A stretch of 64,000 nt of DNA from Alphaproteobacteria bacterium (GTDB lineage Bacteria > Pseudomonadota > Alphaproteobacteria > UBA6615). The translations under genes were made by a program, and so were the position numbers. Location of the stretch: contig JBDXCV010000013.1 in the NCBI GenBank assembly GCA_039980135.1, positions 124,001 through 188,000 on the forward strand, given 5' to 3'. Under the pieces are notes generated by a model that worked only from the letters and a program-made list of their open reading frames with translations, did no database searches and was not told where the DNA came from. Positions 1 through 64,000 of the stretch are shown here, piece by piece. Each line of letters starts with the position of its first letter. Position 1 is the first letter of the stretch.

Positions 1-46
1 CCTCGGGGTCATGAACGTTTGCGTCGACGACGATGTATGCAGGCAT
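1..46 (-). CDS. DUF1330 family protein, 5' fragment
   Basis: The first 15 codons of a leftward gene that runs off the window. The peptide MPAYIVVDANVHDPE matches the typical start of DUF1330 proteins, small ferredoxin-fold proteins of about 95 residues whose biochemical role is poorly known. The ATG is preceded by a GGAGAG ribosome binding site a few bases upstream. It is divergent from the exported amidohydrolase, so both probably have promoters in the shared gap of about 110 bases. The family call rests only on this short N-terminus. Confidence 0.6.
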   Translation of the reverse strand, partial: MPAYIVVDANVHDPE

Positions 47-159
47 GTTTCTCTCCAGTTTTGTTATGATTCCCGCGCACCTTAGATGCGCATGGTGAAA
101 TCCGCGAATCTTCCCGGAAAGAAATGTTGCGCCAAATGGTCATGACCGAAGGAGCATCC

Positions 160-1080
160 ATGATGCAGCACCTCCGTTTCTTTCTGGCTTCGGTCGCCTG
201 CCTCTGGTTCGCAGGCACTGCAGCAGCCGACGACATCCCGATGATCGACGCCCACAGTCAGATTGAATTGGATGTCGATATCGACTTCGTCATCGCGCAA
301 ATGGACAAGGCCGGTGTGGCACGAACCATCCTTTCGACCCGCGGACGTTTCCCGCCCAACGTGCTGGCGACGTATGCGCGACGATTCCCCGACCGCATCA
401 CGGCCGCCGTCCGCACCAAGGGCAACATATTCACGAATAACTCACCCAAGTTCCGCAAGTTCTTCAACGCGCAAGTTTCCATGCCGGAATACACCGCGAT
501 GGCCGAAGTGATCCTCTGGCACGCGAAGAAAGGCCACATGGCGCCCGAGCAGATCACTTCCATAAACACTCCTCAGGCGCAGATGGCACTCCGGACCGCA
601 GTGGAACGCGGCTGGCCGTTCATCTTTCACTATGAGTTCGCAGCGGCGGGCGACGCGCGAGGCACGATCGTCGCGGAGATGGAGGAGACATTACGGGCCC
701 ATCCCGATCATCCGTTCGCGCTTATCCATATGGGACAGTTGGACGCCGCGGCCGCCGCGCGCCTGTTGGCCGCCCACGGGAACCTGCATTTCATGGTGTC
801 CCACGCGAACCCCATTGCCTCGGCGGTATCGGGACAACCCTGGACGGAGATGTTCGACGGCGATTCCTTGTCGAAAGAGTGGCGTGAAGTGATCGAGAAT
901 CATCCCGACCGTTTCGTCCTCAACTTCGACAACGTCTTTCCCGACCATTGGGGGAATTTCTATCTGAAGCAGGCGGCATTGTGGCAGGGAGTTCTCAACC
1001 AACTCCCACCGGAAATCGGTCACGCAATCGGTCACGGCAACGCGGAACGGCTCTGGAAGCTGCCGAAAGTGGGCAGTTAG
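160..1080 (+). CDS. exported amidohydrolase-family protein
   Basis: A 306-residue protein of the amidohydrolase (TIM-barrel, PF04909-like) superfamily. The ATG at 160 is chosen because GGAG lies six bases upstream and because the first 23 residues then form a signal peptide (hydrophobic [12 protein letters not shown], then AAA before DD). The mature protein should therefore be periplasmic. The metal-binding start of the barrel reads MIDAHSQIE. The usual His-x-His is His-Ser-Gln here (H32, Q34), so the canonical metal site may be altered. Later barrel-strand motifs such as LIHMGQ and VLNFDNVF, and the C-terminal [12 protein letters not shown], fit the family. The 3' end overlaps the convergent uvrA stop by four bases. 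The substrate cannot be predicted. Confidence 0.7.
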
Positions 1081-3935
1081 GCGCGTTTCTTCGTCTTCTT
1101 CGCCAGTGACGGCAAGTAGGGGGCGAGGAAGTCGCCCGTGAAGCTGCGTTCGACCGCGCAGATATCTTCCGGCGTTCCGGTCGCGACAATCTCGCCGCCC
1201 TTGTCGCCGCCCTCGGGGCCGAGATCGATGATCCAGTCGGCGGTCTTGATGACTTCGAGATTATGCTCGATCACCACCACTGTGTTGCCGGTGTCGACCA
1301 GGGCCTGAAGAACCTCGAGCAGCTTGCGCACATCGTGATAGTGGAGGCCGGTGGTCGGCTCATCGAGAATATAGAGCGTCTTGCCCGTGGCCCGGCGTGA
1401 CAGCTCCTTGGCGAGCTTCACCCGCTGGGCTTCACCGCCCGACAGAGTGGTGGCGGCCTGACCGACCTTGATGTAGCTGAGGCCGACCCGTTCCAGCGTT
1501 TCCAGCTTGTCCCTGATCGATGGCACCGCCTTGAAGAATTCGCGGCCTTCCTCGACCGTCATGTCGAGCACGTCGGCGATGGATTTGTCCCGATAGAGGA
1601 TTTCCAGGGTTTCGCGGTTGTAGCGTTTGCCGTGACACACATCGCACTCGACATACACATCGGGCAGGAAATGCATCTCGATCTTGATGACGCCGTCGCC
1701 CTGACACGCCTCGCAGCGCCCGCCCTTCACATTGAACGAGAAGCGACCCGGCTTGTAGCCGCGGGCCTTGGATTCCGGCAGGCCGGTGAACCAGTCCCGG
1801 ATCGGCGTGAAAGCCCCGGTGTAGGTCGCCGGGTTGGAGCGCGGGGTGCGGCCGATGGGCGACTGGTCGATGTCGATGACCTTGTCGAGAAAATCCAGGC
1901 CCTCGATGGCCTTATGGGCACCGGGGGCGGGGCGTGAGCCGTAGATGTGCCGGGCGGCGGCGTTGTACAGCGTGTCGAGTACCAGGGTGGACTTGCCCGA
2001 ACCCGATACGCCGGTCACGCAAGTGAACGTGCCCAGCGGGATCTCGGCGGTCACATTCTGCAGGTTGTTCGATGTCGCGCCGATAACCTTCAGGAACTGG
2101 CCCTTCTTGCCCGGGCGGCGTTCGTTCGGGATGGGGACCTGCTCGATGCCGGTCAGGTACTTGGCTGTCAGGCTCTTGTTGACCTGCTGCATCACCTTTT
2201 TCGGTGTACCCTGAGCCACGACCTCGCCGCCATGTACGCCCGCACCGGGGCCCATATCCACCAGATAGTCGGCAGTACGGATCGCATCCTCATCATGCTC
2301 GACCACGATGACGGTGTTACCAAGGTCACGCAGGCGCTTGAGGGTCTCGAGCAGGCGGGCATTGTCACGCTGGTGCAGGCCGATGGACGGCTCGTCCAGG
2401 ACGTAGAGCACGCCCGTCAGCCCCGATCCGATCTGGGAGGCCAGGCGAATCCGCTGGCTCTCGCCCCCCGACAATGTGCCCGATTTGCGGTCGAGGGTCA
2501 GATATTCGAGGCCCACATCGTTGAGGAACCCAAGGCGCTCGTTGATCTCACGCAGGATACGGTCGGCGATCTCGCGCTGTTTGGGTGTGAGATGGTTCTC
2601 CAGGTCGAGGAACCATGCGCCCGCCGCAGCGATCGACATCTCGGTCGTCTGGCTGACATGCTTGCCGTTGATCCGTACGGCGAGGGCTTCAGGCTTGAGC
2701 CGCGCCCCATCGCAGGTCTCGCAGACGGAAGTGATCTGGTATTTGCCGATTTCCTCGCGCGCCCAGCTGCTTTCGGTCTCCCGGTAGCGGCGCTCGAGGT
2801 TCATCACCACGCCCTCGAAGGGCTTCTTGGTCTCGTAGGTGCGCAGCCCGTCGTCATATTTCATGGTTATCGACGTCTTGCCGGACCCGAACAGGACCGC
2901 GCTCTGCATCTTGTCGGGCAGTTCCGACCACGCATCCGCCGTCGAGACCTTGAAGTGCCGCGCGATCGCATCCAGCGTCTGGGCGTAATAGGGACTCGAC
3001 GAGTTCGCCCAGGGCGCCACCGCGCCATCGCGCAGGCTCCTGGTCTTGTCGGGGATCACCAGATCGGGGTCGACCACCACCTTGGTGCCCAGCCCATCGC
3101 AGGCCGGACACGCGCCGAACGGGTTGTTGAACGAGAACAGCCGGGGCTCGATCTCCTCGATCGTGAACCCGGAGACGGGACAGGCGAACTTGGACGAGAA
3201 GATCGTCTGCTCGCCGCCGTCGGCATTCTCCGCGAAGGCCAGCCCGTCGGCCAGTTCCAGCGCCGTCTCTATGGAATCCGCCAGCCGGGTCTCGATTCCG
3301 GGGCGCACCACGATCCGGTCCACCACCACGGCGATGTCGTGCTTGAAGTTCTTGTCGAGCGCCGGTGCGTCGGCGATCTCGTACATCTCGCCGTCGATCT
3401 TCACCCGCTGGAACCCGCGTTTCTGCAGGCCTGCCAGTTCCTTGCGATACTCACCCTTGCGCCCGCGCACGATGGGAGCCAGCAGGTACAGCCGTGTGCC
3501 TTCTTCCATCTCCAGGGTGCGGTCGACCATCTGGCTGACCGACTGCGCCTCGATGGGAAGCCCGGTCTCTGGCGAGTAGGGGATGCCGACCCGGGCGAAA
3601 AGCAAGCGCAGGTAGTCGTAGATCTCTGTCACGGTGCCCACGGTCGAGCGCGGGTTGCGGCTGGTCGTTTTCTGCTCGATGGAGATCGCCGGTGACAGGC
3701 CCTCGATCGAGTCCACATCCGGCTTCTGCATCAATTCGAGAAACTGGCGCGCATAGGCCGACAGGCTCTCCACATATCGGCGCTGCCCCTCGGCGTAGAT
3801 CGTGTCGAAGGCCAGCGACGACTTGCCCGAGCCCGACAGTCCGGTGATCACCACAAGGGAATCCCGGGGGAGGGAGACATCGACATTGCGCAAATTATGT
3901 TCGCGGGCGCCGCGGACGACGATTTTCTTCTGCAT
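1077..3935 (-). CDS. uvrA: excinuclease ABC subunit A
   Basis: UvrA, the DNA damage sensor of nucleotide excision repair, which works as a dimer that loads UvrB. At 952 residues it is of usual length. Two ABC ATPase halves are visible: Walker [10 protein letters not shown] near residue 33 and GVSGSGKST near residue 650, each followed much later by an LSGGE signature ([12 protein letters not shown] and [12 protein letters not shown]). Zinc-module cysteines are present in the first half (CPVSGF through CPACDG) and in the second (CEACQGDG through CDVCHGK). The start [15 protein letters not shown] is typical. No GAAC-N7-GAAC type SOS box was found in the 174 bases upstream. A site does exist further upstream beyond the amidohydrolase, so uvrA could be co-transcribed with that gene. 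Confidence 0.98.
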
Positions 3936-4109
3936 CAGAGCCTTGTACGCGAGGGTTTCAGGCGGTTTTCAGCCGTCGCTGGTGTGATCCAGTACCTGAT
4001 TGGAATATGGCGCGGTGAGGATCGAAAGGCCAGTGGACAGAGCCGAAGTATGGGTACAACAGTGCCGTTTGTTGTGGGGTCAGGCGATGGGTGTCTCGGA
4101 TGCAGTTTA

Positions 4110-5096
4110 TCAAAGTCCGAACAGCCTCCGCGCGGTGCCGGCCTTGATGGCCTTCACCTGATCGGCGGGCAGGCGGTCGACGACGGCATAGAGCTTCTCG
4201 ACGTCGGCGGACATGGGGAGATCGGTACCGAACATCACGTTGCCGGGCCCGGATGTCTCAATGCACAGATCGAGGGCGCCGGGATTGTAGACGACCGAAT
4301 CAAACCAGATGTCTTCAAGATAGCGGCTCGGCGGACGATCTATGTTTCCCTCGATCAGGGTCTCCCGGTCGAAGAGCATGTCGATGCGGCCCGCGACATA
4401 GGGCAGGAAGCCGCCACCATGGGCGGCAATGAGTTTCAGCCGCGTATGGCGATCCAGAAAACCGTCGAGGATCATGCGGGCGATACACAAGGTGGTATCG
4501 AACATGAATCCGACACCCGGCATCAGAATTCGCTCGCGCGAAAACTCGGCCTCCTTCGCACCGAACGGTGCCGTCGGATGGACCAGGACCGGCAACGCAT
4601 GGCGGTCAATCGCATTCCAGACCGGCTCGAAAAGCGGGTCCACCAGATGGCGCCCGCCGATCGTGGCCATCACCATCACGCCGACCGCACCCTGTTTGAC
4701 GGCGCGGTCGAGTTCGGCGACGGCCAGATCAGGATACTCCCATGGGAGGGTGGCGAGCCAGCGTATCCGGTCCGGGTAGGCCGTCTGGGCGGCGGCCTGG
4801 CTGTCATTGACCAGCACCGCGGCCTTGCTGCTGATGGCCTCCCCGCCCCAGAAAACCCCCGGGGAGCTCAGCGAGATAATCGCGAGGTCGATGCCGAATT
4901 GATCCATCTGGTGGATTTTGGCCTCGTAGTCGAACGCCTCGGGCCGCAGCGCGACGGCGGGGACGCCTTTTTCGACCAGATATTCCCGACCGTCCGGCAT
5001 CCGCCGGGTGCCATAGTCGGGCGCACCGCTTTCGCCGAGCAAATCCAGATAGGCTTGGCCGAAGGCATGGGTATGAATGTCGATGACGGTCGCCAC
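4110..5096 (-). CDS. amidohydrolase, ACMSD-like
   Basis: A 328-residue amidohydrolase of the PF04909 group, which includes aminocarboxymuconate-semialdehyde decarboxylase and related decarboxylases and hydrolases. The metal site is complete in appearance: HTH at residues 8-10, VLVHPTAPF in mid-protein, IAAHGGGFLPY, and FGTDLP near the C-terminus supplying the aspartate. There is no signal peptide, so it is cytoplasmic. The gene sits between uvrA and ssb, which are divergent neighbours in many bacteria, and reads in the uvrA direction with a 174-base gap. Its natural substrate is unknown; a role in aromatic or tryptophan-type catabolism is possible but inferred only from the family. Confidence 0.8.
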   Translation of the reverse strand: MATVIDIHTHAFGQAYLDLLGESGAPDYGTRRMPDGREYLVEKGVPAVALRPEAFDYEAKIHQMDQFGIDLAIISLSSPGVFWGGEAISSKAAVLVNDSQAAAQTAYPDRIRWLATLPWEYPDLAVAELDRAVKQGAVGVMVMATIGGRHLVDPLFEPVWNAIDRHALPVLVHPTAPFGAKEAEFSRERILMPGVGFMFDTTLCIARMILDGFLDRHTRLKLIAAHGGGFLPYVAGRIDMLFDRETLIEGNIDRPPSRYLEDIWFDSVVYNPGALDLCIETSGPGNVMFGTDLPMSADVEKLYAVVDRLPADQVKAIKAGTARRLFGL

Positions 5097-5220
5097 GTAC
5101 TATTCCGCTCTTCCGCTGATTGAGCTTTCGTCGACTTTGCCTCCAATGGGGACTTTTGACGACAATTATTCCCGTTCCCAGGCGCAGTTCAGCGTGAAAT
5201 ACACGGCCTGATGGACATGA

Positions 5221-5235
5221 GAACAAAACATGAAT
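5221..5235. promoter_or_regulatory. candidate LexA (SOS) box upstream of ssb
   Basis: The sequence GAAC-AAAACAT-GAAT matches the alphaproteobacterial SOS box GAAC-N7-GAAC at seven of eight conserved positions and has the A-rich spacer often seen in such boxes. It lies 138 bases before ssb and 124 bases before the start of the leftward amidohydrolase-uvrA pair, so it could serve either or both units. Confidence 0.45.
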
Positions 5236-5373
5236 ATCATGGGGATAACTCCCCGTCCAGACCGCTTGTGGGGCAGTTGGCCCCATGCCAGTGTGAGCGT
5301 GGATTTGCGCCCCGAGTCGCAGCCTTTTCAGGGCGCATGATGATCGATTCCCAAGTCTCAGGAGACACAACCC

Positions 5374-5850
5374 ATGTCAGGCAGCGTCAACAAAGTCATT
5401 CTCGTCGGAAATCTGGGCCGCGACCCGGAAATTCGCTCCATGCAGTCCGGCGACAAGGTGTGCAACCTGTCCGTCGCCACGTCGGAACGCTGGAAGGACC
5501 GCAATTCCGGTGAGATGCAGGAAAAGACCGAGTGGCATCGGGTGGTGGTCTTCGATCAGAAGCTGGTCGAGGTGGCCGAGAAGTATCTCCAGAAGGGCGC
5601 CAAGGTGTTCCTCGAAGGCCAGCTCCAGACCCGGAAATGGACCGACCAGTCGGGCCAGGACAAGTACACGACCGAGGTGGTGCTGCAGCGCTTTCGCGGC
5701 GAGATGGTCATGCTCGACAGCCGTGGTGGTGGCGGTGGTGGTGGCGGATACGATGCCCCGCCACCCCATGAGCAGCAGCCAGCGATGGCCGGCGGCGGCG
5801 GTGGCGGCATGGGCGGCGGCGACGACCTGGACGACGAAATCCCGTTCTAG
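5374..5850 (+). CDS. ssb: single-stranded DNA-binding protein
   Basis: SSB coats single-stranded DNA during replication, recombination and repair and recruits partner proteins through its acidic tip. It has 158 residues. The N-terminal OB fold begins [18 protein letters not shown] and spans roughly residues 1-110. A very glycine-rich linker follows (runs of Gly around residues 115-150), ending in the canonical acidic C-terminal peptide DDLDDEIPF. The start follows AGGAGA about seven bases upstream. A candidate LexA site upstream suggests damage induction. The next gene begins 14 bases downstream and may be co-transcribed. Confidence 0.98.
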
Positions 5851-5864
5851 GCCGAGCACACGCC

Positions 5865-6281
5865 GTGACTGACGACATGCCGAGCATCCTTTCGCACGTT
5901 TCGATCGGCACCAACGATTTTGACCGTGCGGTGACATTCTACGATCAGGTCCTGACGACGCTGGGTTGCCGCCGTGTGCTTGAACATGACGGCATGGTTG
6001 CCTGGGGCAGGGCGTTCCCGGAGTTTTTCGTGCAGGCGCCCCACGACGGCGCATCCGCGAGTGTCGGCAATGGGACCCATATCGGCTTCATCGCCCCCGA
6101 CAAGGCGTCGGTGGATGAATTTCATGCGACGGCAATCGCCGCCGGCGCGCAGGACGACGGCACTCCGGGGCCGCGCCCCGCGTATGGAGCGCCTTACTAC
6201 GGGTGCTTTATCCGCGATCCCGATGGCCACAAGATCGAGGCAACGTTCTGGGACTTGAGCCTCGAATCAGCGGCAGAATAA
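5865..6281 (+). CDS. VOC family (glyoxalase-fold) protein
   Basis: A 138-residue single-domain vicinal-oxygen-chelate protein. Family marks are HVSIGTNDFDRAVTFYD at the start, GTHIGFIAPD in the middle and FIRDPDGHKIEATFWD at the end. These supply two histidines and a glutamate in positions usual for metal binding. VOC members include glyoxalase I, fosfomycin-resistance proteins and dioxygenases, and the reaction cannot be assigned here. A GTG at 5865 opens the frame; an ATG at 5877 (MPSILSHVS) is an equally possible start because neither has a clear ribosome binding site. It lies 14 bases after ssb, on the same strand. Confidence 0.8.
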   Translation: MTDDMPSILSHVSIGTNDFDRAVTFYDQVLTTLGCRRVLEHDGMVAWGRAFPEFFVQAPHDGASASVGNGTHIGFIAPDKASVDEFHATAIAAGAQDDGTPGPRPAYGAPYYGCFIRDPDGHKIEATFWDLSLESAAE

Positions 6282-6446
6282 AGCGGATTCTGTGCGGCGA
6301 CTCGTCCCGGAAACACGACGTTCAGGAACCCCCGCATTCCTTGCCCGAATCCCCTGTTTCAGGTAGTCTCTGATGATGAAAATGCACCCGATTCGGCTTG
6401 CTCGAAATTACATTAATTTCGCGCCGTACAGCGTTGATAAAACATC

Positions 6447-9320
6447 ATGAGTGATCAATCGGCAGAGCTTCCGCCGGACGGTTTCGATATCGCGCCGGTG
6501 ACCATCGAGGACGAGATGAAGTCCTCGTATCTCGATTATGCCATGAGCGTCATCGTATCCCGTGCGCTGCCCGATGTGCGAGACGGGCTGAAACCGGTTC
6601 ACAGGCGCATCCTGTATTCGATGAAGGAGTCCGGTTTCGAGTACAACCGGCCCTATCGTAAGTCCGCCCGCATCGTCGGCGAGGTCATGGGTAAATATCA
6701 CCCCCATGGCGACAGCGCGATCTACGACGCCATGGTGCGCATGGCCCAGGATTTCTCCATGCGCCTGGAACTGATCGACGGCCAGGGCAATTTCGGTTCC
6801 ATGGACGGCGACCGTGCCGCAGCCATGCGTTACACCGAGGCACGCATGTCGAAGGCGGCGCACTCGCTGATCGAGGATATCGACCGGGAAACCGTCGATT
6901 TCCAGCCGAACTACGACGAGACCGTCAACGAACCCGTCGTCCTGCCGGCCCAGTATCCCAATCTGCTGGTCAACGGCGCCGGCGGCATCGCCGTGGGCAT
7001 GGCAACCAACATCCCGCCCCACAATCTGGGCGAGGTCATCGACGCCTGCTGCATGTATATCGACAACCCGGCGACGACGATCGACGAAATGCTCGAGGTC
7101 ATGCACGGGCCGGATTTCCCGACCGGCGGCATCATTCTGGGGACCAGCGGCATTCGTGCGGCCTTCAATACCGGGCGTGGATCGGTGGTGATCCGCGCCA
7201 GGACGGCGTTTGAAGAGGTCCGCGCCGGGCGGAACGCCATCATCGTCACGGAAATTCCCTATCAGGTGAACAAGTCGCGGATGATCGAGCGGATCGCGGA
7301 GGTCGCCCACGAGAAGATCATCGAGGGCATCGCCGACTTGCGCGACGAGAGCGACCGTGACGGGGTTCGGGTCGTGATCGAACTGAAACGCGACGCTGAG
7401 CCCGAAGTCGTGCTCAACCAGCTGTTCCGCTACACCCAGCTGCAGACCTCGTTCGGGGTGAACATGCTGGCGCTGAATGGCGGCCGGCCGGAACTCCTCA
7501 ACGTCAAGGAGATCATCGCCGCCTTCGTTGCCTTCCGCGAAGAGGTCATTACCCGGCGCACGATCTACGAGCTCGGCCGGGCACGGGACAGAGCTCATAC
7601 GCTGGTCGGCCTGGCCGTCGCGGTGGCCAATCTGGACCCGGTGATCGAGCTGATCCGTGCCGCCAAGGATGCCGCGGATGCCCGCGAACAACTTTGCGCC
7701 AGGATGTGGCCGGCCAAAGAAGTCGCACCGCTGATTGCGCTGATCGACGAACCGGGCCGGGAAGTGGACGAGAAGGGCAATTATCAGCTCTCCGAGGAGC
7801 AAGCCAAGGCGATCCTCGAACTGCGCCTGCACCGCCTGACGGGACTGGAACGCGACAAGATCGCCAACGACCTGAAGGAGCTGGTCGAACGGATCAAGGA
7901 GTATCTCTCGATCCTCGACGACCGCCAGAAACTTTACGGCATCCTGCGTGATGAGCTGATGGCCATGCGCGAGGAATTTGCCGATCCGCGTCGCTCCGAA
8001 ATCATCGAGGGCGAGTTCGAGCAGGATCTGGAAGCCCTTATTCAGCGCGAGGACATGGTCGTCACCGTGACCCACAACGGCTACATCCAGCGGGTGCCGC
8101 TCTCGACTTACCGGGAGCAGAAGCGCGGCGGCAAAGGCCGGGCGGGGATGAAGGCCCGCGATGAGGATTTCGTGGATTCCGTCTTCGTGCTCAACACCCA
8201 CACGCCGGTGCTGTTCTTCTCGTCCCGCGGCATGGTCTACAAGACCAAGGTCTACAATCTGCCGGTCGGAACGCCCCAGGGCCGCGGCAAGGCGCTGGTC
8301 AATGTGCTGCCGCTCGAGGAAGACGAGACCATCACCACTCTGATGCCGCTGCCCGAGGACGAGTCCGAGGCCGAGAACCTGTTCGTGATGTTCGCGACCG
8401 TGTCGGGCAACGTGCGGCGCAACCGGCTGTCGGATTTCGTGCAGGTCAAATCCAACGGCAAGATCGCCATGAAGCTCGATGAGGGTGACCAACTCGTCGG
8501 CGTACAGCCTTGCGAGGACACCGATCATGTCCTGCTGGCAACGTCCAAAGCGAAGTCGATCCGATTCGAGGCGACCGACGTGCGCGTATTTGCCGGGCGG
8601 AACTCGACAGGCGTGCGCGGCATCCGGCTGGGCGAGGGGGACGAAGTGATCTCCATGTCGATCCTGTCCCACGCCGAGTTCTCCGTCGAGGAACGCGAGG
8701 CGTATCTCAAGCGCAGCCGCGCGGAACGGGCCGAGGCGGATAGCGACGAGGCCGAGACGGCATCCGGCCCGGCGGCAGCAGCGCAAACGAACGAAGCCGA
8801 AACCGCCACCGAAACAGGCGATGCCATCGAATTGTCCGATGAACGCTACGCCGAACTGGCCGAACAGGAGCAGTTTATCCTCTCGGTCACGGCCAATGGC
8901 TTCGGCAAGCGCACATCGGCCTATGAATACCGGATCACCAACCGGGGCGGGCAGGGCGTGGTCAATATCACGCTGTCCGACGTCAAGGATAATGCCGTCG
9001 TGGCGTCATTCCCGGTCGAGGAGGATACCCAGCTCGTCATGGTTACGGACGGCGGCCAGCTCATCCGCACGGGCGTCGGCGATGTGCGAATCGCCGGGCG
9101 CTCGACCCGCGGAGTCACCCTGTTCCGGGTCGCCGACGACGAACGGGTTGTGACCGTCGCCCATTTGCGCGACGATGATGAGGATGAAGACGCCGAAAAC
9201 GGCGCGGAAACGGGGAGCGGGACGCCAGAGGACGAGAATGTTGCGGAAACGGGCGAAGACAGCCCCGATGCCGACAGCAGCGAAGAGACGGCGCTCGAGG
9301 ACGAAAATGGCGAAGACTGA
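6447..9320 (+). CDS. gyrA: DNA gyrase subunit A
   Basis: GyrA, the DNA-cleaving subunit of the type II topoisomerase that introduces negative supercoils. The catalytic tyrosine is Y129 in [10 protein letters not shown]. The quinolone-resistance region reads [10 protein letters not shown] with Ser90 and Asp94, the sensitive-type residues. The C-terminal domain carries a GyrA box in the form QKRGGKG. At 957 residues it is longer than E. coli GyrA (875), because of an Ala/Glu-rich insertion inside the C-terminal beta-pinwheel (about residues 750-795) and a long acidic tail rich in Asp and Glu. These features distinguish it from ParC. The 3' end overlaps coaD by 14 bases, so the two are translationally close. 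Confidence 0.97.
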
Positions 9321-9837
9321 ACGTGTCGGAGTCTATCCCGGCACATTTGACCCGGCGACCAACGGGCATATGGACATAATCCGACGCGGTGCGCGTGTGC
9401 TCGACCGGCTGGTGATCGGCGTGGCCGTGAATGCGGGCAAGGGGCCGCTCTTCTCGCTCGACGAGCGGGTGGAGATGGTGCGCGACGAGGTGGCCGCGCT
9501 CGAAGACCCGAAAGTTGGCGTGATCGAGGTCAAACCCTTCGATTCCCTGCTCATGCAATTTGCCGAGGCGGAAAAAGCCGACTGTATTCTGCGCGGCCTG
9601 CGTGCGGTCTCGGACTTTGACTATGAGTTCCAGATGGCCGGCATGAATGCCCGCCTTAATGCCGACATAGAAATATTGTTTCTGATGGCTTCGGAGCGAC
9701 ACCAGTTCATCGCCTCGCGTCTCGTCAAGGAAATCGCGGCGCTCGGCGGGGACATCACGAGCTTCGTTTCATCCAACGTTGCCCGGCGCGTGAATGAACG
9801 CTTTGGGCGGCTCGACCTGCAGGCCGTCAACGAGTAA
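9307..9837 (+). CDS. coaD: phosphopantetheine adenylyltransferase
   Basis: CoaD transfers AMP to 4'-phosphopantetheine to make dephospho-CoA, the penultimate step of coenzyme A synthesis, in the cytoplasm. The nucleotidyltransferase motif [12 protein letters not shown] contains the (T/H)xGH signature near residue 20. [17 protein letters not shown] and [13 protein letters not shown] are also typical. The ATG at 9307 is preferred over earlier in-frame starts inside gyrA: it gives 176 residues, close to the family length of about 160-170, and GAGG lies eight bases upstream. It overlaps the end of gyrA and is followed after six bases by the cyclophilin gene, suggesting one transcript. Confidence 0.96.
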
Positions 9838-9843
9838 ACACCC

Positions 9844-10434
9844 ATGATCAAACGACGATTTTTTCTGGCCGCGCTCATTGCAGCGTTCGGCTTCTTCACA
9901 ATTGACGGGTTCGCGGTGCACGACGGCACCGCTCAGGCCCAAACCCGTGCACAGGAGCGCGACTTGGAAAACACTCTATACATCGACCTCGAAGGCGGCC
10001 GCGTGACGATCCAGCTATTGCCGGAAATAGCCCCCAATCATGTCGCACGCATCAAGGAGCTGGCCCGCGAGGGTTTCTATGACGGTATCGTCTTCCATCG
10101 TGTCATCGACGGATTCATGGCCCAGACCGGAGACCCGACCGGCACAGGGTCCGGCGGGTCAAAGCTGCCCGATCTGGAGGCCGAATTCTCCGACACAAAC
10201 CATGGCCGCGGCGCGGTTTCCATGGCCCGTGCCCAGAGCCCGAACAGTGCCAACAGCCAGTTCTTCATCGTCTTCGACGACGCATCCTTCCTCGACGGCC
10301 AGTACACCGTCTGGGGCCAGGTGACCGACGGCATGGAACTGGTCGACGCGATCAAGCGGGGCGAGGGCTCCAGCGGCGCCGTCCAGGACCCGGACCGGAT
10401 GATCAAGGTTCAGGTCGCGGCCGACGCCGAATAG
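9844..10434 (+). CDS. exported peptidyl-prolyl cis-trans isomerase, cyclophilin type
   Basis: A 196-residue cyclophilin that catalyses proline isomerisation, probably in the periplasm. An N-terminal hydrophobic segment (FFLAALIAAFGFFTI) is followed by AQA, a likely signal peptidase site near residue 33. The fold motifs are FHRVIDGFMAQTGDPTGTG, AVSMARAQSPNSANSQFF and FLDGQYTVWGQV. The active-site Arg and Phe equivalents in FHRVIDGFM are kept. The position equivalent to human CypA Trp121 is Phe, as in many bacterial cyclophilins. It starts six bases after coaD. Confidence 0.93.
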   Translation: MIKRRFFLAALIAAFGFFTIDGFAVHDGTAQAQTRAQERDLENTLYIDLEGGRVTIQLLPEIAPNHVARIKELAREGFYDGIVFHRVIDGFMAQTGDPTGTGSGGSKLPDLEAEFSDTNHGRGAVSMARAQSPNSANSQFFIVFDDASFLDGQYTVWGQVTDGMELVDAIKRGEGSSGAVQDPDRMIKVQVAADAE

Positions 10435-10534
10435 GCGACCGCCTCACGGCCATTCCGGCTTGGCACCGGCGGTCTGCTGAACGTACGCCGCAGGGCCGTG
10501 CCGCAACCCGCTGTTTCGTTACGAAACGCGTTCC

Positions 10535-10930
10535 CTAGGAAGTCTCGGCCAGGCGCCGCTGCAACTCGGCGGCATTCGGCACCTCGGTATAGTCCTCGCT
10601 CAACTGTCCGGTCCCGGACGGGCTCTTGCAGGTGAAGAAACGGTAGGGGCTTTCAAGCACCCGCATGCCGTGGACGGTATGCCGTGGAATGTGAACGATG
10701 TCCCCGGGACCGACGGAGGTGATCTCGTCGCCGAGCAGCTGGGCCGCCCGGCCTGCGAGCACATACACATACTGCTCGTCATTGGGATGGGAATGGGGCA
10801 GCGGCCCTTCCTCGTCCTCTTAGGTGACGATCCCGACCTTGATCATCTCGCCGCCCAACTGGACCATGTTGATTTTCGGGTTCTTGACGTCGGGGGTCAT
10901 CTGCAGGTCTTGCGTTTTGTAAACGGCCAT
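10535..10930 (-). pseudogene. cupin-domain gene interrupted by one in-frame stop
   Basis: A leftward frame starting at an ATG (MAVYKTQDLQMTP) with a strong AGAGGAG ribosome binding site. It reads 36 codons to a TAA at 10820-10822, then continues in the same frame for a further 94 codons. The downstream part is a clear cupin: HSHPNDEQYVYVLAG (motif 1, HxH-x3-E-x6-G) and GDIVHIPRHTVHG (motif 2). Apart from the single TAA the frame is intact, about 131 codons long. Either the strain carries a recent nonsense mutation or the base call is wrong. The downstream portion alone could restart only at a poor internal codon. Cupins of this size are often small sensors or isomerases; no substrate is evident. 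Confidence 0.75.
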
Positions 10931-11135
10931 CGAAATTGCTCCTCTTCCACATCCGGGATTGATCCCTGTTTCCGGTTGCCCGCCAGATTTCGGCACGGAC
11001 ACGGCGTGCCCAAACCCGTCGACCAACCGAAAACGAAACTATGGACGCTTGTACCATTGACCCGAGGCGTGCGCGTTCCTAAAACCACGTTACGCCGAAC
11101 CGCACGCCCGTTTCCGATGGCCGCGCGTGCCGTGG

Positions 11136-11211
11136 GGGCACTTAGCTCAGTTGGTAGAGCATTCGACTTTTAATCGAACGGTCGTAGGTTCGAATCCTAC
11201 AGTGCCCACCA
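11136..11211 (+). tRNA. tRNA-Lys(TTT)
   Basis: A complete 76-base cloverleaf. The acceptor stem GGGCACT pairs with AGTGCCC, followed by discriminator A and an encoded CCA. The D loop contains AGTTGGTA. The anticodon stem TTCGA/TCGAA encloses loop CTTTTAA with TTT at 11169-11171. The T arm contains GGTTCGAATCC. Confidence 0.97.
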
Positions 11212-11414
11212 CTTTTCCGGACATCCCGCAACCTGATACCGGACCTGTTCGCATTGTCGGGTCGATGCGCGCTGCGCAGGTGGGTTGCAGCCGTGTGCGG
11301 CGGCAACATCTTTTGCGACCCTATTGGCAAAGTGCTTGAATAGGACTCCCGAACCAAATGTACCGGTCGCACCCGTTCGGCTTCGGAAAAGCACGAAGAA
11401 TAGGCTTTGTCTCC

Positions 11415-12659
11415 ATGATAGATGACCATGTTCAGGCACAGTATGAGGCCTATCCCTATCCGGCCCGGAATCCGCAAGACGAAACGAAACGCTTGCGCGT
11501 TGTCTCACCAAGTCAGCTGTTTCAGGTCAACCATTTCGCGTTCGGTGGCCGACGCGATTTGAAGCACTCTCTGCGCGTTCTCGTAGCCGGTGGCGGCACC
11601 GGAGACGCCGCGATCATGCTGGGTCAGCAAATGACCGACGCCGGTGTCCCGGGAACAGTCGTTCATCTCGATCTCAGTGCCGAAAGCCAGAACATCACAC
11701 GCCAGCGTACAGAGGTTCGCGGGCTGAAAAATATCGAGTTTGTGCAGGGTTCACTACTCGACGTCGGCGAACTGGGCCTCGACACATTCGACTACATTGA
11801 TTGCTGCGGCGTACTCCATCACCTCGAAGACCCGTTGGCAGGGCTGCACGCCCTCATGTCGGTGCTGGCCCCGGATGGCGGTCTCGGCATCATGGTGTAT
11901 GGCGAGCTTGGTCGAACCGGCGTCTACCATCTGCAGGACATGTTGCGGACACTTGCGCCGGTCGATGAAGACCCCTCTGATCGAGTTGATACTGCCAAGC
12001 GATTGCTCCAGGCGCTGCCGCCGACCAACTGGTTCGTGCGCAACGGTCAATTGACCGATCACAAAGGGGGCGGCGACGCGGGCATCTTCGATTTGCTGCT
12101 GCATTCCCAGGACCGCGCCTATCGTGTGCCCGAACTGGCGGAATTGACGAATGCCGCCGGGTTGCGCATCACGGGATTGCTGCCACTGGCCGACTACGAC
12201 CCGGCGCGTTTATTGAAATCGCCGGCTCTGCTTGAGAGCGTGCGGAATATGGAACAGATGGAACGTGCGGCGTTCGGCGAATTGCTGGCGGGCAACATAA
12301 AAAAACACATTTTCTACGCCGTACGCGCCGACAACCCTGTCGTTCTCCCCACGCCCGACGACCCGGCGGTCATTCCTGTTTTGCTCGATATGACGCCGGA
12401 AGACGGCGCCAGCCAGATACCTCCCGGCGGCACGGTCACCCGGTCAAGAAACGGTCTGCAATATTCGCTTTCGGTGCCGCCCCTGGCGCGGGCGATTGTA
12501 CAACGGTGTGACGGTCAAAAGAGTTTGTCGGATATCTATGACGATATTCTGCGGGTGCGCAGCGACCTCGAATGGTCAAACTTCAAGAACCAGTTCGATG
12601 ATTTCTACGACACAATGAACGCCATCAACCGCATGGTCTTGCAGGTGCCGACCCCGTAA
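11415..12659 (+). CDS. class I SAM-dependent methyltransferase
   Basis: A 414-residue cytoplasmic protein. The SAM-binding motif I is VLVAGGGTGDAAIML at about residues 55-69. FDYIDCCGVLHHLEDP matches the post-motif region of Methyltransf_11/25 families. The N-terminal QYEAYPYPARNPQDE is a recurrent lead sequence in a family of larger methyltransferases. The C-terminal 100 residues (PPLARAIVQRCDGQKSLSDIYDDI) look like a small helical domain. The ATG at 11415 is used rather than 11358 because the protein then begins at MIDDHVQAQYEAYPYP. No substrate is evident. Confidence 0.82.
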   Translation: MIDDHVQAQYEAYPYPARNPQDETKRLRVVSPSQLFQVNHFAFGGRRDLKHSLRVLVAGGGTGDAAIMLGQQMTDAGVPGTVVHLDLSAESQNITRQRTEVRGLKNIEFVQGSLLDVGELGLDTFDYIDCCGVLHHLEDPLAGLHALMSVLAPDGGLGIMVYGELGRTGVYHLQDMLRTLAPVDEDPSDRVDTAKRLLQALPPTNWFVRNGQLTDHKGGGDAGIFDLLLHSQDRAYRVPELAELTNAAGLRITGLLPLADYDPARLLKSPALLESVRNMEQMERAAFGELLAGNIKKHIFYAVRADNPVVLPTPDDPAVIPVLLDMTPEDGASQIPPGGTVTRSRNGLQYSLSVPPLARAIVQRCDGQKSLSDIYDDILRVRSDLEWSNFKNQFDDFYDTMNAINRMVLQVPTP

Positions 12660-12786
12660 AGCTGTCAGCTCTGCGTCCACCGCCGCGCCGATGGCAAAAT
12701 GCAGGATGAAGACGTCCTCAGTCTCGCCCGAGCGTACCGAGAGGTTGGCCCCATACACCCGTCACCCTTAACGTCAGAAATTCCGG

Positions 12787-13818
12787 CTATGTCTTCAGTT
12801 CCGCTTCCCAGGCTGCGCGAACCTCGGCGAGGCGTGAGGGCTGGGCCTGGAGCAGGGCGCGGCCCACGCGGCGCACCCGGTCGCGTTGTGCGTCTTCCGT
12901 GACGTATTCGACCGGCGACTTGCCGTCGACACGCGCCAGGAACAGCCCCGGTAGCAGGCTCGCCGTGCGGGCTTCCATCTCGTCGGGTGTCTCCCAGGTC
13001 ACGCCGGCCAGATAGGCGTCGGTCATCGCCTGAAAACAATCGAGGAAGTCGGGCTTGGCGGACGGGGTCCAGAGGCATTTCAGCAGGAAATGGTTGAGGC
13101 AGAAGGCCAGGTCGAACGCCGGATCGCCGATGCAGGCGCATTCCGCATCCAGGAACACCGGGCCATCGGGTCCGATGAGGATGTTCTTGGGGCTGACATC
13201 GCCATGAATCATTGCCAGGCGGGTGGCGTGGGTACGCGCGCTCAGCCCGAACAACGCGTCGCGCAGGTCCGGGTGCGGGCCCGCCGTGGCTTCGAGATAG
13301 GGTTCGAGCCGGATCGCGTGAAAGATATCGTTGCGTGGAAAAGTCTCCTTCAACGCGTCCCGCCCGGCGGTACCGGCGTGAATGCGGGCAAGCCGGCGCC
13401 CGACTTCGGCGGCGACCTCCGGATCGGCGTGACCGTCACGAAGTTCGTCCTTGTAGAGTTTGAAATCGGACGGATCGAGAAACGCCATGGCAAATAACAT
13501 CGCGTCCGGGTCATGTGTCAGCACCGTCGGCGCAGCGCCGGGCACGAGTTCCGCCGAGATCCGATACCAGTCCACCTCGAAGCGATTTCGCTCGACCGGG
13601 ACCTGCCACTCAACCTCCACCGCAAGTTGCGGCAGCGCGCGTTTCACGCAGAAGCTGCGTTCAGGGGTGGTGACTTTCCAGATGTCCGACGAGATTCCGC
13701 CCGTGAGGCGCACATAGCTGGCCGTGTCCTCGACAAGCCCCGCGGCACGTAATGACGCGATGAGTTCGGCGTCCGGCTGTGGAGACGCGGGTGCAATGAC
13801 GCTCGCTTCTTCCCCCAT
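12787..13818 (-). CDS. aminoglycoside phosphotransferase-fold kinase
   Basis: A 343-residue protein of the APH/choline-kinase family (PF01636). The ATP-binding N-lobe contains RLTGGISSDIWKV and FCVKRAL. The catalytic loop is IHGDVSPKNILIG (HGD-x4-N) and the metal-binding aspartate lies in FLDAECACIGDPAFDLA. Members phosphorylate aminoglycosides, choline, homoserine, sugars or other alcohols. This one is a chromosomal member with no resistance context, so a metabolic or housekeeping substrate is more likely. It is convergent with the methyltransferase across a 127-base gap in which I see no further gene. Confidence 0.8.
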   Translation of the reverse strand: MGEEASVIAPASPQPDAELIASLRAAGLVEDTASYVRLTGGISSDIWKVTTPERSFCVKRALPQLAVEVEWQVPVERNRFEVDWYRISAELVPGAAPTVLTHDPDAMLFAMAFLDPSDFKLYKDELRDGHADPEVAAEVGRRLARIHAGTAGRDALKETFPRNDIFHAIRLEPYLEATAGPHPDLRDALFGLSARTHATRLAMIHGDVSPKNILIGPDGPVFLDAECACIGDPAFDLAFCLNHFLLKCLWTPSAKPDFLDCFQAMTDAYLAGVTWETPDEMEARTASLLPGLFLARVDGKSPVEYVTEDAQRDRVRRVGRALLQAQPSRLAEVRAAWEAELKT

Positions 13819-14122
13819 GGGTCTCTTCCTTCAGCTCAAGAAAACGCGCGTGTGCGCCCGCCAAATATAACCGAAGCTTCGATATGGTTAAGCATCCGGT
13901 AACCTATAAATTTCTGATTTCCTTGACAAATCACCGGCATGCGCCCACATAGCGGCCATCAGTTGTCTCGCGATTGCGCGAAGCGCCGTATCAAACCGGC
14001 GCATATCTTGAGAATGACAATCAAGAAATAGAGCCGATCCGGCCGCGCCCGGAAGCGGCAGAACGCCAAGGCGAAACCGAGTCGATCAATCGACCGGGCC
14101 TGTGGCGATTAAGGACTTTCAA
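13819..14122. other. 304-base intergenic region, divergent promoters and helicase leader
   Basis: No gene is seen here. The left third is AT-rich compared with its surroundings and separates two divergent genes. A candidate rightward promoter starts at 13923, leaving a leader of roughly 160 bases before the RNA helicase. The leader contains short inverted repeats (for example TCGCG near 13970 with CGCGA shortly after) and could fold. Long structured leaders are known for some cold-inducible DEAD-box helicase genes; that link is inference. Confidence 0.4.
13923..13952 (+). promoter_or_regulatory. candidate promoter of the DEAD-box helicase gene
   Basis: A perfect -35 hexamer TTGACA at 13923-13928 is followed about 18 bases later by ACATAG, a weak -10 match. 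It sits in the AT-rich part of the intergenic region and points toward the helicase. Confidence 0.3.
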
Positions 14123-15394
14123 GTGAACGAAACCAGTTTTACGGATCTCGGCCTCGCCGATCCGATCCTGCGGGCGTTGTCTGACCGCAATCATGACACC
14201 CCCACACCGATCCAGGCCCAGGCCATTCCGCGGCTTCTCGAGGACGTGGATCTTCTCGGTGTCGCGCAGACCGGCACCGGCAAGACCGGCGCCTTCGCGC
14301 TGCCGATCCTGCACGTGCTCTCGCGCGGCCACGGCGACGGCAAGCGCAGCCACCCGCGCGCGCTCATCCTGGCACCGACCCGCGAACTCGCCATCCAGAT
14401 CGGCGACGAATTCCATGCCTACGGCAAATATCTGCATCTGCGCCATGTCGTCATCTTCGGCGGTGTTTCGCAGCATGCCCAGGTCACCAAGCTGCGCCGC
14501 GGCGTCGACGTGGTCGTCGCCACCCCGGGCCGGCTCCTTGACCTGATGGAACAGGGCCATGTGAACCTGAACCATGTGGAACATCTCGTCCTCGACGAGG
14601 CCGACCGCATGCTGGATATGGGATTCATCCGCGATGTGCGAAAGATCCTCGCCAAGTTGCCCGAGGATCGCCAGTCGCTGCTGTTCTCGGCGACCATGCC
14701 GGCGGAAGTGGTCAAGCTGTCACACGACATGCTCTATGAGCCCGAACGGATCGACATCGCGCCGAAGACGGTTGCTGTCGAGGCGATCCGCCAGGCGGTG
14801 CATTTCGTGAACGCCAAGGAAAAGCAGGCCCTCCTGCGTGAACTTCTGGCCGACAAGGATATGAAGCGGGTGATCGTATTTACCCGCACGAAGCACCGGG
14901 CTAACCGGGTCGCCGACAATCTGGTGAAAGCCGGAATCGAGGCCGCCGCCATTCACGGCAACAAGTCCCAGGCCGCCCGGCAGAAGGCGCTCGACGCCTT
15001 CCGCAAGGGCAGGGTACGGGTTCTCGTCGCCACTGACATCGCGGCGCGCGGCATCGACGTGAAGGACATCACCCATGTGATCAACTTCGAACTGCCGAAT
15101 GAAGCCGAGAGCTATGTCCACCGGATCGGCCGCACCGCGCGCGCCGGTTCCGAGGGTGTGGCCCTGTCGTTCTGCGACGATACCGAGTACGGTGAACTCA
15201 AGGATATTGAGAAACTGATCGGTCGACCTGTGGATACCGCCAGCGGCGAACGTCCGCTGCATGCCGCCGCGAAGGCGCCCAGAGGCGGTCGCCAAGGCAA
15301 GTGGGCCGGCAACAAGGGCGGGCAACAGGGACGTTCGGGAGGTCAGAAACGACGCTCCGGACGCCAGCGCAGGCCGTCACGCCGCGCTGCCTGA
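14123..15394 (+). CDS. rhlE: DEAD-box ATP-dependent RNA helicase, RhlE-like
   Basis: An ATP-dependent RNA helicase acting in RNA turnover or ribosome assembly. Motifs in order: Q motif TPTPIQAQAIP, motif I AQTGTGKTGAF (Lys54), Ia PTRELAIQ, II DEADRMLD, III FSATMP, V TDIAARGIDV and VI YVHRIGRTARAG. The basic Gly/Arg/Lys-rich C-terminal tail (about residues 385-423) is typical of RhlE/DeaD relatives and binds RNA non-specifically. The GTG at 14123 is chosen because AAGGA lies eight bases before it; an earlier in-frame GTG at 14102 has no ribosome binding site. The result is 423 residues. Confidence 0.93.
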   Translation: MNETSFTDLGLADPILRALSDRNHDTPTPIQAQAIPRLLEDVDLLGVAQTGTGKTGAFALPILHVLSRGHGDGKRSHPRALILAPTRELAIQIGDEFHAYGKYLHLRHVVIFGGVSQHAQVTKLRRGVDVVVATPGRLLDLMEQGHVNLNHVEHLVLDEADRMLDMGFIRDVRKILAKLPEDRQSLLFSATMPAEVVKLSHDMLYEPERIDIAPKTVAVEAIRQAVHFVNAKEKQALLRELLADKDMKRVIVFTRTKHRANRVADNLVKAGIEAAAIHGNKSQAARQKALDAFRKGRVRVLVATDIAARGIDVKDITHVINFELPNEAESYVHRIGRTARAGSEGVALSFCDDTEYGELKDIEKLIGRPVDTASGERPLHAAAKAPRGGRQGKWAGNKGGQQGRSGGQKRRSGRQRRPSRRAA

Positions 15395-15447
15395 ACCTAA
15401 CGAACATTGCCCAACGGGCCATTTCAGGCTCTGGAAGTGAGGTAAGC

Positions 15448-15648
15448 ATGGCACGCAAGACGAATTACAGTTTCGAGAAACGCCAACGCGAACTCCAGAA
15501 GAAGGAGAAGAAGGCCGCGAAGGCCGAGGCCAAGCGGGCGGCGGCGGACGAACGACGCGGTGAAGTGGAGCCTGGCGCGCAAGCCTCCGACGCCCTTCCC
15601 ACCGACATCGGCGGGGACGCGCCGGTTCGGGACGACAAGGCGGAGTAA
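15448..15648 (+). CDS. small basic conserved hypothetical protein
   Basis: A 66-residue protein starting MARKTNYSFEKRQRELQKKEKK, extremely rich in Lys, Arg, Glu and Ala for its first 40 residues, with an acidic, disordered C-terminus. I recognise this N-terminal pattern as a small conserved alphaproteobacterial protein of unknown function. GTGAGG lies six bases before the ATG. It follows the RNA helicase by 53 bases and is followed by a strong hairpin, so helicase and small gene probably form a short transcription unit. Its basic helix could bind RNA, but this is only inferred from composition. Confidence 0.75.
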   Translation: MARKTNYSFEKRQRELQKKEKKAAKAEAKRAAADERRGEVEPGAQASDALPTDIGGDAPVRDDKAE

Positions 15649-15694
15649 CGCGACATATCGCCGAACCGCGAAACCGCGGTGCCGGTTGAGTTTG

Positions 15695-15724
15695 GAAGGG
15701 CGTCCCCGCTTGGGGGCGCCCTTC
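15695..15724 (+). terminator. hairpin terminator after the small basic protein gene
   Basis: A 13-bp stem (GAAGGGCGTCCCC against GGGGGCGCCCTTC, one G-T pair) with a GCTT loop, followed by GTCCGTTTA. The stem is strong but the U tract is poor, so termination may be partial. It lies 47 bases before the MFS gene. Confidence 0.6.
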
Positions 15725-15771
15725 GTCCGTTTAACGCCGGATTTCCTGTGGCCGGGTTTTGCTGTACCAGC

Positions 15772-17040
15772 ATGCACATGTCTCGTACCCGCTACATCCT
15801 CGCCATGGCGCCCGGACTCGGCCTCGCATTCATCCTGAGCCAGTTTCTGCGCTCGATCCCGGCGGTCATCGCGCCCGATCTGCGCGCCGAGCTCGAATTG
15901 ACCGCGGGCCAGCTCAGCGCATTGCCTGCGGCACTGTTCTTCGGGTCGGCCGTCATGCAGTTGCCCGCGGGTGTGCTGCTCGACCGGTTCGGTGCGCGCA
16001 TCACGGTCGCCGCATTTCTGTTCATTACGGCATGCGGGGTTCTCGGCTTTTCGCTCGCAACAACCACCACCGGACTGACGGCGTGGTTGCTCGTTACCGG
16101 ATGGGGCATCGCGCCGATCTTCATGGGGACGATCGTCCTGTTGTCGCGCTGGGTGCGCCGGGACAGGCTGGCGACCATGACCGCGCTGACCGTCGGCGTG
16201 GGCGGGACCGGCATGCTCCTGTCCGCAACCCCTTTCGCCGCCGCCACGGCGGCCTTCGGATGGCGTGACACGCTGACCTCGGTCAGCGCCTTCGCCATCG
16301 TGCTGATCGGCGTCATCCTCCTGACAGTGCGGGATCGACCGCCGGACAGCCCGGCCCCGTCAGGTCCCGGCGAAAGCCTGATTCAGGTCATTCGGGGCCT
16401 CTCGATCGTGTTTCGCGAACCGAAGCTCTACGCCATCGGCTGCGTCGGCGGCATGGCGGTCGGTTCTTTCCTTACATTCCGGGCGTTGTGGGTCGGTCCG
16501 TATCTCAACGACGTGTTCGGCTCCGACCTGATCGCGCGCGGCAATATCATCTTTGCGATCTCGCTTGCCTGGTTGATCAGCGCCATCGTAATCGGCCCCC
16601 TCGACCGGGTATTCGACACGCGGCGCATGGTCGTTGCCGCCGGCGCGATACTCATGGCGTTCTGGTTTGCTCTGCTTGCCGTCGCCGACGGGAGTTCGCT
16701 GATATTTGCCGTCGGCGCGATGGTCGCGCTGGGACTATGTTCGGGCCTGTCCTCTCCGATATTTGCGCATGCGCGCGCACTGTTTCCCGATCGCTATGTC
16801 GGCCGCCTGGTGACGGCGATCAATCTGTTCATCTGGGGCGGCGTTTTTCTCGTCCAGGTTGCGACGGGCCTTTTCATCGATTTATTCCCCACCGACAGTC
16901 TCGGCCGGACCCCCGCCGATGCCTATCGCTGGACGTTCGCGATACTCGCGGCGCTGCTGTTCACCACCGTCCTGTTCTACCTGCGCGTCGACGACGTCCC
17001 CCCCTCCAAGGACGAAGTCGACCCGCGCAACAAAAACTAG
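15772..17040 (+). CDS. major facilitator superfamily transporter
   Basis: A 422-residue inner-membrane protein with about twelve hydrophobic segments. Visible marks are LPAALFFGSAVMQLPAGVLLDRFGAR (the loop 2-3 signature region of MFS), a central charged loop (VRDRPPDSPAPSGPGES near residues 185-205) and a second six-helix half. It resembles nitrate/nitrite-type or CynX-like MFS members in layout, but the substrate cannot be deduced. ATGs at 15772 and 15778 are both possible starts; the longer frame upstream runs through the terminator hairpin and is not credible. A histidine kinase gene begins 88 bases downstream on the same strand. Confidence 0.82.
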   Translation: MHMSRTRYILAMAPGLGLAFILSQFLRSIPAVIAPDLRAELELTAGQLSALPAALFFGSAVMQLPAGVLLDRFGARITVAAFLFITACGVLGFSLATTTTGLTAWLLVTGWGIAPIFMGTIVLLSRWVRRDRLATMTALTVGVGGTGMLLSATPFAAATAAFGWRDTLTSVSAFAIVLIGVILLTVRDRPPDSPAPSGPGESLIQVIRGLSIVFREPKLYAIGCVGGMAVGSFLTFRALWVGPYLNDVFGSDLIARGNIIFAISLAWLISAIVIGPLDRVFDTRRMVVAAGAILMAFWFALLAVADGSSLIFAVGAMVALGLCSGLSSPIFAHARALFPDRYVGRLVTAINLFIWGGVFLVQVATGLFIDLFPTDSLGRTPADAYRWTFAILAALLFTTVLFYLRVDDVPPSKDEVDPRNKN

Positions 17041-17128
17041 AAAACAGCGGCTTGTTGCGCGCGGTAGTGATCCGTCGTGGATATCTCACGTATCAAGTAA
17101 GAGCCCACGAACAAGAGCACATGCCTTG

Positions 17129-18382
17129 ATGTCCACATCGACGAGACAATATCCGGTTCCGTTGCAGGAAGAGGCCCGCCTTCGAGAGTTGCACTCCCTC
17201 AGGATACTGGATTCCGAACCAGAGCCGGAATTCGACCGCGTCACTCGGCTCCTTGCGTTGGTCATGAAGACCCCGATTGCCCTCGTCACACTGGTGGATG
17301 ACGACCGGCAATGGTTTAAATCATGTATCGGCGTGGATATTCAGGAAACGGCGCGCGACAACGCGATCTGCGCTCACGCCATCATGTCCGACGACATCCT
17401 CGTCTGCACGAACCTCAGCCAGGACAGCCGATTCTTCGATAACCCCCTGGTTTCCGGCGAGACCCATGTGAGGTTCTATGCCGGCATGCCGCTCGTCACG
17501 CGCAACGGTTTTCGGATCGGTACAATCTGCGCGGTCGATACGGAACCGCGGGAATATCCATCCAGCACGACCCTCGACGCCATGCGCGATCTCGCCCAGC
17601 TCGCGACCGATGCAATAGAAAGAAGGGCGGACCGGCTGTCCACGGAAGAATCCCGTTCGATCCAGCTCAAGAATGCGGACGACGCGAAGGAAGCCTTTCT
17701 GGCGATGCTCAACCATGAAATGCGGACGCCGTTGAACGCGATCATCGGGTTTTCGAGTTTGATCACCATGAATGCCGCCAACGATATATCGGCATCCCGC
17801 ACTGCGGAATACGCAAAATTGATCGAGCAGGGCGGTTACACGCTGCTGCACCGCATCGAGACGATGCTCAACTGGACACAGGTGCAACGCGGCGAGATCG
17901 TTCTGGAGGAGGAATCCGTGCCCGTCGCCGAACTGATCGAACGCGGCACCAGTTCCGTGCCCGAGATTGGCGGCATGAACGACAATCGCCCGGTCGAAAT
18001 CGTTATTCAGGACGATTGCCCGGAGCTGAAATGCGATCCGGATCAGATGGGATTTGCGCTAGAGAATATCGTTCGCAATGCCCTGCAGGCGACGGCCGGT
18101 ACCGATCCGGTTCGCATCGATGTGCAGTTCAGCGGGAACCTGGAAATCAGCGTCGTGGATCATGGCCCTGGCATACCGACGGAAGCGATCGAACATGCCA
18201 TGGCGCCTTTTGGCCATGTCGAGAACAGTCCGGCTCAACCCTGTCGAGGGCTCGGTCTTGGCCTGCCCCTGAGCCGGAAAATTATCGAGATGCATGGTGG
18301 TCACCTCGACATCGTGAGCTCGGCCGGATCGGGTACGCGCGTGACATTTCGCTTTCCGGCATATCGAACGGCCGCGAACTAG
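17129..18382 (+). CDS. cytoplasmic GAF-domain sensor histidine kinase
   Basis: A 417-residue hybrid of an N-terminal GAF domain (about residues 20-165, with PIALVTLVDDDRQWFKS and CAVDTEPREYPSS) and a histidine kinase core. The HisKA H-box is FLAMLNHEMRTPLNAI with phospho-acceptor His196. The ATPase has N-box ALENIVRNALQA, G1 VDHGPGIP and G2 GLGLGLPLSRKIIEMHGG. There are no transmembrane segments, so it senses a cytoplasmic signal. The GAF region resembles those in phytochrome-like or redox kinases but lacks an obvious chromophore cysteine motif. No response regulator lies next to it, so the partner must be elsewhere. The ATG at 17129 gives the family-like start before the GAF domain. Confidence 0.88.
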   Translation: MSTSTRQYPVPLQEEARLRELHSLRILDSEPEPEFDRVTRLLALVMKTPIALVTLVDDDRQWFKSCIGVDIQETARDNAICAHAIMSDDILVCTNLSQDSRFFDNPLVSGETHVRFYAGMPLVTRNGFRIGTICAVDTEPREYPSSTTLDAMRDLAQLATDAIERRADRLSTEESRSIQLKNADDAKEAFLAMLNHEMRTPLNAIIGFSSLITMNAANDISASRTAEYAKLIEQGGYTLLHRIETMLNWTQVQRGEIVLEEESVPVAELIERGTSSVPEIGGMNDNRPVEIVIQDDCPELKCDPDQMGFALENIVRNALQATAGTDPVRIDVQFSGNLEISVVDHGPGIPTEAIEHAMAPFGHVENSPAQPCRGLGLGLPLSRKIIEMHGGHLDIVSSAGSGTRVTFRFPAYRTAAN

Positions 18383-18410
18383 CCACCCGGAACGGGCTCC
18401 GGGCATCTTG

Positions 18411-18788
18411 TCAGCGGGTGTGCTGGACCGGGAACAGGTGCGCCCACAGACGCAACACCACATAGGCCACGGCGAGCCCCAGAAAGACCCCTGCCGAATT
18501 TGAAAGGGCATCGCCCACGCTGGCATTGCGACCGACCCAACTGCCCTGTGCGAACTCCAGAAGTATGCCGACCCCGATCGCAGTGGTGCCGGAAATGATC
18601 CGAATGTCCCAGTTGGAGAAACCCAACCCGCCGCAGCCTGCAATCACCCCGTAGGCCAGCAGGTGCAGCGCCTTGTCGGTGCCTTCGGGCACGTCCAGCT
18701 CAGGCTGGGGGATCAGCGACAAAATGGTCACGGCCGTGAGGGCGATGACGTATCCCAGAATGAACACCCGATGGGGCAGTGCGATCAA
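18411..18788 (-). CDS. VanZ-like membrane protein
   Basis: A 125-residue inner-membrane protein with four hydrophobic segments. TDKALHLLAYGVIA and LLEFAQGSWVGRNASVGDALSNSAGVFLG match the VanZ family pattern (DKxxHxxxY, and ExxQ then DxxxNxxG). VanZ proteins are named for teicoplanin resistance, but most chromosomal members have unknown roles in the envelope. The first ATG overlaps the stop of the upstream exported-protein gene by four bases, so the two are translationally coupled. Confidence 0.8.
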   Translation of the reverse strand: MIALPHRVFILGYVIALTAVTILSLIPQPELDVPEGTDKALHLLAYGVIAGCGGLGFSNWDIRIISGTTAIGVGILLEFAQGSWVGRNASVGDALSNSAGVFLGLAVAYVVLRLWAHLFPVQHTR

Positions 18789-19192
18789 AGCTTTGCACGC
18801 GCCGATGCGGACGCGCCGGTGCCTTCGAGGTGCAGGTCGTCGAGATGGCGAAATTCACAGCCGCCCTGGTTGATGATCGTGTCGGCGCCGACCCTGACCG
18901 TCTCGACATAACGCGAACCGTCCAGGCGGGCCTCCAGCACCCCCACACCCCCAAACGCGATTCGGACATGGTCACCCGACTGCGTGAGCGGCGAGAGGTC
19001 GTAAATCGAGCAGATATGCTGATCGCACCGGCGATAGGCATCCTCGATGAAATCGATCTGGATTTGCGGCTGACGCGGATCGTCGGGCAGGCAATACCAT
19101 TGCCCTGTCGCGTCGGTGATTGCCGGATCGGCGGCGGCGGTGGCCACCAGCCGGGCCGTTATCAGTACCGAGAGGGCAATCATCGTGCGCAT
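18785..19192 (-). CDS. exported hypothetical protein
   Basis: A 135-residue protein not recognised as any family. The first 22 residues ([22 protein letters not shown]) form a plausible signal peptide. The mature part contains cysteines at [18 protein letters not shown] and GGCEFRHLD, which could form disulfides in the periplasm. The protein appears to be a small beta-rich domain. It is the first gene of a two-gene unit with the VanZ-like gene (four-base overlap). Confidence 0.65.
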
Positions 19193-19210
19193 GGACCATT
19201 CCTAACACAT

Positions 19211-19237
19211 CCCGGCCTCGTGTTCTGCAAGGCCGGG
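19211..19237. repeat. perfect inverted repeat between divergent genes
   Basis: CCCGGCCT and AGGCCGGG, 8-bp arms with an 11-base loop, lie 18 bases upstream of the leftward exported-protein gene and 44 bases upstream of the acetyltransferase. A second short inverted pair, GGTTA/TAACC, lies at 19242-19260. They could be operator sites or a hairpin; no U tract follows. Confidence 0.3.
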
Positions 19238-19281
19238 ACAGGGTTAACCGTTTGATAACCGGGCGCGGCGACACTGTGCCG

Positions 19282-19950
19282 ATGTCCGTAAATTCAGCAA
19301 ACAGGCCGTTGATTATCGCCGGCGCGGGGGGCCATGGCCGCGCATGCGCCGACGTGGCGCGGCGTAGCGGCTGGTCCGTGATCGGCTTTTGCGATCCTGC
19401 GTTCGCGGGTGTCTCCGATATTCTCGGTGTTCCGCTGCTGGACCGCCATGAAACCGACCTGTTTGCGAACTGGCCCCGGGACACCGCCCTTTTCATTGCC
19501 ATCGGCGACAATACAAGGCGTCTGGCACTCGCCGAGGACGCCGGGCGACATGCCATACCCCTGGCGGTGCTGATCGACCCGTCCGCCGTGGTCTCTCCGA
19601 GCGCGGCCATCGGCCCCGGCGCGCTGGTCATGCCGAATGCAGCCATCAACGCCGAGGCCGCAATCGGACGCCTGGCCGTGATCAACACCGCTTCCGTGGT
19701 GGAACATGGTGCGCGCGTCGACGAAGGCGCCCATGTGGCACCGGGCGCCTGCATGACAGGCGAGGCGGTTCTCGGCGCTCGGGCTCTGCTCGGGGCCCAC
19801 GCAACACTCCTGCCCGGGGTTCTTGTCGGGCGCGACGCGACGGTTGGTGCGGGCGCGGTCGTGACGTCCGATGTTCCCGCGAGCCACACGGTCGTTGGCA
19901 TCCCGGCGCGCCCGATACGGAATCTGGAACTGGTCCACGACGCCGGCTGA
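19282..19950 (+). CDS. NeuD/PglD-like sugar O- or N-acyltransferase
   Basis: A 222-residue acetyltransferase of the NeuD/PglD group. The N-terminal Rossmann-like domain begins [17 protein letters not shown] (residues 9-25). The C-terminal left-handed beta-helix is made of hexapeptide repeats such as [20 protein letters not shown] and [24 protein letters not shown]. The enzymes transfer acetyl from acetyl-CoA to nucleotide sugars or sialic-acid-type sugars in surface polysaccharide synthesis. The usual catalytic histidine region ([14 protein letters not shown]) is present. No other sugar genes are nearby, so the acceptor is unknown. Confidence 0.82.
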
Positions 19951-19964
19951 ACCCGGGTGACAGC

Positions 19965-20660
19965 CTAATCCTTGGCTTTCTCGTCGTTCAGACTGAGCGA
20001 GAAACCGGTTTCCGCCGCCGCTGTTCCCGTGGCGCCGGCAGCCGCTTCGGCCGCGGGATCCGGAGGTGCCCCGCCGAACATGGACCGCAGCTTGCGGTAC
20101 ACCGCCCGAATGGCCCGGAAAATCTTCGGCAACAGCCAGATCATCAGCAAGATGAAGAGGCCCAGCAGGATCAGGAACACGATGGGATGATTGAGTGCCG
20201 CCCAGAGGCCCGCGATGACCGCGATATCCTCAAGGATTGATGCCGTCCAGTTGGAGACAGGTTCGGGGGAGGTGTTGATGGCGAGCCGGGTCCCGGCCTT
20301 TGTGAAATGGGTCGCGCCGGCCAGCGTTCCGCCCGCGATAACAGCGGCGAGTTCCGCTCCCGCACCGACATCACCGACCGCACCGGCCGCCAGAATTGCA
20401 CCGGCAGGAATCCGGATGAAGGTCTGCAGCGTGTCCCAGCCGGAATCGACGCCGGGGACCTTGTCGGCGAAGAATTCGATGAAAAACATGAACCCGGCCG
20501 CCCCGATAACAAGCGGGTTGGACAGGATTTCGAGATCCGGGGGCAAGTCGATGTTGCCGGTGGTACTCATCAGCCCGAGCGTCGCGATGGCGGCGTAGAG
20601 ATTGACCCCGCTGGCCCAGGCGACTCCCATGGTGAGGGCTATGGTTTCGACAACGCCCAT
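19965..20660 (-). CDS. DUF4126 family membrane protein
   Basis: A 231-residue inner-membrane protein with four to five hydrophobic helices. The first part (ALTMGVAWASGVNLYAAIATLG, then ADKVPGVDSGWDTLQTFIRIPAG) matches DUF4126, whose function is not established. A long hydrophobic helix around residues 160-185 (FLILLGLFILLMIWLLP) is followed by a basic stretch and an Ala/Pro-rich, probably disordered C-terminus. It converges with the acetyltransferase gene across 14 bases. Confidence 0.75.
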   Translation of the reverse strand: MGVVETIALTMGVAWASGVNLYAAIATLGLMSTTGNIDLPPDLEILSNPLVIGAAGFMFFIEFFADKVPGVDSGWDTLQTFIRIPAGAILAAGAVGDVGAGAELAAVIAGGTLAGATHFTKAGTRLAINTSPEPVSNWTASILEDIAVIAGLWAALNHPIVFLILLGLFILLMIWLLPKIFRAIRAVYRKLRSMFGGAPPDPAAEAAAGATGTAAAETGFSLSLNDEKAKD

Positions 20661-20773
20661 CGGTCACTCCCGCATTCGTGAATACCGTACCCTGCACGTT
20701 GGGGTGCGCGCGGTATCTGTCAATGGCCGCGCCTAACGCGCCCCACAAACACCATAATCACAAAATGCCTGAT

Positions 20774-21544
20774 TCAGGCGGGTTTCGGAAGCTTTCGAAG
20801 GCCGTTTGCCAGCCAGACCAGCAGCGGCTTGAAGGCGAACTCTGCGCGCGCCTGGGCGCCCATGGTGATCAGACTTTCTTCCATGACCCGGCCGGGAACA
20901 CGCTCATTGAGTCCGACATCGCACAACCGGTCGAACAGGCCGACGGCAACGTCCCAGTACCGGTTTTCTTCCAGCGGCACGTCGGAAAGCCGCGCACAAT
21001 CCACCATCGTCACGGCGGCGGCGCTTGCCACGAATTCCGTGCTGCCACGCCCACAGGCGCGCAGCAGGTAACGGAAGTCCGCAAGTCGGCTCCGCTCCAT
21101 GCCATACTGCCGCCCTATTAGTTGAAGTTCGTTCGACAAATTCTTGAAATCAAAAGAACTATCAATCTCGAGAGGCATCCGGGGAAGGGCCGTAATAACC
21201 GATGCAGGCGCGCCGATATCTTCCATCAGATAGGCGAACACCTCGTTCACGCATACCCGTGCGAGAAGCCATGCGCGTTCCGCGTGCCGCCCGTCATTCG
21301 TGCCCATGATGCGTGTGGCCAGCAGCTTGAGTGCCTGGCGGGAGTCGCAATCGAGGGTGTCGTTGATCTTGATGGCGTAGGATGCGATCACGGGGCAGGC
21401 CGTGACGGGACGGTCCGTGTGGCGTTCGCCGGCCAGAAGCGCCACCAGCGACATCACGCATAACTCACTTTCGCGACGTTCGCCGACCCGCGGCACCAGA
21501 TCCAGCTGGCGAAAGAGGGTTTCAACTTGTTTATGACCCGGCAT
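20774..21544 (-). CDS. hypothetical protein, helical
   Basis: A 256-residue protein that I do not recognise. It is predicted from composition to be soluble and mostly alpha-helical, with leucine-rich segments (QALKLLATRIMG, SELCVMSLVALLAGE) and a conserved-looking RLADFRYLLRACGRGS. The ATG at 21544 (MPGHKQVETLF) is taken as the start; a GTG at 21607 would add 21 residues and has a GGGAACAGG stretch upstream, so the longer form is possible. It is divergent from the alpha/beta hydrolase gene. Nothing nearby points to a function. Confidence 0.55.
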   Translation of the reverse strand: MPGHKQVETLFRQLDLVPRVGERRESELCVMSLVALLAGERHTDRPVTACPVIASYAIKINDTLDCDSRQALKLLATRIMGTNDGRHAERAWLLARVCVNEVFAYLMEDIGAPASVITALPRMPLEIDSSFDFKNLSNELQLIGRQYGMERSRLADFRYLLRACGRGSTEFVASAAAVTMVDCARLSDVPLEENRYWDVAVGLFDRLCDVGLNERVPGRVMEESLITMGAQARAEFAFKPLLVWLANGLRKLPKPA

Positions 21545-21648
21545 AATGCAAACCGTACCCCAAGAATCGAAAACCGTCCATCCTGGCCGGATCACGAGTT
21601 CTTGCACCCTGTTCCCGCTTGGCGGGACGACGGCAGAGGAACCATGAA

Positions 21649-22500
21649 ATGACGGCGATCAAGCGAGACACCGTAAAGGCGAACGGCGTGACGCTGCACT
21701 ACAGGTCGTGCGGCGAGGGGCCGCCCATGGTTTTGCTGCATGGTTGGCCCCAAACATCCTATTCCTGGCGCAAGATGCTGCCGCTTCTGGCGCCGCATTA
21801 TCGCTGTATCGCGCCGGATTTACGGGGTTTTGCCGATTCCGACAAACCGGTCCACGGCTATGACATGCGGACGGTGGCAAACGACATCCACGCCATGTGC
21901 GAGGCGCTCGGACTGGAGAATGTCTATCTCGTCGGCGCCGACTGGGGTGGGCTCGTGGCCCGGCGCTACGCCCTCGACCGGCCGGGCGTGCTCGACCGGC
22001 TCTGCGTCGTCGATATCGTGCCGCATGACCAGATATTCGCGAATTTCACGCCCGCCTACGCCCGCGGCGCCTGGCATTACTTCTTCAACGCCATCCCGGA
22101 CATGCCCGAACAACTCGTCGCCCACGACATCAAACTGTTCCTTCAGGCGATGTTTCGGCCGAAATACCATAATCCCGCGCATATGGATGAATCGATCGAC
22201 GAATATGTCCGCGCCTATTCCAAGCCGGGCGCGCTGCGTGGCGGGTTCGCCTACTACAAGGCCATGTTCGACGAAAACCCCGCGCTCGATGCGGAGAATC
22301 CGGACGCGCGGATTTCTGAACCCGTGCATTGCGTTTGGGGCAACAGCGGCGGCATGGGTGGGCCGTTCGATGTGCTGAAAATGTGGGAGAGTGTGGCGCC
22401 GAAGCTGACGGGCAGGGGACTCGACGCGTGTGGGCATTATGTCCACGAAGAACAGCCGGACGCCCTTGCCGAGGAGATTATCGCTTTCGGAAGGGTTTGA
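21649..22500 (+). CDS. alpha/beta hydrolase, haloacetate dehalogenase/epoxide hydrolase type
   Basis: A 283-residue alpha/beta-hydrolase. The oxyanion region is LLHGWPQTSYSW, and the nucleophile elbow is VGADWGGLVARR. The nucleophile is Asp rather than Ser, which places it with haloalkane/haloacetate dehalogenases and epoxide hydrolases that form an ester intermediate on Asp. The catalytic His lies in CGHYVHEEQPDALAEEI near the C-terminus, a pattern typical of fluoroacetate/haloacetate dehalogenase relatives. Whether it acts on halides or epoxides cannot be decided here. The ATG at 21649 is chosen over an earlier one because GGCAGAGGA precedes it. Confidence 0.82.
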   Translation: MTAIKRDTVKANGVTLHYRSCGEGPPMVLLHGWPQTSYSWRKMLPLLAPHYRCIAPDLRGFADSDKPVHGYDMRTVANDIHAMCEALGLENVYLVGADWGGLVARRYALDRPGVLDRLCVVDIVPHDQIFANFTPAYARGAWHYFFNAIPDMPEQLVAHDIKLFLQAMFRPKYHNPAHMDESIDEYVRAYSKPGALRGGFAYYKAMFDENPALDAENPDARISEPVHCVWGNSGGMGGPFDVLKMWESVAPKLTGRGLDACGHYVHEEQPDALAEEIIAFGRV

Positions 22501-22531
22501 CCGGTCGTCGAGCAAGGGAGCTCAGGCCAAT

Positions 22532-22903
22532 ATGAGCGAGAACGCCATCGAGGATTTGTCCCCCGGCGAACTGGCGACTGTCGTGGAGCTGCAACGGGTA
22601 GAATTGAACCGCCTGCTGTCCGACCAGAAACGCCTCAACGCGCGCATCGATTCGCTGCTGCAGTTTCAGGAGCGCGAACAGGTGTTGCGCCAGCAGATGC
22701 AGGCGTCGCTCGACCGGTTGGTGGAACAGCGCGGCGCCGCGGACCCGGTAACGAAACCGATGTCGACGCTCGCAATGTCGGAGGACGTGCCGCGGCTCAG
22801 TAGTCGCCTGAACAGGGCGGAACGGAGATTCCAGGCGCTGCGCACCGCCGTGGGCCAGCTGGTGCTCGCACTCGAGCGGCAGGGAACGGGGCAGGGCGCC
22901 TGA
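22532..22903 (+). CDS. small coiled-coil hypothetical protein
   Basis: A 123-residue protein with two heptad-rich helices (about residues 12-70 and 92-118) separated by a short Pro/Thr/Ser linker. Composition is rich in Gln, Leu, Glu and Arg with no cysteines or membrane segments. I do not recognise the family. It follows the hydrolase by 31 bases on the same strand and is convergent with the universal stress protein gene. Confidence 0.6.
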   Translation: MSENAIEDLSPGELATVVELQRVELNRLLSDQKRLNARIDSLLQFQEREQVLRQQMQASLDRLVEQRGAADPVTKPMSTLAMSEDVPRLSSRLNRAERRFQALRTAVGQLVLALERQGTGQGA

Positions 22904-22915
22904 ACCCAGCGCCCT
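22893..22915. terminator. short hairpin across two convergent stop codons
   Basis: AGGGCGC and GCGCCCT, 7-bp arms with a nine-base loop, cover the ends of two convergent genes. The position fits a bidirectional terminator, but there is no U tract on either side. Confidence 0.25.
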
Positions 22916-23777
22916 AATGGGCCATCAGCACCGGTATTTCAGCATTCGCGAGGATCTGGCTGGTCGCGCCACCGAAGATCATCTGGCGCAAACGACTCTG
23001 GGTATAACCGCCCTTGATCAGCAAATCGCCGCCCGCATCCATGGTTTCGGACAGGATGATATTGCCGGCTTCCGCCCCGGAGCGCCGCCCGGACACTTCG
23101 CGCACATCGACCGCCACGTCGTCGCGCTGCAGGTTGACCTTCACGTCTTCGGCGCTCGGTCCCGGCACCATGCCGCCCTCGACGGCCAACACGGTGATCC
23201 GGTCGGCTTCACGCAGAACGGGTTTCGCGAATGCGATGGCGCGGGCCGTCTCGGTCCCGCCATTCCAGGCAATAACCACATGGCGGCCCATATCCTGCGG
23301 GATCGTCGGCGGTGCAATGAGAACCGGCCGGCCTGATTCAAACAGCACCGTCTCCAATGTGTTCATGGCCGGCGTCATCGCGCCGGGCATGGGCCGCCCG
23401 ACAACCGTCAGGTCGAACACCCGGGCGCGCTGCCCGAATATACCGATCCCCGATGCCTCGTCTTCCACCCAACTGGCACACAGCTTGGTGTAATCGTCCC
23501 TCGCCTCGGGAATGTTGTTTTGGGCGACGAACTCCCGGAACTGGGTCTGCAGGCGATCTGCGCGGGTGCGCTGTTCCTGTTCGAACTGTTCCTCCGTGCC
23601 CGACAGTGCGGCAGCGCCGCCCTCGAACCCGACCGCGACGGCCCCGGCAAGGGTGGGGCGAATACACAGCCCTTCGATATAACTGTCGTAGCGCTTGGCG
23701 AAGACCAGAGCGGTCGCCAGGACGGATGTTAAAATCTCGCTCTCTTCGAGCGGTACCAAAATCGAGCTAAACGCCAC
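22914..23777 (-). CDS. universal stress protein, tandem UspA domains
   Basis: A 287-residue protein built of two UspA-type domains (about residues 1-145 and 150-287). The first starts FSSILVPLEESE. The second has VVIAWNGGTETARAIAFAKP and ends with GGYTQSRLRQMIFGGATSQILANAEIPVLMAH, the typical UspA C-terminal pattern (G-x9-G-S/T). Such tandem proteins bind nucleotides or hydrophobic ligands and aid survival under stress. The second domain retains the glycine-rich ATP-type loop while the first is more divergent. It ends close to the convergent coiled-coil gene. Confidence 0.88.
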   Translation of the reverse strand: MAFSSILVPLEESEILTSVLATALVFAKRYDSYIEGLCIRPTLAGAVAVGFEGGAAALSGTEEQFEQEQRTRADRLQTQFREFVAQNNIPEARDDYTKLCASWVEDEASGIGIFGQRARVFDLTVVGRPMPGAMTPAMNTLETVLFESGRPVLIAPPTIPQDMGRHVVIAWNGGTETARAIAFAKPVLREADRITVLAVEGGMVPGPSAEDVKVNLQRDDVAVDVREVSGRRSGAEAGNIILSETMDAGGDLLIKGGYTQSRLRQMIFGGATSQILANAEIPVLMAH

Positions 23778-23913
23778 AAGTGCCTCCCAACGCGTATGGC
23801 TTTTCTTTGATAATGCGCCCAGTCGGTGCGTTCGGGCAAGCCGCTAAGAATTCGAGCCTGCAATGGTTGCCACGCCGGTGGCGTTCGGGTAAGAAATCGC
23901 GCTTCCGAACGGA

Positions 23914-24000
23914 GCGGCAGTGGCGGAATTGGTAGACGCGCAACGTTGAGGGCGTTGTGGGCGCAAGCCCGTGGAGGTTCAAGTCCTCTCTGCCGCACCA
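23914..24000 (+). tRNA. tRNA-Leu(GAG)
   Basis: An 87-base class II tRNA. Acceptor GCGGCAG pairs with CTGCCGC, then discriminator A and encoded CCA. The anticodon stem CAACG/CGTTG encloses loop TTGAGGG with anticodon GAG at 23948-23950. A long variable arm (TGGGCGCAAGCCCGT region) and T arm GGTTCAAGTCC are present. Confidence 0.97.
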
Positions 24001-24098
24001 CCCGATGGCTTAACGGACAAAACGTCCCGTGTTTTCGCCATATTGCATTGGTACCCGCCGTTCACACGACTATATGTGTTGTGCAATGCGGAGCATCC

Positions 24099-24911
24099 AT
24101 GGCGAACAAAGACAGAAAACCTGACAGACGCAGGGACCGAGTCGGACTCGGAGGCCGGAAACGGCACGGGATTGTCGCCCGGCTGCGCGGTTATTTCTTC
24201 GCCGGCCTGCTGACGGTCGCGCCGATCGGGCTGACCCTCTGGTTATTCTGGGTGCTGCTGAAATTTGTCGATGCGCGCATAACGCCGCTCATCCCGCAGA
24301 ACTACAATCCAAACACTTATCTGCACGCACTGGTGCCCTTCGAAGTTCCCGGTGTGGGCCTGATTGTGCTGATTGTCGTGCTGATTATCATCGGCGCACT
24401 GACCCGCATGTTGCTGGGCCGCACCCTGGTCCGCATGAGCGAGAGCATCGTCAATCGCATGCCCGTGGTCCGCAGCGTCTATGGCGCAACCAAGCAGATC
24501 GTCGAGACCGTGCTGAAAAGTCAATCCGACGCCTTTCGCCAAGTCGTGTTGTTCGAATACCCGCGCCGCGGCAGTTGGGCGATCGGGTTCGTCACGGGCG
24601 CGACCAAGGGGGAGGTCCAGGCCCTGACGGATGACGAAGTCGTCAACGTCTTCCTGCCGACGACGCCGAACCCGACATCGGGCTATCTGCTGTTCCTGCC
24701 GCGTCGCGAACTGATGCCCCTGTCGATGTCCGTGGAGGAGGGAATCAAGATGATTATTTCCGGCGGCATTGTGACACCGATGGACCGGCGGCCCCTGGAA
24801 GAACAGAAAATCAAACGAATCGGTGCCGCCAATGGCGACAAGCCGACAATCGTTCCCGGCGACGGTATGGGCGCACTTCGCGACACGTCGAAAACGAACT
24901 CTGCGGAGTAA
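24099..24911 (+). CDS. DUF502 family membrane protein
   Basis: A 270-residue inner-membrane protein of the DUF502 family. After a basic N-terminus there is a first membrane segment (YFFAGLLTVAPIGLTLWLFWVLL, about residues 32-54) and a second (VGLIVLIVVLIIIGAL, about 87-102). The family-specific RMPVVRSVYGATKQIVET and the conserved FVTGATKGE and VFLPTTPNPTSGYLLFLPRREL follow. The function is unknown. The gene lies 98 bases after tRNA-Leu and is convergent with recG across 27 bases. Confidence 0.85.
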   Translation: MANKDRKPDRRRDRVGLGGRKRHGIVARLRGYFFAGLLTVAPIGLTLWLFWVLLKFVDARITPLIPQNYNPNTYLHALVPFEVPGVGLIVLIVVLIIIGALTRMLLGRTLVRMSESIVNRMPVVRSVYGATKQIVETVLKSQSDAFRQVVLFEYPRRGSWAIGFVTGATKGEVQALTDDEVVNVFLPTTPNPTSGYLLFLPRRELMPLSMSVEEGIKMIISGGIVTPMDRRPLEEQKIKRIGAANGDKPTIVPGDGMGALRDTSKTNSAE

Positions 24912-24938
24912 AAAACCCGTCGGCGAAAACGACTGACG

Positions 24939-27047
24939 TCAACCTGAGCGCGCGTAGCGCACGGCCGCGTCCCTCTCGAACAGGTACAAAAGCGTTCGCA
25001 GCGCGTCACCACGCGCGGATTCGAGGCCGGGGTCCCGGTCCATGATCAAACGCGCGTCATCGCGGGCCATCGCCAGCAACTCGCCGTGCGCCTCGAGGCT
25101 GACCATCCGGAACTCCGGCAATCCGGACTGTCGGGTTCCCAGGACATCGCCCGCGCCGCGCAACCGCAAATCCTGTTCCGCAATTTCAAACCCGTCGTCG
25201 GTATCGCGCAACACACGCAGGCGTTCGCGACCGGTCTGTCCAATTTCATGTCCGTACAGCAGCAGGCAGGCGGCGTCCCGTTCGCCGCGTCCGATCCGGC
25301 CCCGCAGCTGATGCAGCTGCGCCAGGCCGAACCGCTCGGCATGTTCGATCACCATCACCGTCGCCTCGGGAACGTCGACACCGACTTCGATCACGGTCGT
25401 GGCCACCAGGACATCGATTCCCGGCACGTCGCCACCGGCGAATCGCGCCATCACCACGTCCTTCTCCTTGCCGGGCATCTTGCCGTGAACGAGCCCGACC
25501 CGATCGCCGAAGCGTTCGCGCAAGGCCGCATGTCGTGCAGTCGCGGCGGCAACATCGATGGTCTCGGATTCCTCCACCAGCGGGCAGACCCAGAAGACCT
25601 TTCCCCCGGTATCGAGTTGACGCTGCACCCCGGCAACCGCATCGTCGAGCCGGTCGATCGAGGCCGTCGTGGTCTTGACCGGCTTGCGTCCCGCTGGCTT
25701 CTCGCGCAGCTGTGACTCATCCAGATCGCCATAGGCGGCCAGCATGAGAGTGCGCGGGATTGGCGTCGCGGTCATCAAAAGCACATCGACCGTCGCACCT
25801 TTCTCGGCCAGCAAGAGCCTCTGATGCACGCCGAATCGGTGCTGCTCGTCGACGACGGCCACCGCCAGATCATTGAACACAATGTCGCTCTGAAAGAGCG
25901 CATGGGTACCCACGACGAGCGGTGTATCGCCCGCGGCCAGTCCCTCCAGGATTTCCGTCCGGGCCTTGCCCTTGTCCCGCCCGGTCAGCAATACGCAAGG
26001 CACCCCGGCGGCCTCGGCGAGTGGGGCGATGGTCGCGTAGTGTTGCCGTGCGAGGATTTCCGTCGGCGCCATCAGCGCGGCCTGGCACCCCGCTTCGACG
26101 GCCGTCAGCATGGCCATCAGCGCCACCACGGTCTTGCCGCTGCCCACATCGCCCTGCAGTAGCCGGAGCATGCGGTGCGCCGAAGCCATATCCTGTTCGA
26201 TATCGACGATCGCCGTTTTCTGGCTACCGGTCAGCTCGAAGGGCAGCGCATCGAGAACCCGAGATCGCAACCGCCCGTTGCCCGCGATCGGGCGCCCAGC
26301 CTGTTTTCGGACATGGGAGCGCACCAGCATGATCGCCAGCTGGCTCGCCAAGAGTTCGTCATAGGCCAGGCGCATGCGGGCCGGCGCGGCGGGGTCGAGA
26401 TCGCTCAGTTCGCCCGGCGTATGGGCTGCCGTCAACGCGTCGTGCCAGCACGACCATTCGCGCAGGGCAACGAGGGCCGGGTCGAGCCACTCGACCAAGT
26501 CTGGAGCGCGATCCAGTGCGCCGGTGATCGCCTTGCCCAGCACATTCTGGGACAGGCCTTCGGTCAGCGCGTAGACCGGCTGCACCCGCATGACGTTGGC
26601 GCGCTCCGATACCTTGGCGACGATGTCCGGGTGGGTCATCTGGAGTTTGCCGTCATAGAACTCGGCCGAGCCGCTGACGAGACGGGTCTCGCCCTCCGGC
26701 AATGCGGAAGCAAGGTAGTCCGCCCGACCGTGGAAATAGACCAGGGTGATTTCACCCGTGTCATCCCGGCAATCGATACGGTAAGGAATCCGCCGGTTGG
26801 ATACCGGCGGGGCGTGATGCCTGGTGATTGTCAGTTCGAGCGTGGCGATGCGGCCCGCTTCCAGATCCACCAGATTGGGGCTGTAACGGCGGTCCACGAT
26901 CCCGCCCGGCAGGTGCCAGATCAGATCGACGATCTGCGGGCCGACCAGGCGCTCGATATGGGTGCCGATGCGCGGACCGACACCCTTCAAGGCCGTGACC
27001 GGCGCGAAAAGCGGGAACAATATTTCTGGGCGGACGCGTTGGGGCAC
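24939..27047 (-). CDS. recG: ATP-dependent DNA helicase RecG
   Basis: RecG remodels stalled replication forks and Holliday junctions. At 702 residues it is of normal length. The N-terminal wedge and OB fold includes LKGVGPRIG and DLIWHLPGGIVDRRY. Helicase motifs: motif I GDVGSGKTVVA, Ia APTEILARQHY, II DEQHRFGVHQR, III LLMTATPIPRTL, V VATTVIEVGVDVPEA, VI QLHQLRGRIGRGE. The DEQH box and the C-terminal LRGAGDVLGTRQSGLPEF are diagnostic. sdhE and mfd lie divergently on the other side, an arrangement common in Alphaproteobacteria. Confidence 0.97.
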   Translation of the reverse strand: MPQRVRPEILFPLFAPVTALKGVGPRIGTHIERLVGPQIVDLIWHLPGGIVDRRYSPNLVDLEAGRIATLELTITRHHAPPVSNRRIPYRIDCRDDTGEITLVYFHGRADYLASALPEGETRLVSGSAEFYDGKLQMTHPDIVAKVSERANVMRVQPVYALTEGLSQNVLGKAITGALDRAPDLVEWLDPALVALREWSCWHDALTAAHTPGELSDLDPAAPARMRLAYDELLASQLAIMLVRSHVRKQAGRPIAGNGRLRSRVLDALPFELTGSQKTAIVDIEQDMASAHRMLRLLQGDVGSGKTVVALMAMLTAVEAGCQAALMAPTEILARQHYATIAPLAEAAGVPCVLLTGRDKGKARTEILEGLAAGDTPLVVGTHALFQSDIVFNDLAVAVVDEQHRFGVHQRLLLAEKGATVDVLLMTATPIPRTLMLAAYGDLDESQLREKPAGRKPVKTTTASIDRLDDAVAGVQRQLDTGGKVFWVCPLVEESETIDVAAATARHAALRERFGDRVGLVHGKMPGKEKDVVMARFAGGDVPGIDVLVATTVIEVGVDVPEATVMVIEHAERFGLAQLHQLRGRIGRGERDAACLLLYGHEIGQTGRERLRVLRDTDDGFEIAEQDLRLRGAGDVLGTRQSGLPEFRMVSLEAHGELLAMARDDARLIMDRDPGLESARGDALRTLLYLFERDAAVRYARSG

Positions 27048-27154
27048 GGCAGGACCGATTATGGGGTTCGCGCGGCTGACAGCAGTTCGCAGGAAGGCTA
27101 TATCCTAGGGAGCATGGACGCCCGAGTCAGCATCGGGCAGACAGGACCGGCGAG

Positions 27155-27433
27155 ATGACCGCAGAAACGACCAGGCAAACACGCGAGAATCGGATCAAAC
27201 GCTTGATCTATCGCAGCATCTATACCGGCACCAGGGAGACCGATCTGATCCTCGGCAACTTCGCCAGGCGGAACCTCGACGGTTTTAGCGAACAGCTGCT
27301 CGACGAATATGAAGCGCTGATCGAGAACAGCGACCCGGACCTCTACATGTGGATCAGCCGGCGCAAACCCGTACCCGAGGCCTGGAACGGCGAGATCATG
27401 CGACGTCTGCAAGACTTCAAGCTCGAAGACTAA
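27155..27433 (+). CDS. sdhE: FAD assembly factor SdhE
   Basis: A 92-residue SdhE/Sdh5 protein (also annotated DUF339, CptB), which promotes covalent FAD attachment to the flavoprotein subunit of succinate dehydrogenase. The conserved motif region reads IYTGTRETDLILGNFA, with the GxxE core kept (usually RGxxELD). DLYMWISRRKPVP and the C-terminal aromatic/basic features also fit. The gene is divergent from recG and is followed by mfd after a single base, so the two are almost certainly co-transcribed. Confidence 0.93.
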   Translation: MTAETTRQTRENRIKRLIYRSIYTGTRETDLILGNFARRNLDGFSEQLLDEYEALIENSDPDLYMWISRRKPVPEAWNGEIMRRLQDFKLED

Positions 27434-27434
27434 C

Positions 27435-30400
27435 TTGTTGCTAAATCATAACTTTAGCTGGGGTGCACCGGGCTCCACGACACGGTTTACCGGTGTGCCG
27501 GACGGCTGCGATGCGTTGTTGCTTGCCGAATTGTTGGCGCAGGCCACGCAGCCGTTGTTGCATGTGTCGAGCGACGATCTCGGGATGAATCGGCTCGCCG
27601 AATCGATTGCCTTTTTTGCCCCGGACACCCGCATCCTGAAATTCCCGGCCTGGGACTGCCTGCCCTATGACCGGGTGCCGCCTCGCGCCGAACTCGTCGC
27701 CGAAAGGATGGCGACCCTCGGCGCACTCGCACAGGAGCCCGCGGCCGCCGCCGAATCAGGCACACAGACCCTGATTCTCACCACCGTCGCCGCGGCCCTT
27801 CAGCGGGTGCCGCCGCGCGCGCGCATTCGTGAGACGCATATCGAACTGGTGCCCGGCCGCACGGTGGATTTCGGTGTCGTCACGGCGTTTCTCGCGGCCA
27901 ACGGCTTCCATCGCACGGAAACGGTCCGCGAACCGGGTGAATTTGCCAGTCGCGGCGACATCATCGATCTGTTCCCCCCCGGCTACCCGGAACCCGTCCG
28001 CATCGATTTGTTCGGCGACGAGATCGAGGGTCTGCGACGCTTCGATCCCCTGAGCCAGTTGACCACCCATCCGCTCGATCGGCTGACGCTCCTGCCCGCC
28101 AGCGAGATTCTGCTGGACGAAGCCTCAATTGCGCGTTTTCGCTCCTCTTATCGCGCCCGCTTCGGCGCCGTACGCGGGGACGACCCCCTCTATGAGGCGG
28201 TCAGCGAAGGGGTCCGCCACCCCGGGATGGAGCATTGGCTGCCGCTGTTCTACGCGGCCCCGGAAACGCTGTTCGACTATATCGACGGACCGGTAATCCT
28301 CGGTGCCCAGACCCCCGATGCCATGACCGACCGGTTCGATCAGATCACCGACTATTTCTCGGCCCGGGCGAACGCCCCCGACCGCGCAGAAGGCGAGGCG
28401 CCCTACAACCCGCTCCCGCCCGATGCGCTTTATCTCGGCCCCGACGAGTGGGAGGATCTGCGCGAGAGCAGGGCGGCGATTGATTTCGACGTCTTCGAAG
28501 CCCCGGTGAGCGGGAGCCAGTCCATCTCCATCGGCGGCCGGCGCACGATCGATTTCGCCGAGGCCCGAAGCCATGCGGATACCAACCTGCTCGATGCCGT
28601 GCGCACCCGCATCCTCAATGAGCAGGGCGAAGGTCAGGCGATCGCGATTGCCTGTTACTCCAACGGCTCACGAGACCGGCTGACCCAACTCCTTGTCGAT
28701 CACGACGTCGACAAGGCAACGCCCGTGTCGAACTGGCGGGGGGTCCTGTCGGCCGGCGGGGATCAAGTGCCGGTTTGCGTGCTGCCCGTGGACAATGGAT
28801 TTTCGGTACCGGGCCGGACGATCTACAGCGAGCAGGATATTCTCGGAGACCGGCTGGTCCGCCGGCGGCGGGCCGCGAAACCGAGCGAGCATCTCATCTC
28901 GGAGATGTCGAGCCTGTCGGTACACGACATCGTGGTACACGCCGACCATGGGATCGGGCGCTATGACGGGCTGGAAACACTCGAGATCGGCGGCGCGCCC
29001 CATGATTGTCTGCGGCTGGTCTACGCCGGTGACGATAAGCTGTTCCTGCCCGTGGAGAATCTCGACCTGCTGTCGCGCTACGGGTCCGAAGAAGCGGGCG
29101 TACAGCTCGACAAGCTTGGGAATGCCGGCTGGCAGGCACGCCGCGCCCAGGTCAAGAACCGCATCACGGAGATGGCCGACAAGTTAATGGCACTCGCCGC
29201 CGAACGCGAGTTGCGCCACGCGCCGAAACTCACGCCGCCGGCCGGGCTTTATGAAGAATTTTGCGCCCGTTTCCCGTTCGCCGAAACCGAAGACCAGAAC
29301 CGTGCGATCGACGACACGGTCGAAAGCCTGGGTGCGGGCAAGCCGATGGACAGGCTGGTCTGCGGCGATGTCGGCTTCGGCAAGACGGAAGTGGCACTGC
29401 GCGCGGCATTTGTAACGGCCCTGAACGGGCGCCAGGTCGCCGTCGTCGTCCCGACGACGTTGCTGGCCCGTCAGCACTACCAGACCTTCAAGGAACGTTT
29501 TGCGGGACTGCCGGTCAAGATCGCGCAACTGTCGCGCCTGACGGCGGGCAAGGAGGCGGAGGATGTGCGTACCGGGCTGGAGGCGGGGCAGGTCGATATC
29601 GTCATCGGCACGCACGCCCTGTTGTCCCAATCGGTCACATTCCGCGATCTGGGCCTTCTCGTCGTCGATGAAGAACAGCATTTCGGCGTCGCCCAAAAGG
29701 AACGCCTCAAGGGTCTCGGCAGCGATGTGCATGTCCTGACTCTGACGGCCACGCCGATCCCGCGAACATTGCAACTGGCCCTGACCGGTGTGCGCGAACT
29801 CAGCCTGATCGCCACTCCGCCGGTGGACCGCCTCGCCGTGCGCACGTTCATCCTGCCCTATGACGGCGTGACCATCCGCGAAGCCATCATGCGCGAACAT
29901 TTCCGCGGCGGGCAGAGTTTCTATGTCTGCCCCCGGCTGGCCGATATCGAGCGGCTGCAGGAGCGTCTGAAGGATCTGGTGCCCGAAGTCACCGTCGGGG
30001 TCGCCCACGGCCAGATGCCGGCACGTGCGCTCGAAGACGTGATGACAGCGTTCTACGATCGCAAGTACGAGGTGCTGTTGTGCACCAACATCGTCGAATC
30101 CGGGCTCGATGTCCCATCGGCGAACACCATCATCGTTCACCGGTCGGACATGTTCGGCCTGTCCCAGCTCTATCAGCTGCGTGGCCGTGTCGGCCGCTCC
30201 AAGGCCCGGGCCTATGCCTACCTGACCTTGCCCACCGACCGTACATTGTCGGAGACAGCCCGGCGACGGCTCGATGTCATGCAGACCCTGGATACGCTCG
30301 GGGCCGGATTCAGCCTCGCGAGCCACGACCTCGATATTCGCGGCGCGGGCAACCTGCTCGGCGAGGAACAGTCCGGTCATATCCGGGAAGTCGGTGTCGA

Positions 30401-30947
30401 GCTGTATCAGCAGATGCTGGAAGACGCGGTCGCGACCGCGCGCGAAGCCGGGTCGGGTGTGTTGCCGACCGACGAGTGGACGCCGGTCATCTCCATTGGC
30501 GCGCCGATTCTGATCCCCGACAATTACGTGGCTGACCTCGGGGTCCGGCTGGGCCTTTACCGCCGGATCGCATCATTGGTGAACCCGGAAGAGATCGAGG
30601 GATTTGCCGCCGAGTTGATTGACCGGTTCGGACCGATCCCGAATGAAGTCGAGAACCTGCTCGAAGCTATCACCCTGAAAGGGCTATGCCGGGACGCCGG
30701 CGTCGAGAAACTCGATGCCGGCCCGAAAGGCGCCGTGGTCACGTTCCGGGACAACAAATTCTCGAATCCCGTGGGACTCGTGGCCTTCATCACCAAGGAA
30801 TCCGGCACCGTCAAACTGCGCCCGGACCATAAACTGGTTTATCGACGCGACTGGACCGACCCGAACAAGCGTTCCGTGGGCGTGCGCCGCTTCATGCGCA
30901 ACCTGTCCGCCATCGCGGCCGCCCCGGATGGCAGTGCCGACGGGTAG
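27435..30947 (+). CDS. mfd: transcription-repair coupling factor
   Basis: Mfd displaces RNA polymerase stalled at lesions and recruits UvrA. It has 1170 residues. The N-terminal UvrB-homology region includes ETVREPGEFASRGDIIDLFPPG. The RNA polymerase interaction domain follows (HADHGIGRYDGLETLEI). The RecG-like helicase core shows motif I GDVGFGKTEVALRA, motif II DEEQHFGV, TATPIPRTL and QLYQLRGRVGRS. The C-terminal TRCF domain is present. The only start at the N-terminus is TTG at 27435 (a second TTG follows), one base after the sdhE stop, consistent with translational coupling. No clear ribosome binding site is seen. Confidence 0.97.
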   Translation: MLLNHNFSWGAPGSTTRFTGVPDGCDALLLAELLAQATQPLLHVSSDDLGMNRLAESIAFFAPDTRILKFPAWDCLPYDRVPPRAELVAERMATLGALAQEPAAAAESGTQTLILTTVAAALQRVPPRARIRETHIELVPGRTVDFGVVTAFLAANGFHRTETVREPGEFASRGDIIDLFPPGYPEPVRIDLFGDEIEGLRRFDPLSQLTTHPLDRLTLLPASEILLDEASIARFRSSYRARFGAVRGDDPLYEAVSEGVRHPGMEHWLPLFYAAPETLFDYIDGPVILGAQTPDAMTDRFDQITDYFSARANAPDRAEGEAPYNPLPPDALYLGPDEWEDLRESRAAIDFDVFEAPVSGSQSISIGGRRTIDFAEARSHADTNLLDAVRTRILNEQGEGQAIAIACYSNGSRDRLTQLLVDHDVDKATPVSNWRGVLSAGGDQVPVCVLPVDNGFSVPGRTIYSEQDILGDRLVRRRRAAKPSEHLISEMSSLSVHDIVVHADHGIGRYDGLETLEIGGAPHDCLRLVYAGDDKLFLPVENLDLLSRYGSEEAGVQLDKLGNAGWQARRAQVKNRITEMADKLMALAAERELRHAPKLTPPAGLYEEFCARFPFAETEDQNRAIDDTVESLGAGKPMDRLVCGDVGFGKTEVALRAAFVTALNGRQVAVVVPTTLLARQHYQTFKERFAGLPVKIAQLSRLTAGKEAEDVRTGLEAGQVDIVIGTHALLSQSVTFRDLGLLVVDEEQHFGVAQKERLKGLGSDVHVLTLTATPIPRTLQLALTGVRELSLIATPPVDRLAVRTFILPYDGVTIREAIMREHFRGGQSFYVCPRLADIERLQERLKDLVPEVTVGVAHGQMPARALEDVMTAFYDRKYEVLLCTNIVESGLDVPSANTIIVHRSDMFGLSQLYQLRGRVGRSKARAYAYLTLPTDRTLSETARRRLDVMQTLDTLGAGFSLASHDLDIRGAGNLLGEEQSGHIREVGVELYQQMLEDAVATAREAGSGVLPTDEWTPVISIGAPILIPDNYVADLGVRLGLYRRIASLVNPEEIEGFAAELIDRFGPIPNEVENLLEAITLKGLCRDAGVEKLDAGPKGAVVTFRDNKFSNPVGLVAFITKESGTVKLRPDHKLVYRRDWTDPNKRSVGVRRFMRNLSAIAAAPDGSADG

Positions 30948-30954
30948 TCGATGC

Positions 30955-31596
30955 CTATTCTGCCGCCAGCCCGACGCCGGCGAGGTCGAACAACGGGAAG
31001 AAGGCCTCGGGCTCCTGCGCCCCGGATATGGCGTAGTCGCCATTCACCACGTAGTAGGGCACCGCGTTGATACCCATGCGCCGGGCACGCAGGTCCTGGG
31101 CAAGCACCGTGTCACGCTCTTCATCGCCGGCGAGAAATGCCGACGTGGCGTCCCGGTCAAGGCCGGCCATGTGGGCGACCCTTAGTAGAGCCAGATCATC
31201 GCCGATATCTTCGCCGTCGAAGAAGAACGCCCGGAACAGGGCTTCGACAACGGCGCCCTGCAGCCCGAACCGGTCCGCGTAGCACAACAACCGGTGCGAC
31301 TGGATGGTGTTCGGCATGCGGGAGATAGCCTCGAAATCGAACGGTATGCGCTCCGCATGGCCTGCGCGCGCGATCGTCGCGTAAACGCCCGCCGCGCGGT
31401 CGGGGCCACCGAACTTCGCCGCCAGGTAGCGCTCCCGTTCCATGCCGGAGACCGGCATGTCCGGGTTCAATTGAAATGCATGCCACTTGATGGTCGCCGT
31501 GATGTCATCCCGTACCGCCAGCGCACGTTCGAGGCGTCGCTTTCCGATGAAACACCAGGGGCAAACCGTGTCCGAGTAGATGTCGATCTGAACCAT
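30955..31596 (-). CDS. DsbA-family oxidoreductase, FrnE-like
   Basis: A 213-residue thioredoxin-fold protein of the DsbA/FrnE group (PF01323). The active site CPWC lies at DTVCPWCFIGKRRLERAL near residue 11. GVNAVPYYVVNG-type sequence (here GINAVPYYVVNGDYAISGAQ) near the C-terminus provides the cis-proline. There is no signal peptide when the ATG at 31596 is used, so it is a cytoplasmic dithiol oxidoreductase, as is usual for FrnE. It converges with mfd across seven bases. Confidence 0.9.
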   Translation of the reverse strand: MVQIDIYSDTVCPWCFIGKRRLERALAVRDDITATIKWHAFQLNPDMPVSGMERERYLAAKFGGPDRAAGVYATIARAGHAERIPFDFEAISRMPNTIQSHRLLCYADRFGLQGAVVEALFRAFFFDGEDIGDDLALLRVAHMAGLDRDATSAFLAGDEERDTVLAQDLRARRMGINAVPYYVVNGDYAISGAQEPEAFFPLFDLAGVGLAAE

Positions 31597-31720
31597 CCGC
31601 GAAACCTGCGACGCGCACCTTTTCGGGTCAAGCCCCGACGCGAAGGCAGCCTTGCGCAAACGGCCCTTCTCCGGCCGGGGTCGCTTGCGCCATAATCGGA
31701 CCGAGAGAAGGGGACCCGAC

Positions 31721-32437
31721 ATGATTCTGGAACATCGCGCCTACACCATGAAACCGGGCCTGCGGGAGCGATTCTACGAAACCCAGGTTGAGCGGGGATT
31801 CGACGCCGTCCGCCCCGTCATCGACCGCGTCATCGGGTATTTTTCAACGGTGAGCGGACCCGCGGACCAGGTCGTCCATATCTACGCGTTCGATTCCCTG
31901 GAAGATTGGCGGACCCGTCTGCACGGTCTCTATGATGTGCCCGAGCTGGAGCCGTATTTCCACAAGGTGCGCCCGCTAATGCTGGCCCAGGAGAACCGGC
32001 TACTCATGCCCGCCCCGGTTGCCGCGCTGACCCCGCATTTCTCTGCCGAATCCTACTGGACGCCGGGCGACCCGCCGCTGGCGGACCCGGCGACGAACCG
32101 AGACCTTCTCGTGGAAGAACAGATCGTCAGCCTGACGCCGGGGTCGTTGGGCAAGTATTGGGAACTCATCGAGCAGTACGCCGTGCCGGCCATGTCGCCG
32201 CTCGAGACCAATACGATCGGCAGTTTCCACATGATCGCCGGGCCGTTGCATCAGGTTTACAACTACTGGTTTTTCGATGGGTTCGACGACAGGACGCGCC
32301 GCCACAATGCCGTGCGCGTAAACCCGGACTGGATACGGTTTCAGGACGAGATACGCCCCCATGTCGTGAAACAGGAAAGCAAGCTCATGGTCCCCGCACC
32401 GGTCCCGGAAATGGTGCCGTTGTTTCGTTCGGTTTAG
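31721..32437 (+). CDS. NIPSNAP family protein, two tandem domains
   Basis: A 238-residue protein with two NIPSNAP/Dabb-like ferredoxin-fold domains. Domain one begins MILEHRAYTMKPGLRERFYE and includes VVHIYAFDSLEDWRTR. Domain two begins VEEQIVSLTPGSLGKYWELIEQY and includes VYNYWFFDGFDDRTRRH. The repeat suggests an internal duplication. The molecular function of bacterial NIPSNAP proteins is not settled. It is divergent from the DsbA-like gene. Confidence 0.78.
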   Translation: MILEHRAYTMKPGLRERFYETQVERGFDAVRPVIDRVIGYFSTVSGPADQVVHIYAFDSLEDWRTRLHGLYDVPELEPYFHKVRPLMLAQENRLLMPAPVAALTPHFSAESYWTPGDPPLADPATNRDLLVEEQIVSLTPGSLGKYWELIEQYAVPAMSPLETNTIGSFHMIAGPLHQVYNYWFFDGFDDRTRRHNAVRVNPDWIRFQDEIRPHVVKQESKLMVPAPVPEMVPLFRSV

Positions 32438-32521
32438 GTGCCCGGAACTGTCATGCCCGTGAAACAATCCTCGGGTAACCAACTCGCGATGTCCTGACAG
32501 GACGCCCAATCGAGCGAGACC

Positions 32522-33022
32522 ATGAATTCAAAAACCTACAACGTGATGTTCATTTGCACCGGCAACTCGGCGCGCAGCATTCTGGCCGAAGCGATCATGA
32601 ACCGCGTCGGCGCCGGGAAATTCAAGGCGTACAGCGCCGGAAGCCACCCGACGGGCAATGTGAACCCGCATGCCGTGACACTTCTGAAAAGCCTCAATCA
32701 TTCGACAGACTCGTTCCGGTCAAAAGACTGGCTTGAATTTTCCGGGCCCGATGCGCCTGAGTTCGACTTCGTCTTCACGGTTTGCGATCAGGCCGCCGGC
32801 GAAGTCTGTCCGATCTGGCCGGGCCAGCCCATGTCCGCCCATTGGGGCCTGCCGGACCCGGCCGCCGTGAAGGGCACCCAGGCGGAGATCGCCGCCGCCT
32901 TCGCGGAGACCTACCGGATGCTGAATAACCGGATCGAGTTCTTCGTCAACCTGCCTCTGGGGTCTCTCGATGCGCTGTCATTGCAGGCCCACCTCAACGC
33001 AATCGGCGAAGAACTGGCCTGA
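32522..33022 (+). CDS. arsC: arsenate reductase, low-molecular-weight phosphatase type
   Basis: A 166-residue ArsC of the thioredoxin-coupled, LMW-phosphatase fold class, which reduces arsenate to arsenite in the cytoplasm. The P-loop is CTGNSARS with nucleophile Cys12. The redox pair is Cys88 and Cys96 in VCDQAAGEVCPIWPG. The general acid aspartate is in GLPDPAA. These features separate it from ordinary tyrosine phosphatases, which lack the cysteine pair. It converges with the ACR3 arsenite exporter, so the two form a minimal resistance pair, though from separate promoters. Confidence 0.92.
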   Translation: MNSKTYNVMFICTGNSARSILAEAIMNRVGAGKFKAYSAGSHPTGNVNPHAVTLLKSLNHSTDSFRSKDWLEFSGPDAPEFDFVFTVCDQAAGEVCPIWPGQPMSAHWGLPDPAAVKGTQAEIAAAFAETYRMLNNRIEFFVNLPLGSLDALSLQAHLNAIGEELA

Positions 33023-33048
33023 GCACGGTCCACATCGGGTCGCGCCCG

Positions 33049-34116
33049 CTAGGACGCAAATTTCGATCTGCTCCGGTTTGCAAATGCAACGAGTGACAGC
33101 ATCACCGGCACCTCAACCAATACACCGACAACCGTTGCAAGAGCGGCGCCGCTGCCGATGCCAAACAACCCGATTGCGACCGCGACGGCCAATTCGAAGA
33201 AATTGGACGTGCCGATGAGTGCACAGGGTGCCGCCACGTTGAAGGGCAGCTTCCACATATAAGCCGCGCCGTAGGTCACAAAGAATATTGCGTAGCTCTG
33301 GATGATGATCGGCACCGCGATAAGCAGGATCAGAACCGGCTGAGAGATGATTGTCTGGGCCTGGAACCCGAACAGGAGGACAACTGTCAAAAGCAGGCCA
33401 AGGACGGATATGGGTTTCAACTTCGCCGTGAAATGATCGATCCCGGCTTGTGCACTTCCATGTTTTCTCACCAGGGTGCGACGTGTGATGGCCCCTGCAA
33501 TCAAGGGTACAACGACATAGAGAAGCACGGAAAGAAGCAGGGTCTCCCATGGCACGTTGATGCTTGTTACGCCCAGCAGGAGCGCCACGATCGGAGCGAA
33601 GGCAAAGATCATGATGACGTCGTTCAGCGACACCTGCACGAGCGTGTAGGCGGGATCACCCTTGGTCATCTGCGACCAGACGAACACCATGGCGGTGCAC
33701 GGGGCGGCCCCCAGCAGGATCAATCCGGCGATATATTGCTCGGCATCATCCGCGGGAATGAAGGGCGCAAAGACAAATTCGAAAAACAGAACCGCCAACG
33801 CCGCCATGGTAAACGGCTTCACGAGCCAATTGACCACAACCGTAAGAAAAAGCCCCTTGGGACGGCTTCCGATGGACTTGAGGCTACCGAAATCGACGGA
33901 GACCATCATCGGATAGATCATCGCCCATATCAGGACGGCCATGATCAGATTGACCGACGCATATTCAATCTCGGCAATCCCGGCGAAGACGCGCGGCGCA
34001 ATGTTCCCGAGCGCCAGTCCCACCAGGATGGAAATTCCGACCCAGACAGACAGCCATTTCTCGAATATGCCGAGCCCGGCAGCCGTTGCGTCATTCGTCC
34101 CGGAGGTTGCTGTCAT
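33049..34116 (-). CDS. arsB: arsenite efflux transporter, ACR3 family
   Basis: A 355-residue inner-membrane exporter with about ten transmembrane segments, belonging to the ACR3 branch rather than the ArsB branch (the symbol arsB is often used for both). The key cysteine is in [16 protein letters not shown]. Other conserved ACR3 stretches are [13 protein letters not shown] and [20 protein letters not shown]. It exports arsenite produced by ArsC. The ATG at 34116 is chosen because GGAGAAT lies seven to eight bases upstream; a longer frame adds 12 residues with no ribosome binding site. No arsR-type repressor gene is found next to the pair. Confidence 0.93.
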
Positions 34117-34225
34117 GAATATTCTCCGCTGGCGGGGATAATCCGGCGCCAATCCTGGGTGTTTGGGTATGCCAATAAACGACTTCGGTGACAGTTTTAC
34201 TGCATGCGGCAGCGATCCGCCCGGA

Positions 34226-35197
34226 TCAAAACAGCCCGGCCCGCAATTCGATCGGCGCCGCGTCGGTCAAACGGGCGGTGTCGGTAGGCCCCAGCTTGTT
34301 GAAATCGATCAGGCCGCGCACTTCTTCGACATAGGCCTCACGGCGTTCGGAATAGGAAACCAGGCCCTGTACCAGGGCCGGGCCACGAGGTGTTTTTCCG
34401 GCCTTGCGCGCGTCCGAACGCAACTTCCGGAACGCCCTGTATGCCGGGTTGGAATTCAGGTTCTGCGCATAACCATGCACGGATTCGAATGGGGTCTTGA
34501 AGCTGGCGATCCGGTAATCGCCCAGCGCCTTGCGTTGTTGTTCCGGTTTCAGCCCCTCGCCATAGCGCCATTGCCCGAAAAGTGCATTCCCCTCCACCGC
34601 GAAACGCGACAAGGCGTAAGCGCTCTCGATGGCGCCCTGGGCCAATGCGAGCGAAGGCGGGATCACATCGACCCGGACGCTCAAGGTTGCGATCTGCTGG
34701 GCTGAAAGCGGCGTCTTGGAATCGACCTTTTCCCGGTCGACCACCCCGTAGCTGGCGGCAAGGTCAAACAGCCATCTGCGATCGGCAGACGGCAGGGCTT
34801 CGCCGCCGCCGAGAACCTTGCGAAGTTCCGCAAGGCGTGTCCGATCGGCCCCGATTTCGCGGTTAACCTGCAGGACCAGCGGCAGCAGCGTGCGAAAGAA
34901 CAGGCTCTTCTTGCGTTCCACGTCCAGTCCGTCCGCCCAGTCTTCCGGCACGGTCGTGATGAAAACCGGTGGTACGCGGGCATTGCCCGCCCGAAGGGCC
35001 GCCATGGTGTAGCCCTGCTCGACATAATACTCGTGTAACTGCGCCGGCGACTTGAGCCGAACCGACGCACCGCCCGCAGGGCCGACGGTGAACCACAGCA
35101 CGGCCGCGATCGTCAGCCCGAGGGCGCCAACGATGACGCGCCGTTGCCATGCGAGCGCGGGAATACAGGCGCCGATTTTTGTGAGTATGCGGCTCAC
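34226..35197 (-). CDS. Bax-like glucosaminidase-domain protein
   Basis: A 323-residue single-pass membrane protein with a C-terminal glucosaminidase domain (PF01832), similar in layout to E. coli Bax. A basic N-terminus precedes a membrane segment ([18 protein letters not shown]). The domain includes [19 protein letters not shown], with a likely catalytic glutamate in GAIES, then GNALFGQW and [18 protein letters not shown]. It probably cleaves peptidoglycan glycan strands in the periplasm. The GTG at 35197 is preferred because AAGGA lies seven bases before it; an earlier GTG at 35260 has no such site. Confidence 0.8.
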
Positions 35198-35345
35198 TGG
35201 AGGGTCCTTTTCAGGGTACGCAATTCGCCCGGTTGAATGGATTCGGTTTGGCGTTTTCACGCCCGATTGCCTACAGTTCGAACCTCTTTAGTCCGGCGGC
35301 TTCTCGTCGTCAAACAACCAGAATTGTCCAATGGGAGGACCCAAA

Positions 35346-35738
35346 ATGGCAGACGGCCCACCAACACGCACACAAATTCTCGAAGCCTGCGGCGACATGC
35401 TCAAGTGGCAGGTCTATGTGGTTCATACATTCCCGACCGACGGTCTCGGTCCGGTAATGGAGAATATCGGCCCGCATCTCGCCCATCAGGCGAAGATGGA
35501 AGAAGAGGGCATCTACGTCGCAGCCGGGCCGCATTGGGCCGATGACGAAGAAACATGGGAAGGCGAGGGGATGTTCGTCGTTCGCGCGCGGGATCTCGCC
35601 CATGCAAATGAGATCGCAGCCTCCGACCCGATGCATTCAAGCGGTGCGCGTTCCTATCGTGTGCGCCCCTGGCTGATCAACGAGGGCACCATTACGGTGA
35701 AAGTCGGCTTCGCCTCGGGTGTACGCGAAGTTTTCTAG
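35346..35738 (+). CDS. YCII-domain protein
   Basis: A 130-residue protein with a YciI-like ferredoxin fold. KWQVYVVHTFPTD begins the core strand, ENIGPHLAHQAKMEEEGIYVAAGPHWADDE contains the conserved His and acidic residues, and GMFVVRARDLAHANEIAASDPMHSSGARSYRVRPW is the family ending. Bacterial YCII proteins are small, possibly catalytic dimers of unsettled function. GGGAGG lies seven bases before the chosen ATG. The gene is divergent from the Bax-like gene. Confidence 0.78.
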   Translation: MADGPPTRTQILEACGDMLKWQVYVVHTFPTDGLGPVMENIGPHLAHQAKMEEEGIYVAAGPHWADDEETWEGEGMFVVRARDLAHANEIAASDPMHSSGARSYRVRPWLINEGTITVKVGFASGVREVF

Positions 35739-35904
35739 CGATAACAAAAACTTATGACGTCGAACGACCGCTTTGGAATGTGCTGGTGTTCGTATTTTCA
35801 CCGCAAAGAGCGGGAAACATGTTCGGATACGCCAACTGGCAGGCTTATTGCGTAGTACGGGGTGAACTTTCCATTCATCACGCAAAACGAGACAAGGCAG
35901 GCAC

Positions 35905-36699
35905 ATGATGAAGAAAATTTTGATCGGGCTGGGCGTACTGGTGGTCATTGCGGCAGTCGGGATATTCGTATTCCTCGGCAACCTCAACGACATCGTTCGC
36001 GCCGCCGTAGAAAAAGTCGGCTCGGACATGACCCAGACCAACGTGGTCCTGAACGAAGTCGACATCGAACTGACGTCGGGCAAGGGCGCGCTGCGCGGGT
36101 TCCGGGTAACCAATCCCAGCGGCTTCAGCGATGACGACGCGTTCAAGTTCGACGAAGTCAGCGTTGCAATCGATCTTACCTCGGTACGCAGCGACCCCGT
36201 CGTCATCAAGGAAGTCATCATTTCCGGGCCGGAGGTCGTCTATGAATTCGGCGACGATGGAGACAGCAACCTCGACAAACTCAACAAGGCGGTTCAGTCG
36301 AAAGCCGGCAGCGGAAAAAAGAGCTCCGGCGGCGGGGATGCCCCGAATATCGTGATCGAAAGCCTGGTGTTGCAGAACGGTAAGGTCGCCGTCGTCGCAC
36401 CGCTTCTGAACGAGAAGCTTTCGGTCCCGCTGCCAACCATTCGCCTCAAGGACATCGGCAAGGACGGCAAGGGTGCCACGCCTGAGGAGATCGCATCACA
36501 GATCATGGACGCAGTCCTGCAGGGCGCACAAAACGCCGTCGCCAATGCGAAGATCGATGTCGACAAACTGACGGGCGCCGCCATGGAGCAGGTCGAGAAG
36601 GCCACGGGCGATGCAATGAAACAGATCGAAGACGCCACGGGCGGCGCCGGCGGTGCCGGTGATGCCGTGAAAGGCCTTATCAAGGGCTTCGGCAAATAG
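35905..36699 (+). CDS. AsmA-like membrane-anchored protein
   Basis: A 264-residue protein with one N-terminal membrane segment (ILIGLGVLVVIAAVGIFVFLG) and a periplasmic region with beta-strand repeats typical of AsmA/DUF748 proteins: VVLNEVDIELTSGKGALRGFRVTNPSGF, VSVAIDLTSVRSDPVVIKEVIISGP and IVIESLVLQNGKV. The C-terminal 80 residues are Ala/Asp/Lys-rich amphipathic helices. AsmA-like proteins act in outer-membrane biogenesis or lipid transport; this one is short. Two adjacent ATGs (35905, 35908) are possible starts. A strong terminator follows. Confidence 0.75.
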   Translation: MMKKILIGLGVLVVIAAVGIFVFLGNLNDIVRAAVEKVGSDMTQTNVVLNEVDIELTSGKGALRGFRVTNPSGFSDDDAFKFDEVSVAIDLTSVRSDPVVIKEVIISGPEVVYEFGDDGDSNLDKLNKAVQSKAGSGKKSSGGGDAPNIVIESLVLQNGKVAVVAPLLNEKLSVPLPTIRLKDIGKDGKGATPEEIASQIMDAVLQGAQNAVANAKIDVDKLTGAAMEQVEKATGDAMKQIEDATGGAGGAGDAVKGLIKGFGK

Positions 36700-36733
36700 C
36701 CGCGGATTCCTTCCGACAAAACGAACCCTATGA

Positions 36734-36761
36734 GGGCGGCCTTCGGGCCGCCCTTTTCGTT
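36734..36761 (+). terminator. Rho-independent terminator
   Basis: Perfect 8-bp stem GGGCGGCC/GGCCGCCC with a TTCG tetraloop, followed by TTTTCGTTT. It ends the AsmA-like gene transcript and isolates it from the VOC operon. Confidence 0.9.
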
Positions 36762-36846
36762 TCGGTCGCCCCAAACATGCAATAGCCGATGGACAAACCC
36801 GCCAAACGGTTCACTATTCTGATCATGGGAAAAGGGGGCTCGGGCC

Positions 36847-38118
36847 ATGACCACACAATCCGACACCATAAAGTTGGGGCCGCCGGCGCTGATGTTCAGC
36901 CATTTCGGCGTGAATTGCGACGACGCCGACAAGCTTGAGGATTTCTATGCCCGCGTCCTCGGGTTCTGCGTCAGCGACCACGGCCTGATTCGTGGCGACA
37001 AGGACCGGATCATCTTCATGACCCGCCGCCCGCGCGAACATCACCAGTTCGTCCTCGCCGGCGGACGACCGGCCAGATTTGCACCAACTGTCGGCGAGAC
37101 GGGCTTCAAGGCGCCTGACCTCGCTGCCTTGCGGCATATGAGAACGCTTCTGGACGCCGAGGACGATGTCGGCGACATCGTTGCCGTCGATCACGGCATC
37201 ACCTGGACTCTGTATTTCCGCGATCCGGAACTGAACCGTTGTGCGGTTTCGGTGGAGACCGGCCACTATGTCCCCCAGCCGGCGGCCTGGTCACTGGATC
37301 TATCCATGGCCGACGCCGAGATCATCGCGCAAACCGAGAGGCGCTGCCAGGGTGCGGCAGGCTATATGCGCCGGGAAGACTGGCAACGCGAGAAAGCGCA
37401 GGCCTTTGAAGCCGAAGGGCGGTTGACGGACGAGGGCCCCGAAACCGGCAATGAGAACCCCGCGTTCGAACGTCCGAACGATCCGGATCGAATTCTGCTG
37501 CACCCGAAAGCCAACGCCGCGCCGCCGCCGCCGGCAATCGCGCATGCCCATTGTGCCTTCAAGGTCGACGACATGAACGCAATGGTCGCCTTCTATGACG
37601 ACGTGCTCGGCTATGCCGTGACCGACCGGGGCATCATGCCGCCCATCGGATCCGAGCCGGAACGGGAATACACCTATCTCAGCCGCGACCCGAGCGAGCA
37701 CCATCAGGTCATCCTGATCTCCGGTCGGGACCTCGATGCACCGACGAGCGTGAACCAGTTGAGTCTGCGCATCATGTCACTGGATGAATTGCGGCGGATG
37801 GAACGCGAACTCGAGGCACATCCGGACGTGGGGCCGTTGCGCAAGACATGCCACGGCAACTCGTTCTCGATCTATTTTCCCGACCCCGAGGGAAATATCG
37901 TCGAACTCGCGGTCGAATCCGTCTGGTACGTGCCGGCACCACATGGCGCGCCGCTGGACCTTTCATTGGACGACGCCGAATTGATTGGCTGGGCCGAGAA
38001 TCATTGCCGGCAAACAGAAGGCTTCATGATGCGCGCCGACTGGAAAAGCAGGGCGCGCGAAGAACTCATCGCCAACGGCCACCTCGAGGCCGAGGGGCTC
38101 GTCAACGACGTCGCGTGA
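36847..38118 (+). CDS. two-domain VOC protein, extradiol dioxygenase-like
   Basis: A 423-residue protein with two VOC domains (about residues 15-140 and 232-360), each followed by a short homologous tail (LDLSMADAEIIAQTE and LDLSLDDAELIGWAE), suggesting tandem duplication. The arrangement resembles type I extradiol dioxygenases such as BphC. In the C-terminal domain the first metal ligand could be His235 and the glutamate is Glu353 in GNIVELAVES. At the expected second histidine position the sequence has VNQLSL, so Gln304 may replace it. The N-terminal domain lacks the glutamate (RCAVSVE). Ring cleavage is therefore not certain. The next gene, an alpha/beta hydrolase, follows after 21 bases and could act on its product. 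Confidence 0.75.
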   Translation: MTTQSDTIKLGPPALMFSHFGVNCDDADKLEDFYARVLGFCVSDHGLIRGDKDRIIFMTRRPREHHQFVLAGGRPARFAPTVGETGFKAPDLAALRHMRTLLDAEDDVGDIVAVDHGITWTLYFRDPELNRCAVSVETGHYVPQPAAWSLDLSMADAEIIAQTERRCQGAAGYMRREDWQREKAQAFEAEGRLTDEGPETGNENPAFERPNDPDRILLHPKANAAPPPPAIAHAHCAFKVDDMNAMVAFYDDVLGYAVTDRGIMPPIGSEPEREYTYLSRDPSEHHQVILISGRDLDAPTSVNQLSLRIMSLDELRRMERELEAHPDVGPLRKTCHGNSFSIYFPDPEGNIVELAVESVWYVPAPHGAPLDLSLDDAELIGWAENHCRQTEGFMMRADWKSRAREELIANGHLEAEGLVNDVA

Positions 38119-38139
38119 AGGAATCAAGGAGAGTGGATC

Positions 38140-39303
38140 ATGTTCGAGTATTTTCCGGATAACTATGCATGGAGCCTGACGACGGCGACCCTGTTCGACG
38201 AGGTCGGGACCGTCAGCGAGGCCGAGGAGGCGCTGCGTTCGGTCAAGCACCTGGCCGGCGGCGACCCGGCAACGGCCAACGAGGCCTGGTATGAAGCCTT
38301 CACGCGTTTGGCGGAGCGCCTCCAGCGCCTGGGGGATACGGACATGGAGGAAGGCCACCCGCTGACCGCGTCCCGCAAATATCACCGTGCCGGGCTCTAC
38401 CATTTGCGCGCCGAGCGGTTCCTGCACCACAGCGACCCGCGCGAACTCATGGCCTACCAGCGCGGGGTCGATTATTTCCGCAAGGCCCGCGAGGTCGGCC
38501 GTGAACCGGTGGAATATGTCGACATCCCGTTCGAGGACGGGTTCATGCCCTGCATGTTCGTGAAGGCCGATGTCGAGGGGCCGGCCCCCTGCATGATCCA
38601 TATCCAGGGCTTCGATTCCCTGAAGGAACTCCATTACCCGGTCATCAGTGAGGCATACCGCAAACGCGGCATGCACATGCTGATTGTCGATCAGCCCGGA
38701 GCAGGGGGCGCACTGCGCCTGCACGGCCTGACCGCCGGCCATGAGACCGAACATTACGTCGCCAAGCTCGTTGATTATGTGGAAGCGCGTGACGATGTCG
38801 ATGCCGCGCGGATCGGCCTGTCCGGCAACAGTCTCGGCGGTTACTACGCGCCCCGCGCGGCGGCCTTTGAGAAACGCCTGAAATGCTGCATCGCCTGGGG
38901 CGCGCTGTGGGATTTCAGCGTCTATTTCGAGCGCGCCTACGCCAAGATCGAGTCTGCGCCGTCCGTGCCGGACATGGTAAGCCACGGCATGTGGGTGATG
39001 GGCCAGAAAACACCCGAGGATGCGCTCGAAGTGTCTCGCAAGATGACCCTCGAAGGTGTCATCGACAAAATCACCTGCCCGCTGCTGGTCTGCCACGGCG
39101 AGAACGACCGCCAGGTGCCACTGTGGATGGCGGAAAAGACCTACGAAGAGGCCGTCAACAGCCCGAACCGCAAGCTCAAGGTCTTCCGTCTGGACGAGGG
39201 CGGGGCCGAGCATTGCCAGATCGACAACCGGCAGCTGATCGGCGACGTCATGTCGGACTGGGCGGCGGAAATATTCGGCCTCGATCCGGCGGGAATCACC
39301 TGA
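38140..39303 (+). CDS. alpha/beta hydrolase, FrsA/DHPON-hydrolase-like
   Basis: A 387-residue serine hydrolase. It has an N-terminal helical cap (about residues 1-120) followed by the hydrolase fold. The nucleophile elbow is GLSGNSLGGYYAPR (Ser231), the acid is probably in CHGENDRQVPL and the base histidine in EGGAEHCQ. This layout matches the group containing 2,6-dihydroxypseudooxynicotine hydrolase, which cleaves carbon-carbon bonds, and FrsA-like proteins. It lies 21 bases after the two-domain VOC gene with AAGGAGAG upstream, so the pair is an operon and could perform a ring-cleavage then C-C hydrolysis sequence; that pathway is inferred. Confidence 0.8.
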   Translation: MFEYFPDNYAWSLTTATLFDEVGTVSEAEEALRSVKHLAGGDPATANEAWYEAFTRLAERLQRLGDTDMEEGHPLTASRKYHRAGLYHLRAERFLHHSDPRELMAYQRGVDYFRKAREVGREPVEYVDIPFEDGFMPCMFVKADVEGPAPCMIHIQGFDSLKELHYPVISEAYRKRGMHMLIVDQPGAGGALRLHGLTAGHETEHYVAKLVDYVEARDDVDAARIGLSGNSLGGYYAPRAAAFEKRLKCCIAWGALWDFSVYFERAYAKIESAPSVPDMVSHGMWVMGQKTPEDALEVSRKMTLEGVIDKITCPLLVCHGENDRQVPLWMAEKTYEEAVNSPNRKLKVFRLDEGGAEHCQIDNRQLIGDVMSDWAAEIFGLDPAGIT

Positions 39304-39348
39304 CCCTGCTGTATTGATCCAGAAATCCGCTCCAACAGTCACGGCGAA

Positions 39349-41148
<1,800 letters not shown>

Positions 41149-41152
41149 TCTG

Positions 41153-41172
41153 CGAGCATGAGATGCGAACCT
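41153..41172 (+). repeat. imperfect direct repeat, copy 1
   Basis: Begins CGAGCATGA and ends GCGAACCT, starting five bases after the recQ stop. A second copy lies 19 bases further on. It marks the left edge of the low-GC region. Confidence 0.4.
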
Positions 41173-41191
41173 GCCGCCGTTCGAAACGGAC

Positions 41192-41214
41192 CGAGCATGA
41201 CGGGAATCGAACCT
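41192..41214 (+). repeat. imperfect direct repeat, copy 2, T-arm-like
   Basis: Begins CGAGCATGA, identical to copy 1 for nine bases, and ends TCGAACCT after a three-base longer centre. The centre GGGAATCGAACC resembles the T-arm stretch GGGATTCGAACC of the tRNA-Ser at the other end of the island, read on the same strand. Confidence 0.35.
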
Positions 41215-41280
41215 CACCAAGATCAAGCATCTTTGTATATTGCTACTGTAACGTGCGGCTAATGAGGCACCATCGAACAT

Positions 41281-44200
41281 ATGATTGAAAGAACTTTTCA
41301 ACATATTTCCAAAGAAAGTCTCGACGAGGCAGATCAGCAGTCCTTTTTGGAAAGCCTAGGATGGTCAAAATCCACGACTTGGCAAGAGCTACTGCAGTCA
41401 CGGCGGATTCTGATGATTTCAGAGGCCGGAGCAGGAAAGACATACGAATGCCGAGAACAGGCGCGTCTGCTGTCTGAGTCAGGACAACCCGCATTTTTCG
41501 TCGAACTGGCTACCTTAGCTAGAGATAGCATGCGGGACTCGCTTACGACGGAAGAAGAGCAACAGCTTGATACTTGGCTCTTTTCACAATCTGAAACAGC
41601 AACGTTTTTCCTCGATTCCGTCGACGAACTAAACCTGAGTTTGGGTTCCTTCGAACATGCCCTAAAGCGATTCAGAAAGACTATCTGTGACCAACTTCAT
41701 CGAGCTCGGATCGTGATAACTACGCGCCCGATTCCGCTCGACGAACAGTTAGTCCGCCGTGTTCTTCCGGTCCCTCCAACTGTTGCCTCGAAAGCCAACG
41801 GGGAAACATTCGCGAAAATCGCGATGCAAAATATTGGCGGGAAGCATGGTGCGGAAGACAAGGCCGCCACGGCGTCCGACTGGCAAATTGTCGGATTGAT
41901 GCCGCTTTCCGACGAGCAAATTATTGAATTTTCGAGGCTTCAGGGAGTGGACGAGCCAGCTCAACTCTTGATCGACCTAGAGCAACGAAATGCTCAAGAG
42001 TTTGCACGTCGACCACAGGATCTAATTGAGCTTTGCGCCGACTGGAGAGATCAAAGGCGAATTCGCACGCATTCTGATCAGGTCGCAACAAACATCCGCA
42101 TCAAACTCAAACCAAGTGAGGATAGACCAGAACCAGCTGAGCTATCAGTTGAAAAAGCAGAACAAGGTGCCCGCCGAATCGCACTCGCCATGCAGCTGAC
42201 ACGTCTCACGAATATTAAACATAACGCCGCGTCAGATCACCTTACTGACGATTCCGCACTTGACCCCTCGACCATACTGGCGGACTGGAATCAAAATGAA
42301 AGAAGGGCTCTGTTAGAGCGTCCTCTGTTCGGGTTTGCGTCCTATGGTCGCGTGCGTTTTCACCACCGTTCTGTCGCTGAGTATCTGGCAGCGGAACGGC
42401 TTCTGGAACTTTTTCTCTCGGGACAAATGCCCCTAAGCTCGCTGAAGCGGCTACTTTTCGCAGAAACCAAGGGTGTGACAATAGTCCGCCCTTCGAAAAG
42501 ACCTATTGCAGCTTGGGTGGCGTTGAGGGCAAAGGAGATATTTGAGCTTTTGCGCGACCATGAACCCACCATTCTACTGAATGAGGGTGACCCTGAATCT
42601 CTAACTCCAATACAGCGAAGCCAAGCCCTAGAGGCCTATGCAACTCGATATGGATCAGGAGGGTGGCGTGGGCTGACCGTACCCGACATCCAAATTCATC
42701 GCTTTGCTTCTCCCGACCTAGCAAAGACAATCACCGGCATCTGGGGCAGTGACGTCGAGAATCCAGAAGTACGAAAGGTCCTCCTTGATATTATTGGAGC
42801 AGGATCCATCACCGAGTGCTCTGATATTCTCTACCACGTCGCATGTGATCCAGAATCGTCGCCGATGGAACGAATGGTTGCGCTCGATGGATTGTTGACG
42901 AGTGACCACGCAAGAACACTCGATATCGCTTCCGACATAGCCAATGCTGATCCCAATTGGAGCGAACGAGTCTCCAGAAGCGCAGTCATACGTCTGTTTC
43001 CAGAGCACATGTCGATAGAGCAACTGTGCCAAGCGCTGGGACGACTAAAATTTGGGAAGCGGAGTGTTGATGGCCTGACTTGGGAACTACCCCGCAAGAT
43101 TGCGGCTTCAGAATTTGATTTACCCAAACTAGAAGCACTGCGTGACGGATTGACAGGAGTGATTTCGCCTAGTCTGGCGTGGTCAAAAGAATGGCCGCAT
43201 TTCGAGAGTGAGCATCAAAGTTTGTGCCATGCATTGGCTGCAACTTGTGTGCTTGGACTGAAAATAAGCAGGAAACTCGAATGGCTCCAGGCCAGCGTTT
43301 TGGCTTTGCGTTTGCACACTTCCGACCAACGCTCCGAAGGGGAAATAAAGACACTTCGAGAATTGGTGCTTTCGCTGCCTGCCGAAGATAACTCGCGCCT
43401 GTTTTGGGCTGCAGATGCCCTAGTTAGGTCTCTCCACGAAATAGACGACCCATGGATGCGTCTTGCGGAAGTCACGATGCATGACAGCGCTACTGAGTTA
43501 AAAGCTGACCGCGACATCGAGTGGATCAAAGCGGCACTGAGCGATCCAAGCCTCGACCAAAGTGATCGAGCGCTGCTCCTGGAAGCTGCGCTACGCATGC
43601 CTAGCGACCGGGACGCTTGGAAGCGGAAGCAACATGCGAAGGAATTGGAGTCTTTAGTAGCAGACGTCCCCGATTTGGTTGTGAGGATTAAGGAGTGGAT
43701 AAAGCCAACACCCGACATGCAAAAAATCCAAGAAATGGAAAGAAAGCATGCCGAACGTAAGGAACAACAGGAACGGGAAAAGGAGAACGACTACGCAAGT
43801 TGGAGAAAATTTTGGCAGGAAGTCGTCGATCATCCAGAAAATGTCTTCTCTACCCGAAGAAGAGAGGCGACGGCGTGGAATCTCTGGCGCGCCATGAGCC
43901 CCGAGGGTGACAACAGCCGAAAATCTGGCTGGAATCGAACATTCATCGAAGAACAATTCAGCCGAAAAATTGCTGATCAGCTACGTCACACGCTTATGAG
44001 CATTTGGCGCAATGACCATCCTACGCTTGCTAGCGAACGTCCTGAGCAAGAGCGCAACGTTTATCAAGTCCGCTGGCAATTGGGGCTAGCCGCAATATAT
44101 GCCGAAACGGAGGATCCCGAGTGGGCAATCAAACTTGATGAGCATGAAGCGAAATTGGCCATACGATTTGCACTGGTTGAACCCGGCAGCCTTCCTTCTT

Positions 44201-45591
44201 GGATGGAGGCACTTGTCGAACAACATCCAAACGCAGTTGAAGAAATTTTAGGAAAAGAACTGTCTTGGGAGCTCAATCAGGCACCTGGCCCACACGGAAT
44301 TTCGAATGTACTCCAAGCGATTGAACATTCCCCACAATCGGTGGCACGAGTTTTTCTGACACGCCTTCAATTATGGCTCGATGCGAAGAATGATTACTTG
44401 GAAAAAAGGGGCGACATAGCGGCTTTTGCCCAGCGAGTTCAGCGTGTCTGCAGAATGATCCTTACTCACGGCAATGAGGAAGAACTATCGAGATTGCTTG
44501 AAACAACTCAAGCACATCTCGAGATCAAATTGCCGACTGAGTTGCGACAAGTGTGGTTGCCAATTCTGATGAACCTAGACCCCGGCTTGGGTGTGGCTGC
44601 TCTAGAAAGACAATTCGAATCGATAGAGCCAGGAGAATGGACAGAAGCTGTTGAATGGCTAGCCAATTTATTTGGGGATCATCACAACACGATTGACTTG
44701 AATAACGGTCACTTCACACCCGATCTGCTGCTGAAGTTGGTCCGATTAGCCTACAAGCATGTGCGAACCAAGGACGATGTCTCCCATGACGGCGGGTATA
44801 CACCCGATATGAGAGATCACGCAGAGCTTGCTCGGTCGAACATTGTAAGAGCGCTACTCAACGTGACAGGTGAAACAGGTTTGGCAGCAAAGCTTGAGAT
44901 GGCTGACGACCCTCTTTGCGCACACTTTCGAGATCGAATTCTCGCGGTGGCTGACGAAAGTTGGGCGCAAGAGATTGACTCAGATGTACTCAATGAAACG
45001 CAGGCAGCGGCTCTTGATCGTAGAGGAGAAACGCCAGTTACGACAAATGAATCGATGTTTGTCGTCATGAAAGATCGGCTATCTGATCTTAGCGAACTTC
45101 TTTTGCATGACGATTCACCGAGGGAAGCTTGGGCAGCAGTTTCAAATGAAAAGGTCATGCGCAGGCAGATTTCTCGAGAACTAAAAAATTCAGCCAAAGG
45201 CATTTATAGAGTCGATCAGGAGGCGGTTACAGCTGACGAAAAAGAAACGGACATTCGTCTCCGCTCGACCGAGTCTCAATATGAAGCGGTAATCGAACTA
45301 AAGCTGGCTGACGAACGATCTGCACGCGATCTCCGAGACACCATTAAAATCCAGCTGGTCAATAAATACATGGCATCAAACGATTGCAGATCAGGTGCTC
45401 TTCTTGTGACACTCGCTAAGGACCGTAGGTGGAAACATCCAGAAACGGGCAAGCGAATCGGCCCAGACAAACTCATCGCCCTATTGCAGACCGAAGCTGA
45501 ACGAGTTGAGCGTTATTTGAGTGGAGCCGTCTCGCTACATGTGGAGTTTCTTGATTTGCGACCGCGACTGCCGCTTGAAAAGAACTCATAG
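41281..45591 (+). CDS. NACHT/STAND NTPase with C-terminal PD-(D/E)XK nuclease-like domain
   Basis: A 1436-residue protein, probably a single-gene anti-phage system. Residues 1-40 are a short lead. The NACHT-type NTPase shows Walker A SEAGAGKT (47-54), Walker B FFLDSVDEL (109-117, Asp112, Asp115-Glu116), sensor-1-like IVITTRP (144-150) and the winged-helix motif VRFHHRSVAEYLAAE (358-372). Residues about 380-1260 are alpha-helical and repeat-like, with a highly charged coil near 812-840; this is the likely sensor. The C-terminus (about 1270-1430) has ETDIRLR, EAVIELKLAD and IQLVNKYM, giving Asp1324, Glu1339, Lys1341 and Gln1358, the pattern of PD-(D/E)XK nucleases. Base composition is clearly lower in GC than the flanks (single 60-base lines of about 38-53 percent counted by hand, against 65 percent in a recQ-flank line). 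GAGG lies 13 bases before the ATG. No partner gene is present. Known of the family: STAND proteins oligomerise on sensing phage proteins and then activate an effector. Confidence 0.8.
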   Translation: MIERTFQHISKESLDEADQQSFLESLGWSKSTTWQELLQSRRILMISEAGAGKTYECREQARLLSESGQPAFFVELATLARDSMRDSLTTEEEQQLDTWLFSQSETATFFLDSVDELNLSLGSFEHALKRFRKTICDQLHRARIVITTRPIPLDEQLVRRVLPVPPTVASKANGETFAKIAMQNIGGKHGAEDKAATASDWQIVGLMPLSDEQIIEFSRLQGVDEPAQLLIDLEQRNAQEFARRPQDLIELCADWRDQRRIRTHSDQVATNIRIKLKPSEDRPEPAELSVEKAEQGARRIALAMQLTRLTNIKHNAASDHLTDDSALDPSTILADWNQNERRALLERPLFGFASYGRVRFHHRSVAEYLAAERLLELFLSGQMPLSSLKRLLFAETKGVTIVRPSKRPIAAWVALRAKEIFELLRDHEPTILLNEGDPESLTPIQRSQALEAYATRYGSGGWRGLTVPDIQIHRFASPDLAKTITGIWGSDVENPEVRKVLLDIIGAGSITECSDILYHVACDPESSPMERMVALDGLLTSDHARTLDIASDIANADPNWSERVSRSAVIRLFPEHMSIEQLCQALGRLKFGKRSVDGLTWELPRKIAASEFDLPKLEALRDGLTGVISPSLAWSKEWPHFESEHQSLCHALAATCVLGLKISRKLEWLQASVLALRLHTSDQRSEGEIKTLRELVLSLPAEDNSRLFWAADALVRSLHEIDDPWMRLAEVTMHDSATELKADRDIEWIKAALSDPSLDQSDRALLLEAALRMPSDRDAWKRKQHAKELESLVADVPDLVVRIKEWIKPTPDMQKIQEMERKHAERKEQQEREKENDYASWRKFWQEVVDHPENVFSTRRREATAWNLWRAMSPEGDNSRKSGWNRTFIEEQFSRKIADQLRHTLMSIWRNDHPTLASERPEQERNVYQVRWQLGLAAIYAETEDPEWAIKLDEHEAKLAIRFALVEPGSLPSWMEALVEQHPNAVEEILGKELSWELNQAPGPHGISNVLQAIEHSPQSVARVFLTRLQLWLDAKNDYLEKRGDIAAFAQRVQRVCRMILTHGNEEELSRLLETTQAHLEIKLPTELRQVWLPILMNLDPGLGVAALERQFESIEPGEWTEAVEWLANLFGDHHNTIDLNNGHFTPDLLLKLVRLAYKHVRTKDDVSHDGGYTPDMRDHAELARSNIVRALLNVTGETGLAAKLEMADDPLCAHFRDRILAVADESWAQEIDSDVLNETQAAALDRRGETPVTTNESMFVVMKDRLSDLSELLLHDDSPREAWAAVSNEKVMRRQISRELKNSAKGIYRVDQEAVTADEKETDIRLRSTESQYEAVIELKLADERSARDLRDTIKIQLVNKYMASNDCRSGALLVTLAKDRRWKHPETGKRIGPDKLIALLQTEAERVERYLSGAVSLHVEFLDLRPRLPLEKNS

Positions 45592-45602
45592 GAACCAATA
45601 GC

Positions 45603-45622
45603 TTCCCCAATAGGTTAGGGAA
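45603..45622. terminator. hairpin between the STAND gene and tRNA-Ser
   Basis: TTCCCCAA and TTAGGGAA form an 8-bp stem with one mismatch and a TAGG loop. It lies between the STAND gene end and the tRNA-Ser 3' end and could terminate either transcript, but there is no good U tract. Confidence 0.3.
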
Positions 45623-45625
45623 AAG

Positions 45626-45715
45626 TGGCGGAGGGGGTGGGATTCGAACCCACGAGACGCTTGCACGCCTGCCAGTTTTCAAGACTGGTGCCTTCAACCA
45701 CTCGGCCACCCCTCC
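45626..45715 (-). tRNA. tRNA-Ser(TGA)
   Basis: A 90-base class II tRNA on the minus strand. Acceptor GGAGGGG pairs with CCCCTCC, then discriminator G and encoded CCA. The anticodon stem CCAGT/ACTGG encloses CTTGAAA with TGA at 45681-45679. There is a long variable arm, and the T arm has GGTTCGAATCC. The 3' end faces the STAND gene, the usual orientation for an integration site. Confidence 0.96.
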
Positions 45716-45769
45716 GTGCGGCATCCGGATAGCACCCGGCAGCCGAGTTTGGAACGCCGTTCTTGCGTT

Positions 45770-46891
45770 CTAGTCCGACGACCGGCCGAGCCGGCGCGGC
45801 TGTTCCGAACGCGCGGCGAAGCGCAGGTCATCAACGAGCCGCCGCACGTCGCGAATCTGGAACAGCACGCGGCTCATGGAGTGGCGCAGTTCGAGCGCCG
45901 AATCCTGGTTCCGCAGGGCGACCGTGATATCGCTCTCGATCTCGGTAATCGGCGCGCGTAAATCATCACCGATCTCGTCGAGCACATGGCGACGTCTGGA
46001 TTCGAGCTCTATCAACGCCCCGTGAGTCTGACGCAATTCACGCGTCTGTTCCGCGACAGTGACCTCGAGTTGCGAGCGTGTCACCATCGTGTCGCGGAGA
46101 TTTTCTGCCATTTCGTCAAATGCCTGCGCCAACTCACCCAGTTCATCGGAGCGGCGCGATGCAAGCTCGACCTCAAAATTACCGGTACTGATGGATTGAG
46201 CCACACGTGCGAGGTCACGTACCGGGCGGCTCATGCGCCCCGCCAGAATTGCGGCAGCGATACCGGCCAGCACCAGTGCGACCAGCCCGATCAAGGCGAG
46301 GATCAGCGCCAGTTCCTGCAGTGCCGCGTCGGATACCTTTGTCAGTTCGGTGCGCATCGCGGATATTTCGGCACCGATATAGCGGGCATCGAAATTGACG
46401 GCGATCACACCAAACACATAGCCGTCGGCGACGATCGGTTCGACGACCCGGAAGTCGAACGCATCGATATCGAGCAGCATGTGTCCACTGTTCAACGTGG
46501 CAAGAACATCCGCCGGCGCGGCATCGCCGAAACTCGGCAATTTCTGGGACCCGTCGTGAAAGACCGTGCCGTCACGCCCGAAGACCATGACCGCGCGCAC
46601 ATCCTCGCGTTCCACGAGCGGCCGAATGATATTCCCGACACTCTGGATATCCTCGGCGAATAGCGGCTCGAGCAGTCGGTCAGCCGTTGTTCTGGCCGAT
46701 AAAACAGCCTGATTGCGCGCATTCTCGGAGAGAACGGTGTCGAGCCGTTCCAGGTTTTCAAGCTCGAACGCAGCCACAATCCGATCAATCGCGGTCCGCT
46801 GTGCCACCAGCGTGGCAACAGTTACCGCGGCCACAAGCGTGACCAGGGTCAGTACGTATTTGGTGCGAAGCCTGAATTGCATAATCCCCAT
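45770..46891 (-). CDS. degenerate membrane histidine kinase lacking the ATPase domain
   Basis: A 373-residue inner-membrane protein. It has a first membrane helix (about 12-29), a periplasmic sensor of about 160 residues with a Cache/PAS-like pattern (VRAVMVFGRDGTVFHDG, FGVIAVNFDARYIG), a second helix (about 194-217), a HAMP domain (SRPVRDLARVAQSISTGNFEVEL) and a coiled coil. A HisKA-like segment follows (about 295-360). Its H-box reads EIGDDLRAPITEIE: the phospho-acceptor histidine is Asp309. The protein ends right after this segment with no HATPase domain. It cannot be an ordinary kinase and may instead be a dimerising signal transmitter or a truncated remnant. It overlaps the preceding binding-protein gene by three bases, so it is coupled to it. 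Confidence 0.82.
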   Translation of the reverse strand: MGIMQFRLRTKYVLTLVTLVAAVTVATLVAQRTAIDRIVAAFELENLERLDTVLSENARNQAVLSARTTADRLLEPLFAEDIQSVGNIIRPLVEREDVRAVMVFGRDGTVFHDGSQKLPSFGDAAPADVLATLNSGHMLLDIDAFDFRVVEPIVADGYVFGVIAVNFDARYIGAEISAMRTELTKVSDAALQELALILALIGLVALVLAGIAAAILAGRMSRPVRDLARVAQSISTGNFEVELASRRSDELGELAQAFDEMAENLRDTMVTRSQLEVTVAEQTRELRQTHGALIELESRRRHVLDEIGDDLRAPITEIESDITVALRNQDSALELRHSMSRVLFQIRDVRRLVDDLRFAARSEQPRRLGRSSD

Positions 46892-47859
46892 CAGCCTCCA
46901 TGCCGGGATTGAACGGCTTTGCGAATATGTTCGAGACGATTCCGGGATTCAGCATCGACCACGGCATATCGGCCGACTTCGAAGTATCGGTCCAGCACCA
47001 CTTTCCCCGCCTCATCCTCATGCATTTCGAGCAGAACCTCCATCAGTTTCGATTTGAGGGCCGGGTCCATGGAGCGACGCAGCAGCAGGACGGAGCGGGG
47101 GACCCATTGGGTGAGATGGAACACCCGGAGCTGTGGCTTGAAGCGCGCCGTCATTACTTCCGGGTCATCGAGATCCGTCTCACTGATGGCCCCAACATCT
47201 GCGCGGCCCCGAATAACCGAACCAACGACATTCACTTCCGATTTCGCGAATGCGTAGCGAACCGCACCGGGGGCCGGACTGCTCTGTTCAACCGGAGCCA
47301 GGTCGAGGCCGGCATCCATGATTTCGAGATAGGGCAGGAAAAATCCTGATGTCGAACCAGCGTCTTCGAACGCCAGCGTCCGCCCCCGCAAGTCCGCCAG
47401 GCTATGAATATCGCTATCGACACGAACAATAAGGGCTGTGCGATATCGCTGAATATTGCGCTTCCATTCCAGCAGGGCGATTTCCATCGCACCGGTATTT
47501 ACCAGCCGCGACGCCGTAAAAACCGTTTCCGAAATCACATCGATTTCACCACGTCCCGCCTTGGCAATAAGGCTCTGCGGATTGGCATCGAGAACGACAT
47601 TAGTGCCGGTCGGTCCATACGCCGCCAGCCGTTGCGCCAGATACCCTCCAAACGCCGCCAGGCGACCGGCATGTTTTCGCGGGTTCCCCGAAACACGGCC
47701 AATCGTCAGCGTCGTCCGTTCCGGTGTTGTGATCTCCTCGCGGTCGGCGGCCCACGAATCCGAAGGCGCTGACATTGCGACGCCAAGCACCAGAACCGGC
47801 GCAAGGAAAGCCAATATCAGGAACGGTCGCCTCGGGAGGGCAGGACATCTGTGAATCAT
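46891..47859 (-). CDS. periplasmic PhnD-like substrate-binding protein
   Basis: A 322-residue exported binding protein of the PhnD/SsuA/transferrin-like class. A signal peptide (FLILAFLAPVLVLGVAMSAP ending near SWAAD) precedes a two-lobed domain with LTIGRVSGNPRKHAGRLAAFGGYLA, GRGEIDVISETVFTASRLV and LRGRTLAFEDAGSTSGFFLPYLEI, the last being the typical PhnD ligand-loop pattern. No ABC permease or ATPase gene lies nearby. Its stop overlaps the start of the degenerate sensor kinase, so it more likely presents a ligand (phosphonate, phosphite or another oxyanion) to that receptor than feeds a transporter. Confidence 0.82.
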   Translation of the reverse strand: MIHRCPALPRRPFLILAFLAPVLVLGVAMSAPSDSWAADREEITTPERTTLTIGRVSGNPRKHAGRLAAFGGYLAQRLAAYGPTGTNVVLDANPQSLIAKAGRGEIDVISETVFTASRLVNTGAMEIALLEWKRNIQRYRTALIVRVDSDIHSLADLRGRTLAFEDAGSTSGFFLPYLEIMDAGLDLAPVEQSSPAPGAVRYAFAKSEVNVVGSVIRGRADVGAISETDLDDPEVMTARFKPQLRVFHLTQWVPRSVLLLRRSMDPALKSKLMEVLLEMHEDEAGKVVLDRYFEVGRYAVVDAESRNRLEHIRKAVQSRHGG

Positions 47860-48017
47860 TCAATGCCACCGTGACGTTACAGCAACCACCTTGTGGTCAC
47901 GACGAAATCTCAACACAGAATATTTCGCATGAATGCAGACTGAATCGCCATTCATGTTGCCAACGGGGCAATGGCTGCCGATATTGCCTTTGACCGCCAC
48001 CACACAGGCTGAAAACG

Positions 48018-48854
48018 ATGCCAGACGAAGCACCCAAGGAAATCATGAGTGTCCGGGCTGACGTGAAGTACATGATCGATACCGGAGAGAAGCGGTTGAT
48101 CTATATCCCGTCCGAAGCGGGGCAGGACAATTCGAAATGGGCCGGACGTTATGAAGACCGGCAGGTCGAGATACGCAACGCGCGCGTCGATCCTTCGACA
48201 TTCAGCCTCGATACGGCCGGCTTCGCGGTCGCGCCGCAGACGAGCGCCGTGACCGATTTCTACGACGACGCGCAGATCGCCGGCGTGTACGAGCCCGAGG
48301 TTGAGGCGTTTCTGCGGCAACTGACCGGCGCCGCACGCGTGCATATTTTCGATCACACGCGCCGCGCCGATTCGGAATCCATGCGCACGGAGAAAATTGT
48401 GCGCGAACCGGCGGGCGTCATTCACAACGACTACACCCAGGCGTCGGCCGAGAAGCGGGTCCGGGACCTGTTCCCCGAGGACGAGGCCGAGGACCTGTTG
48501 TCGCGCCGGTTCGCGATCGTCAATCTGTGGCGCAGTTCCAACAATGCGCCGATCGAAACGGCACCGCTGGCCCTGTGCGATGCACGCAGCGTCGTTGAAG
48601 GCGACCTCGTCACGGTCGAACGCCATTCCAAGGACCGGATCGGGGAAGTCCAGCAGGTGGTTTTCAATCCCGATCACCAATGGTTCTACTACCCGCAGCT
48701 TCGGCCTGACGAGACTTTGCTCATCAAGACCTATGATTCCGTGACGGACGGACGTGCGCGATTCTCCGTCCACACCGCCTTCGAAGACCCGTCGGCACGG
48801 CCTGATGCACCGCCACGCGAAAGCATCGAGACGCGGGCGTTCCTGTTTTTCTAA
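48018..48854 (+). CDS. CmcJ/NvfI family oxidoreductase-like protein
   Basis: A 278-residue protein matching the CmcJ/NvfI family, which includes CmcJ from cephamycin 7-alpha-methoxylation and fungal oxygenase-like enzymes. Marks are VHIFDHTRRADSE, the conserved GVIHNDYTQASAEKRVRDL, IVNLWRSSNNAPIETAPLALCD and the C-terminal YYPQLRPDETLLIKTYDS and FSVHTAFEDPSA. The two histidines and aspartate in these motifs could bind iron. The substrate is unknown and no antibiotic cluster is present. The 158-base gap on its left separates it from the divergent binding-protein gene. Confidence 0.82.
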   Translation: MPDEAPKEIMSVRADVKYMIDTGEKRLIYIPSEAGQDNSKWAGRYEDRQVEIRNARVDPSTFSLDTAGFAVAPQTSAVTDFYDDAQIAGVYEPEVEAFLRQLTGAARVHIFDHTRRADSESMRTEKIVREPAGVIHNDYTQASAEKRVRDLFPEDEAEDLLSRRFAIVNLWRSSNNAPIETAPLALCDARSVVEGDLVTVERHSKDRIGEVQQVVFNPDHQWFYYPQLRPDETLLIKTYDSVTDGRARFSVHTAFEDPSARPDAPPRESIETRAFLFF

Positions 48855-48891
48855 TCAGTACGATCAGATACGACGGTCGAACGTCCGGAGA

Positions 48892-49254
48892 TTATTCAGC
48901 TGCCACGTGACGCAGGTCACGCTTCAACACCAGGTCCTGCAGCACGTCGAATGCGTTGCCCGGGAGTTCGGTGAACTCGCCGCTGAACCGGGCGTCCTCG
49001 ATCTCGACACTGGTGATGTTGACCAGAATCAACACGTCACGACCCCGGTAGTCGGTAAAACGCAACTCGGCCAACTGGTCTAATTCGGGCCAGATGGTGT
49101 CTTTTGTCACCTGCCTGGCGCCGTCGGCACCGAAGCCCGACAATCCGATGTCCAGAATCCGAACGGGCTCATCATTGAGAGTGGCCTCAATGAGAATCTC
49201 CCGGCGCCGGTCGCGGCGGCGTTCATTGGTGTATCCGACAATTCGCGTGGACAT
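48892..49254 (-). CDS. PilZ-domain protein
   Basis: A 120-residue protein consisting of a PilZ domain, which usually binds cyclic di-GMP. The arginine cluster NERRRDRRREILIEA supplies the RxxxR element, and ILDIGLSGFGADG supplies the D/NxSxxG element. It is a stand-alone adaptor, with no attached catalytic domain. Such proteins regulate motility, pili or polysaccharide production. It converges with the CmcJ-like gene and is divergent from the flavin monooxygenase gene. Confidence 0.82.
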   Translation of the reverse strand: MSTRIVGYTNERRRDRRREILIEATLNDEPVRILDIGLSGFGADGARQVTKDTIWPELDQLAELRFTDYRGRDVLILVNITSVEIEDARFSGEFTELPGNAFDVLQDLVLKRDLRHVAAE

Positions 49255-49408
49255 TTTTTACCCATATTCTCTAACGCAGTACGCCACGTTCGCCGATTTA
49301 CCTTAACCAAAGCTGAACGGACCGCCGCCGCGACAAAGCCGGCGTGACAACCCGACGGGCCTCGGCCATAAACGTACGATCACCCCGCAGGCGTTCGAGG
49401 CATTCACG

Positions 49409-50650
49409 TTGGTCAAAGTCATCGTCCAGATGTATCCGGTCATGCCGACCGCATCCGAGGCCGAACGGATGGCGCTGCGCCCCATCGGGCGGGACGCGGA
49501 GCTGTTCCAGAAGACCCTGCGCGGCTGGTGCGACATCGTGGAGGCGGCTGACAAACTCGGCCTCTGGGGTGTCACCGCCATCGAGCATCACTTTCATTCC
49601 GAGGGGTACGAGGTCAGTCCCAACCCGGGCGTGATGAACGCGTTCTGGGGTGCGCGGACGGAGAATATCCGCGTGGGCCAGCTCGGCTATGTGATGAGCG
49701 CGCAGAACCCGATCCGGGTGGCCGAGGAAACCGCGATGCTCGACCATTTGACCGAGGGGCGCTGCTTTGTGGGTTTCTCGCGGGGGTTTCAGTCCCGCTG
49801 GACCGACGTTCTCGGCCAACATCTGGGCACCCGCGCGACCCTGTCCGACGGCGGTGAGAATGACCAAATGAACCGCGAGATCTTCGAAGATGCCGTCGAC
49901 ATTGTGCTCAAGGCCTGGACGCAGGAAAGCATCGAGCATCATTCCGCACGCTGGCAAATTCCGTTTCCGCACGATACGGGGGTCGAGGACTGGCCCATGG
50001 CATCCTGGACGGAGAAGCTCGGCGCCGAGGGCGAAATCGGCCCGGACGGCGAGGTGCGCCGGGTCAGTGTCGTTCCAGCGCCTTTAACCAAGCCCCACCC
50101 GCCGGTCTTCGTCGCCTCGAATGCGAGCCGGGAAACGGTGGAGTATGCCGGCAAGCATGGTTTTATCCCGGCGTATTTTTCGCATATGGACAAGGTGGCG
50201 GATTTCGGCCCGGCGTATGTCGAGACCGCCCGACAGGCCGGGCATGACTTCGCGCTCGGCCAGAACCAGGCCATCGTGCGCATGCCGCGTATCGCCGACA
50301 CCATGGCCGACGCACGCCAGGCGGTCGCCGACTACGACGGCATGATCTACAAGCATTTCTACGAGAACTTCCTGCCCGCCGGGATGCGCGCGAAGGCCAA
50401 CGTCCAGCCGGATACGCCATTGGCAGACCTCGTCGATCCCATGATCGACACGGGGCTTTTCGTGCCGGGGACCGCGAGCCAGGTGCGCGACCATTTCGTT
50501 GAACAGTGGAAGCACCTGCCGGCGGAATACGTGATCCTGATCTATCACTACGCCCAGCAACCCAGGGACAGCGTGATCGAAAACCTCAAGCTGTTCATGG
50601 AAGAGGTGAAGCCCGCGCTGGACGAACTCACACCCTATATAGACGATTGA
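49409..50650 (+). CDS. LLM-class flavin-dependent monooxygenase
   Basis: A 413-residue luciferase-like monooxygenase (PF00296), a TIM-barrel enzyme that uses reduced flavin from a separate reductase. Typical stretches are KLGLWGVTAIEHHFHSEGY, ENIRVGQLGYVMSAQNPIRVAEETAMLDHLTEGR and VGFSRGFQSRW, then KPHPPVFVASNASRETVEYAGKHGF. The only in-frame start near the family N-terminus is TTG at 49409, with GAGG eight bases before it. The substrate is unknown. It converges with the formamidase-like gene across four bases. Confidence 0.87.
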   Translation: MVKVIVQMYPVMPTASEAERMALRPIGRDAELFQKTLRGWCDIVEAADKLGLWGVTAIEHHFHSEGYEVSPNPGVMNAFWGARTENIRVGQLGYVMSAQNPIRVAEETAMLDHLTEGRCFVGFSRGFQSRWTDVLGQHLGTRATLSDGGENDQMNREIFEDAVDIVLKAWTQESIEHHSARWQIPFPHDTGVEDWPMASWTEKLGAEGEIGPDGEVRRVSVVPAPLTKPHPPVFVASNASRETVEYAGKHGFIPAYFSHMDKVADFGPAYVETARQAGHDFALGQNQAIVRMPRIADTMADARQAVADYDGMIYKHFYENFLPAGMRAKANVQPDTPLADLVDPMIDTGLFVPGTASQVRDHFVEQWKHLPAEYVILIYHYAQQPRDSVIENLKLFMEEVKPALDELTPYIDD

Positions 50651-50654
50651 CCGC

Positions 50655-51626
50655 CTAGAGCCGCTTGCCCGCCGCGTCCGCGGCCCCGTGCAGCGCCGCC
50701 TTGGGCAGCATCACATGGCAGCCCTTGTTGATGTTCACCAGCTGCGAGACGCGCACGTCGGCCGCGAGGCTGCACAGCGAGTAGGCGTCCTCCGCCGACA
50801 GGTTGGTACGCTCCCGGATCAGGACGATCATGTCCCGCAGGCCCTGCTTGGCCGCATCATCGAGGTCCTGGTCGATTCCGATGGTGATGTAGTGGGTGTC
50901 GGTCTCGGCCCGCGGCATCTTCCAGGAGATGTCCTTGCGGACATGAAACTCGAAGGTCCCGATCAGCGCGGTCTCCGCCGCCGACAGGCAGCTCTCGCCA
51001 TCGCCCTGAAGCGCGTGGCCGTCGCCGGTCTGGAAGTTCGCGCCGGGCACATGGACCGGCAGGTACAAGGTCGCACCGGCTCCGAGTTCCTTGATGTCGA
51101 GGTTGCCGCCATGGGGCTGGGGGACGATGGAGGTTATCGTGCCCCATTCCGGCGGCGGCGAGACGCCCATCACGCCGAAGAAGGCGTTGCACGGCAGGTC
51201 CACACCCCAGGGCAGTTTCGCGACATGAGCCTCGCGGTCGAGGGGGATGTTGAGCACGCGTTTTTTATGGAAATCCTCCGGCAACGAACCTTTGAGCGGC
51301 ATGATCATGTTCCACGCCCAGTCCTGGCGCAGCGCGACGTCGATGATCCGCACTTCGAGCACATCGCCAGGTTCCGCGCCCCGCACCGCGACCGGGCCGG
51401 TCATGATGTGGCCGGGCAGGATCGGCTTGTTGTCGGCGATGAAGGCCGCATGGTCAGGCAACAGACTGTCGGCGACTTCGGGCGGAACCTGATCCGGCCC
51501 GCCGGAGATCGTCTCAATGATGACCCGGTCGCCGGGATCAACTTCGAGGACGGCCTCGAAATCTGCTGAAAACGCGCCCCAGCGGAGATTCTCCGGCTTC
51601 GATTCCAGTCGATGTTCTTTGCCCAT
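50655..51626 (-). CDS. acetamidase/formamidase family protein
   Basis: A 323-residue member of the FmdA/AmdA family (PF03069), which hydrolyses formamide or acetamide to ammonia and acid. Visible family stretches are LPGHIMTGPVAVRGAEPGDVLEVRI, PPPEWGTITSIVPQPHGGNLDIKEL, GATLYLPVHVPGANFQTGDGHALQGDGE and ETALIGTFEFHV. It is cytoplasmic. GGGGGA precedes the ATG. The SDR gene lies 65 bases upstream on the same strand, so the two may be co-transcribed. Confidence 0.87.
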   Translation of the reverse strand: MGKEHRLESKPENLRWGAFSADFEAVLEVDPGDRVIIETISGGPDQVPPEVADSLLPDHAAFIADNKPILPGHIMTGPVAVRGAEPGDVLEVRIIDVALRQDWAWNMIMPLKGSLPEDFHKKRVLNIPLDREAHVAKLPWGVDLPCNAFFGVMGVSPPPEWGTITSIVPQPHGGNLDIKELGAGATLYLPVHVPGANFQTGDGHALQGDGESCLSAAETALIGTFEFHVRKDISWKMPRAETDTHYITIGIDQDLDDAAKQGLRDMIVLIRERTNLSAEDAYSLCSLAADVRVSQLVNINKGCHVMLPKAALHGAADAAGKRL

Positions 51627-51691
51627 GATATTTCCCCCGGTTACTTGTGAACCTGCATTGTGTCGGTGTGCCGGGGCAGGGGCAAGCTCTG

Positions 51692-52456
51692 CTACATGGC
51701 GGAGATGCCGCCGTCGAGCACCAGTTCCGAGCCCGTCATGAAACGGCTTTCGTCCGATGCCAGATAAACCACCGCGTAGGCGACATCGTCGGCGTCCGCA
51801 ACAATCCCGAGCGGAATCTGGCGGGCCAGCCGGTCGAGGCCTTCCTCGCGGGTCCCGCGTTTGAGGATATTGTCGAGGATGGGCGTATCCACGAAGGCAG
51901 GATGCACCGAGTTGCAGCGCACCTGATTGCCCTCACGCGCGCAATGCAGCGCCACGGATTTGGTGAGATGGCGGACTCCGGCCTTCGCCGAGTTGTAGGC
52001 GGCGAGGTTGTGCCCGGCGATGATCCCGGAAATCGACGAGATATTGACGATCGAACCGCCGCCCGACGCGGCGATGTGCCGGATCGCGTATTTGCAGCCG
52101 AGGAACACGCTGTCGAGATCCAGTGAATGGAGCCATTTCCAGTCCTCGAAGGACGTCTCCTCCACCGTACCGCCGATCGCCGTTCCGGCGCAGTTGACCA
52201 GCACATGCAGGCCGCCAAACGCCGCGACGACCGTATCCAACGCCATCGTCCAGGCGATTTCATCCGTGACGTCATGGGCAATCGCGATGGCGTTCTCGCC
52301 GATCTCGTCGGCGACGTCGCGTGCGCCGTCCAGATTGATATCCGATACGGCGACCCGCGCGCCCTGGTTCGCCAGCATGATGGCCGATGCGCGCCCGATC
52401 CCGGATGCGCCACCCGTTACCAGCGCGATTTTCCCGCCGACCCGTTCCAAATCCAA
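51692..52456 (-). CDS. short-chain dehydrogenase/reductase
   Basis: A 254-residue classical SDR. The cofactor motif is TGGASGIG near residue 15, DIN after strand 2 (SDINLDGARD) suggests NAD preference, and NCAG is the structural motif. Catalytic Ser lies in NISSISGIIAG and the YxxxK pair in YNSAKAGV. The C-terminal MTGSELVLDGGISAM is usual. It oxidises an alcohol or reduces a ketone of unknown identity. It lies upstream of the formamidase-like gene on the same strand and is divergent from the acetyltransferase gene. Confidence 0.9.
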   Translation of the reverse strand: MDLERVGGKIALVTGGASGIGRASAIMLANQGARVAVSDINLDGARDVADEIGENAIAIAHDVTDEIAWTMALDTVVAAFGGLHVLVNCAGTAIGGTVEETSFEDWKWLHSLDLDSVFLGCKYAIRHIAASGGGSIVNISSISGIIAGHNLAAYNSAKAGVRHLTKSVALHCAREGNQVRCNSVHPAFVDTPILDNILKRGTREEGLDRLARQIPLGIVADADDVAYAVVYLASDESRFMTGSELVLDGGISAM

Positions 52457-52501
52457 AACCCTCCGCTAGACTGAACGCATGAAGGCGCATGGACCCGATC
52501 A

Positions 52502-53008
52502 ATGCAACCGCTGACCACGGATCGGCTCGAATTGCGGCCGTTTCAAATCGAAGACACGGCAGCGGCGTTCGGGTTCTTTGCCGACCCCGAGGTGATGCGT
52601 TTCAGCCTCAATGGCCCCCACAGCTCACGCAAGACGACCGAAGATTTCATCGTCGCGAACATCAACCGGCAGGACCGGCTGGGTTTCTCCATCTGGGCCG
52701 TCATCGAATCTTCGAGCAACGATCTCATCGGCATGTGCGGGTTGGCCGAATTCGGACACGGCGTCCCCGGCATCGAACTCGCCTATCGCCTGCGCCGCGA
52801 CCGCTGGGGCCGGGGTTACGCGACCGAGGCCGGGCGGGCCACGGTCGACCACGCATTCGGCCCGCTCGGGCTGGACCGCCTGATCGCCGCCGTCGAGCGC
52901 GCGAACGCGCCGTCGATCCATGTGCTGATGAAGTGCGGGTTCACGTTCGTCGAAGACCGGGACATCGCCGGCAAGGACGCACTGGTGTACGCGCAGACAC
53001 GGGATTGA
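52502..53008 (+). CDS. GNAT family N-acetyltransferase
   Basis: A 168-residue RimJ/RimL-type GNAT enzyme. TDRLELRPFQIEDTAAAFGFFADPEVMRF opens the fold. GIELAYRLRRDRWGRGYATEAGRATVDHAF contains the acetyl-CoA pyrophosphate-binding motif (R/Q-x-x-G-x-G/A as RWGRGYA). LDRLIAAVERANAPSIHVLMKCGF is motif B. Such enzymes acetylate protein N-termini or small amines; the substrate is unknown. It converges with the persulfide dioxygenase gene. Confidence 0.88.
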   Translation: MQPLTTDRLELRPFQIEDTAAAFGFFADPEVMRFSLNGPHSSRKTTEDFIVANINRQDRLGFSIWAVIESSSNDLIGMCGLAEFGHGVPGIELAYRLRRDRWGRGYATEAGRATVDHAFGPLGLDRLIAAVERANAPSIHVLMKCGFTFVEDRDIAGKDALVYAQTRD

Positions 53009-53024
53009 AACCAGGCCAGGGGCC

Positions 53025-54065
53025 CTAGGCGATGGGGCCACCGGCAGATTTCCAGGCATCGATCCCGCCCGCCAGGTGACAGGGGTTCTCGATTCCCGCG
53101 CTCAATGCTGCCTCCACCGCCATCGCCGACCGTTCGCCATAGGCGCAGTAGAAAACAATCCGCTTGCCCGAGGATCGCGCCAGTTCGAACAGCATGCCGC
53201 CCGGGTTCACATTCTCGTCGAGATCGGGGTAGGGGGCGTGGACCGACCCGGGGATGACACCGTTCTTGTCTCGCTCGGGGTCGTCGCGCAGATCGACGAG
53301 GATGATGCTCGGGTCCTCGACCCGGGCGATGCCCTGTCCGCAATTCAGGGAGAGCCCCATGCGTTCGAGATCGTCCTGCTTGAGGCCGATCTTGAGATTG
53401 GCCGGCACGGCCACGTCCATCATTTTCGGATTGGCGAGATTCAGATTCTCCATGATCTCGACATACTGGGCCTCGGTTTCGACCTGCAGGCGCGGGTTGT
53501 AGGCCTTCTCCTCACCGATCGTGCTGACCGTGTCGCCCTTATAGTCATGGGCCGGATAGACAAGCGTATCGTCGGGCAACGTCAGCAGCTTGTTGAAGAT
53601 CGAATCATACTGCGCGCGCGCATCGCCGTGCTGGAAGTCTGTGCGGCCGGTCCCGCGGATCAGCAGCGTATCGCCGGTGAAAACCCGGTCGTCCATCCGG
53701 AAACTGTAGGAATCATCCGTGTGTCCCGGGGTGTACACCACGTCGAGACGCACCCCTTCGATATCGATGCTGTCGCCCTCCGCCACCCGCATCGACACGA
53801 CATCCACGCCGCTCTGCTCACCCATAACGGTGATGCAGCGTGTGCGATCACGCAGCGCGCCGAGGCCGGTGATGTGGTCGGCATGGACATGGGTATCGAC
53901 CGCCTTGATCAGGCGCAGGTCGAGTTCTTCGAGGAGCTGGAGATACCGATCCACCTTCTCGAGCACCGGGTCGATGATCAGGGCCTCGCCGCCCCGGCGG
54001 CTCGCCATCAGGTAGGTGTAGGTGCTCGATTCACTGTCGAACAATTGCCGGAAGATCATCAGCAT
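53025..54065 (-). CDS. persulfide dioxygenase-rhodanese fusion
   Basis: A 346-residue fusion of an ETHE1-like metallo-beta-lactamase domain (about 1-235) and a rhodanese domain (about 250-346). The iron site is THVHADH with later HTDDS and GDT. TGRTDFQHGD is the ETHE1-type signature, absent from lactamases and glyoxalase II. The rhodanese active cysteine is in VFYCAYGERSA. Together they oxidise glutathione persulfide to sulfite and transfer sulfane sulfur, detoxifying sulfide. Either of two close ATGs (54065, 54059) may be used. There is no sulfide quinone reductase gene in the window. Confidence 0.9.
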   Translation of the reverse strand: MLMIFRQLFDSESSTYTYLMASRRGGEALIIDPVLEKVDRYLQLLEELDLRLIKAVDTHVHADHITGLGALRDRTRCITVMGEQSGVDVVSMRVAEGDSIDIEGVRLDVVYTPGHTDDSYSFRMDDRVFTGDTLLIRGTGRTDFQHGDARAQYDSIFNKLLTLPDDTLVYPAHDYKGDTVSTIGEEKAYNPRLQVETEAQYVEIMENLNLANPKMMDVAVPANLKIGLKQDDLERMGLSLNCGQGIARVEDPSIILVDLRDDPERDKNGVIPGSVHAPYPDLDENVNPGGMLFELARSSGKRIVFYCAYGERSAMAVEAALSAGIENPCHLAGGIDAWKSAGGPIA

Positions 54066-54148
54066 GTGTCTCCATGGGAGAAATCACACACAGAATACGT
54101 GAAATGGACCCCGTTTAGGAAACACTTTTCGTGCGACGGGCCGGCCGA

Positions 54149-55057
54149 TCAGAGGCTGTAGAACCTGCGCGCGGTGTCGTGGAAGAACTTCTCCTGCTCT
54201 GCCTCGGAGCGTTCCGCCAGAACATCCTTCTGGGTCGACACGTAATCTCCGAAAGACGTCCACATACGCTCGACGGGATAGTTGCTGCCGAAGAAGCAGC
54301 GATCCGTGCCGAACATGTCCAGCGCGGTGTTCGCGGCTATTCCCATGATCTCCGCATCGACGACCCGGGTAAAAGTGTTCAGTCCCGAGACCTTGATGAA
54401 GACATTCTCGCACGGCTTCAAAACCGCCAGCGCCTCACGCCATTCCTCGACGGTCGAACTGTCTGTCGAGGTCAGCATGCCGGCATGCACCAGACAGATG
54501 TTCAGATTGGCACATTCGCGTGCCAGCATCGCCAGATCGCCGAACTGGGATGCGAAACCCTGGAAATCGAATGTCAGCCCCTTGTCGGACAGGACGGAGA
54601 GACCGCGCCGGAAACTCGTCGACAGGCAGAAATCCGCCCGGTCCACGAAACGCCAATATTCATTCTCGGGATGCCAATAGACCTGTTGGCGAATGCCGCG
54701 CGTGTTGGCGTGGGCCAGATGTCCGTCGATCACGGTCTCGATATCGGGGTCGGTCAGATCCGCATAGGCAACGATGCCGGTGGGGAACCCGGTGTCATCG
54801 GCCATCGCCTGCAGGCCCGAGGTCTCGTCCACGGGCCGCGCGATATCGAAGTTCGCCTGAACATGGACCGACTTGACCACGTTGTGGGGTTCGAAATCGG
54901 CCATCAGATCGCCGACGGAGTAGGGCTGCTTCAGGGCCGACCAGTCGTCACCGAAAATCATCGGCCGCATCGGCTGGGTCATCCACGGGTAATTGGCCTC
55001 GAGGTCCCAGAAAATATGATGGTGGGAATCGATAATCGGACCGTCGTAGCGCGGCAT
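54149..55057 (-). CDS. amidohydrolase-family protein
   Basis: A 302-residue TIM-barrel hydrolase of the PF04909 family. The metal motif IDSHHHIFWDL is at residues 9-19. VHAGML and the late FGSNYPVERMW are other family points; the aspartate of the usual GSD is Asn here, a variant that is known in this subgroup of lactonase-like enzymes. The relatives nearest in motif pattern hydrolyse lactones or aromatic intermediates. It lies 25 bases downstream of the flavin monooxygenase gene on the same strand, so it may process that enzyme's product. Confidence 0.83.
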   Translation of the reverse strand: MPRYDGPIIDSHHHIFWDLEANYPWMTQPMRPMIFGDDWSALKQPYSVGDLMADFEPHNVVKSVHVQANFDIARPVDETSGLQAMADDTGFPTGIVAYADLTDPDIETVIDGHLAHANTRGIRQQVYWHPENEYWRFVDRADFCLSTSFRRGLSVLSDKGLTFDFQGFASQFGDLAMLARECANLNICLVHAGMLTSTDSSTVEEWREALAVLKPCENVFIKVSGLNTFTRVVDAEIMGIAANTALDMFGTDRCFFGSNYPVERMWTSFGDYVSTQKDVLAERSEAEQEKFFHDTARRFYSL

Positions 55058-55082
55058 TGCAAAGCTCCTTCAGAAGTAGCGT

Positions 55083-56180
55083 CTATTCGCCGAGCGCCTT
55101 GTTGACGCGCGGCATGACCTCATGGGCCATGAGTTCCATGGAACGACGTGACAGGGGCACATCGGCCCAGTCATGCCCGGTGTACATCAATTGTCCGAAC
55201 GGGCCGATGATCTCGCGCAGTTCCAGAATCTGCTCGACCACGTCCTCGACCGACCCGGCGATCACCTGGGTATCGAGCGAATGACGCACGGAAACTTCCG
55301 CGTCGGGCTGATCGGGATGTGACTTGAAGAGGCCCATGCCCGTGGCACCGCGGCCCTTCAGAAGTTTCTTCTGGATGTTCGAGAAGTAAAAGCCGTAGGG
55401 ACCGTCTTCGCTGCGCGCGTATTTGATCGCCGTGTCCGCATCGTCGCCGACGAATATGCTCTTGGCCACGGACCATTGGGACGGGTCTTCGGGCAGGCCC
55501 GCATTCTTCTGACCCTCGACGAATTTCGGCAAATGGGTCGCCACCCAATGGGCCTGCACATAGTTCGACGAGATGCCGCGCCAGCCGCGTTCGGCGGCAT
55601 GGGTGATACCCTTGGAATAGGGGGCGAGCGCCGTAAAGACGATGGGCGGGTGGGGTTTCTGCAGCGGCTTGGGAACAATCCCCTGGCCGATTTCCGGATA
55701 AAGCGTGCGCTCGGTCGAGGTCCTGAAGAACTTGCCCTCGAGATTGTACGGCGCTTCGCCGCCCCAGATCGCCAGCACCTGGTCGATCGCCTCGACCATC
55801 TTCTCGTTCTTGTCGAGGTCCAGATTACCAAACACCTCGATGTCAGACGGCAGGCCTCCCGGGCCGATGCCCAACACGAAACGGCCATCGAGCAGATGGT
55901 CCATCATCGCGACCTGGGCGGCGACATGTACCGGATGATAGCTCGGCATGTTGATCACACCGGTACCGAGTTTGATCTGGCTGGTGCGCTCGATCAGCGT
56001 CGCCAGGAACACCAGGCAACTGGTGATCGGCTCGGCCAGATCGGTCATATGCTCGCCGACGAAGGCCTCGGTGTAGCCGAGTTCGTCCGCCAGGATTATC
56101 GCCGCCTGATCTTCGCGCAGAACCTCGCGGTAATCGCGGGTGATGGGGTGTACGGGCTGGGTGAAAAAGCCGAGTTGCAT
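55083..56180 (-). CDS. LLM-class flavin-dependent monooxygenase
   Basis: A 365-residue luciferase-like monooxygenase. Marks are MQLGFFTQPVHPITRDY at the start, ADELGYTEAFVGEHMTD, IKLGTGVINMPSYHPVHVAAQVAMMDHLLDGRFVLGIGPGGLPSD and the C-terminal IAGSVEDVVEQILELREIIGPFGQLMYT. The ATG at 56180 is chosen because the upstream extension is not family-like. It is the first gene of a likely operon with the amidohydrolase and is divergent from a LysR regulator, which probably controls it. Confidence 0.88.
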   Translation of the reverse strand: MQLGFFTQPVHPITRDYREVLREDQAAIILADELGYTEAFVGEHMTDLAEPITSCLVFLATLIERTSQIKLGTGVINMPSYHPVHVAAQVAMMDHLLDGRFVLGIGPGGLPSDIEVFGNLDLDKNEKMVEAIDQVLAIWGGEAPYNLEGKFFRTSTERTLYPEIGQGIVPKPLQKPHPPIVFTALAPYSKGITHAAERGWRGISSNYVQAHWVATHLPKFVEGQKNAGLPEDPSQWSVAKSIFVGDDADTAIKYARSEDGPYGFYFSNIQKKLLKGRGATGMGLFKSHPDQPDAEVSVRHSLDTQVIAGSVEDVVEQILELREIIGPFGQLMYTGHDWADVPLSRRSMELMAHEVMPRVNKALGE

Positions 56181-56324
56181 GATTTTTGTTCCGCTGGATA
56201 ATTTTTCAAACACAAACTGTTCAGCGATGTGTCCCAAATATCAGGTTGGCGTCGGAAGAGCGAATACGGAAATGCACTCTTTCAATATTGTGGTAAATTA
56301 CCCGGATATAGCCTCAACCGTTTC

Positions 56325-56338
56325 GTATTTGAAAATAC
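56325..56338. promoter_or_regulatory. palindrome in the LysR-monooxygenase intergenic region
   Basis: GTATTT-GA-AAATAC, a perfect 6-bp dyad, ends 12 bases before the LysR start codon in an AT-rich 170-base divergent region. It could be a regulator binding site; spacing is not the textbook T-N11-A of LysR sites. Confidence 0.35.
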
Positions 56339-56350
56339 AGGAATCCCCGT

Positions 56351-57280
56351 ATGGACAGGATCGACGCCATGGCACTGTTTGTCGCAACTGTCGACGCCGG
56401 CAGCCTTTCGGGCGCTTCTCGCGATATTGGACTGTCTCTTTCAACTGTCAGCCGGCACCTGACATCCCTCGAAGAACGGGTCGGTATGAAACTGCTCGTT
56501 CGCACAACGAGAGCCTTGGCGCTGACGGAGGCCGGGCAGAAATACCACGAACGGGCCAAGCAGTTGCTCTCGGAGATCGATGATCTGGAGCTTAGCCTGA
56601 CAGAACAAACAGCATCACCTTCCGGGCAGTTGACCATCAGCGGGCCGACATTATTCGGGCGGGTATACCTGTTGCCGATCCTTTCGGATTTTATGATTCG
56701 CTATCCCGACATCACCCTGGACATGGTCTTGCTTGATCGCGCCGTGAATCTCGTCGAGGAGGGAATTGATCTGGCGGTTCGAATCTACGACCTCGATGAC
56801 TCGAGCCTGATCGTACGACGGCTGGGCAACCTCCGCTGGGTGTTCAGCGCCGCGCCCGAATATCTCAAGGCGATGGGAACGCCGGAAAAACCCGAAAATC
56901 TGGAAGATCACGATTGTCTGCTGTTTTATGAAGAAAGCAGAACGCCGCGTTGGCCGGTGCTGGTAAACGGCAAGCCCGGCCACATAAAGATTCCCGTCAA
57001 GGCCAGTTCGAACACCCTGGACGGCGTCATCGCGGCGGCGGTCGCCGGTGCTGGTGTCACCTTTACACCGGCATGGGCCGTTGCCGATCACGTCGGACAT
57101 GGCCGTCTCAAGGTGGTTTTGAGTGAGTACGAATTACCTCCCCGCCCGATTAACGCAGTTTTCACTCACAGCCGGTTGTTGTCGGGCAAGGTTCGGGCGC
57201 TTCTGGATTGTCTGGTCGAAGAAATATCGACGCATGAATTGGACACCCTGCCGGCGTTCGGTGCGTTCAAACATCGCTAG
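56351..57280 (+). CDS. LysR family transcriptional regulator
   Basis: A 309-residue LysR regulator. The winged helix-turn-helix is at residues about 3-62 (MALFVATVDAGSLSGASRD, LSLSTVSRHLTSLEERVG, LLVRTTRALALTEAG). The effector-binding domain follows from about residue 90 (SGQLTISGPTLFGRVYLLPILSDF). It most resembles the subgroup that begins DRIDAMALF. It is divergent from the flavin monooxygenase-amidohydrolase pair and probably regulates that pair and itself. Confidence 0.92.
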   Translation: MDRIDAMALFVATVDAGSLSGASRDIGLSLSTVSRHLTSLEERVGMKLLVRTTRALALTEAGQKYHERAKQLLSEIDDLELSLTEQTASPSGQLTISGPTLFGRVYLLPILSDFMIRYPDITLDMVLLDRAVNLVEEGIDLAVRIYDLDDSSLIVRRLGNLRWVFSAAPEYLKAMGTPEKPENLEDHDCLLFYEESRTPRWPVLVNGKPGHIKIPVKASSNTLDGVIAAAVAGAGVTFTPAWAVADHVGHGRLKVVLSEYELPPRPINAVFTHSRLLSGKVRALLDCLVEEISTHELDTLPAFGAFKHR

Positions 57281-57364
57281 CGCCGGCGCGGTGCGCGCGC
57301 GATCGTGATTGCCCGACGCGAAGCGGGTATGGCACCCCTCGGTTGGCAAAACTTATGAGGCGTC

Positions 57365-58351
57365 ATGCGACTGAACCGAATTCTTCTGGGAGGGTTGCTC
57401 GCTCTCCCGCTCTGGCTTGCGGCGGGTGCCGCCGTGGCGCAAAGCGATGATGCGCGTTTCCTCAGTTGGCTCAACGAATTGCGCGCCGATGCGCTGGCCA
57501 ACGGCATCAGTCAGGCGACGCTGGACCGCAGCCTTGTCGATGTGGCGCCGATCCCGCGGATCATCGAACTCGACCGGCACCAGCCCGAATCTACGGTCAC
57601 CTTCGAGAAGTATCAGGCCCGGATCGTCAATTCGACCCGCATCAGGATCGGACGCGAGCGCCTGGCCAAACATCGTGCATTGCTGGACGAGGTCGGCCGG
57701 CAGTTCGGTGTGCAACCGCGATTCATCGTCGCCTTGTGGGGAATCGAGACAAACTTCGGCCAGTTCACCGGCGGGTTTCCGGTGATCCATGCGCTCGCGA
57801 CGCTCGCCTATGACGGGCGGCGCAGCCAGTATTTTCGCGGCGAGTTGCTGAAGGCGCTGCAGATCGTGGAGGAGGGACATATCGATCCCGCCGAAATGAA
57901 GGGCAGTTGGGCCGGTGCCATGGGCCAGTCCCAGTTCATGCCGTCGAGTTTTCTCAACTTTGCCCACGACCATGACGGCGACGGCGCGAAGGATATCTGG
58001 AACACCCAGGCCGATGTCTTCGCATCGGCGGCAAACTATCTGAAAGGCGTCGGCTGGAATGACAGCATCACCTGGGGCAGGAAGGTGCGCCTGCCCGACA
58101 GTTTCGACGGGTCGCTGATATCACTCGATGTCGTCAAGCCGATCGGCGCCTGGCAGGAACTGGGTGTGCGGCGAACGGACGGGAGGGACCTTCCGACACG
58201 CGATATTCCGGCATCGATCCTCCGGCCGGGCGGCGCGAACGGTCAGGCCTACATGATCTACGACAATTATCGCGCAATCCTGCGCTGGAACCGCTCCCAC
58301 TATTTCGCCATGGCGGTTGGCCAACTGTCCGACCGAATCGCGGGCCGCTAG
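57365..58351 (+). CDS. mltB: lytic murein transglycosylase B
   Basis: A 328-residue MltB-type transglycosylase that cleaves peptidoglycan glycan strands. It has a signal peptide (ILLGGLLALPLWLAAGAAVAQ) without a lipobox cysteine, so it is soluble and periplasmic rather than a lipoprotein. The catalytic glutamate is Glu128 in ALWGIETNFGQFTGG. The family motifs GSWAGAMGQSQFMPSSFLNFA and DIWNTQADVFASAANYL follow. TGAGG lies just upstream of the ATG. It begins a rightward run of wall and replication genes; rlpA follows after 53 bases. Confidence 0.93.
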   Translation: MRLNRILLGGLLALPLWLAAGAAVAQSDDARFLSWLNELRADALANGISQATLDRSLVDVAPIPRIIELDRHQPESTVTFEKYQARIVNSTRIRIGRERLAKHRALLDEVGRQFGVQPRFIVALWGIETNFGQFTGGFPVIHALATLAYDGRRSQYFRGELLKALQIVEEGHIDPAEMKGSWAGAMGQSQFMPSSFLNFAHDHDGDGAKDIWNTQADVFASAANYLKGVGWNDSITWGRKVRLPDSFDGSLISLDVVKPIGAWQELGVRRTDGRDLPTRDIPASILRPGGANGQAYMIYDNYRAILRWNRSHYFAMAVGQLSDRIAGR

Positions 58352-58404
58352 GGTAGAAACATCGGATGGGTGAAGCGGGCGCGAGATTCAAAGGGAAACC
58401 CGGC

Positions 58405-59367
58405 ATGGGTCGTCGACTCCGGCCGGTTGCACTGGCGGCCCTGTGCTGCTTCGGGCTTGCCGCCTGTGCGGAAACCGAATTCCTCATCCACACCGCAAAG
58501 CAGGTCAACGGCCCGGGCGATTCGAGTGGCAAACTCGGGCGCTACAAGGTCGGCTCGCCGTATCAGATCAAGGATGTCTGGTACTACCCGGCCGAGGATT
58601 ACGAATACACCGAGACCGGCATCGCGTCCTGGTACGGCCCGAACTTCCACGGCAAGGACACGGCCAATGGCGAAACCTACAACCAGAACGACCTGACTGC
58701 CGCGCACCGGACCCTGCCACTGCCCAGCGCCGTTCGGGTAACCAATCTGGAAAACGGCCGCTCGATCGTCCTGCGGATCAACGACCGTGGCCCGTTTGCG
58801 CACGGCCGGATCATCGATGTGTCGCGCCGCGGTGCCCAGCTTCTGGACTTCGAACGGAACGGCACGGCCAAGGTCCGTGTCGATATCCTGCCGGACGAGA
58901 GCCGCCAACTGAAAGTCGCCGCGATCAACGGCAGCGAACAACAGCTGCAGGTTGCGGCGTCCCCGCGCGAGGCCGTGGTGTCGAAACCGCTGCCGGCGAA
59001 TGGCGCGAGTGCCGGCTCGGCCCAGGTACCGACGGCCAGCCAGACGCCTGTGCAGACGGCTCCACTGGACACAGCACCCGTGCAAACAGCGCGCGCACCG
59101 ATCCTGCCCGACGAAGTCGAGGTACTGCCGGTGTCTCCCACGGGCATCTACGTTCAGGCGGGCGCATTCTCCCGGCTGGAGAACGCGCTGCGCATGCGCG
59201 ACCGGGTCTATGACCTGGGGCCCACCCAGATCAGCCGGTTTGCCGTTTCCGGGACCGAGATATACCGGGTTCGGATCGGCCCGCTTGGCACCGTCGATGT
59301 CGCGGATGTGACCCTTTCCGAAGTTATGAATGCCGGCGTGCCCGAGGCCCGGCTTATCGTCGAGTGA
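58405..59367 (+). CDS. rlpA: septal ring lytic transglycosylase RlpA
   Basis: A 320-residue outer-membrane lipoprotein. With the ATG at 58405 the signal peptide ends in the lipobox LAAC (Cys20). The double-psi beta-barrel (RlpA-like) domain has ETGIASWYGPNFHGKDTANGETYNQNDLTAAHRTLPL and VRINDRGPFAHGRIIDVSR-type sequence (here VLRINDRGPFAHGR). A Pro/Ala/Thr-rich linker leads to a C-terminal SPOR domain (ISPTGIYVQAG-like VSPTGIYVQAGAFSR) that binds denuded peptidoglycan at the septum. An earlier ATG at 58366 would add 13 residues. dacA follows after 76 bases. Confidence 0.93.
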   Translation: MGRRLRPVALAALCCFGLAACAETEFLIHTAKQVNGPGDSSGKLGRYKVGSPYQIKDVWYYPAEDYEYTETGIASWYGPNFHGKDTANGETYNQNDLTAAHRTLPLPSAVRVTNLENGRSIVLRINDRGPFAHGRIIDVSRRGAQLLDFERNGTAKVRVDILPDESRQLKVAAINGSEQQLQVAASPREAVVSKPLPANGASAGSAQVPTASQTPVQTAPLDTAPVQTARAPILPDEVEVLPVSPTGIYVQAGAFSRLENALRMRDRVYDLGPTQISRFAVSGTEIYRVRIGPLGTVDVADVTLSEVMNAGVPEARLIVE

Positions 59368-59443
59368 TCGCGTGACATCATTCCGTCGTATTCACTCGTA
59401 TAGTTGCGCCATACGCCCCACCCGTACATGTGAATTCAACGCC

Positions 59444-60622
59444 ATGACCCGTATCACGCGACACCTCCGCAACGCCCTCCTGGCCCTCACGGTCTTCGCT
59501 GTTGTCAGCCCGGCCCAGGCCGCGCCGCCGACCTTTCAGACGACGGCGCGCCAGGCCATCCTGATCGATTTCGACACCGGTGCGGTGCTCTACGAAAAGA
59601 ATGCCGAAACCCCGATGTTCCCTGCGTCGATGAGCAAGATCATGACGTCGCTTCTGGTGTTCGATGAATTGCGTGCCGGACGCCTCGAATTCGACAGCAC
59701 GTTTCGTGTGTCGGAAAAGGCCTGGCGCATGGGCGGGTCGAAGATGTTCGTCGGCGTGAAGGACGAGATCACGATCGAGGACCTGCTGCGTGGAGTTATC
59801 GTGCAGTCCGGCAATGATGCCTCGATCGTCATCGCCGAAGGGATCGCCGGCAGCGAGGAGGCGTTCGCCGAACGGATGACCGAACGGGCCATCGAGATCG
59901 GCCTGAAGAACACCCAGTTCCGTAACGCCACGGGCTGGCCGGACCCCGATCATGTCACCACGGCGCACGATCTTGCCCGGCTGGCCCTGTTCCTGATCCG
60001 CGAGTATCCGGAGTTTTATGGCCTGTATTCGGAACGCGAGTTCACCTACGGCAAGAGCCTCGACGGGAAACCGATCACCCAGGGAAACCGCAATCCGTTG
60101 CTCTACAAGGCCGTGGGGGCGGACGGCCTCAAGACCGGCCACACGGAGGCATCGGGATTCGGCCTCACCGCATCGGCGGTGCGTGGCGAACGCCGGCTGG
60201 TCATGGTGATCAACGGCCTCGACAGCGTGCGCGCACGCAGTTCCGAATCCGAGCGCCTGCTCAACTGGGGCTTCCGGGTCTTCGACAATTATCAATTGTT
60301 CGAGGCCGGAGAGACGGTCGAGGAAGCAAAGGTCTGGCTCGGCGATGCCGGAACGGTGCCGCTCGTTATCGACGAGGCGCTGGCCGTGACAATCCCGAAA
60401 TCCTCACGCCGGGGCATGCGCGTCAAGGTCCTGTATGACAGCCCGCTGCCCGCACCGATCAGCGCCGGCGTCGAGGTTGCGCGGATCGAGGTCACGGCGC
60501 CGGATATGGAGCCGATCAGCCGTCCGCTGAAAACCGCGCGCGATGTCGGCCAGCTCGACTTTTTCGGGCGCATCACGAGCGCCATCAATTTCATCATCTT
60601 CGGCTCGTCCTCGGGCGGTTGA
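59444..60622 (+). CDS. dacA: D-alanyl-D-alanine carboxypeptidase
   Basis: A 392-residue class C low-molecular-weight penicillin-binding protein (PBP5/6 type) that trims the terminal D-Ala from peptidoglycan stem peptides. A signal peptide (LLALTVFAVVSPAQA) directs it to the periplasm. The active-site set is complete: SMSK (Ser62, Lys65), SGN (123-125) and KTG (231-233). The beta-rich C-terminal domain (about 295-370) precedes an amphipathic helix for membrane anchoring (ITSAINFIIFG). The start follows the family pattern; it overlaps nothing. tmk follows 32 bases later, a known alphaproteobacterial order. Confidence 0.95.
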   Translation: MTRITRHLRNALLALTVFAVVSPAQAAPPTFQTTARQAILIDFDTGAVLYEKNAETPMFPASMSKIMTSLLVFDELRAGRLEFDSTFRVSEKAWRMGGSKMFVGVKDEITIEDLLRGVIVQSGNDASIVIAEGIAGSEEAFAERMTERAIEIGLKNTQFRNATGWPDPDHVTTAHDLARLALFLIREYPEFYGLYSEREFTYGKSLDGKPITQGNRNPLLYKAVGADGLKTGHTEASGFGLTASAVRGERRLVMVINGLDSVRARSSESERLLNWGFRVFDNYQLFEAGETVEEAKVWLGDAGTVPLVIDEALAVTIPKSSRRGMRVKVLYDSPLPAPISAGVEVARIEVTAPDMEPISRPLKTARDVGQLDFFGRITSAINFIIFGSSSGG

Positions 60623-60654
60623 CGCCACCGGCAGCGCATGTGACATCTGCCGAT

Positions 60655-61329
60655 ATGATTGCAAACCCGCCGCGCGGCAAATTCATCACATTCGAAGGTG
60701 GGGAAGGGGCCGGCAAGACGACCCAGATCACCCGCCTCGCGGACCGTCTGCATTCCCGTGGCATCACCAGCATCACGACACGTGAACCCGGCGGGGCACC
60801 CGGCGCGGATTCCATCCGCTCGCTGCTCGTATCCGGGGCGACCGACAAGTGGGACCCGGTCAGCGAAGTCTTGCTGCTTTATGCCGCACGGCGCGAACAT
60901 CTCAAGCAAACCATTCTCCCGGCACTCGATCAGGGCGTCTGGGTGCTGTGCGACCGGTTCGCCGATTCAACCATGGCCTATCAGGGCTATGGGCACGGCA
61001 TATCGAAAGAATTTATCCGGGGCCTGCACGCCGAGGTGGTCGGAGACGCCGATCCGGACCTCACGTTGATTCTCGATATTCCGGTCGAGATCGGAATCGG
61101 ACGTGCGGTTTCGCGCAACACGAGTGCACGAAGCGGCGAAGACCGTTTCGAGCGGATGGACACGTCCTTTCATGAACGCCTGCGCGCCGGTTTTCTGGAC
61201 ATCGCGGCGGGTTCTCCGGAACGGGTCCGGGTGATCGACGCGGATTCCACGCCCGAGGCCGTCACCGAGGCCGTTTGGCAAACGGTCACCGACAACTTCG
61301 ACCTCAACCCACCGGCGGCGCCCGCATGA
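60655..61329 (+). CDS. tmk: thymidylate kinase
   Basis: A 224-residue dTMP kinase, which makes dTDP for DNA synthesis. The P-loop is FEGGEGAGKTTQ with Lys21. The substrate region CDRFADSTMAYQGYG has the DR(Y/F) motif, and the LID region reads NTSARSGEDRFERMD. The ATG at 60655 is chosen; a TTG at 60619 would overlap the dacA stop and add 12 unconserved residues. The stop overlaps the holB start by four bases, so translation is coupled. Confidence 0.96.
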   Translation: MIANPPRGKFITFEGGEGAGKTTQITRLADRLHSRGITSITTREPGGAPGADSIRSLLVSGATDKWDPVSEVLLLYAARREHLKQTILPALDQGVWVLCDRFADSTMAYQGYGHGISKEFIRGLHAEVVGDADPDLTLILDIPVEIGIGRAVSRNTSARSGEDRFERMDTSFHERLRAGFLDIAAGSPERVRVIDADSTPEAVTEAVWQTVTDNFDLNPPAAPA

Positions 61330-62369
61330 GCGACGAACTGATCGAACGCATCGAGCGCCCGCGGCTCGAGACCGGTTCGCTGATCGGGCACGAAACCGCG
61401 CGCCGAACCATTGTCCAGGCGCGAAGCACCGGGCGCATGGCCCATGCCTGGCTGATCACCGGACCGGCGGGGATCGGCAAGGCGACCCTGGCCTGGCGGT
61501 TCGCGCGCCTCGTGCTAGCCGCGCCGGACGCAGCGCTTTCCGACGACGATATCGAAACCGACCCCGGGCATCCCGACGTGCGCAAGATCATCGCGGGCGC
61601 GCATCCCGACTGCCGCCTGATCCGCCGCAGCATGACCAAACGTTCTCCTTATCGCTTCCGAACCGAGATTTCGGTCGAGGATATCCGCGATTCCGCGACG
61701 TTTCTGCACCATACGGCGGCCATGAGCGACTGGCGCTGCCTGATCGTCGATGCCGCCGACGACATGAACCTCAATGCCCAGAATGCTCTGCTCAAGGTCT
61801 TGGAAGAACCGCCGCCGCGTACATTGATCCTGCTGGTGGCCCACACACCGTCGCGATTGTTGCCCACGATCCGTTCGCGCTGCCGGGGGTTGCCGCTACA
61901 TCCGCTCGGCGCCGAACAGGTCGCCGAGGTCATGGCGCGCACCGGAAGCGGTCTCGCACCCGATGAGATGCAGATCATTGCCGATATTTCCGGCGGCTCG
62001 CCCGGCAAGGCCATTGATCTGGCCCGGGCCGGCGGGCTCGAACTTTATCAGGATCTCTCCCAACTGGTCGAAAACCTGCCGAAACTAGACACCGAGCAGT
62101 TGCACATGACATCGGACAAGTTCGCCGGGGCCGCAGGAGAGGCGGGCTACCGCACTTTTCTGGAAATCCTGAACTGGTGGATGTTGCGCCGGATTCGCAG
62201 CGATGCCACGTCGGGTGGGACCGTCGGCGGCCGCGGGCTTGAGCGTTGGCTCAAAGCATGGGAGAACGTCAACGAATTGACCACCCGCGCAGACAGCGTG
62301 AACCTCGACCGCAAACAAGTTGTTCTGAATACGTTTTTTGAACTTTCCGCCGCTGCGAAAACAGCGTAA
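61326..62369 (+). CDS. holB: DNA polymerase III subunit delta prime
   Basis: A 347-residue clamp-loader subunit. The AAA+ domain begins with the P-loop ITGPAGIGKATLA, followed by VEDIRDSATFLHHTAAMSDWRCLIVDAADDMNLNAQNALLKVLEEPPPRT, which contains the Walker B-like and SRC-type regions (IRSRCRGLPL). These are the usual delta-prime marks. The start is the ATG at 61326, which overlaps the tmk stop. It works with DnaX and HolA to load the beta clamp. Confidence 0.94.
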   Translation: MSDELIERIERPRLETGSLIGHETARRTIVQARSTGRMAHAWLITGPAGIGKATLAWRFARLVLAAPDAALSDDDIETDPGHPDVRKIIAGAHPDCRLIRRSMTKRSPYRFRTEISVEDIRDSATFLHHTAAMSDWRCLIVDAADDMNLNAQNALLKVLEEPPPRTLILLVAHTPSRLLPTIRSRCRGLPLHPLGAEQVAEVMARTGSGLAPDEMQIIADISGGSPGKAIDLARAGGLELYQDLSQLVENLPKLDTEQLHMTSDKFAGAAGEAGYRTFLEILNWWMLRRIRSDATSGGTVGGRGLERWLKAWENVNELTTRADSVNLDRKQVVLNTFFELSAAAKTA

Positions 62370-62392
62370 CGAACGGAGCCCGGTAACGCGCC

Positions 62393-62641
62393 ATGAAGGC
62401 ACTGCTTCTGCGATATCTGACGCCGCTGACCTACATGATGTGGGTGGTCATCATCATCGGCATGGTTGATCATTTTTTTCTCGAGCCGCGCGGCCAGGCA
62501 TTTCTGCCGCCGGCCGTGTTCGACTGGCTCCTGATCCTGATGTGGCCGTTGCTCGCCGCGGTCTGGTTTGGCAATAAGGAAAACGAGAAACGAAAAGCCC
62601 AGGCGCGGGCCGAAGCGCCGGAACCGCCGGCGGAAAATTGA
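62393..62641 (+). CDS. small two-helix membrane protein
   Basis: An 82-residue protein of unknown family with two hydrophobic segments (TYMMWVVIIIGMVDHFFL and VFDWLLILMWPLLAAVWF) and a charged, Ala/Glu/Pro-rich C-terminus. It lies between holB (23 bases before) and metG (42 bases after) and is probably co-transcribed with them. No function is evident. Confidence 0.6.
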   Translation: MKALLLRYLTPLTYMMWVVIIIGMVDHFFLEPRGQAFLPPAVFDWLLILMWPLLAAVWFGNKENEKRKAQARAEAPEPPAEN

Positions 62642-62683
62642 AGCGGAAATACGCGTAACCCTGGCTTTCGAAAGACCAACACC

Positions 62684-64000
62684 GTGGCATCAAGCCCGTA
62701 CTACCTGACGACGCCGATCTATTATGTGAATGACCGGCCCCATATCGGCCACGCCTACACCACGTTGGCGTGCGATGTGCTGGCGCGTTTCAAGCGCCTC
62801 GACGGCCATGACGTGCATTTCCTTACCGGGACCGACGAACACGGGCAGAAAGTCGAGAAATCCGCCCAGGCTGCGGGCGTCGACCCGCAGGCGTTCACCG
62901 ACAAGGTAAGCCAGAATTTCCGTCGTCTCGCGGAAGACATGAACTATTCGAACGATGACTTCATTCGCACCACCGAGGAACGCCATGTCCGCGCGGCACA
63001 GGCGATCTGGCAGGCGATCAAGGACAACGGCCATATCTATCTCGGCAGTTATTCCGGCTGGTACGCGGTCCGCGACGAAGCGTTCTATGGGGAAGCCGAG
63101 CTCGAGGAGAATGCCGACGGCCAGAAGATCGCGCCCACCGGAGCCGAGGTCGAATGGGTCGAGGAGCCGAGCTACTTCTTCGATCTGTCGAAATGGCAGC
63201 AGCCGTTGCTCGATTTCTACGCGGCAAACCCCGATTTCATCGGTCCCGATACCCGGCGCAATGAGGTGGTTAGCTTTGTCGAAGGCGGGCTCAAGGATCT
63301 GTCGATCAGCCGCACCAGCTTCAAATGGGGCATCCCGGTGCCCGACGATCCCGAACACATCATGTATGTGTGGCTCGATGCGCTGACCAACTACATCACC
63401 GCTGTGGGATATCCAGACGAAGAAAATTCAGATTTTTCAAAGTTCTGGCCCGCAGACCTTCACATGGTGGGCAAGGACATCGTGCGGTTCCACGCGGTCT
63501 ACTGGCCGGCGTTCCTCATGGCGGCCGGGCTGGCGCCGCCGAAACGGGTCTACGCCCATGGCTGGCTGCTCAACAAGGGCGAGAAAATGTCCAAGTCCCT
63601 GGGCAACGTGGTGTTGCCCGAGGATCTGGTCGAACAATACGGCCTCGATCCCGTGCGCTATTACCTGCTGCGCGAGGTGCCGTTCGGCAATGACGGCTAT
63701 ATCAGCCACGAAACCATGGTCTCGCGGATCAACGGTGATCTCGCCAACGATATCGGCAACCTGGCCCAGCGATCCCTGTCCATGGTCGCCAAGAATTGCG
63801 ACGGCGCCGTCCCGCAGCCCGGCGCCTTCACCGCCGAGGATGACGAGCTCCTCGCCGCGGCCCACGGAGCACTGGAGAAAGTCCGCACGGAATTCGACCG
63901 GCAGGCCTTCCACCGGGGGCTCGAGGCAATCTGGCAGGTCGTCAGTGACGCCAACCGCTATGTCGACGCCCAGGCGCCGTGGGCGTTGCGAAAAACCGAT
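62684..64000 (+). CDS. metG: methionyl-tRNA synthetase, 5' part
   Basis: The first 439 codons of MetRS, running off the right edge. The class I motifs are PHIGHAYT (HIGH-type) near residue 20 and [12 protein letters not shown] (KMSKS) near residue 307. [12 protein letters not shown] is the usual second landmark. In the connective-peptide region ([18 protein letters not shown]) the zinc-knuckle cysteines of E. coli-type MetRS are absent, which is the form common in Alphaproteobacteria. The start is GTG at 62684 with only a weak GAAAG site upstream. It follows the tmk-holB-small protein run in the same direction. Confidence 0.96.

Follow-up and report, generated by a model that had tools for sequence, protein, structure and literature searches.

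What can a membrane sensor signal when it carries an aspartate at the position where a histidine kinase has its phospho-acceptor histidine and stops before any ATPase domain? The question is raised by two adjoining genes in a stretch of 64,000 nucleotides from an Alphaproteobacteria bacterium (contig JBDXCV010000013.1, positions 124,001 to 188,000), called the window below. An earlier note on this DNA took the two genes for a sensory pair that signals by a non-canonical route, or for a decaying receptor. The pair and the two genes that frame it are as follows.

46891–47859, minus strand: PhnD/XAC2383-like periplasmic binding protein, 322 aa (PF12974, E 2.3e-35; 5ub3, E 5.3e-43)
45770–46891, minus strand: membrane sensor, 373 aa from Met1, with Met4 at 46882 as an alternative start
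46796–46864, minus strand: predicted first transmembrane helix, about residues 10–32 (by eye, and a helix in the structure model)
46319–46795, minus strand: predicted periplasmic Cache/PAS-like domain, about residues 33–191 (structure model, with high local pLDDT at 51–170)
46250–46318, minus strand: predicted second transmembrane helix, about residues 192–214 (by eye, and a helix in the structure model)
46091–46246, minus strand: HAMP domain, residues 216–267 (PF00672, E 3.4e-16)
45794–45994, minus strand: histidine-less DHp hairpin, residues 300–366 (profile, model and alignment)
45965–45967, minus strand: codon of Asp309, at the position of the phospho-acceptor His (alignment)
45626–45715, minus strand: tRNA-Ser(TGA), directly downstream of the sensor; syntenic anchor outside the pair
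48018–48854, plus strand: divergent CmcJ/NvfI-family oxidoreductase gene; the other syntenic anchor, outside the pair

The binding protein and its surroundings

The reading frame of the binding protein and its PhnD-like character, both given in the earlier note, were borne out by a domain-profile match to Phosphonate-bd (PF12974). A hydrophobic, export-signal-like stretch was seen by eye at the N-terminus. The top solved-structure match by sequence was 5ub3, which a table in PMC10942540 names as XAC2383 of Xanthomonas. A structure model of the binding protein reached a mean pLDDT of only 37.1 and was set aside as unusable. XAC2383, the solved structure nearest to the window binding protein by sequence, is a signalling binding protein; it reportedly has a preference for ligands that contain phosphate and contacts the Cache domain of XAC2382. 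By analogy, the ligand of the window binding protein is probably a small anion. The window pair resembles XAC2383-XAC2382 in that a PF12974 binding protein is encoded beside a Cache-HAMP membrane receptor, whereas its output is a bare histidine-less DHp and not an enzyme.

A PhnD-fold binding protein is likewise encoded with a kinase-type membrane sensor in the arsenic-sensing systems AioX-AioS, ArrX and ArxX (PMC5908839). The window pair shares this combination of genes; unlike those systems, it has no Cys in the mature binding protein, no kinase output and no adjacent regulator gene that could be seen by eye. The sole Cys of the binding protein, Cys5, belongs to the signal-like stretch at the N-terminus, and the AioX-type Cys106 of the ligand pocket has no counterpart in the window protein. 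The binding proteins of two other genomes of the family (G004 and G010) have no Cys at all. AioX-type arsenic sensing was therefore rejected, since a mature protein without Cys is unlikely to bind arsenite in this manner.

The two genes overlap by one base (TGATG) if the first ATG of the sensor is used. By eye, the N-termini of its relatives fit a start at Met4 better, and with that start there is no overlap; the three bases of overlap described earlier are thus reduced to one at most. The tRNA-Ser gene begins 54 bases past the sensor stop codon, so that no ATPase domain lies beyond the sensor. Reading the open reading frames of positions 40000–53000 by eye showed no gene for an ABC transporter or a response regulator beside the pair, in agreement with the earlier note. 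Coupling to a neighbouring transporter was rejected, because none was seen nearby and a separate locus is present elsewhere in the genome. This locus (L213, G000:C1:49000-59000, positions 2015–7249) holds a gene for a second PF12974 protein together with ATPase-like and permease-like genes, as judged by eye, and a gene for a 638-aa histidine kinase lies divergent to it.

Two observations concern the flanks. Positions 41281–45591 of the plus strand encode the NACHT antiphage protein HyoA (NF058534, 1498.6 bits against a cut-off of 1200), and the gene is flanked by recQ (identified by eye) and tRNA-Ser(TGA). Different genes occupy the place between recQ and the tRNA in the family genomes G021 and G004, which marks it as a variable slot beside a tRNA. 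On the other flank, the CmcJ/NvfI-family oxidoreductases are a multi-copy group: at E up to 1e-40 the own genome gave 6 matches and each family genome as many as 6, and 22 of the 24 family genomes had at least one.

Anatomy of the sensor

The modelled periplasmic domain of the sensor had the sensor domains of CitA, WalK and DcuS as structural matches. The model was built from 4 sequences, with a mean pLDDT of 72.2 and values below 50 across much of HAMP, and only the Cache domain and a helical hairpin modelled at the C-terminus were taken from it. The HAMP domain, already recognised in the earlier note, matched its Pfam profile. At E up to 1, neither the window sensor nor its two close relatives (from genomes G008 and G004) gave a HATPase match. 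Pfam HisKA (PF00512) did not match the sensor either, by hmmscan at E up to 1 or in a scan of the whole genome, which detected 29 HisKA domains elsewhere.

A profile built from the C-terminal 105 residues of the three sensors in the family (the C-terminal profile) matched 10 of 386 class genomes, two of which carry the short form. In the 8 class genomes outside the family, the matches fell on the DHp of full-length kinases (E 8.1e-14 to 6.3e-7). The HisKA-like segment proposed earlier was thus supported by the DHp of true kinases, although PF00512 itself does not recognise it.

The three short sensors were then aligned with 11 full-length kinases. At the position of Asp309, all 11 kinases have His and all three short sensors have Asp, as the earlier note had supposed for the H-box of the window sensor. 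Asp310 stands opposite Glu in 10 of the 11 kinases and opposite Asp in one. The Thr of the phosphatase motif, present in 11/11 kinases, is Ala313 in the window sensor, and Ala and Glu in its relatives. The short sensors stop at the point where the aligned kinases run on into the CA domain, which agrees with the earlier claim that the protein ends before HATPase. This alignment and the stop at the CA border argue that the C-terminus of the sensor is a complete DHp of HisKA ancestry, with both helices and without the catalytic residues.

In the HExxT/N motif, Thr or Asn four residues after the His serves the phosphatase activity of HisKA kinases; T284A of CovS is a substitution of this Thr (PMC7028121). 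The window sensor lacks a CA domain, the phospho-acceptor His and the Thr or Asn of the phosphatase motif. It is therefore kinase-dead, unable to phosphorylate, and probably phosphatase-dead as well, being most likely unable to dephosphorylate.

Distribution and conservation of the short form

The short sensor was found in 3 of the 24 family genomes at E up to 1e-20, namely the own genome (G000) and two genomes of another genus. The sensors of G008 and G004 are 49% and 47% identical to the window sensor and 369 and 370 aa long, against 373 aa in the window. All three have a DDLR(A/E)PI box with Asp309 and Asp310 and the same C-terminal end, and none has a stop codon inside its frame. A binding-protein gene lies upstream of the sensor in each of the three carriers. 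This gene is intact in G004; in G008 it is frame-shifted at a run of G (L012, about 6690–6700), which points to an assembly error or, if the shift is real, to incipient decay or possibly a slipping tract.

Both genera have the pair at the same site, flanked by tRNA-Ser and by the CmcJ-like gene. Between tRNA-Ser and the sensor, the genomes of the other genus have a glyoxalase/dioxygenase-like gene (L012, 3947–5209; L013, 3740–5017); it is convergent with the sensor gene and ends 0–6 bases from the sensor stop codon, and the G008 copy had NCBIfam matches below the cut-off. In three congeners of the window organism (G021, G022 and G023), the tRNA and the CmcJ-like gene are close together with no pair between them, indicating that the pair is dispensable and that it comes or goes as a unit. 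The remaining three congeners had no sensor match in the family search at E up to 1e-20.

With the full profile, 2 of 385 and 6 of 388 genomes were matched in two class samples, no further short forms were found in these, and the three matched genomes outside the family had full-length kinases. The class samples overlap and are partial, and at most the best 5 candidates per genome were scored, so the short form is likely, not proven, to be rare.

The earlier note held that full-length, His-bearing close homologues would make this copy a truncation. The close homologues proved to be short, with Asp at the H-box, the same two-gene order and a conserved length. Within the family, a full-length homologue with His came from G010: a 517-aa kinase that also has HATPase and is only 22% identical to the window sensor; the binding protein of G010 is 36% identical to that of the window. 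A recent truncation or pseudogene was rejected, since the length, Asp309, the end point and the DHp are kept across two genera at 47–49% identity. The occurrence of a short Asp sensor with an upstream binding-protein gene at the same site in 3/24 family genomes favours the non-canonical sensory pair of the earlier note. Its other suggestion, a decaying receptor, does not suit a sensor whose short Asp form recurs in two genera with the DHp as its most conserved part.

We compared the constraint on the DHp with that on the rest of the sensor. Residues 300–366 are 72% and 67% identical to the G008 and G004 sensors, whereas the periplasmic part is 44% and 42% identical. They also form the most conserved 67-column window of the three sensors, with 41 invariant columns, a number equalled in 13 of 2000 column shuffles, a control that ignores correlation between neighbouring columns. 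In the two comparisons with the window sensor, codons of residues 300–366 differed at second positions by 0.12 and at third positions by 0.60–0.69; because synonymous sites have come close to saturation or passed it, dN/dS values are indicative only.

The control was a set of ordinary kinases, 10 of the 29 HisKA kinases of the own genome, chosen by hand. In 15 ortholog comparisons their DHp exceeded the preceding part by 7 to 36 points of identity. The histidine-less DHp exceeded residues 1–299 by about 24 and 27 points (G008 and G004), which lies inside the range of ordinary kinases, and it thus appears to be constrained like working ones. Such constraint would not be expected of a DHp without function, which argues that this DHp is functional and, judged by its pattern of conservation, kept under selection despite its lost catalytic residues.

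Probable origin of the two halves and possible modes of signalling

The full profile was also run on a phylum sample, where, apart from the own genome, it hit 13 places in 11 of 398 genomes (E up to 1e-20); at 11 of the 13, a binding-protein homologue was encoded just upstream. The outputs of these 11 receptors were GGDEF-EAL in 6 and HisKA-HATPase in 5. Of the other two places, L130 encodes an MCP-domain receptor, with no binding protein found in the flank examined, and L140 was matched through HAMP-DHp only. A further binding-protein-linked kinase, L127, came from a class sample, and the G010 kinase of the family is another. The binding-protein-linked receptors align with about residues 4–268 of the sensor (L138 further).

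From about residues 165–200 to 363–366, the sensor matches the HAMP-DHp of other full-length kinases. Among the 8 kinases with the best-matching DHp, 5 adjoin an OmpR-type regulator-like gene, as judged by eye (L061, L062, L063, L064 and L066). The C-terminal profile, in a local search, found no match in the 29 HisKA kinases of the own genome or in the G010 kinase. A scan of the genome_contigs set gave partial matches only, at 7 loci, with 27–46% identity over the best segments; the matching stretches contain HAMP or adjoin it. The full-length kinases with His that were found are distantly related to the sensor. Since HAMP is common to both sets of relatives, the simplest history would be an output swap at HAMP, followed by loss of the CA domain and the His.

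Receptors of this type pass signals through the second membrane helix and HAMP, and in the XAC2383-XAC2382 type the binding protein is said to contact the Cache domain and to control the output. For the window pair, the binding protein would catch a small, probably anionic ligand and, either loaded or empty, would touch the Cache domain of the sensor. The signal would then cross the membrane in the second helix and reach, by way of HAMP, a dimeric DHp bundle, whose conformation would change with the ligand state and which may control another two-component protein by allostery or docking. The DHp might pair with an intact kinase encoded elsewhere, as the earlier note had proposed and as in RocA-CovS and RetS-GacS, or might bind a response regulator, as in DivL-DivK~P. 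The engine and the key His are missing and the form is nevertheless kept in another genus, so the DHp probably grips other signalling proteins.

We rate at somewhat better than even the chance that the two genes encode a bipartite periplasmic receptor with a kinase-dead DHp as its output, which pairs with, or docks on, another two-component protein. Counting against this reading are the restriction of the short form to three of the genomes searched, the dispensability of the pair, the frameshift in G008 and the absence of a partner from the search that was made. That search covered only kinases with a HisKA match, in G000 (29), G004 (14), G008 (23), G021 (31) and G022 (22 of 23, one weak match being omitted); the G004 assembly consists of 290 contigs. 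Reciprocal best hits in G004 as well as G008, combined with absence from both G021 and G022, were seen for none of the 29 own HisKA kinases. Three (L071, L076 and L083) had such hits in G004 and in G008 but were absent from just one of G021 and G022.

The partner may instead be a response regulator and not a kinase, with Asp309 mimicking a charged phospho-His or blocking catalysis and the ligand setting the amount of regulator held at the membrane. This we regard as a possible but less probable account. The OmpR-type regulator-like genes beside 5 of the 8 kinases noted above favour it, as does the conservation of both DHp helices in the short sensors. A precedent is the His-less DivL, which binds DivK~P and has a conserved patch near the replaced His that is the usual docking surface for regulators (PMC4211667). 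Against it, no response regulator gene was seen by eye beside the pair, and sequence alone separates regulator docking poorly from kinase pairing. A more specific proposal, to which we give a small chance, is that the sensors form a natural, selected family of minimal pseudokinase receptors, in which Asp309 would be a permanent charged mimic of phospho-His and the ligand would gate sequestration or activation of a regulator or kinase, with no phosphoryl chemistry in the receptor itself.

Decay of a histidine-kinase remnant, with the CA domain and the His lost by drift, would fit the frameshifted binding-protein gene of G008 and the missing pair in three congeners. It is largely refuted: sensors from two genera end at the same point, share Asp309 and conserve the DHp, the third-position bias is strong, and none of the three sensor frames contains a stop. 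We hold it to be very improbable. Equally doubtful is the idea that the binding protein works for a PhnD-type ABC transporter whose genes lie at another place in the genome, the short sensor only monitoring transport. The second PF12974 protein, beside ATPase-like and permease-like genes read by eye, would suit such a role, but the locus already comes with a binding protein of its own and, in divergent orientation, a full-length kinase, and the window binding protein is nearer to XAC2383 and has relatives that adjoin receptors. The least credible is a split kinase, in which the sensor DHp would be combined in trans with the CA domain of another protein: the sensor is cut at the border of DHp and CA, as this would require, yet a DHp without His has no phospho-acceptor, and the neighbouring genes, read by eye and, for five of them in the window, compared with protein families, showed none for a free CA domain.

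Several known systems offer parallels to a kinase-dead output that acts on a partner. In DivL, Tyr replaces the His, and kinase activity and the CA domain are reported to be dispensable (PMC4211667). The window sensor likewise has its phospho-acceptor His replaced, but by Asp, and it has Cache-HAMP and a binding protein where DivL has PAS domains and a CA domain. RocA, a kinase-dead sensor that modulates CovS, keeps the DHp His and a CA domain without several catalytic residues (PMC7028121), whereas the window sensor has neither the His nor a CA domain. RetS-GacS is a precedent for a kinase-dead regulator (PMC9491836). ChrS-CAfs arose in laboratory evolution, and its benefit depends on the kinase HrrS; removing the DHp too abolished the gain from the CA deletion, and heterodimers of the truncated ChrS were not shown by two-hybrid assay (PMC9491836). 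The portions available of PMC7028121 and PMC9491836 mention no binding-protein partner for RocA or ChrS-CAfs, whereas the window sensor has one. Literature searches on kinases without His or CA showed no natural DHp-only case among the papers listed, which is weak evidence from a limited library.

On the best reading, the bipartite periplasmic receptor is the known part of this system and a pseudokinase DHp as its only output is the new part. The parts missing from the window sensor are those that usually define histidine kinases. The retention of a stripped DHp in two genera, constrained about like a working one, suggests that the dimerisation bundle alone may be a selected output. The pair would provide a small natural system for asking by what means a pseudokinase that lacks the CA domain, which is still present in DivL and RocA, acts on its partners, and its halves, with their different relatives, show where such receptors may gain new outputs.
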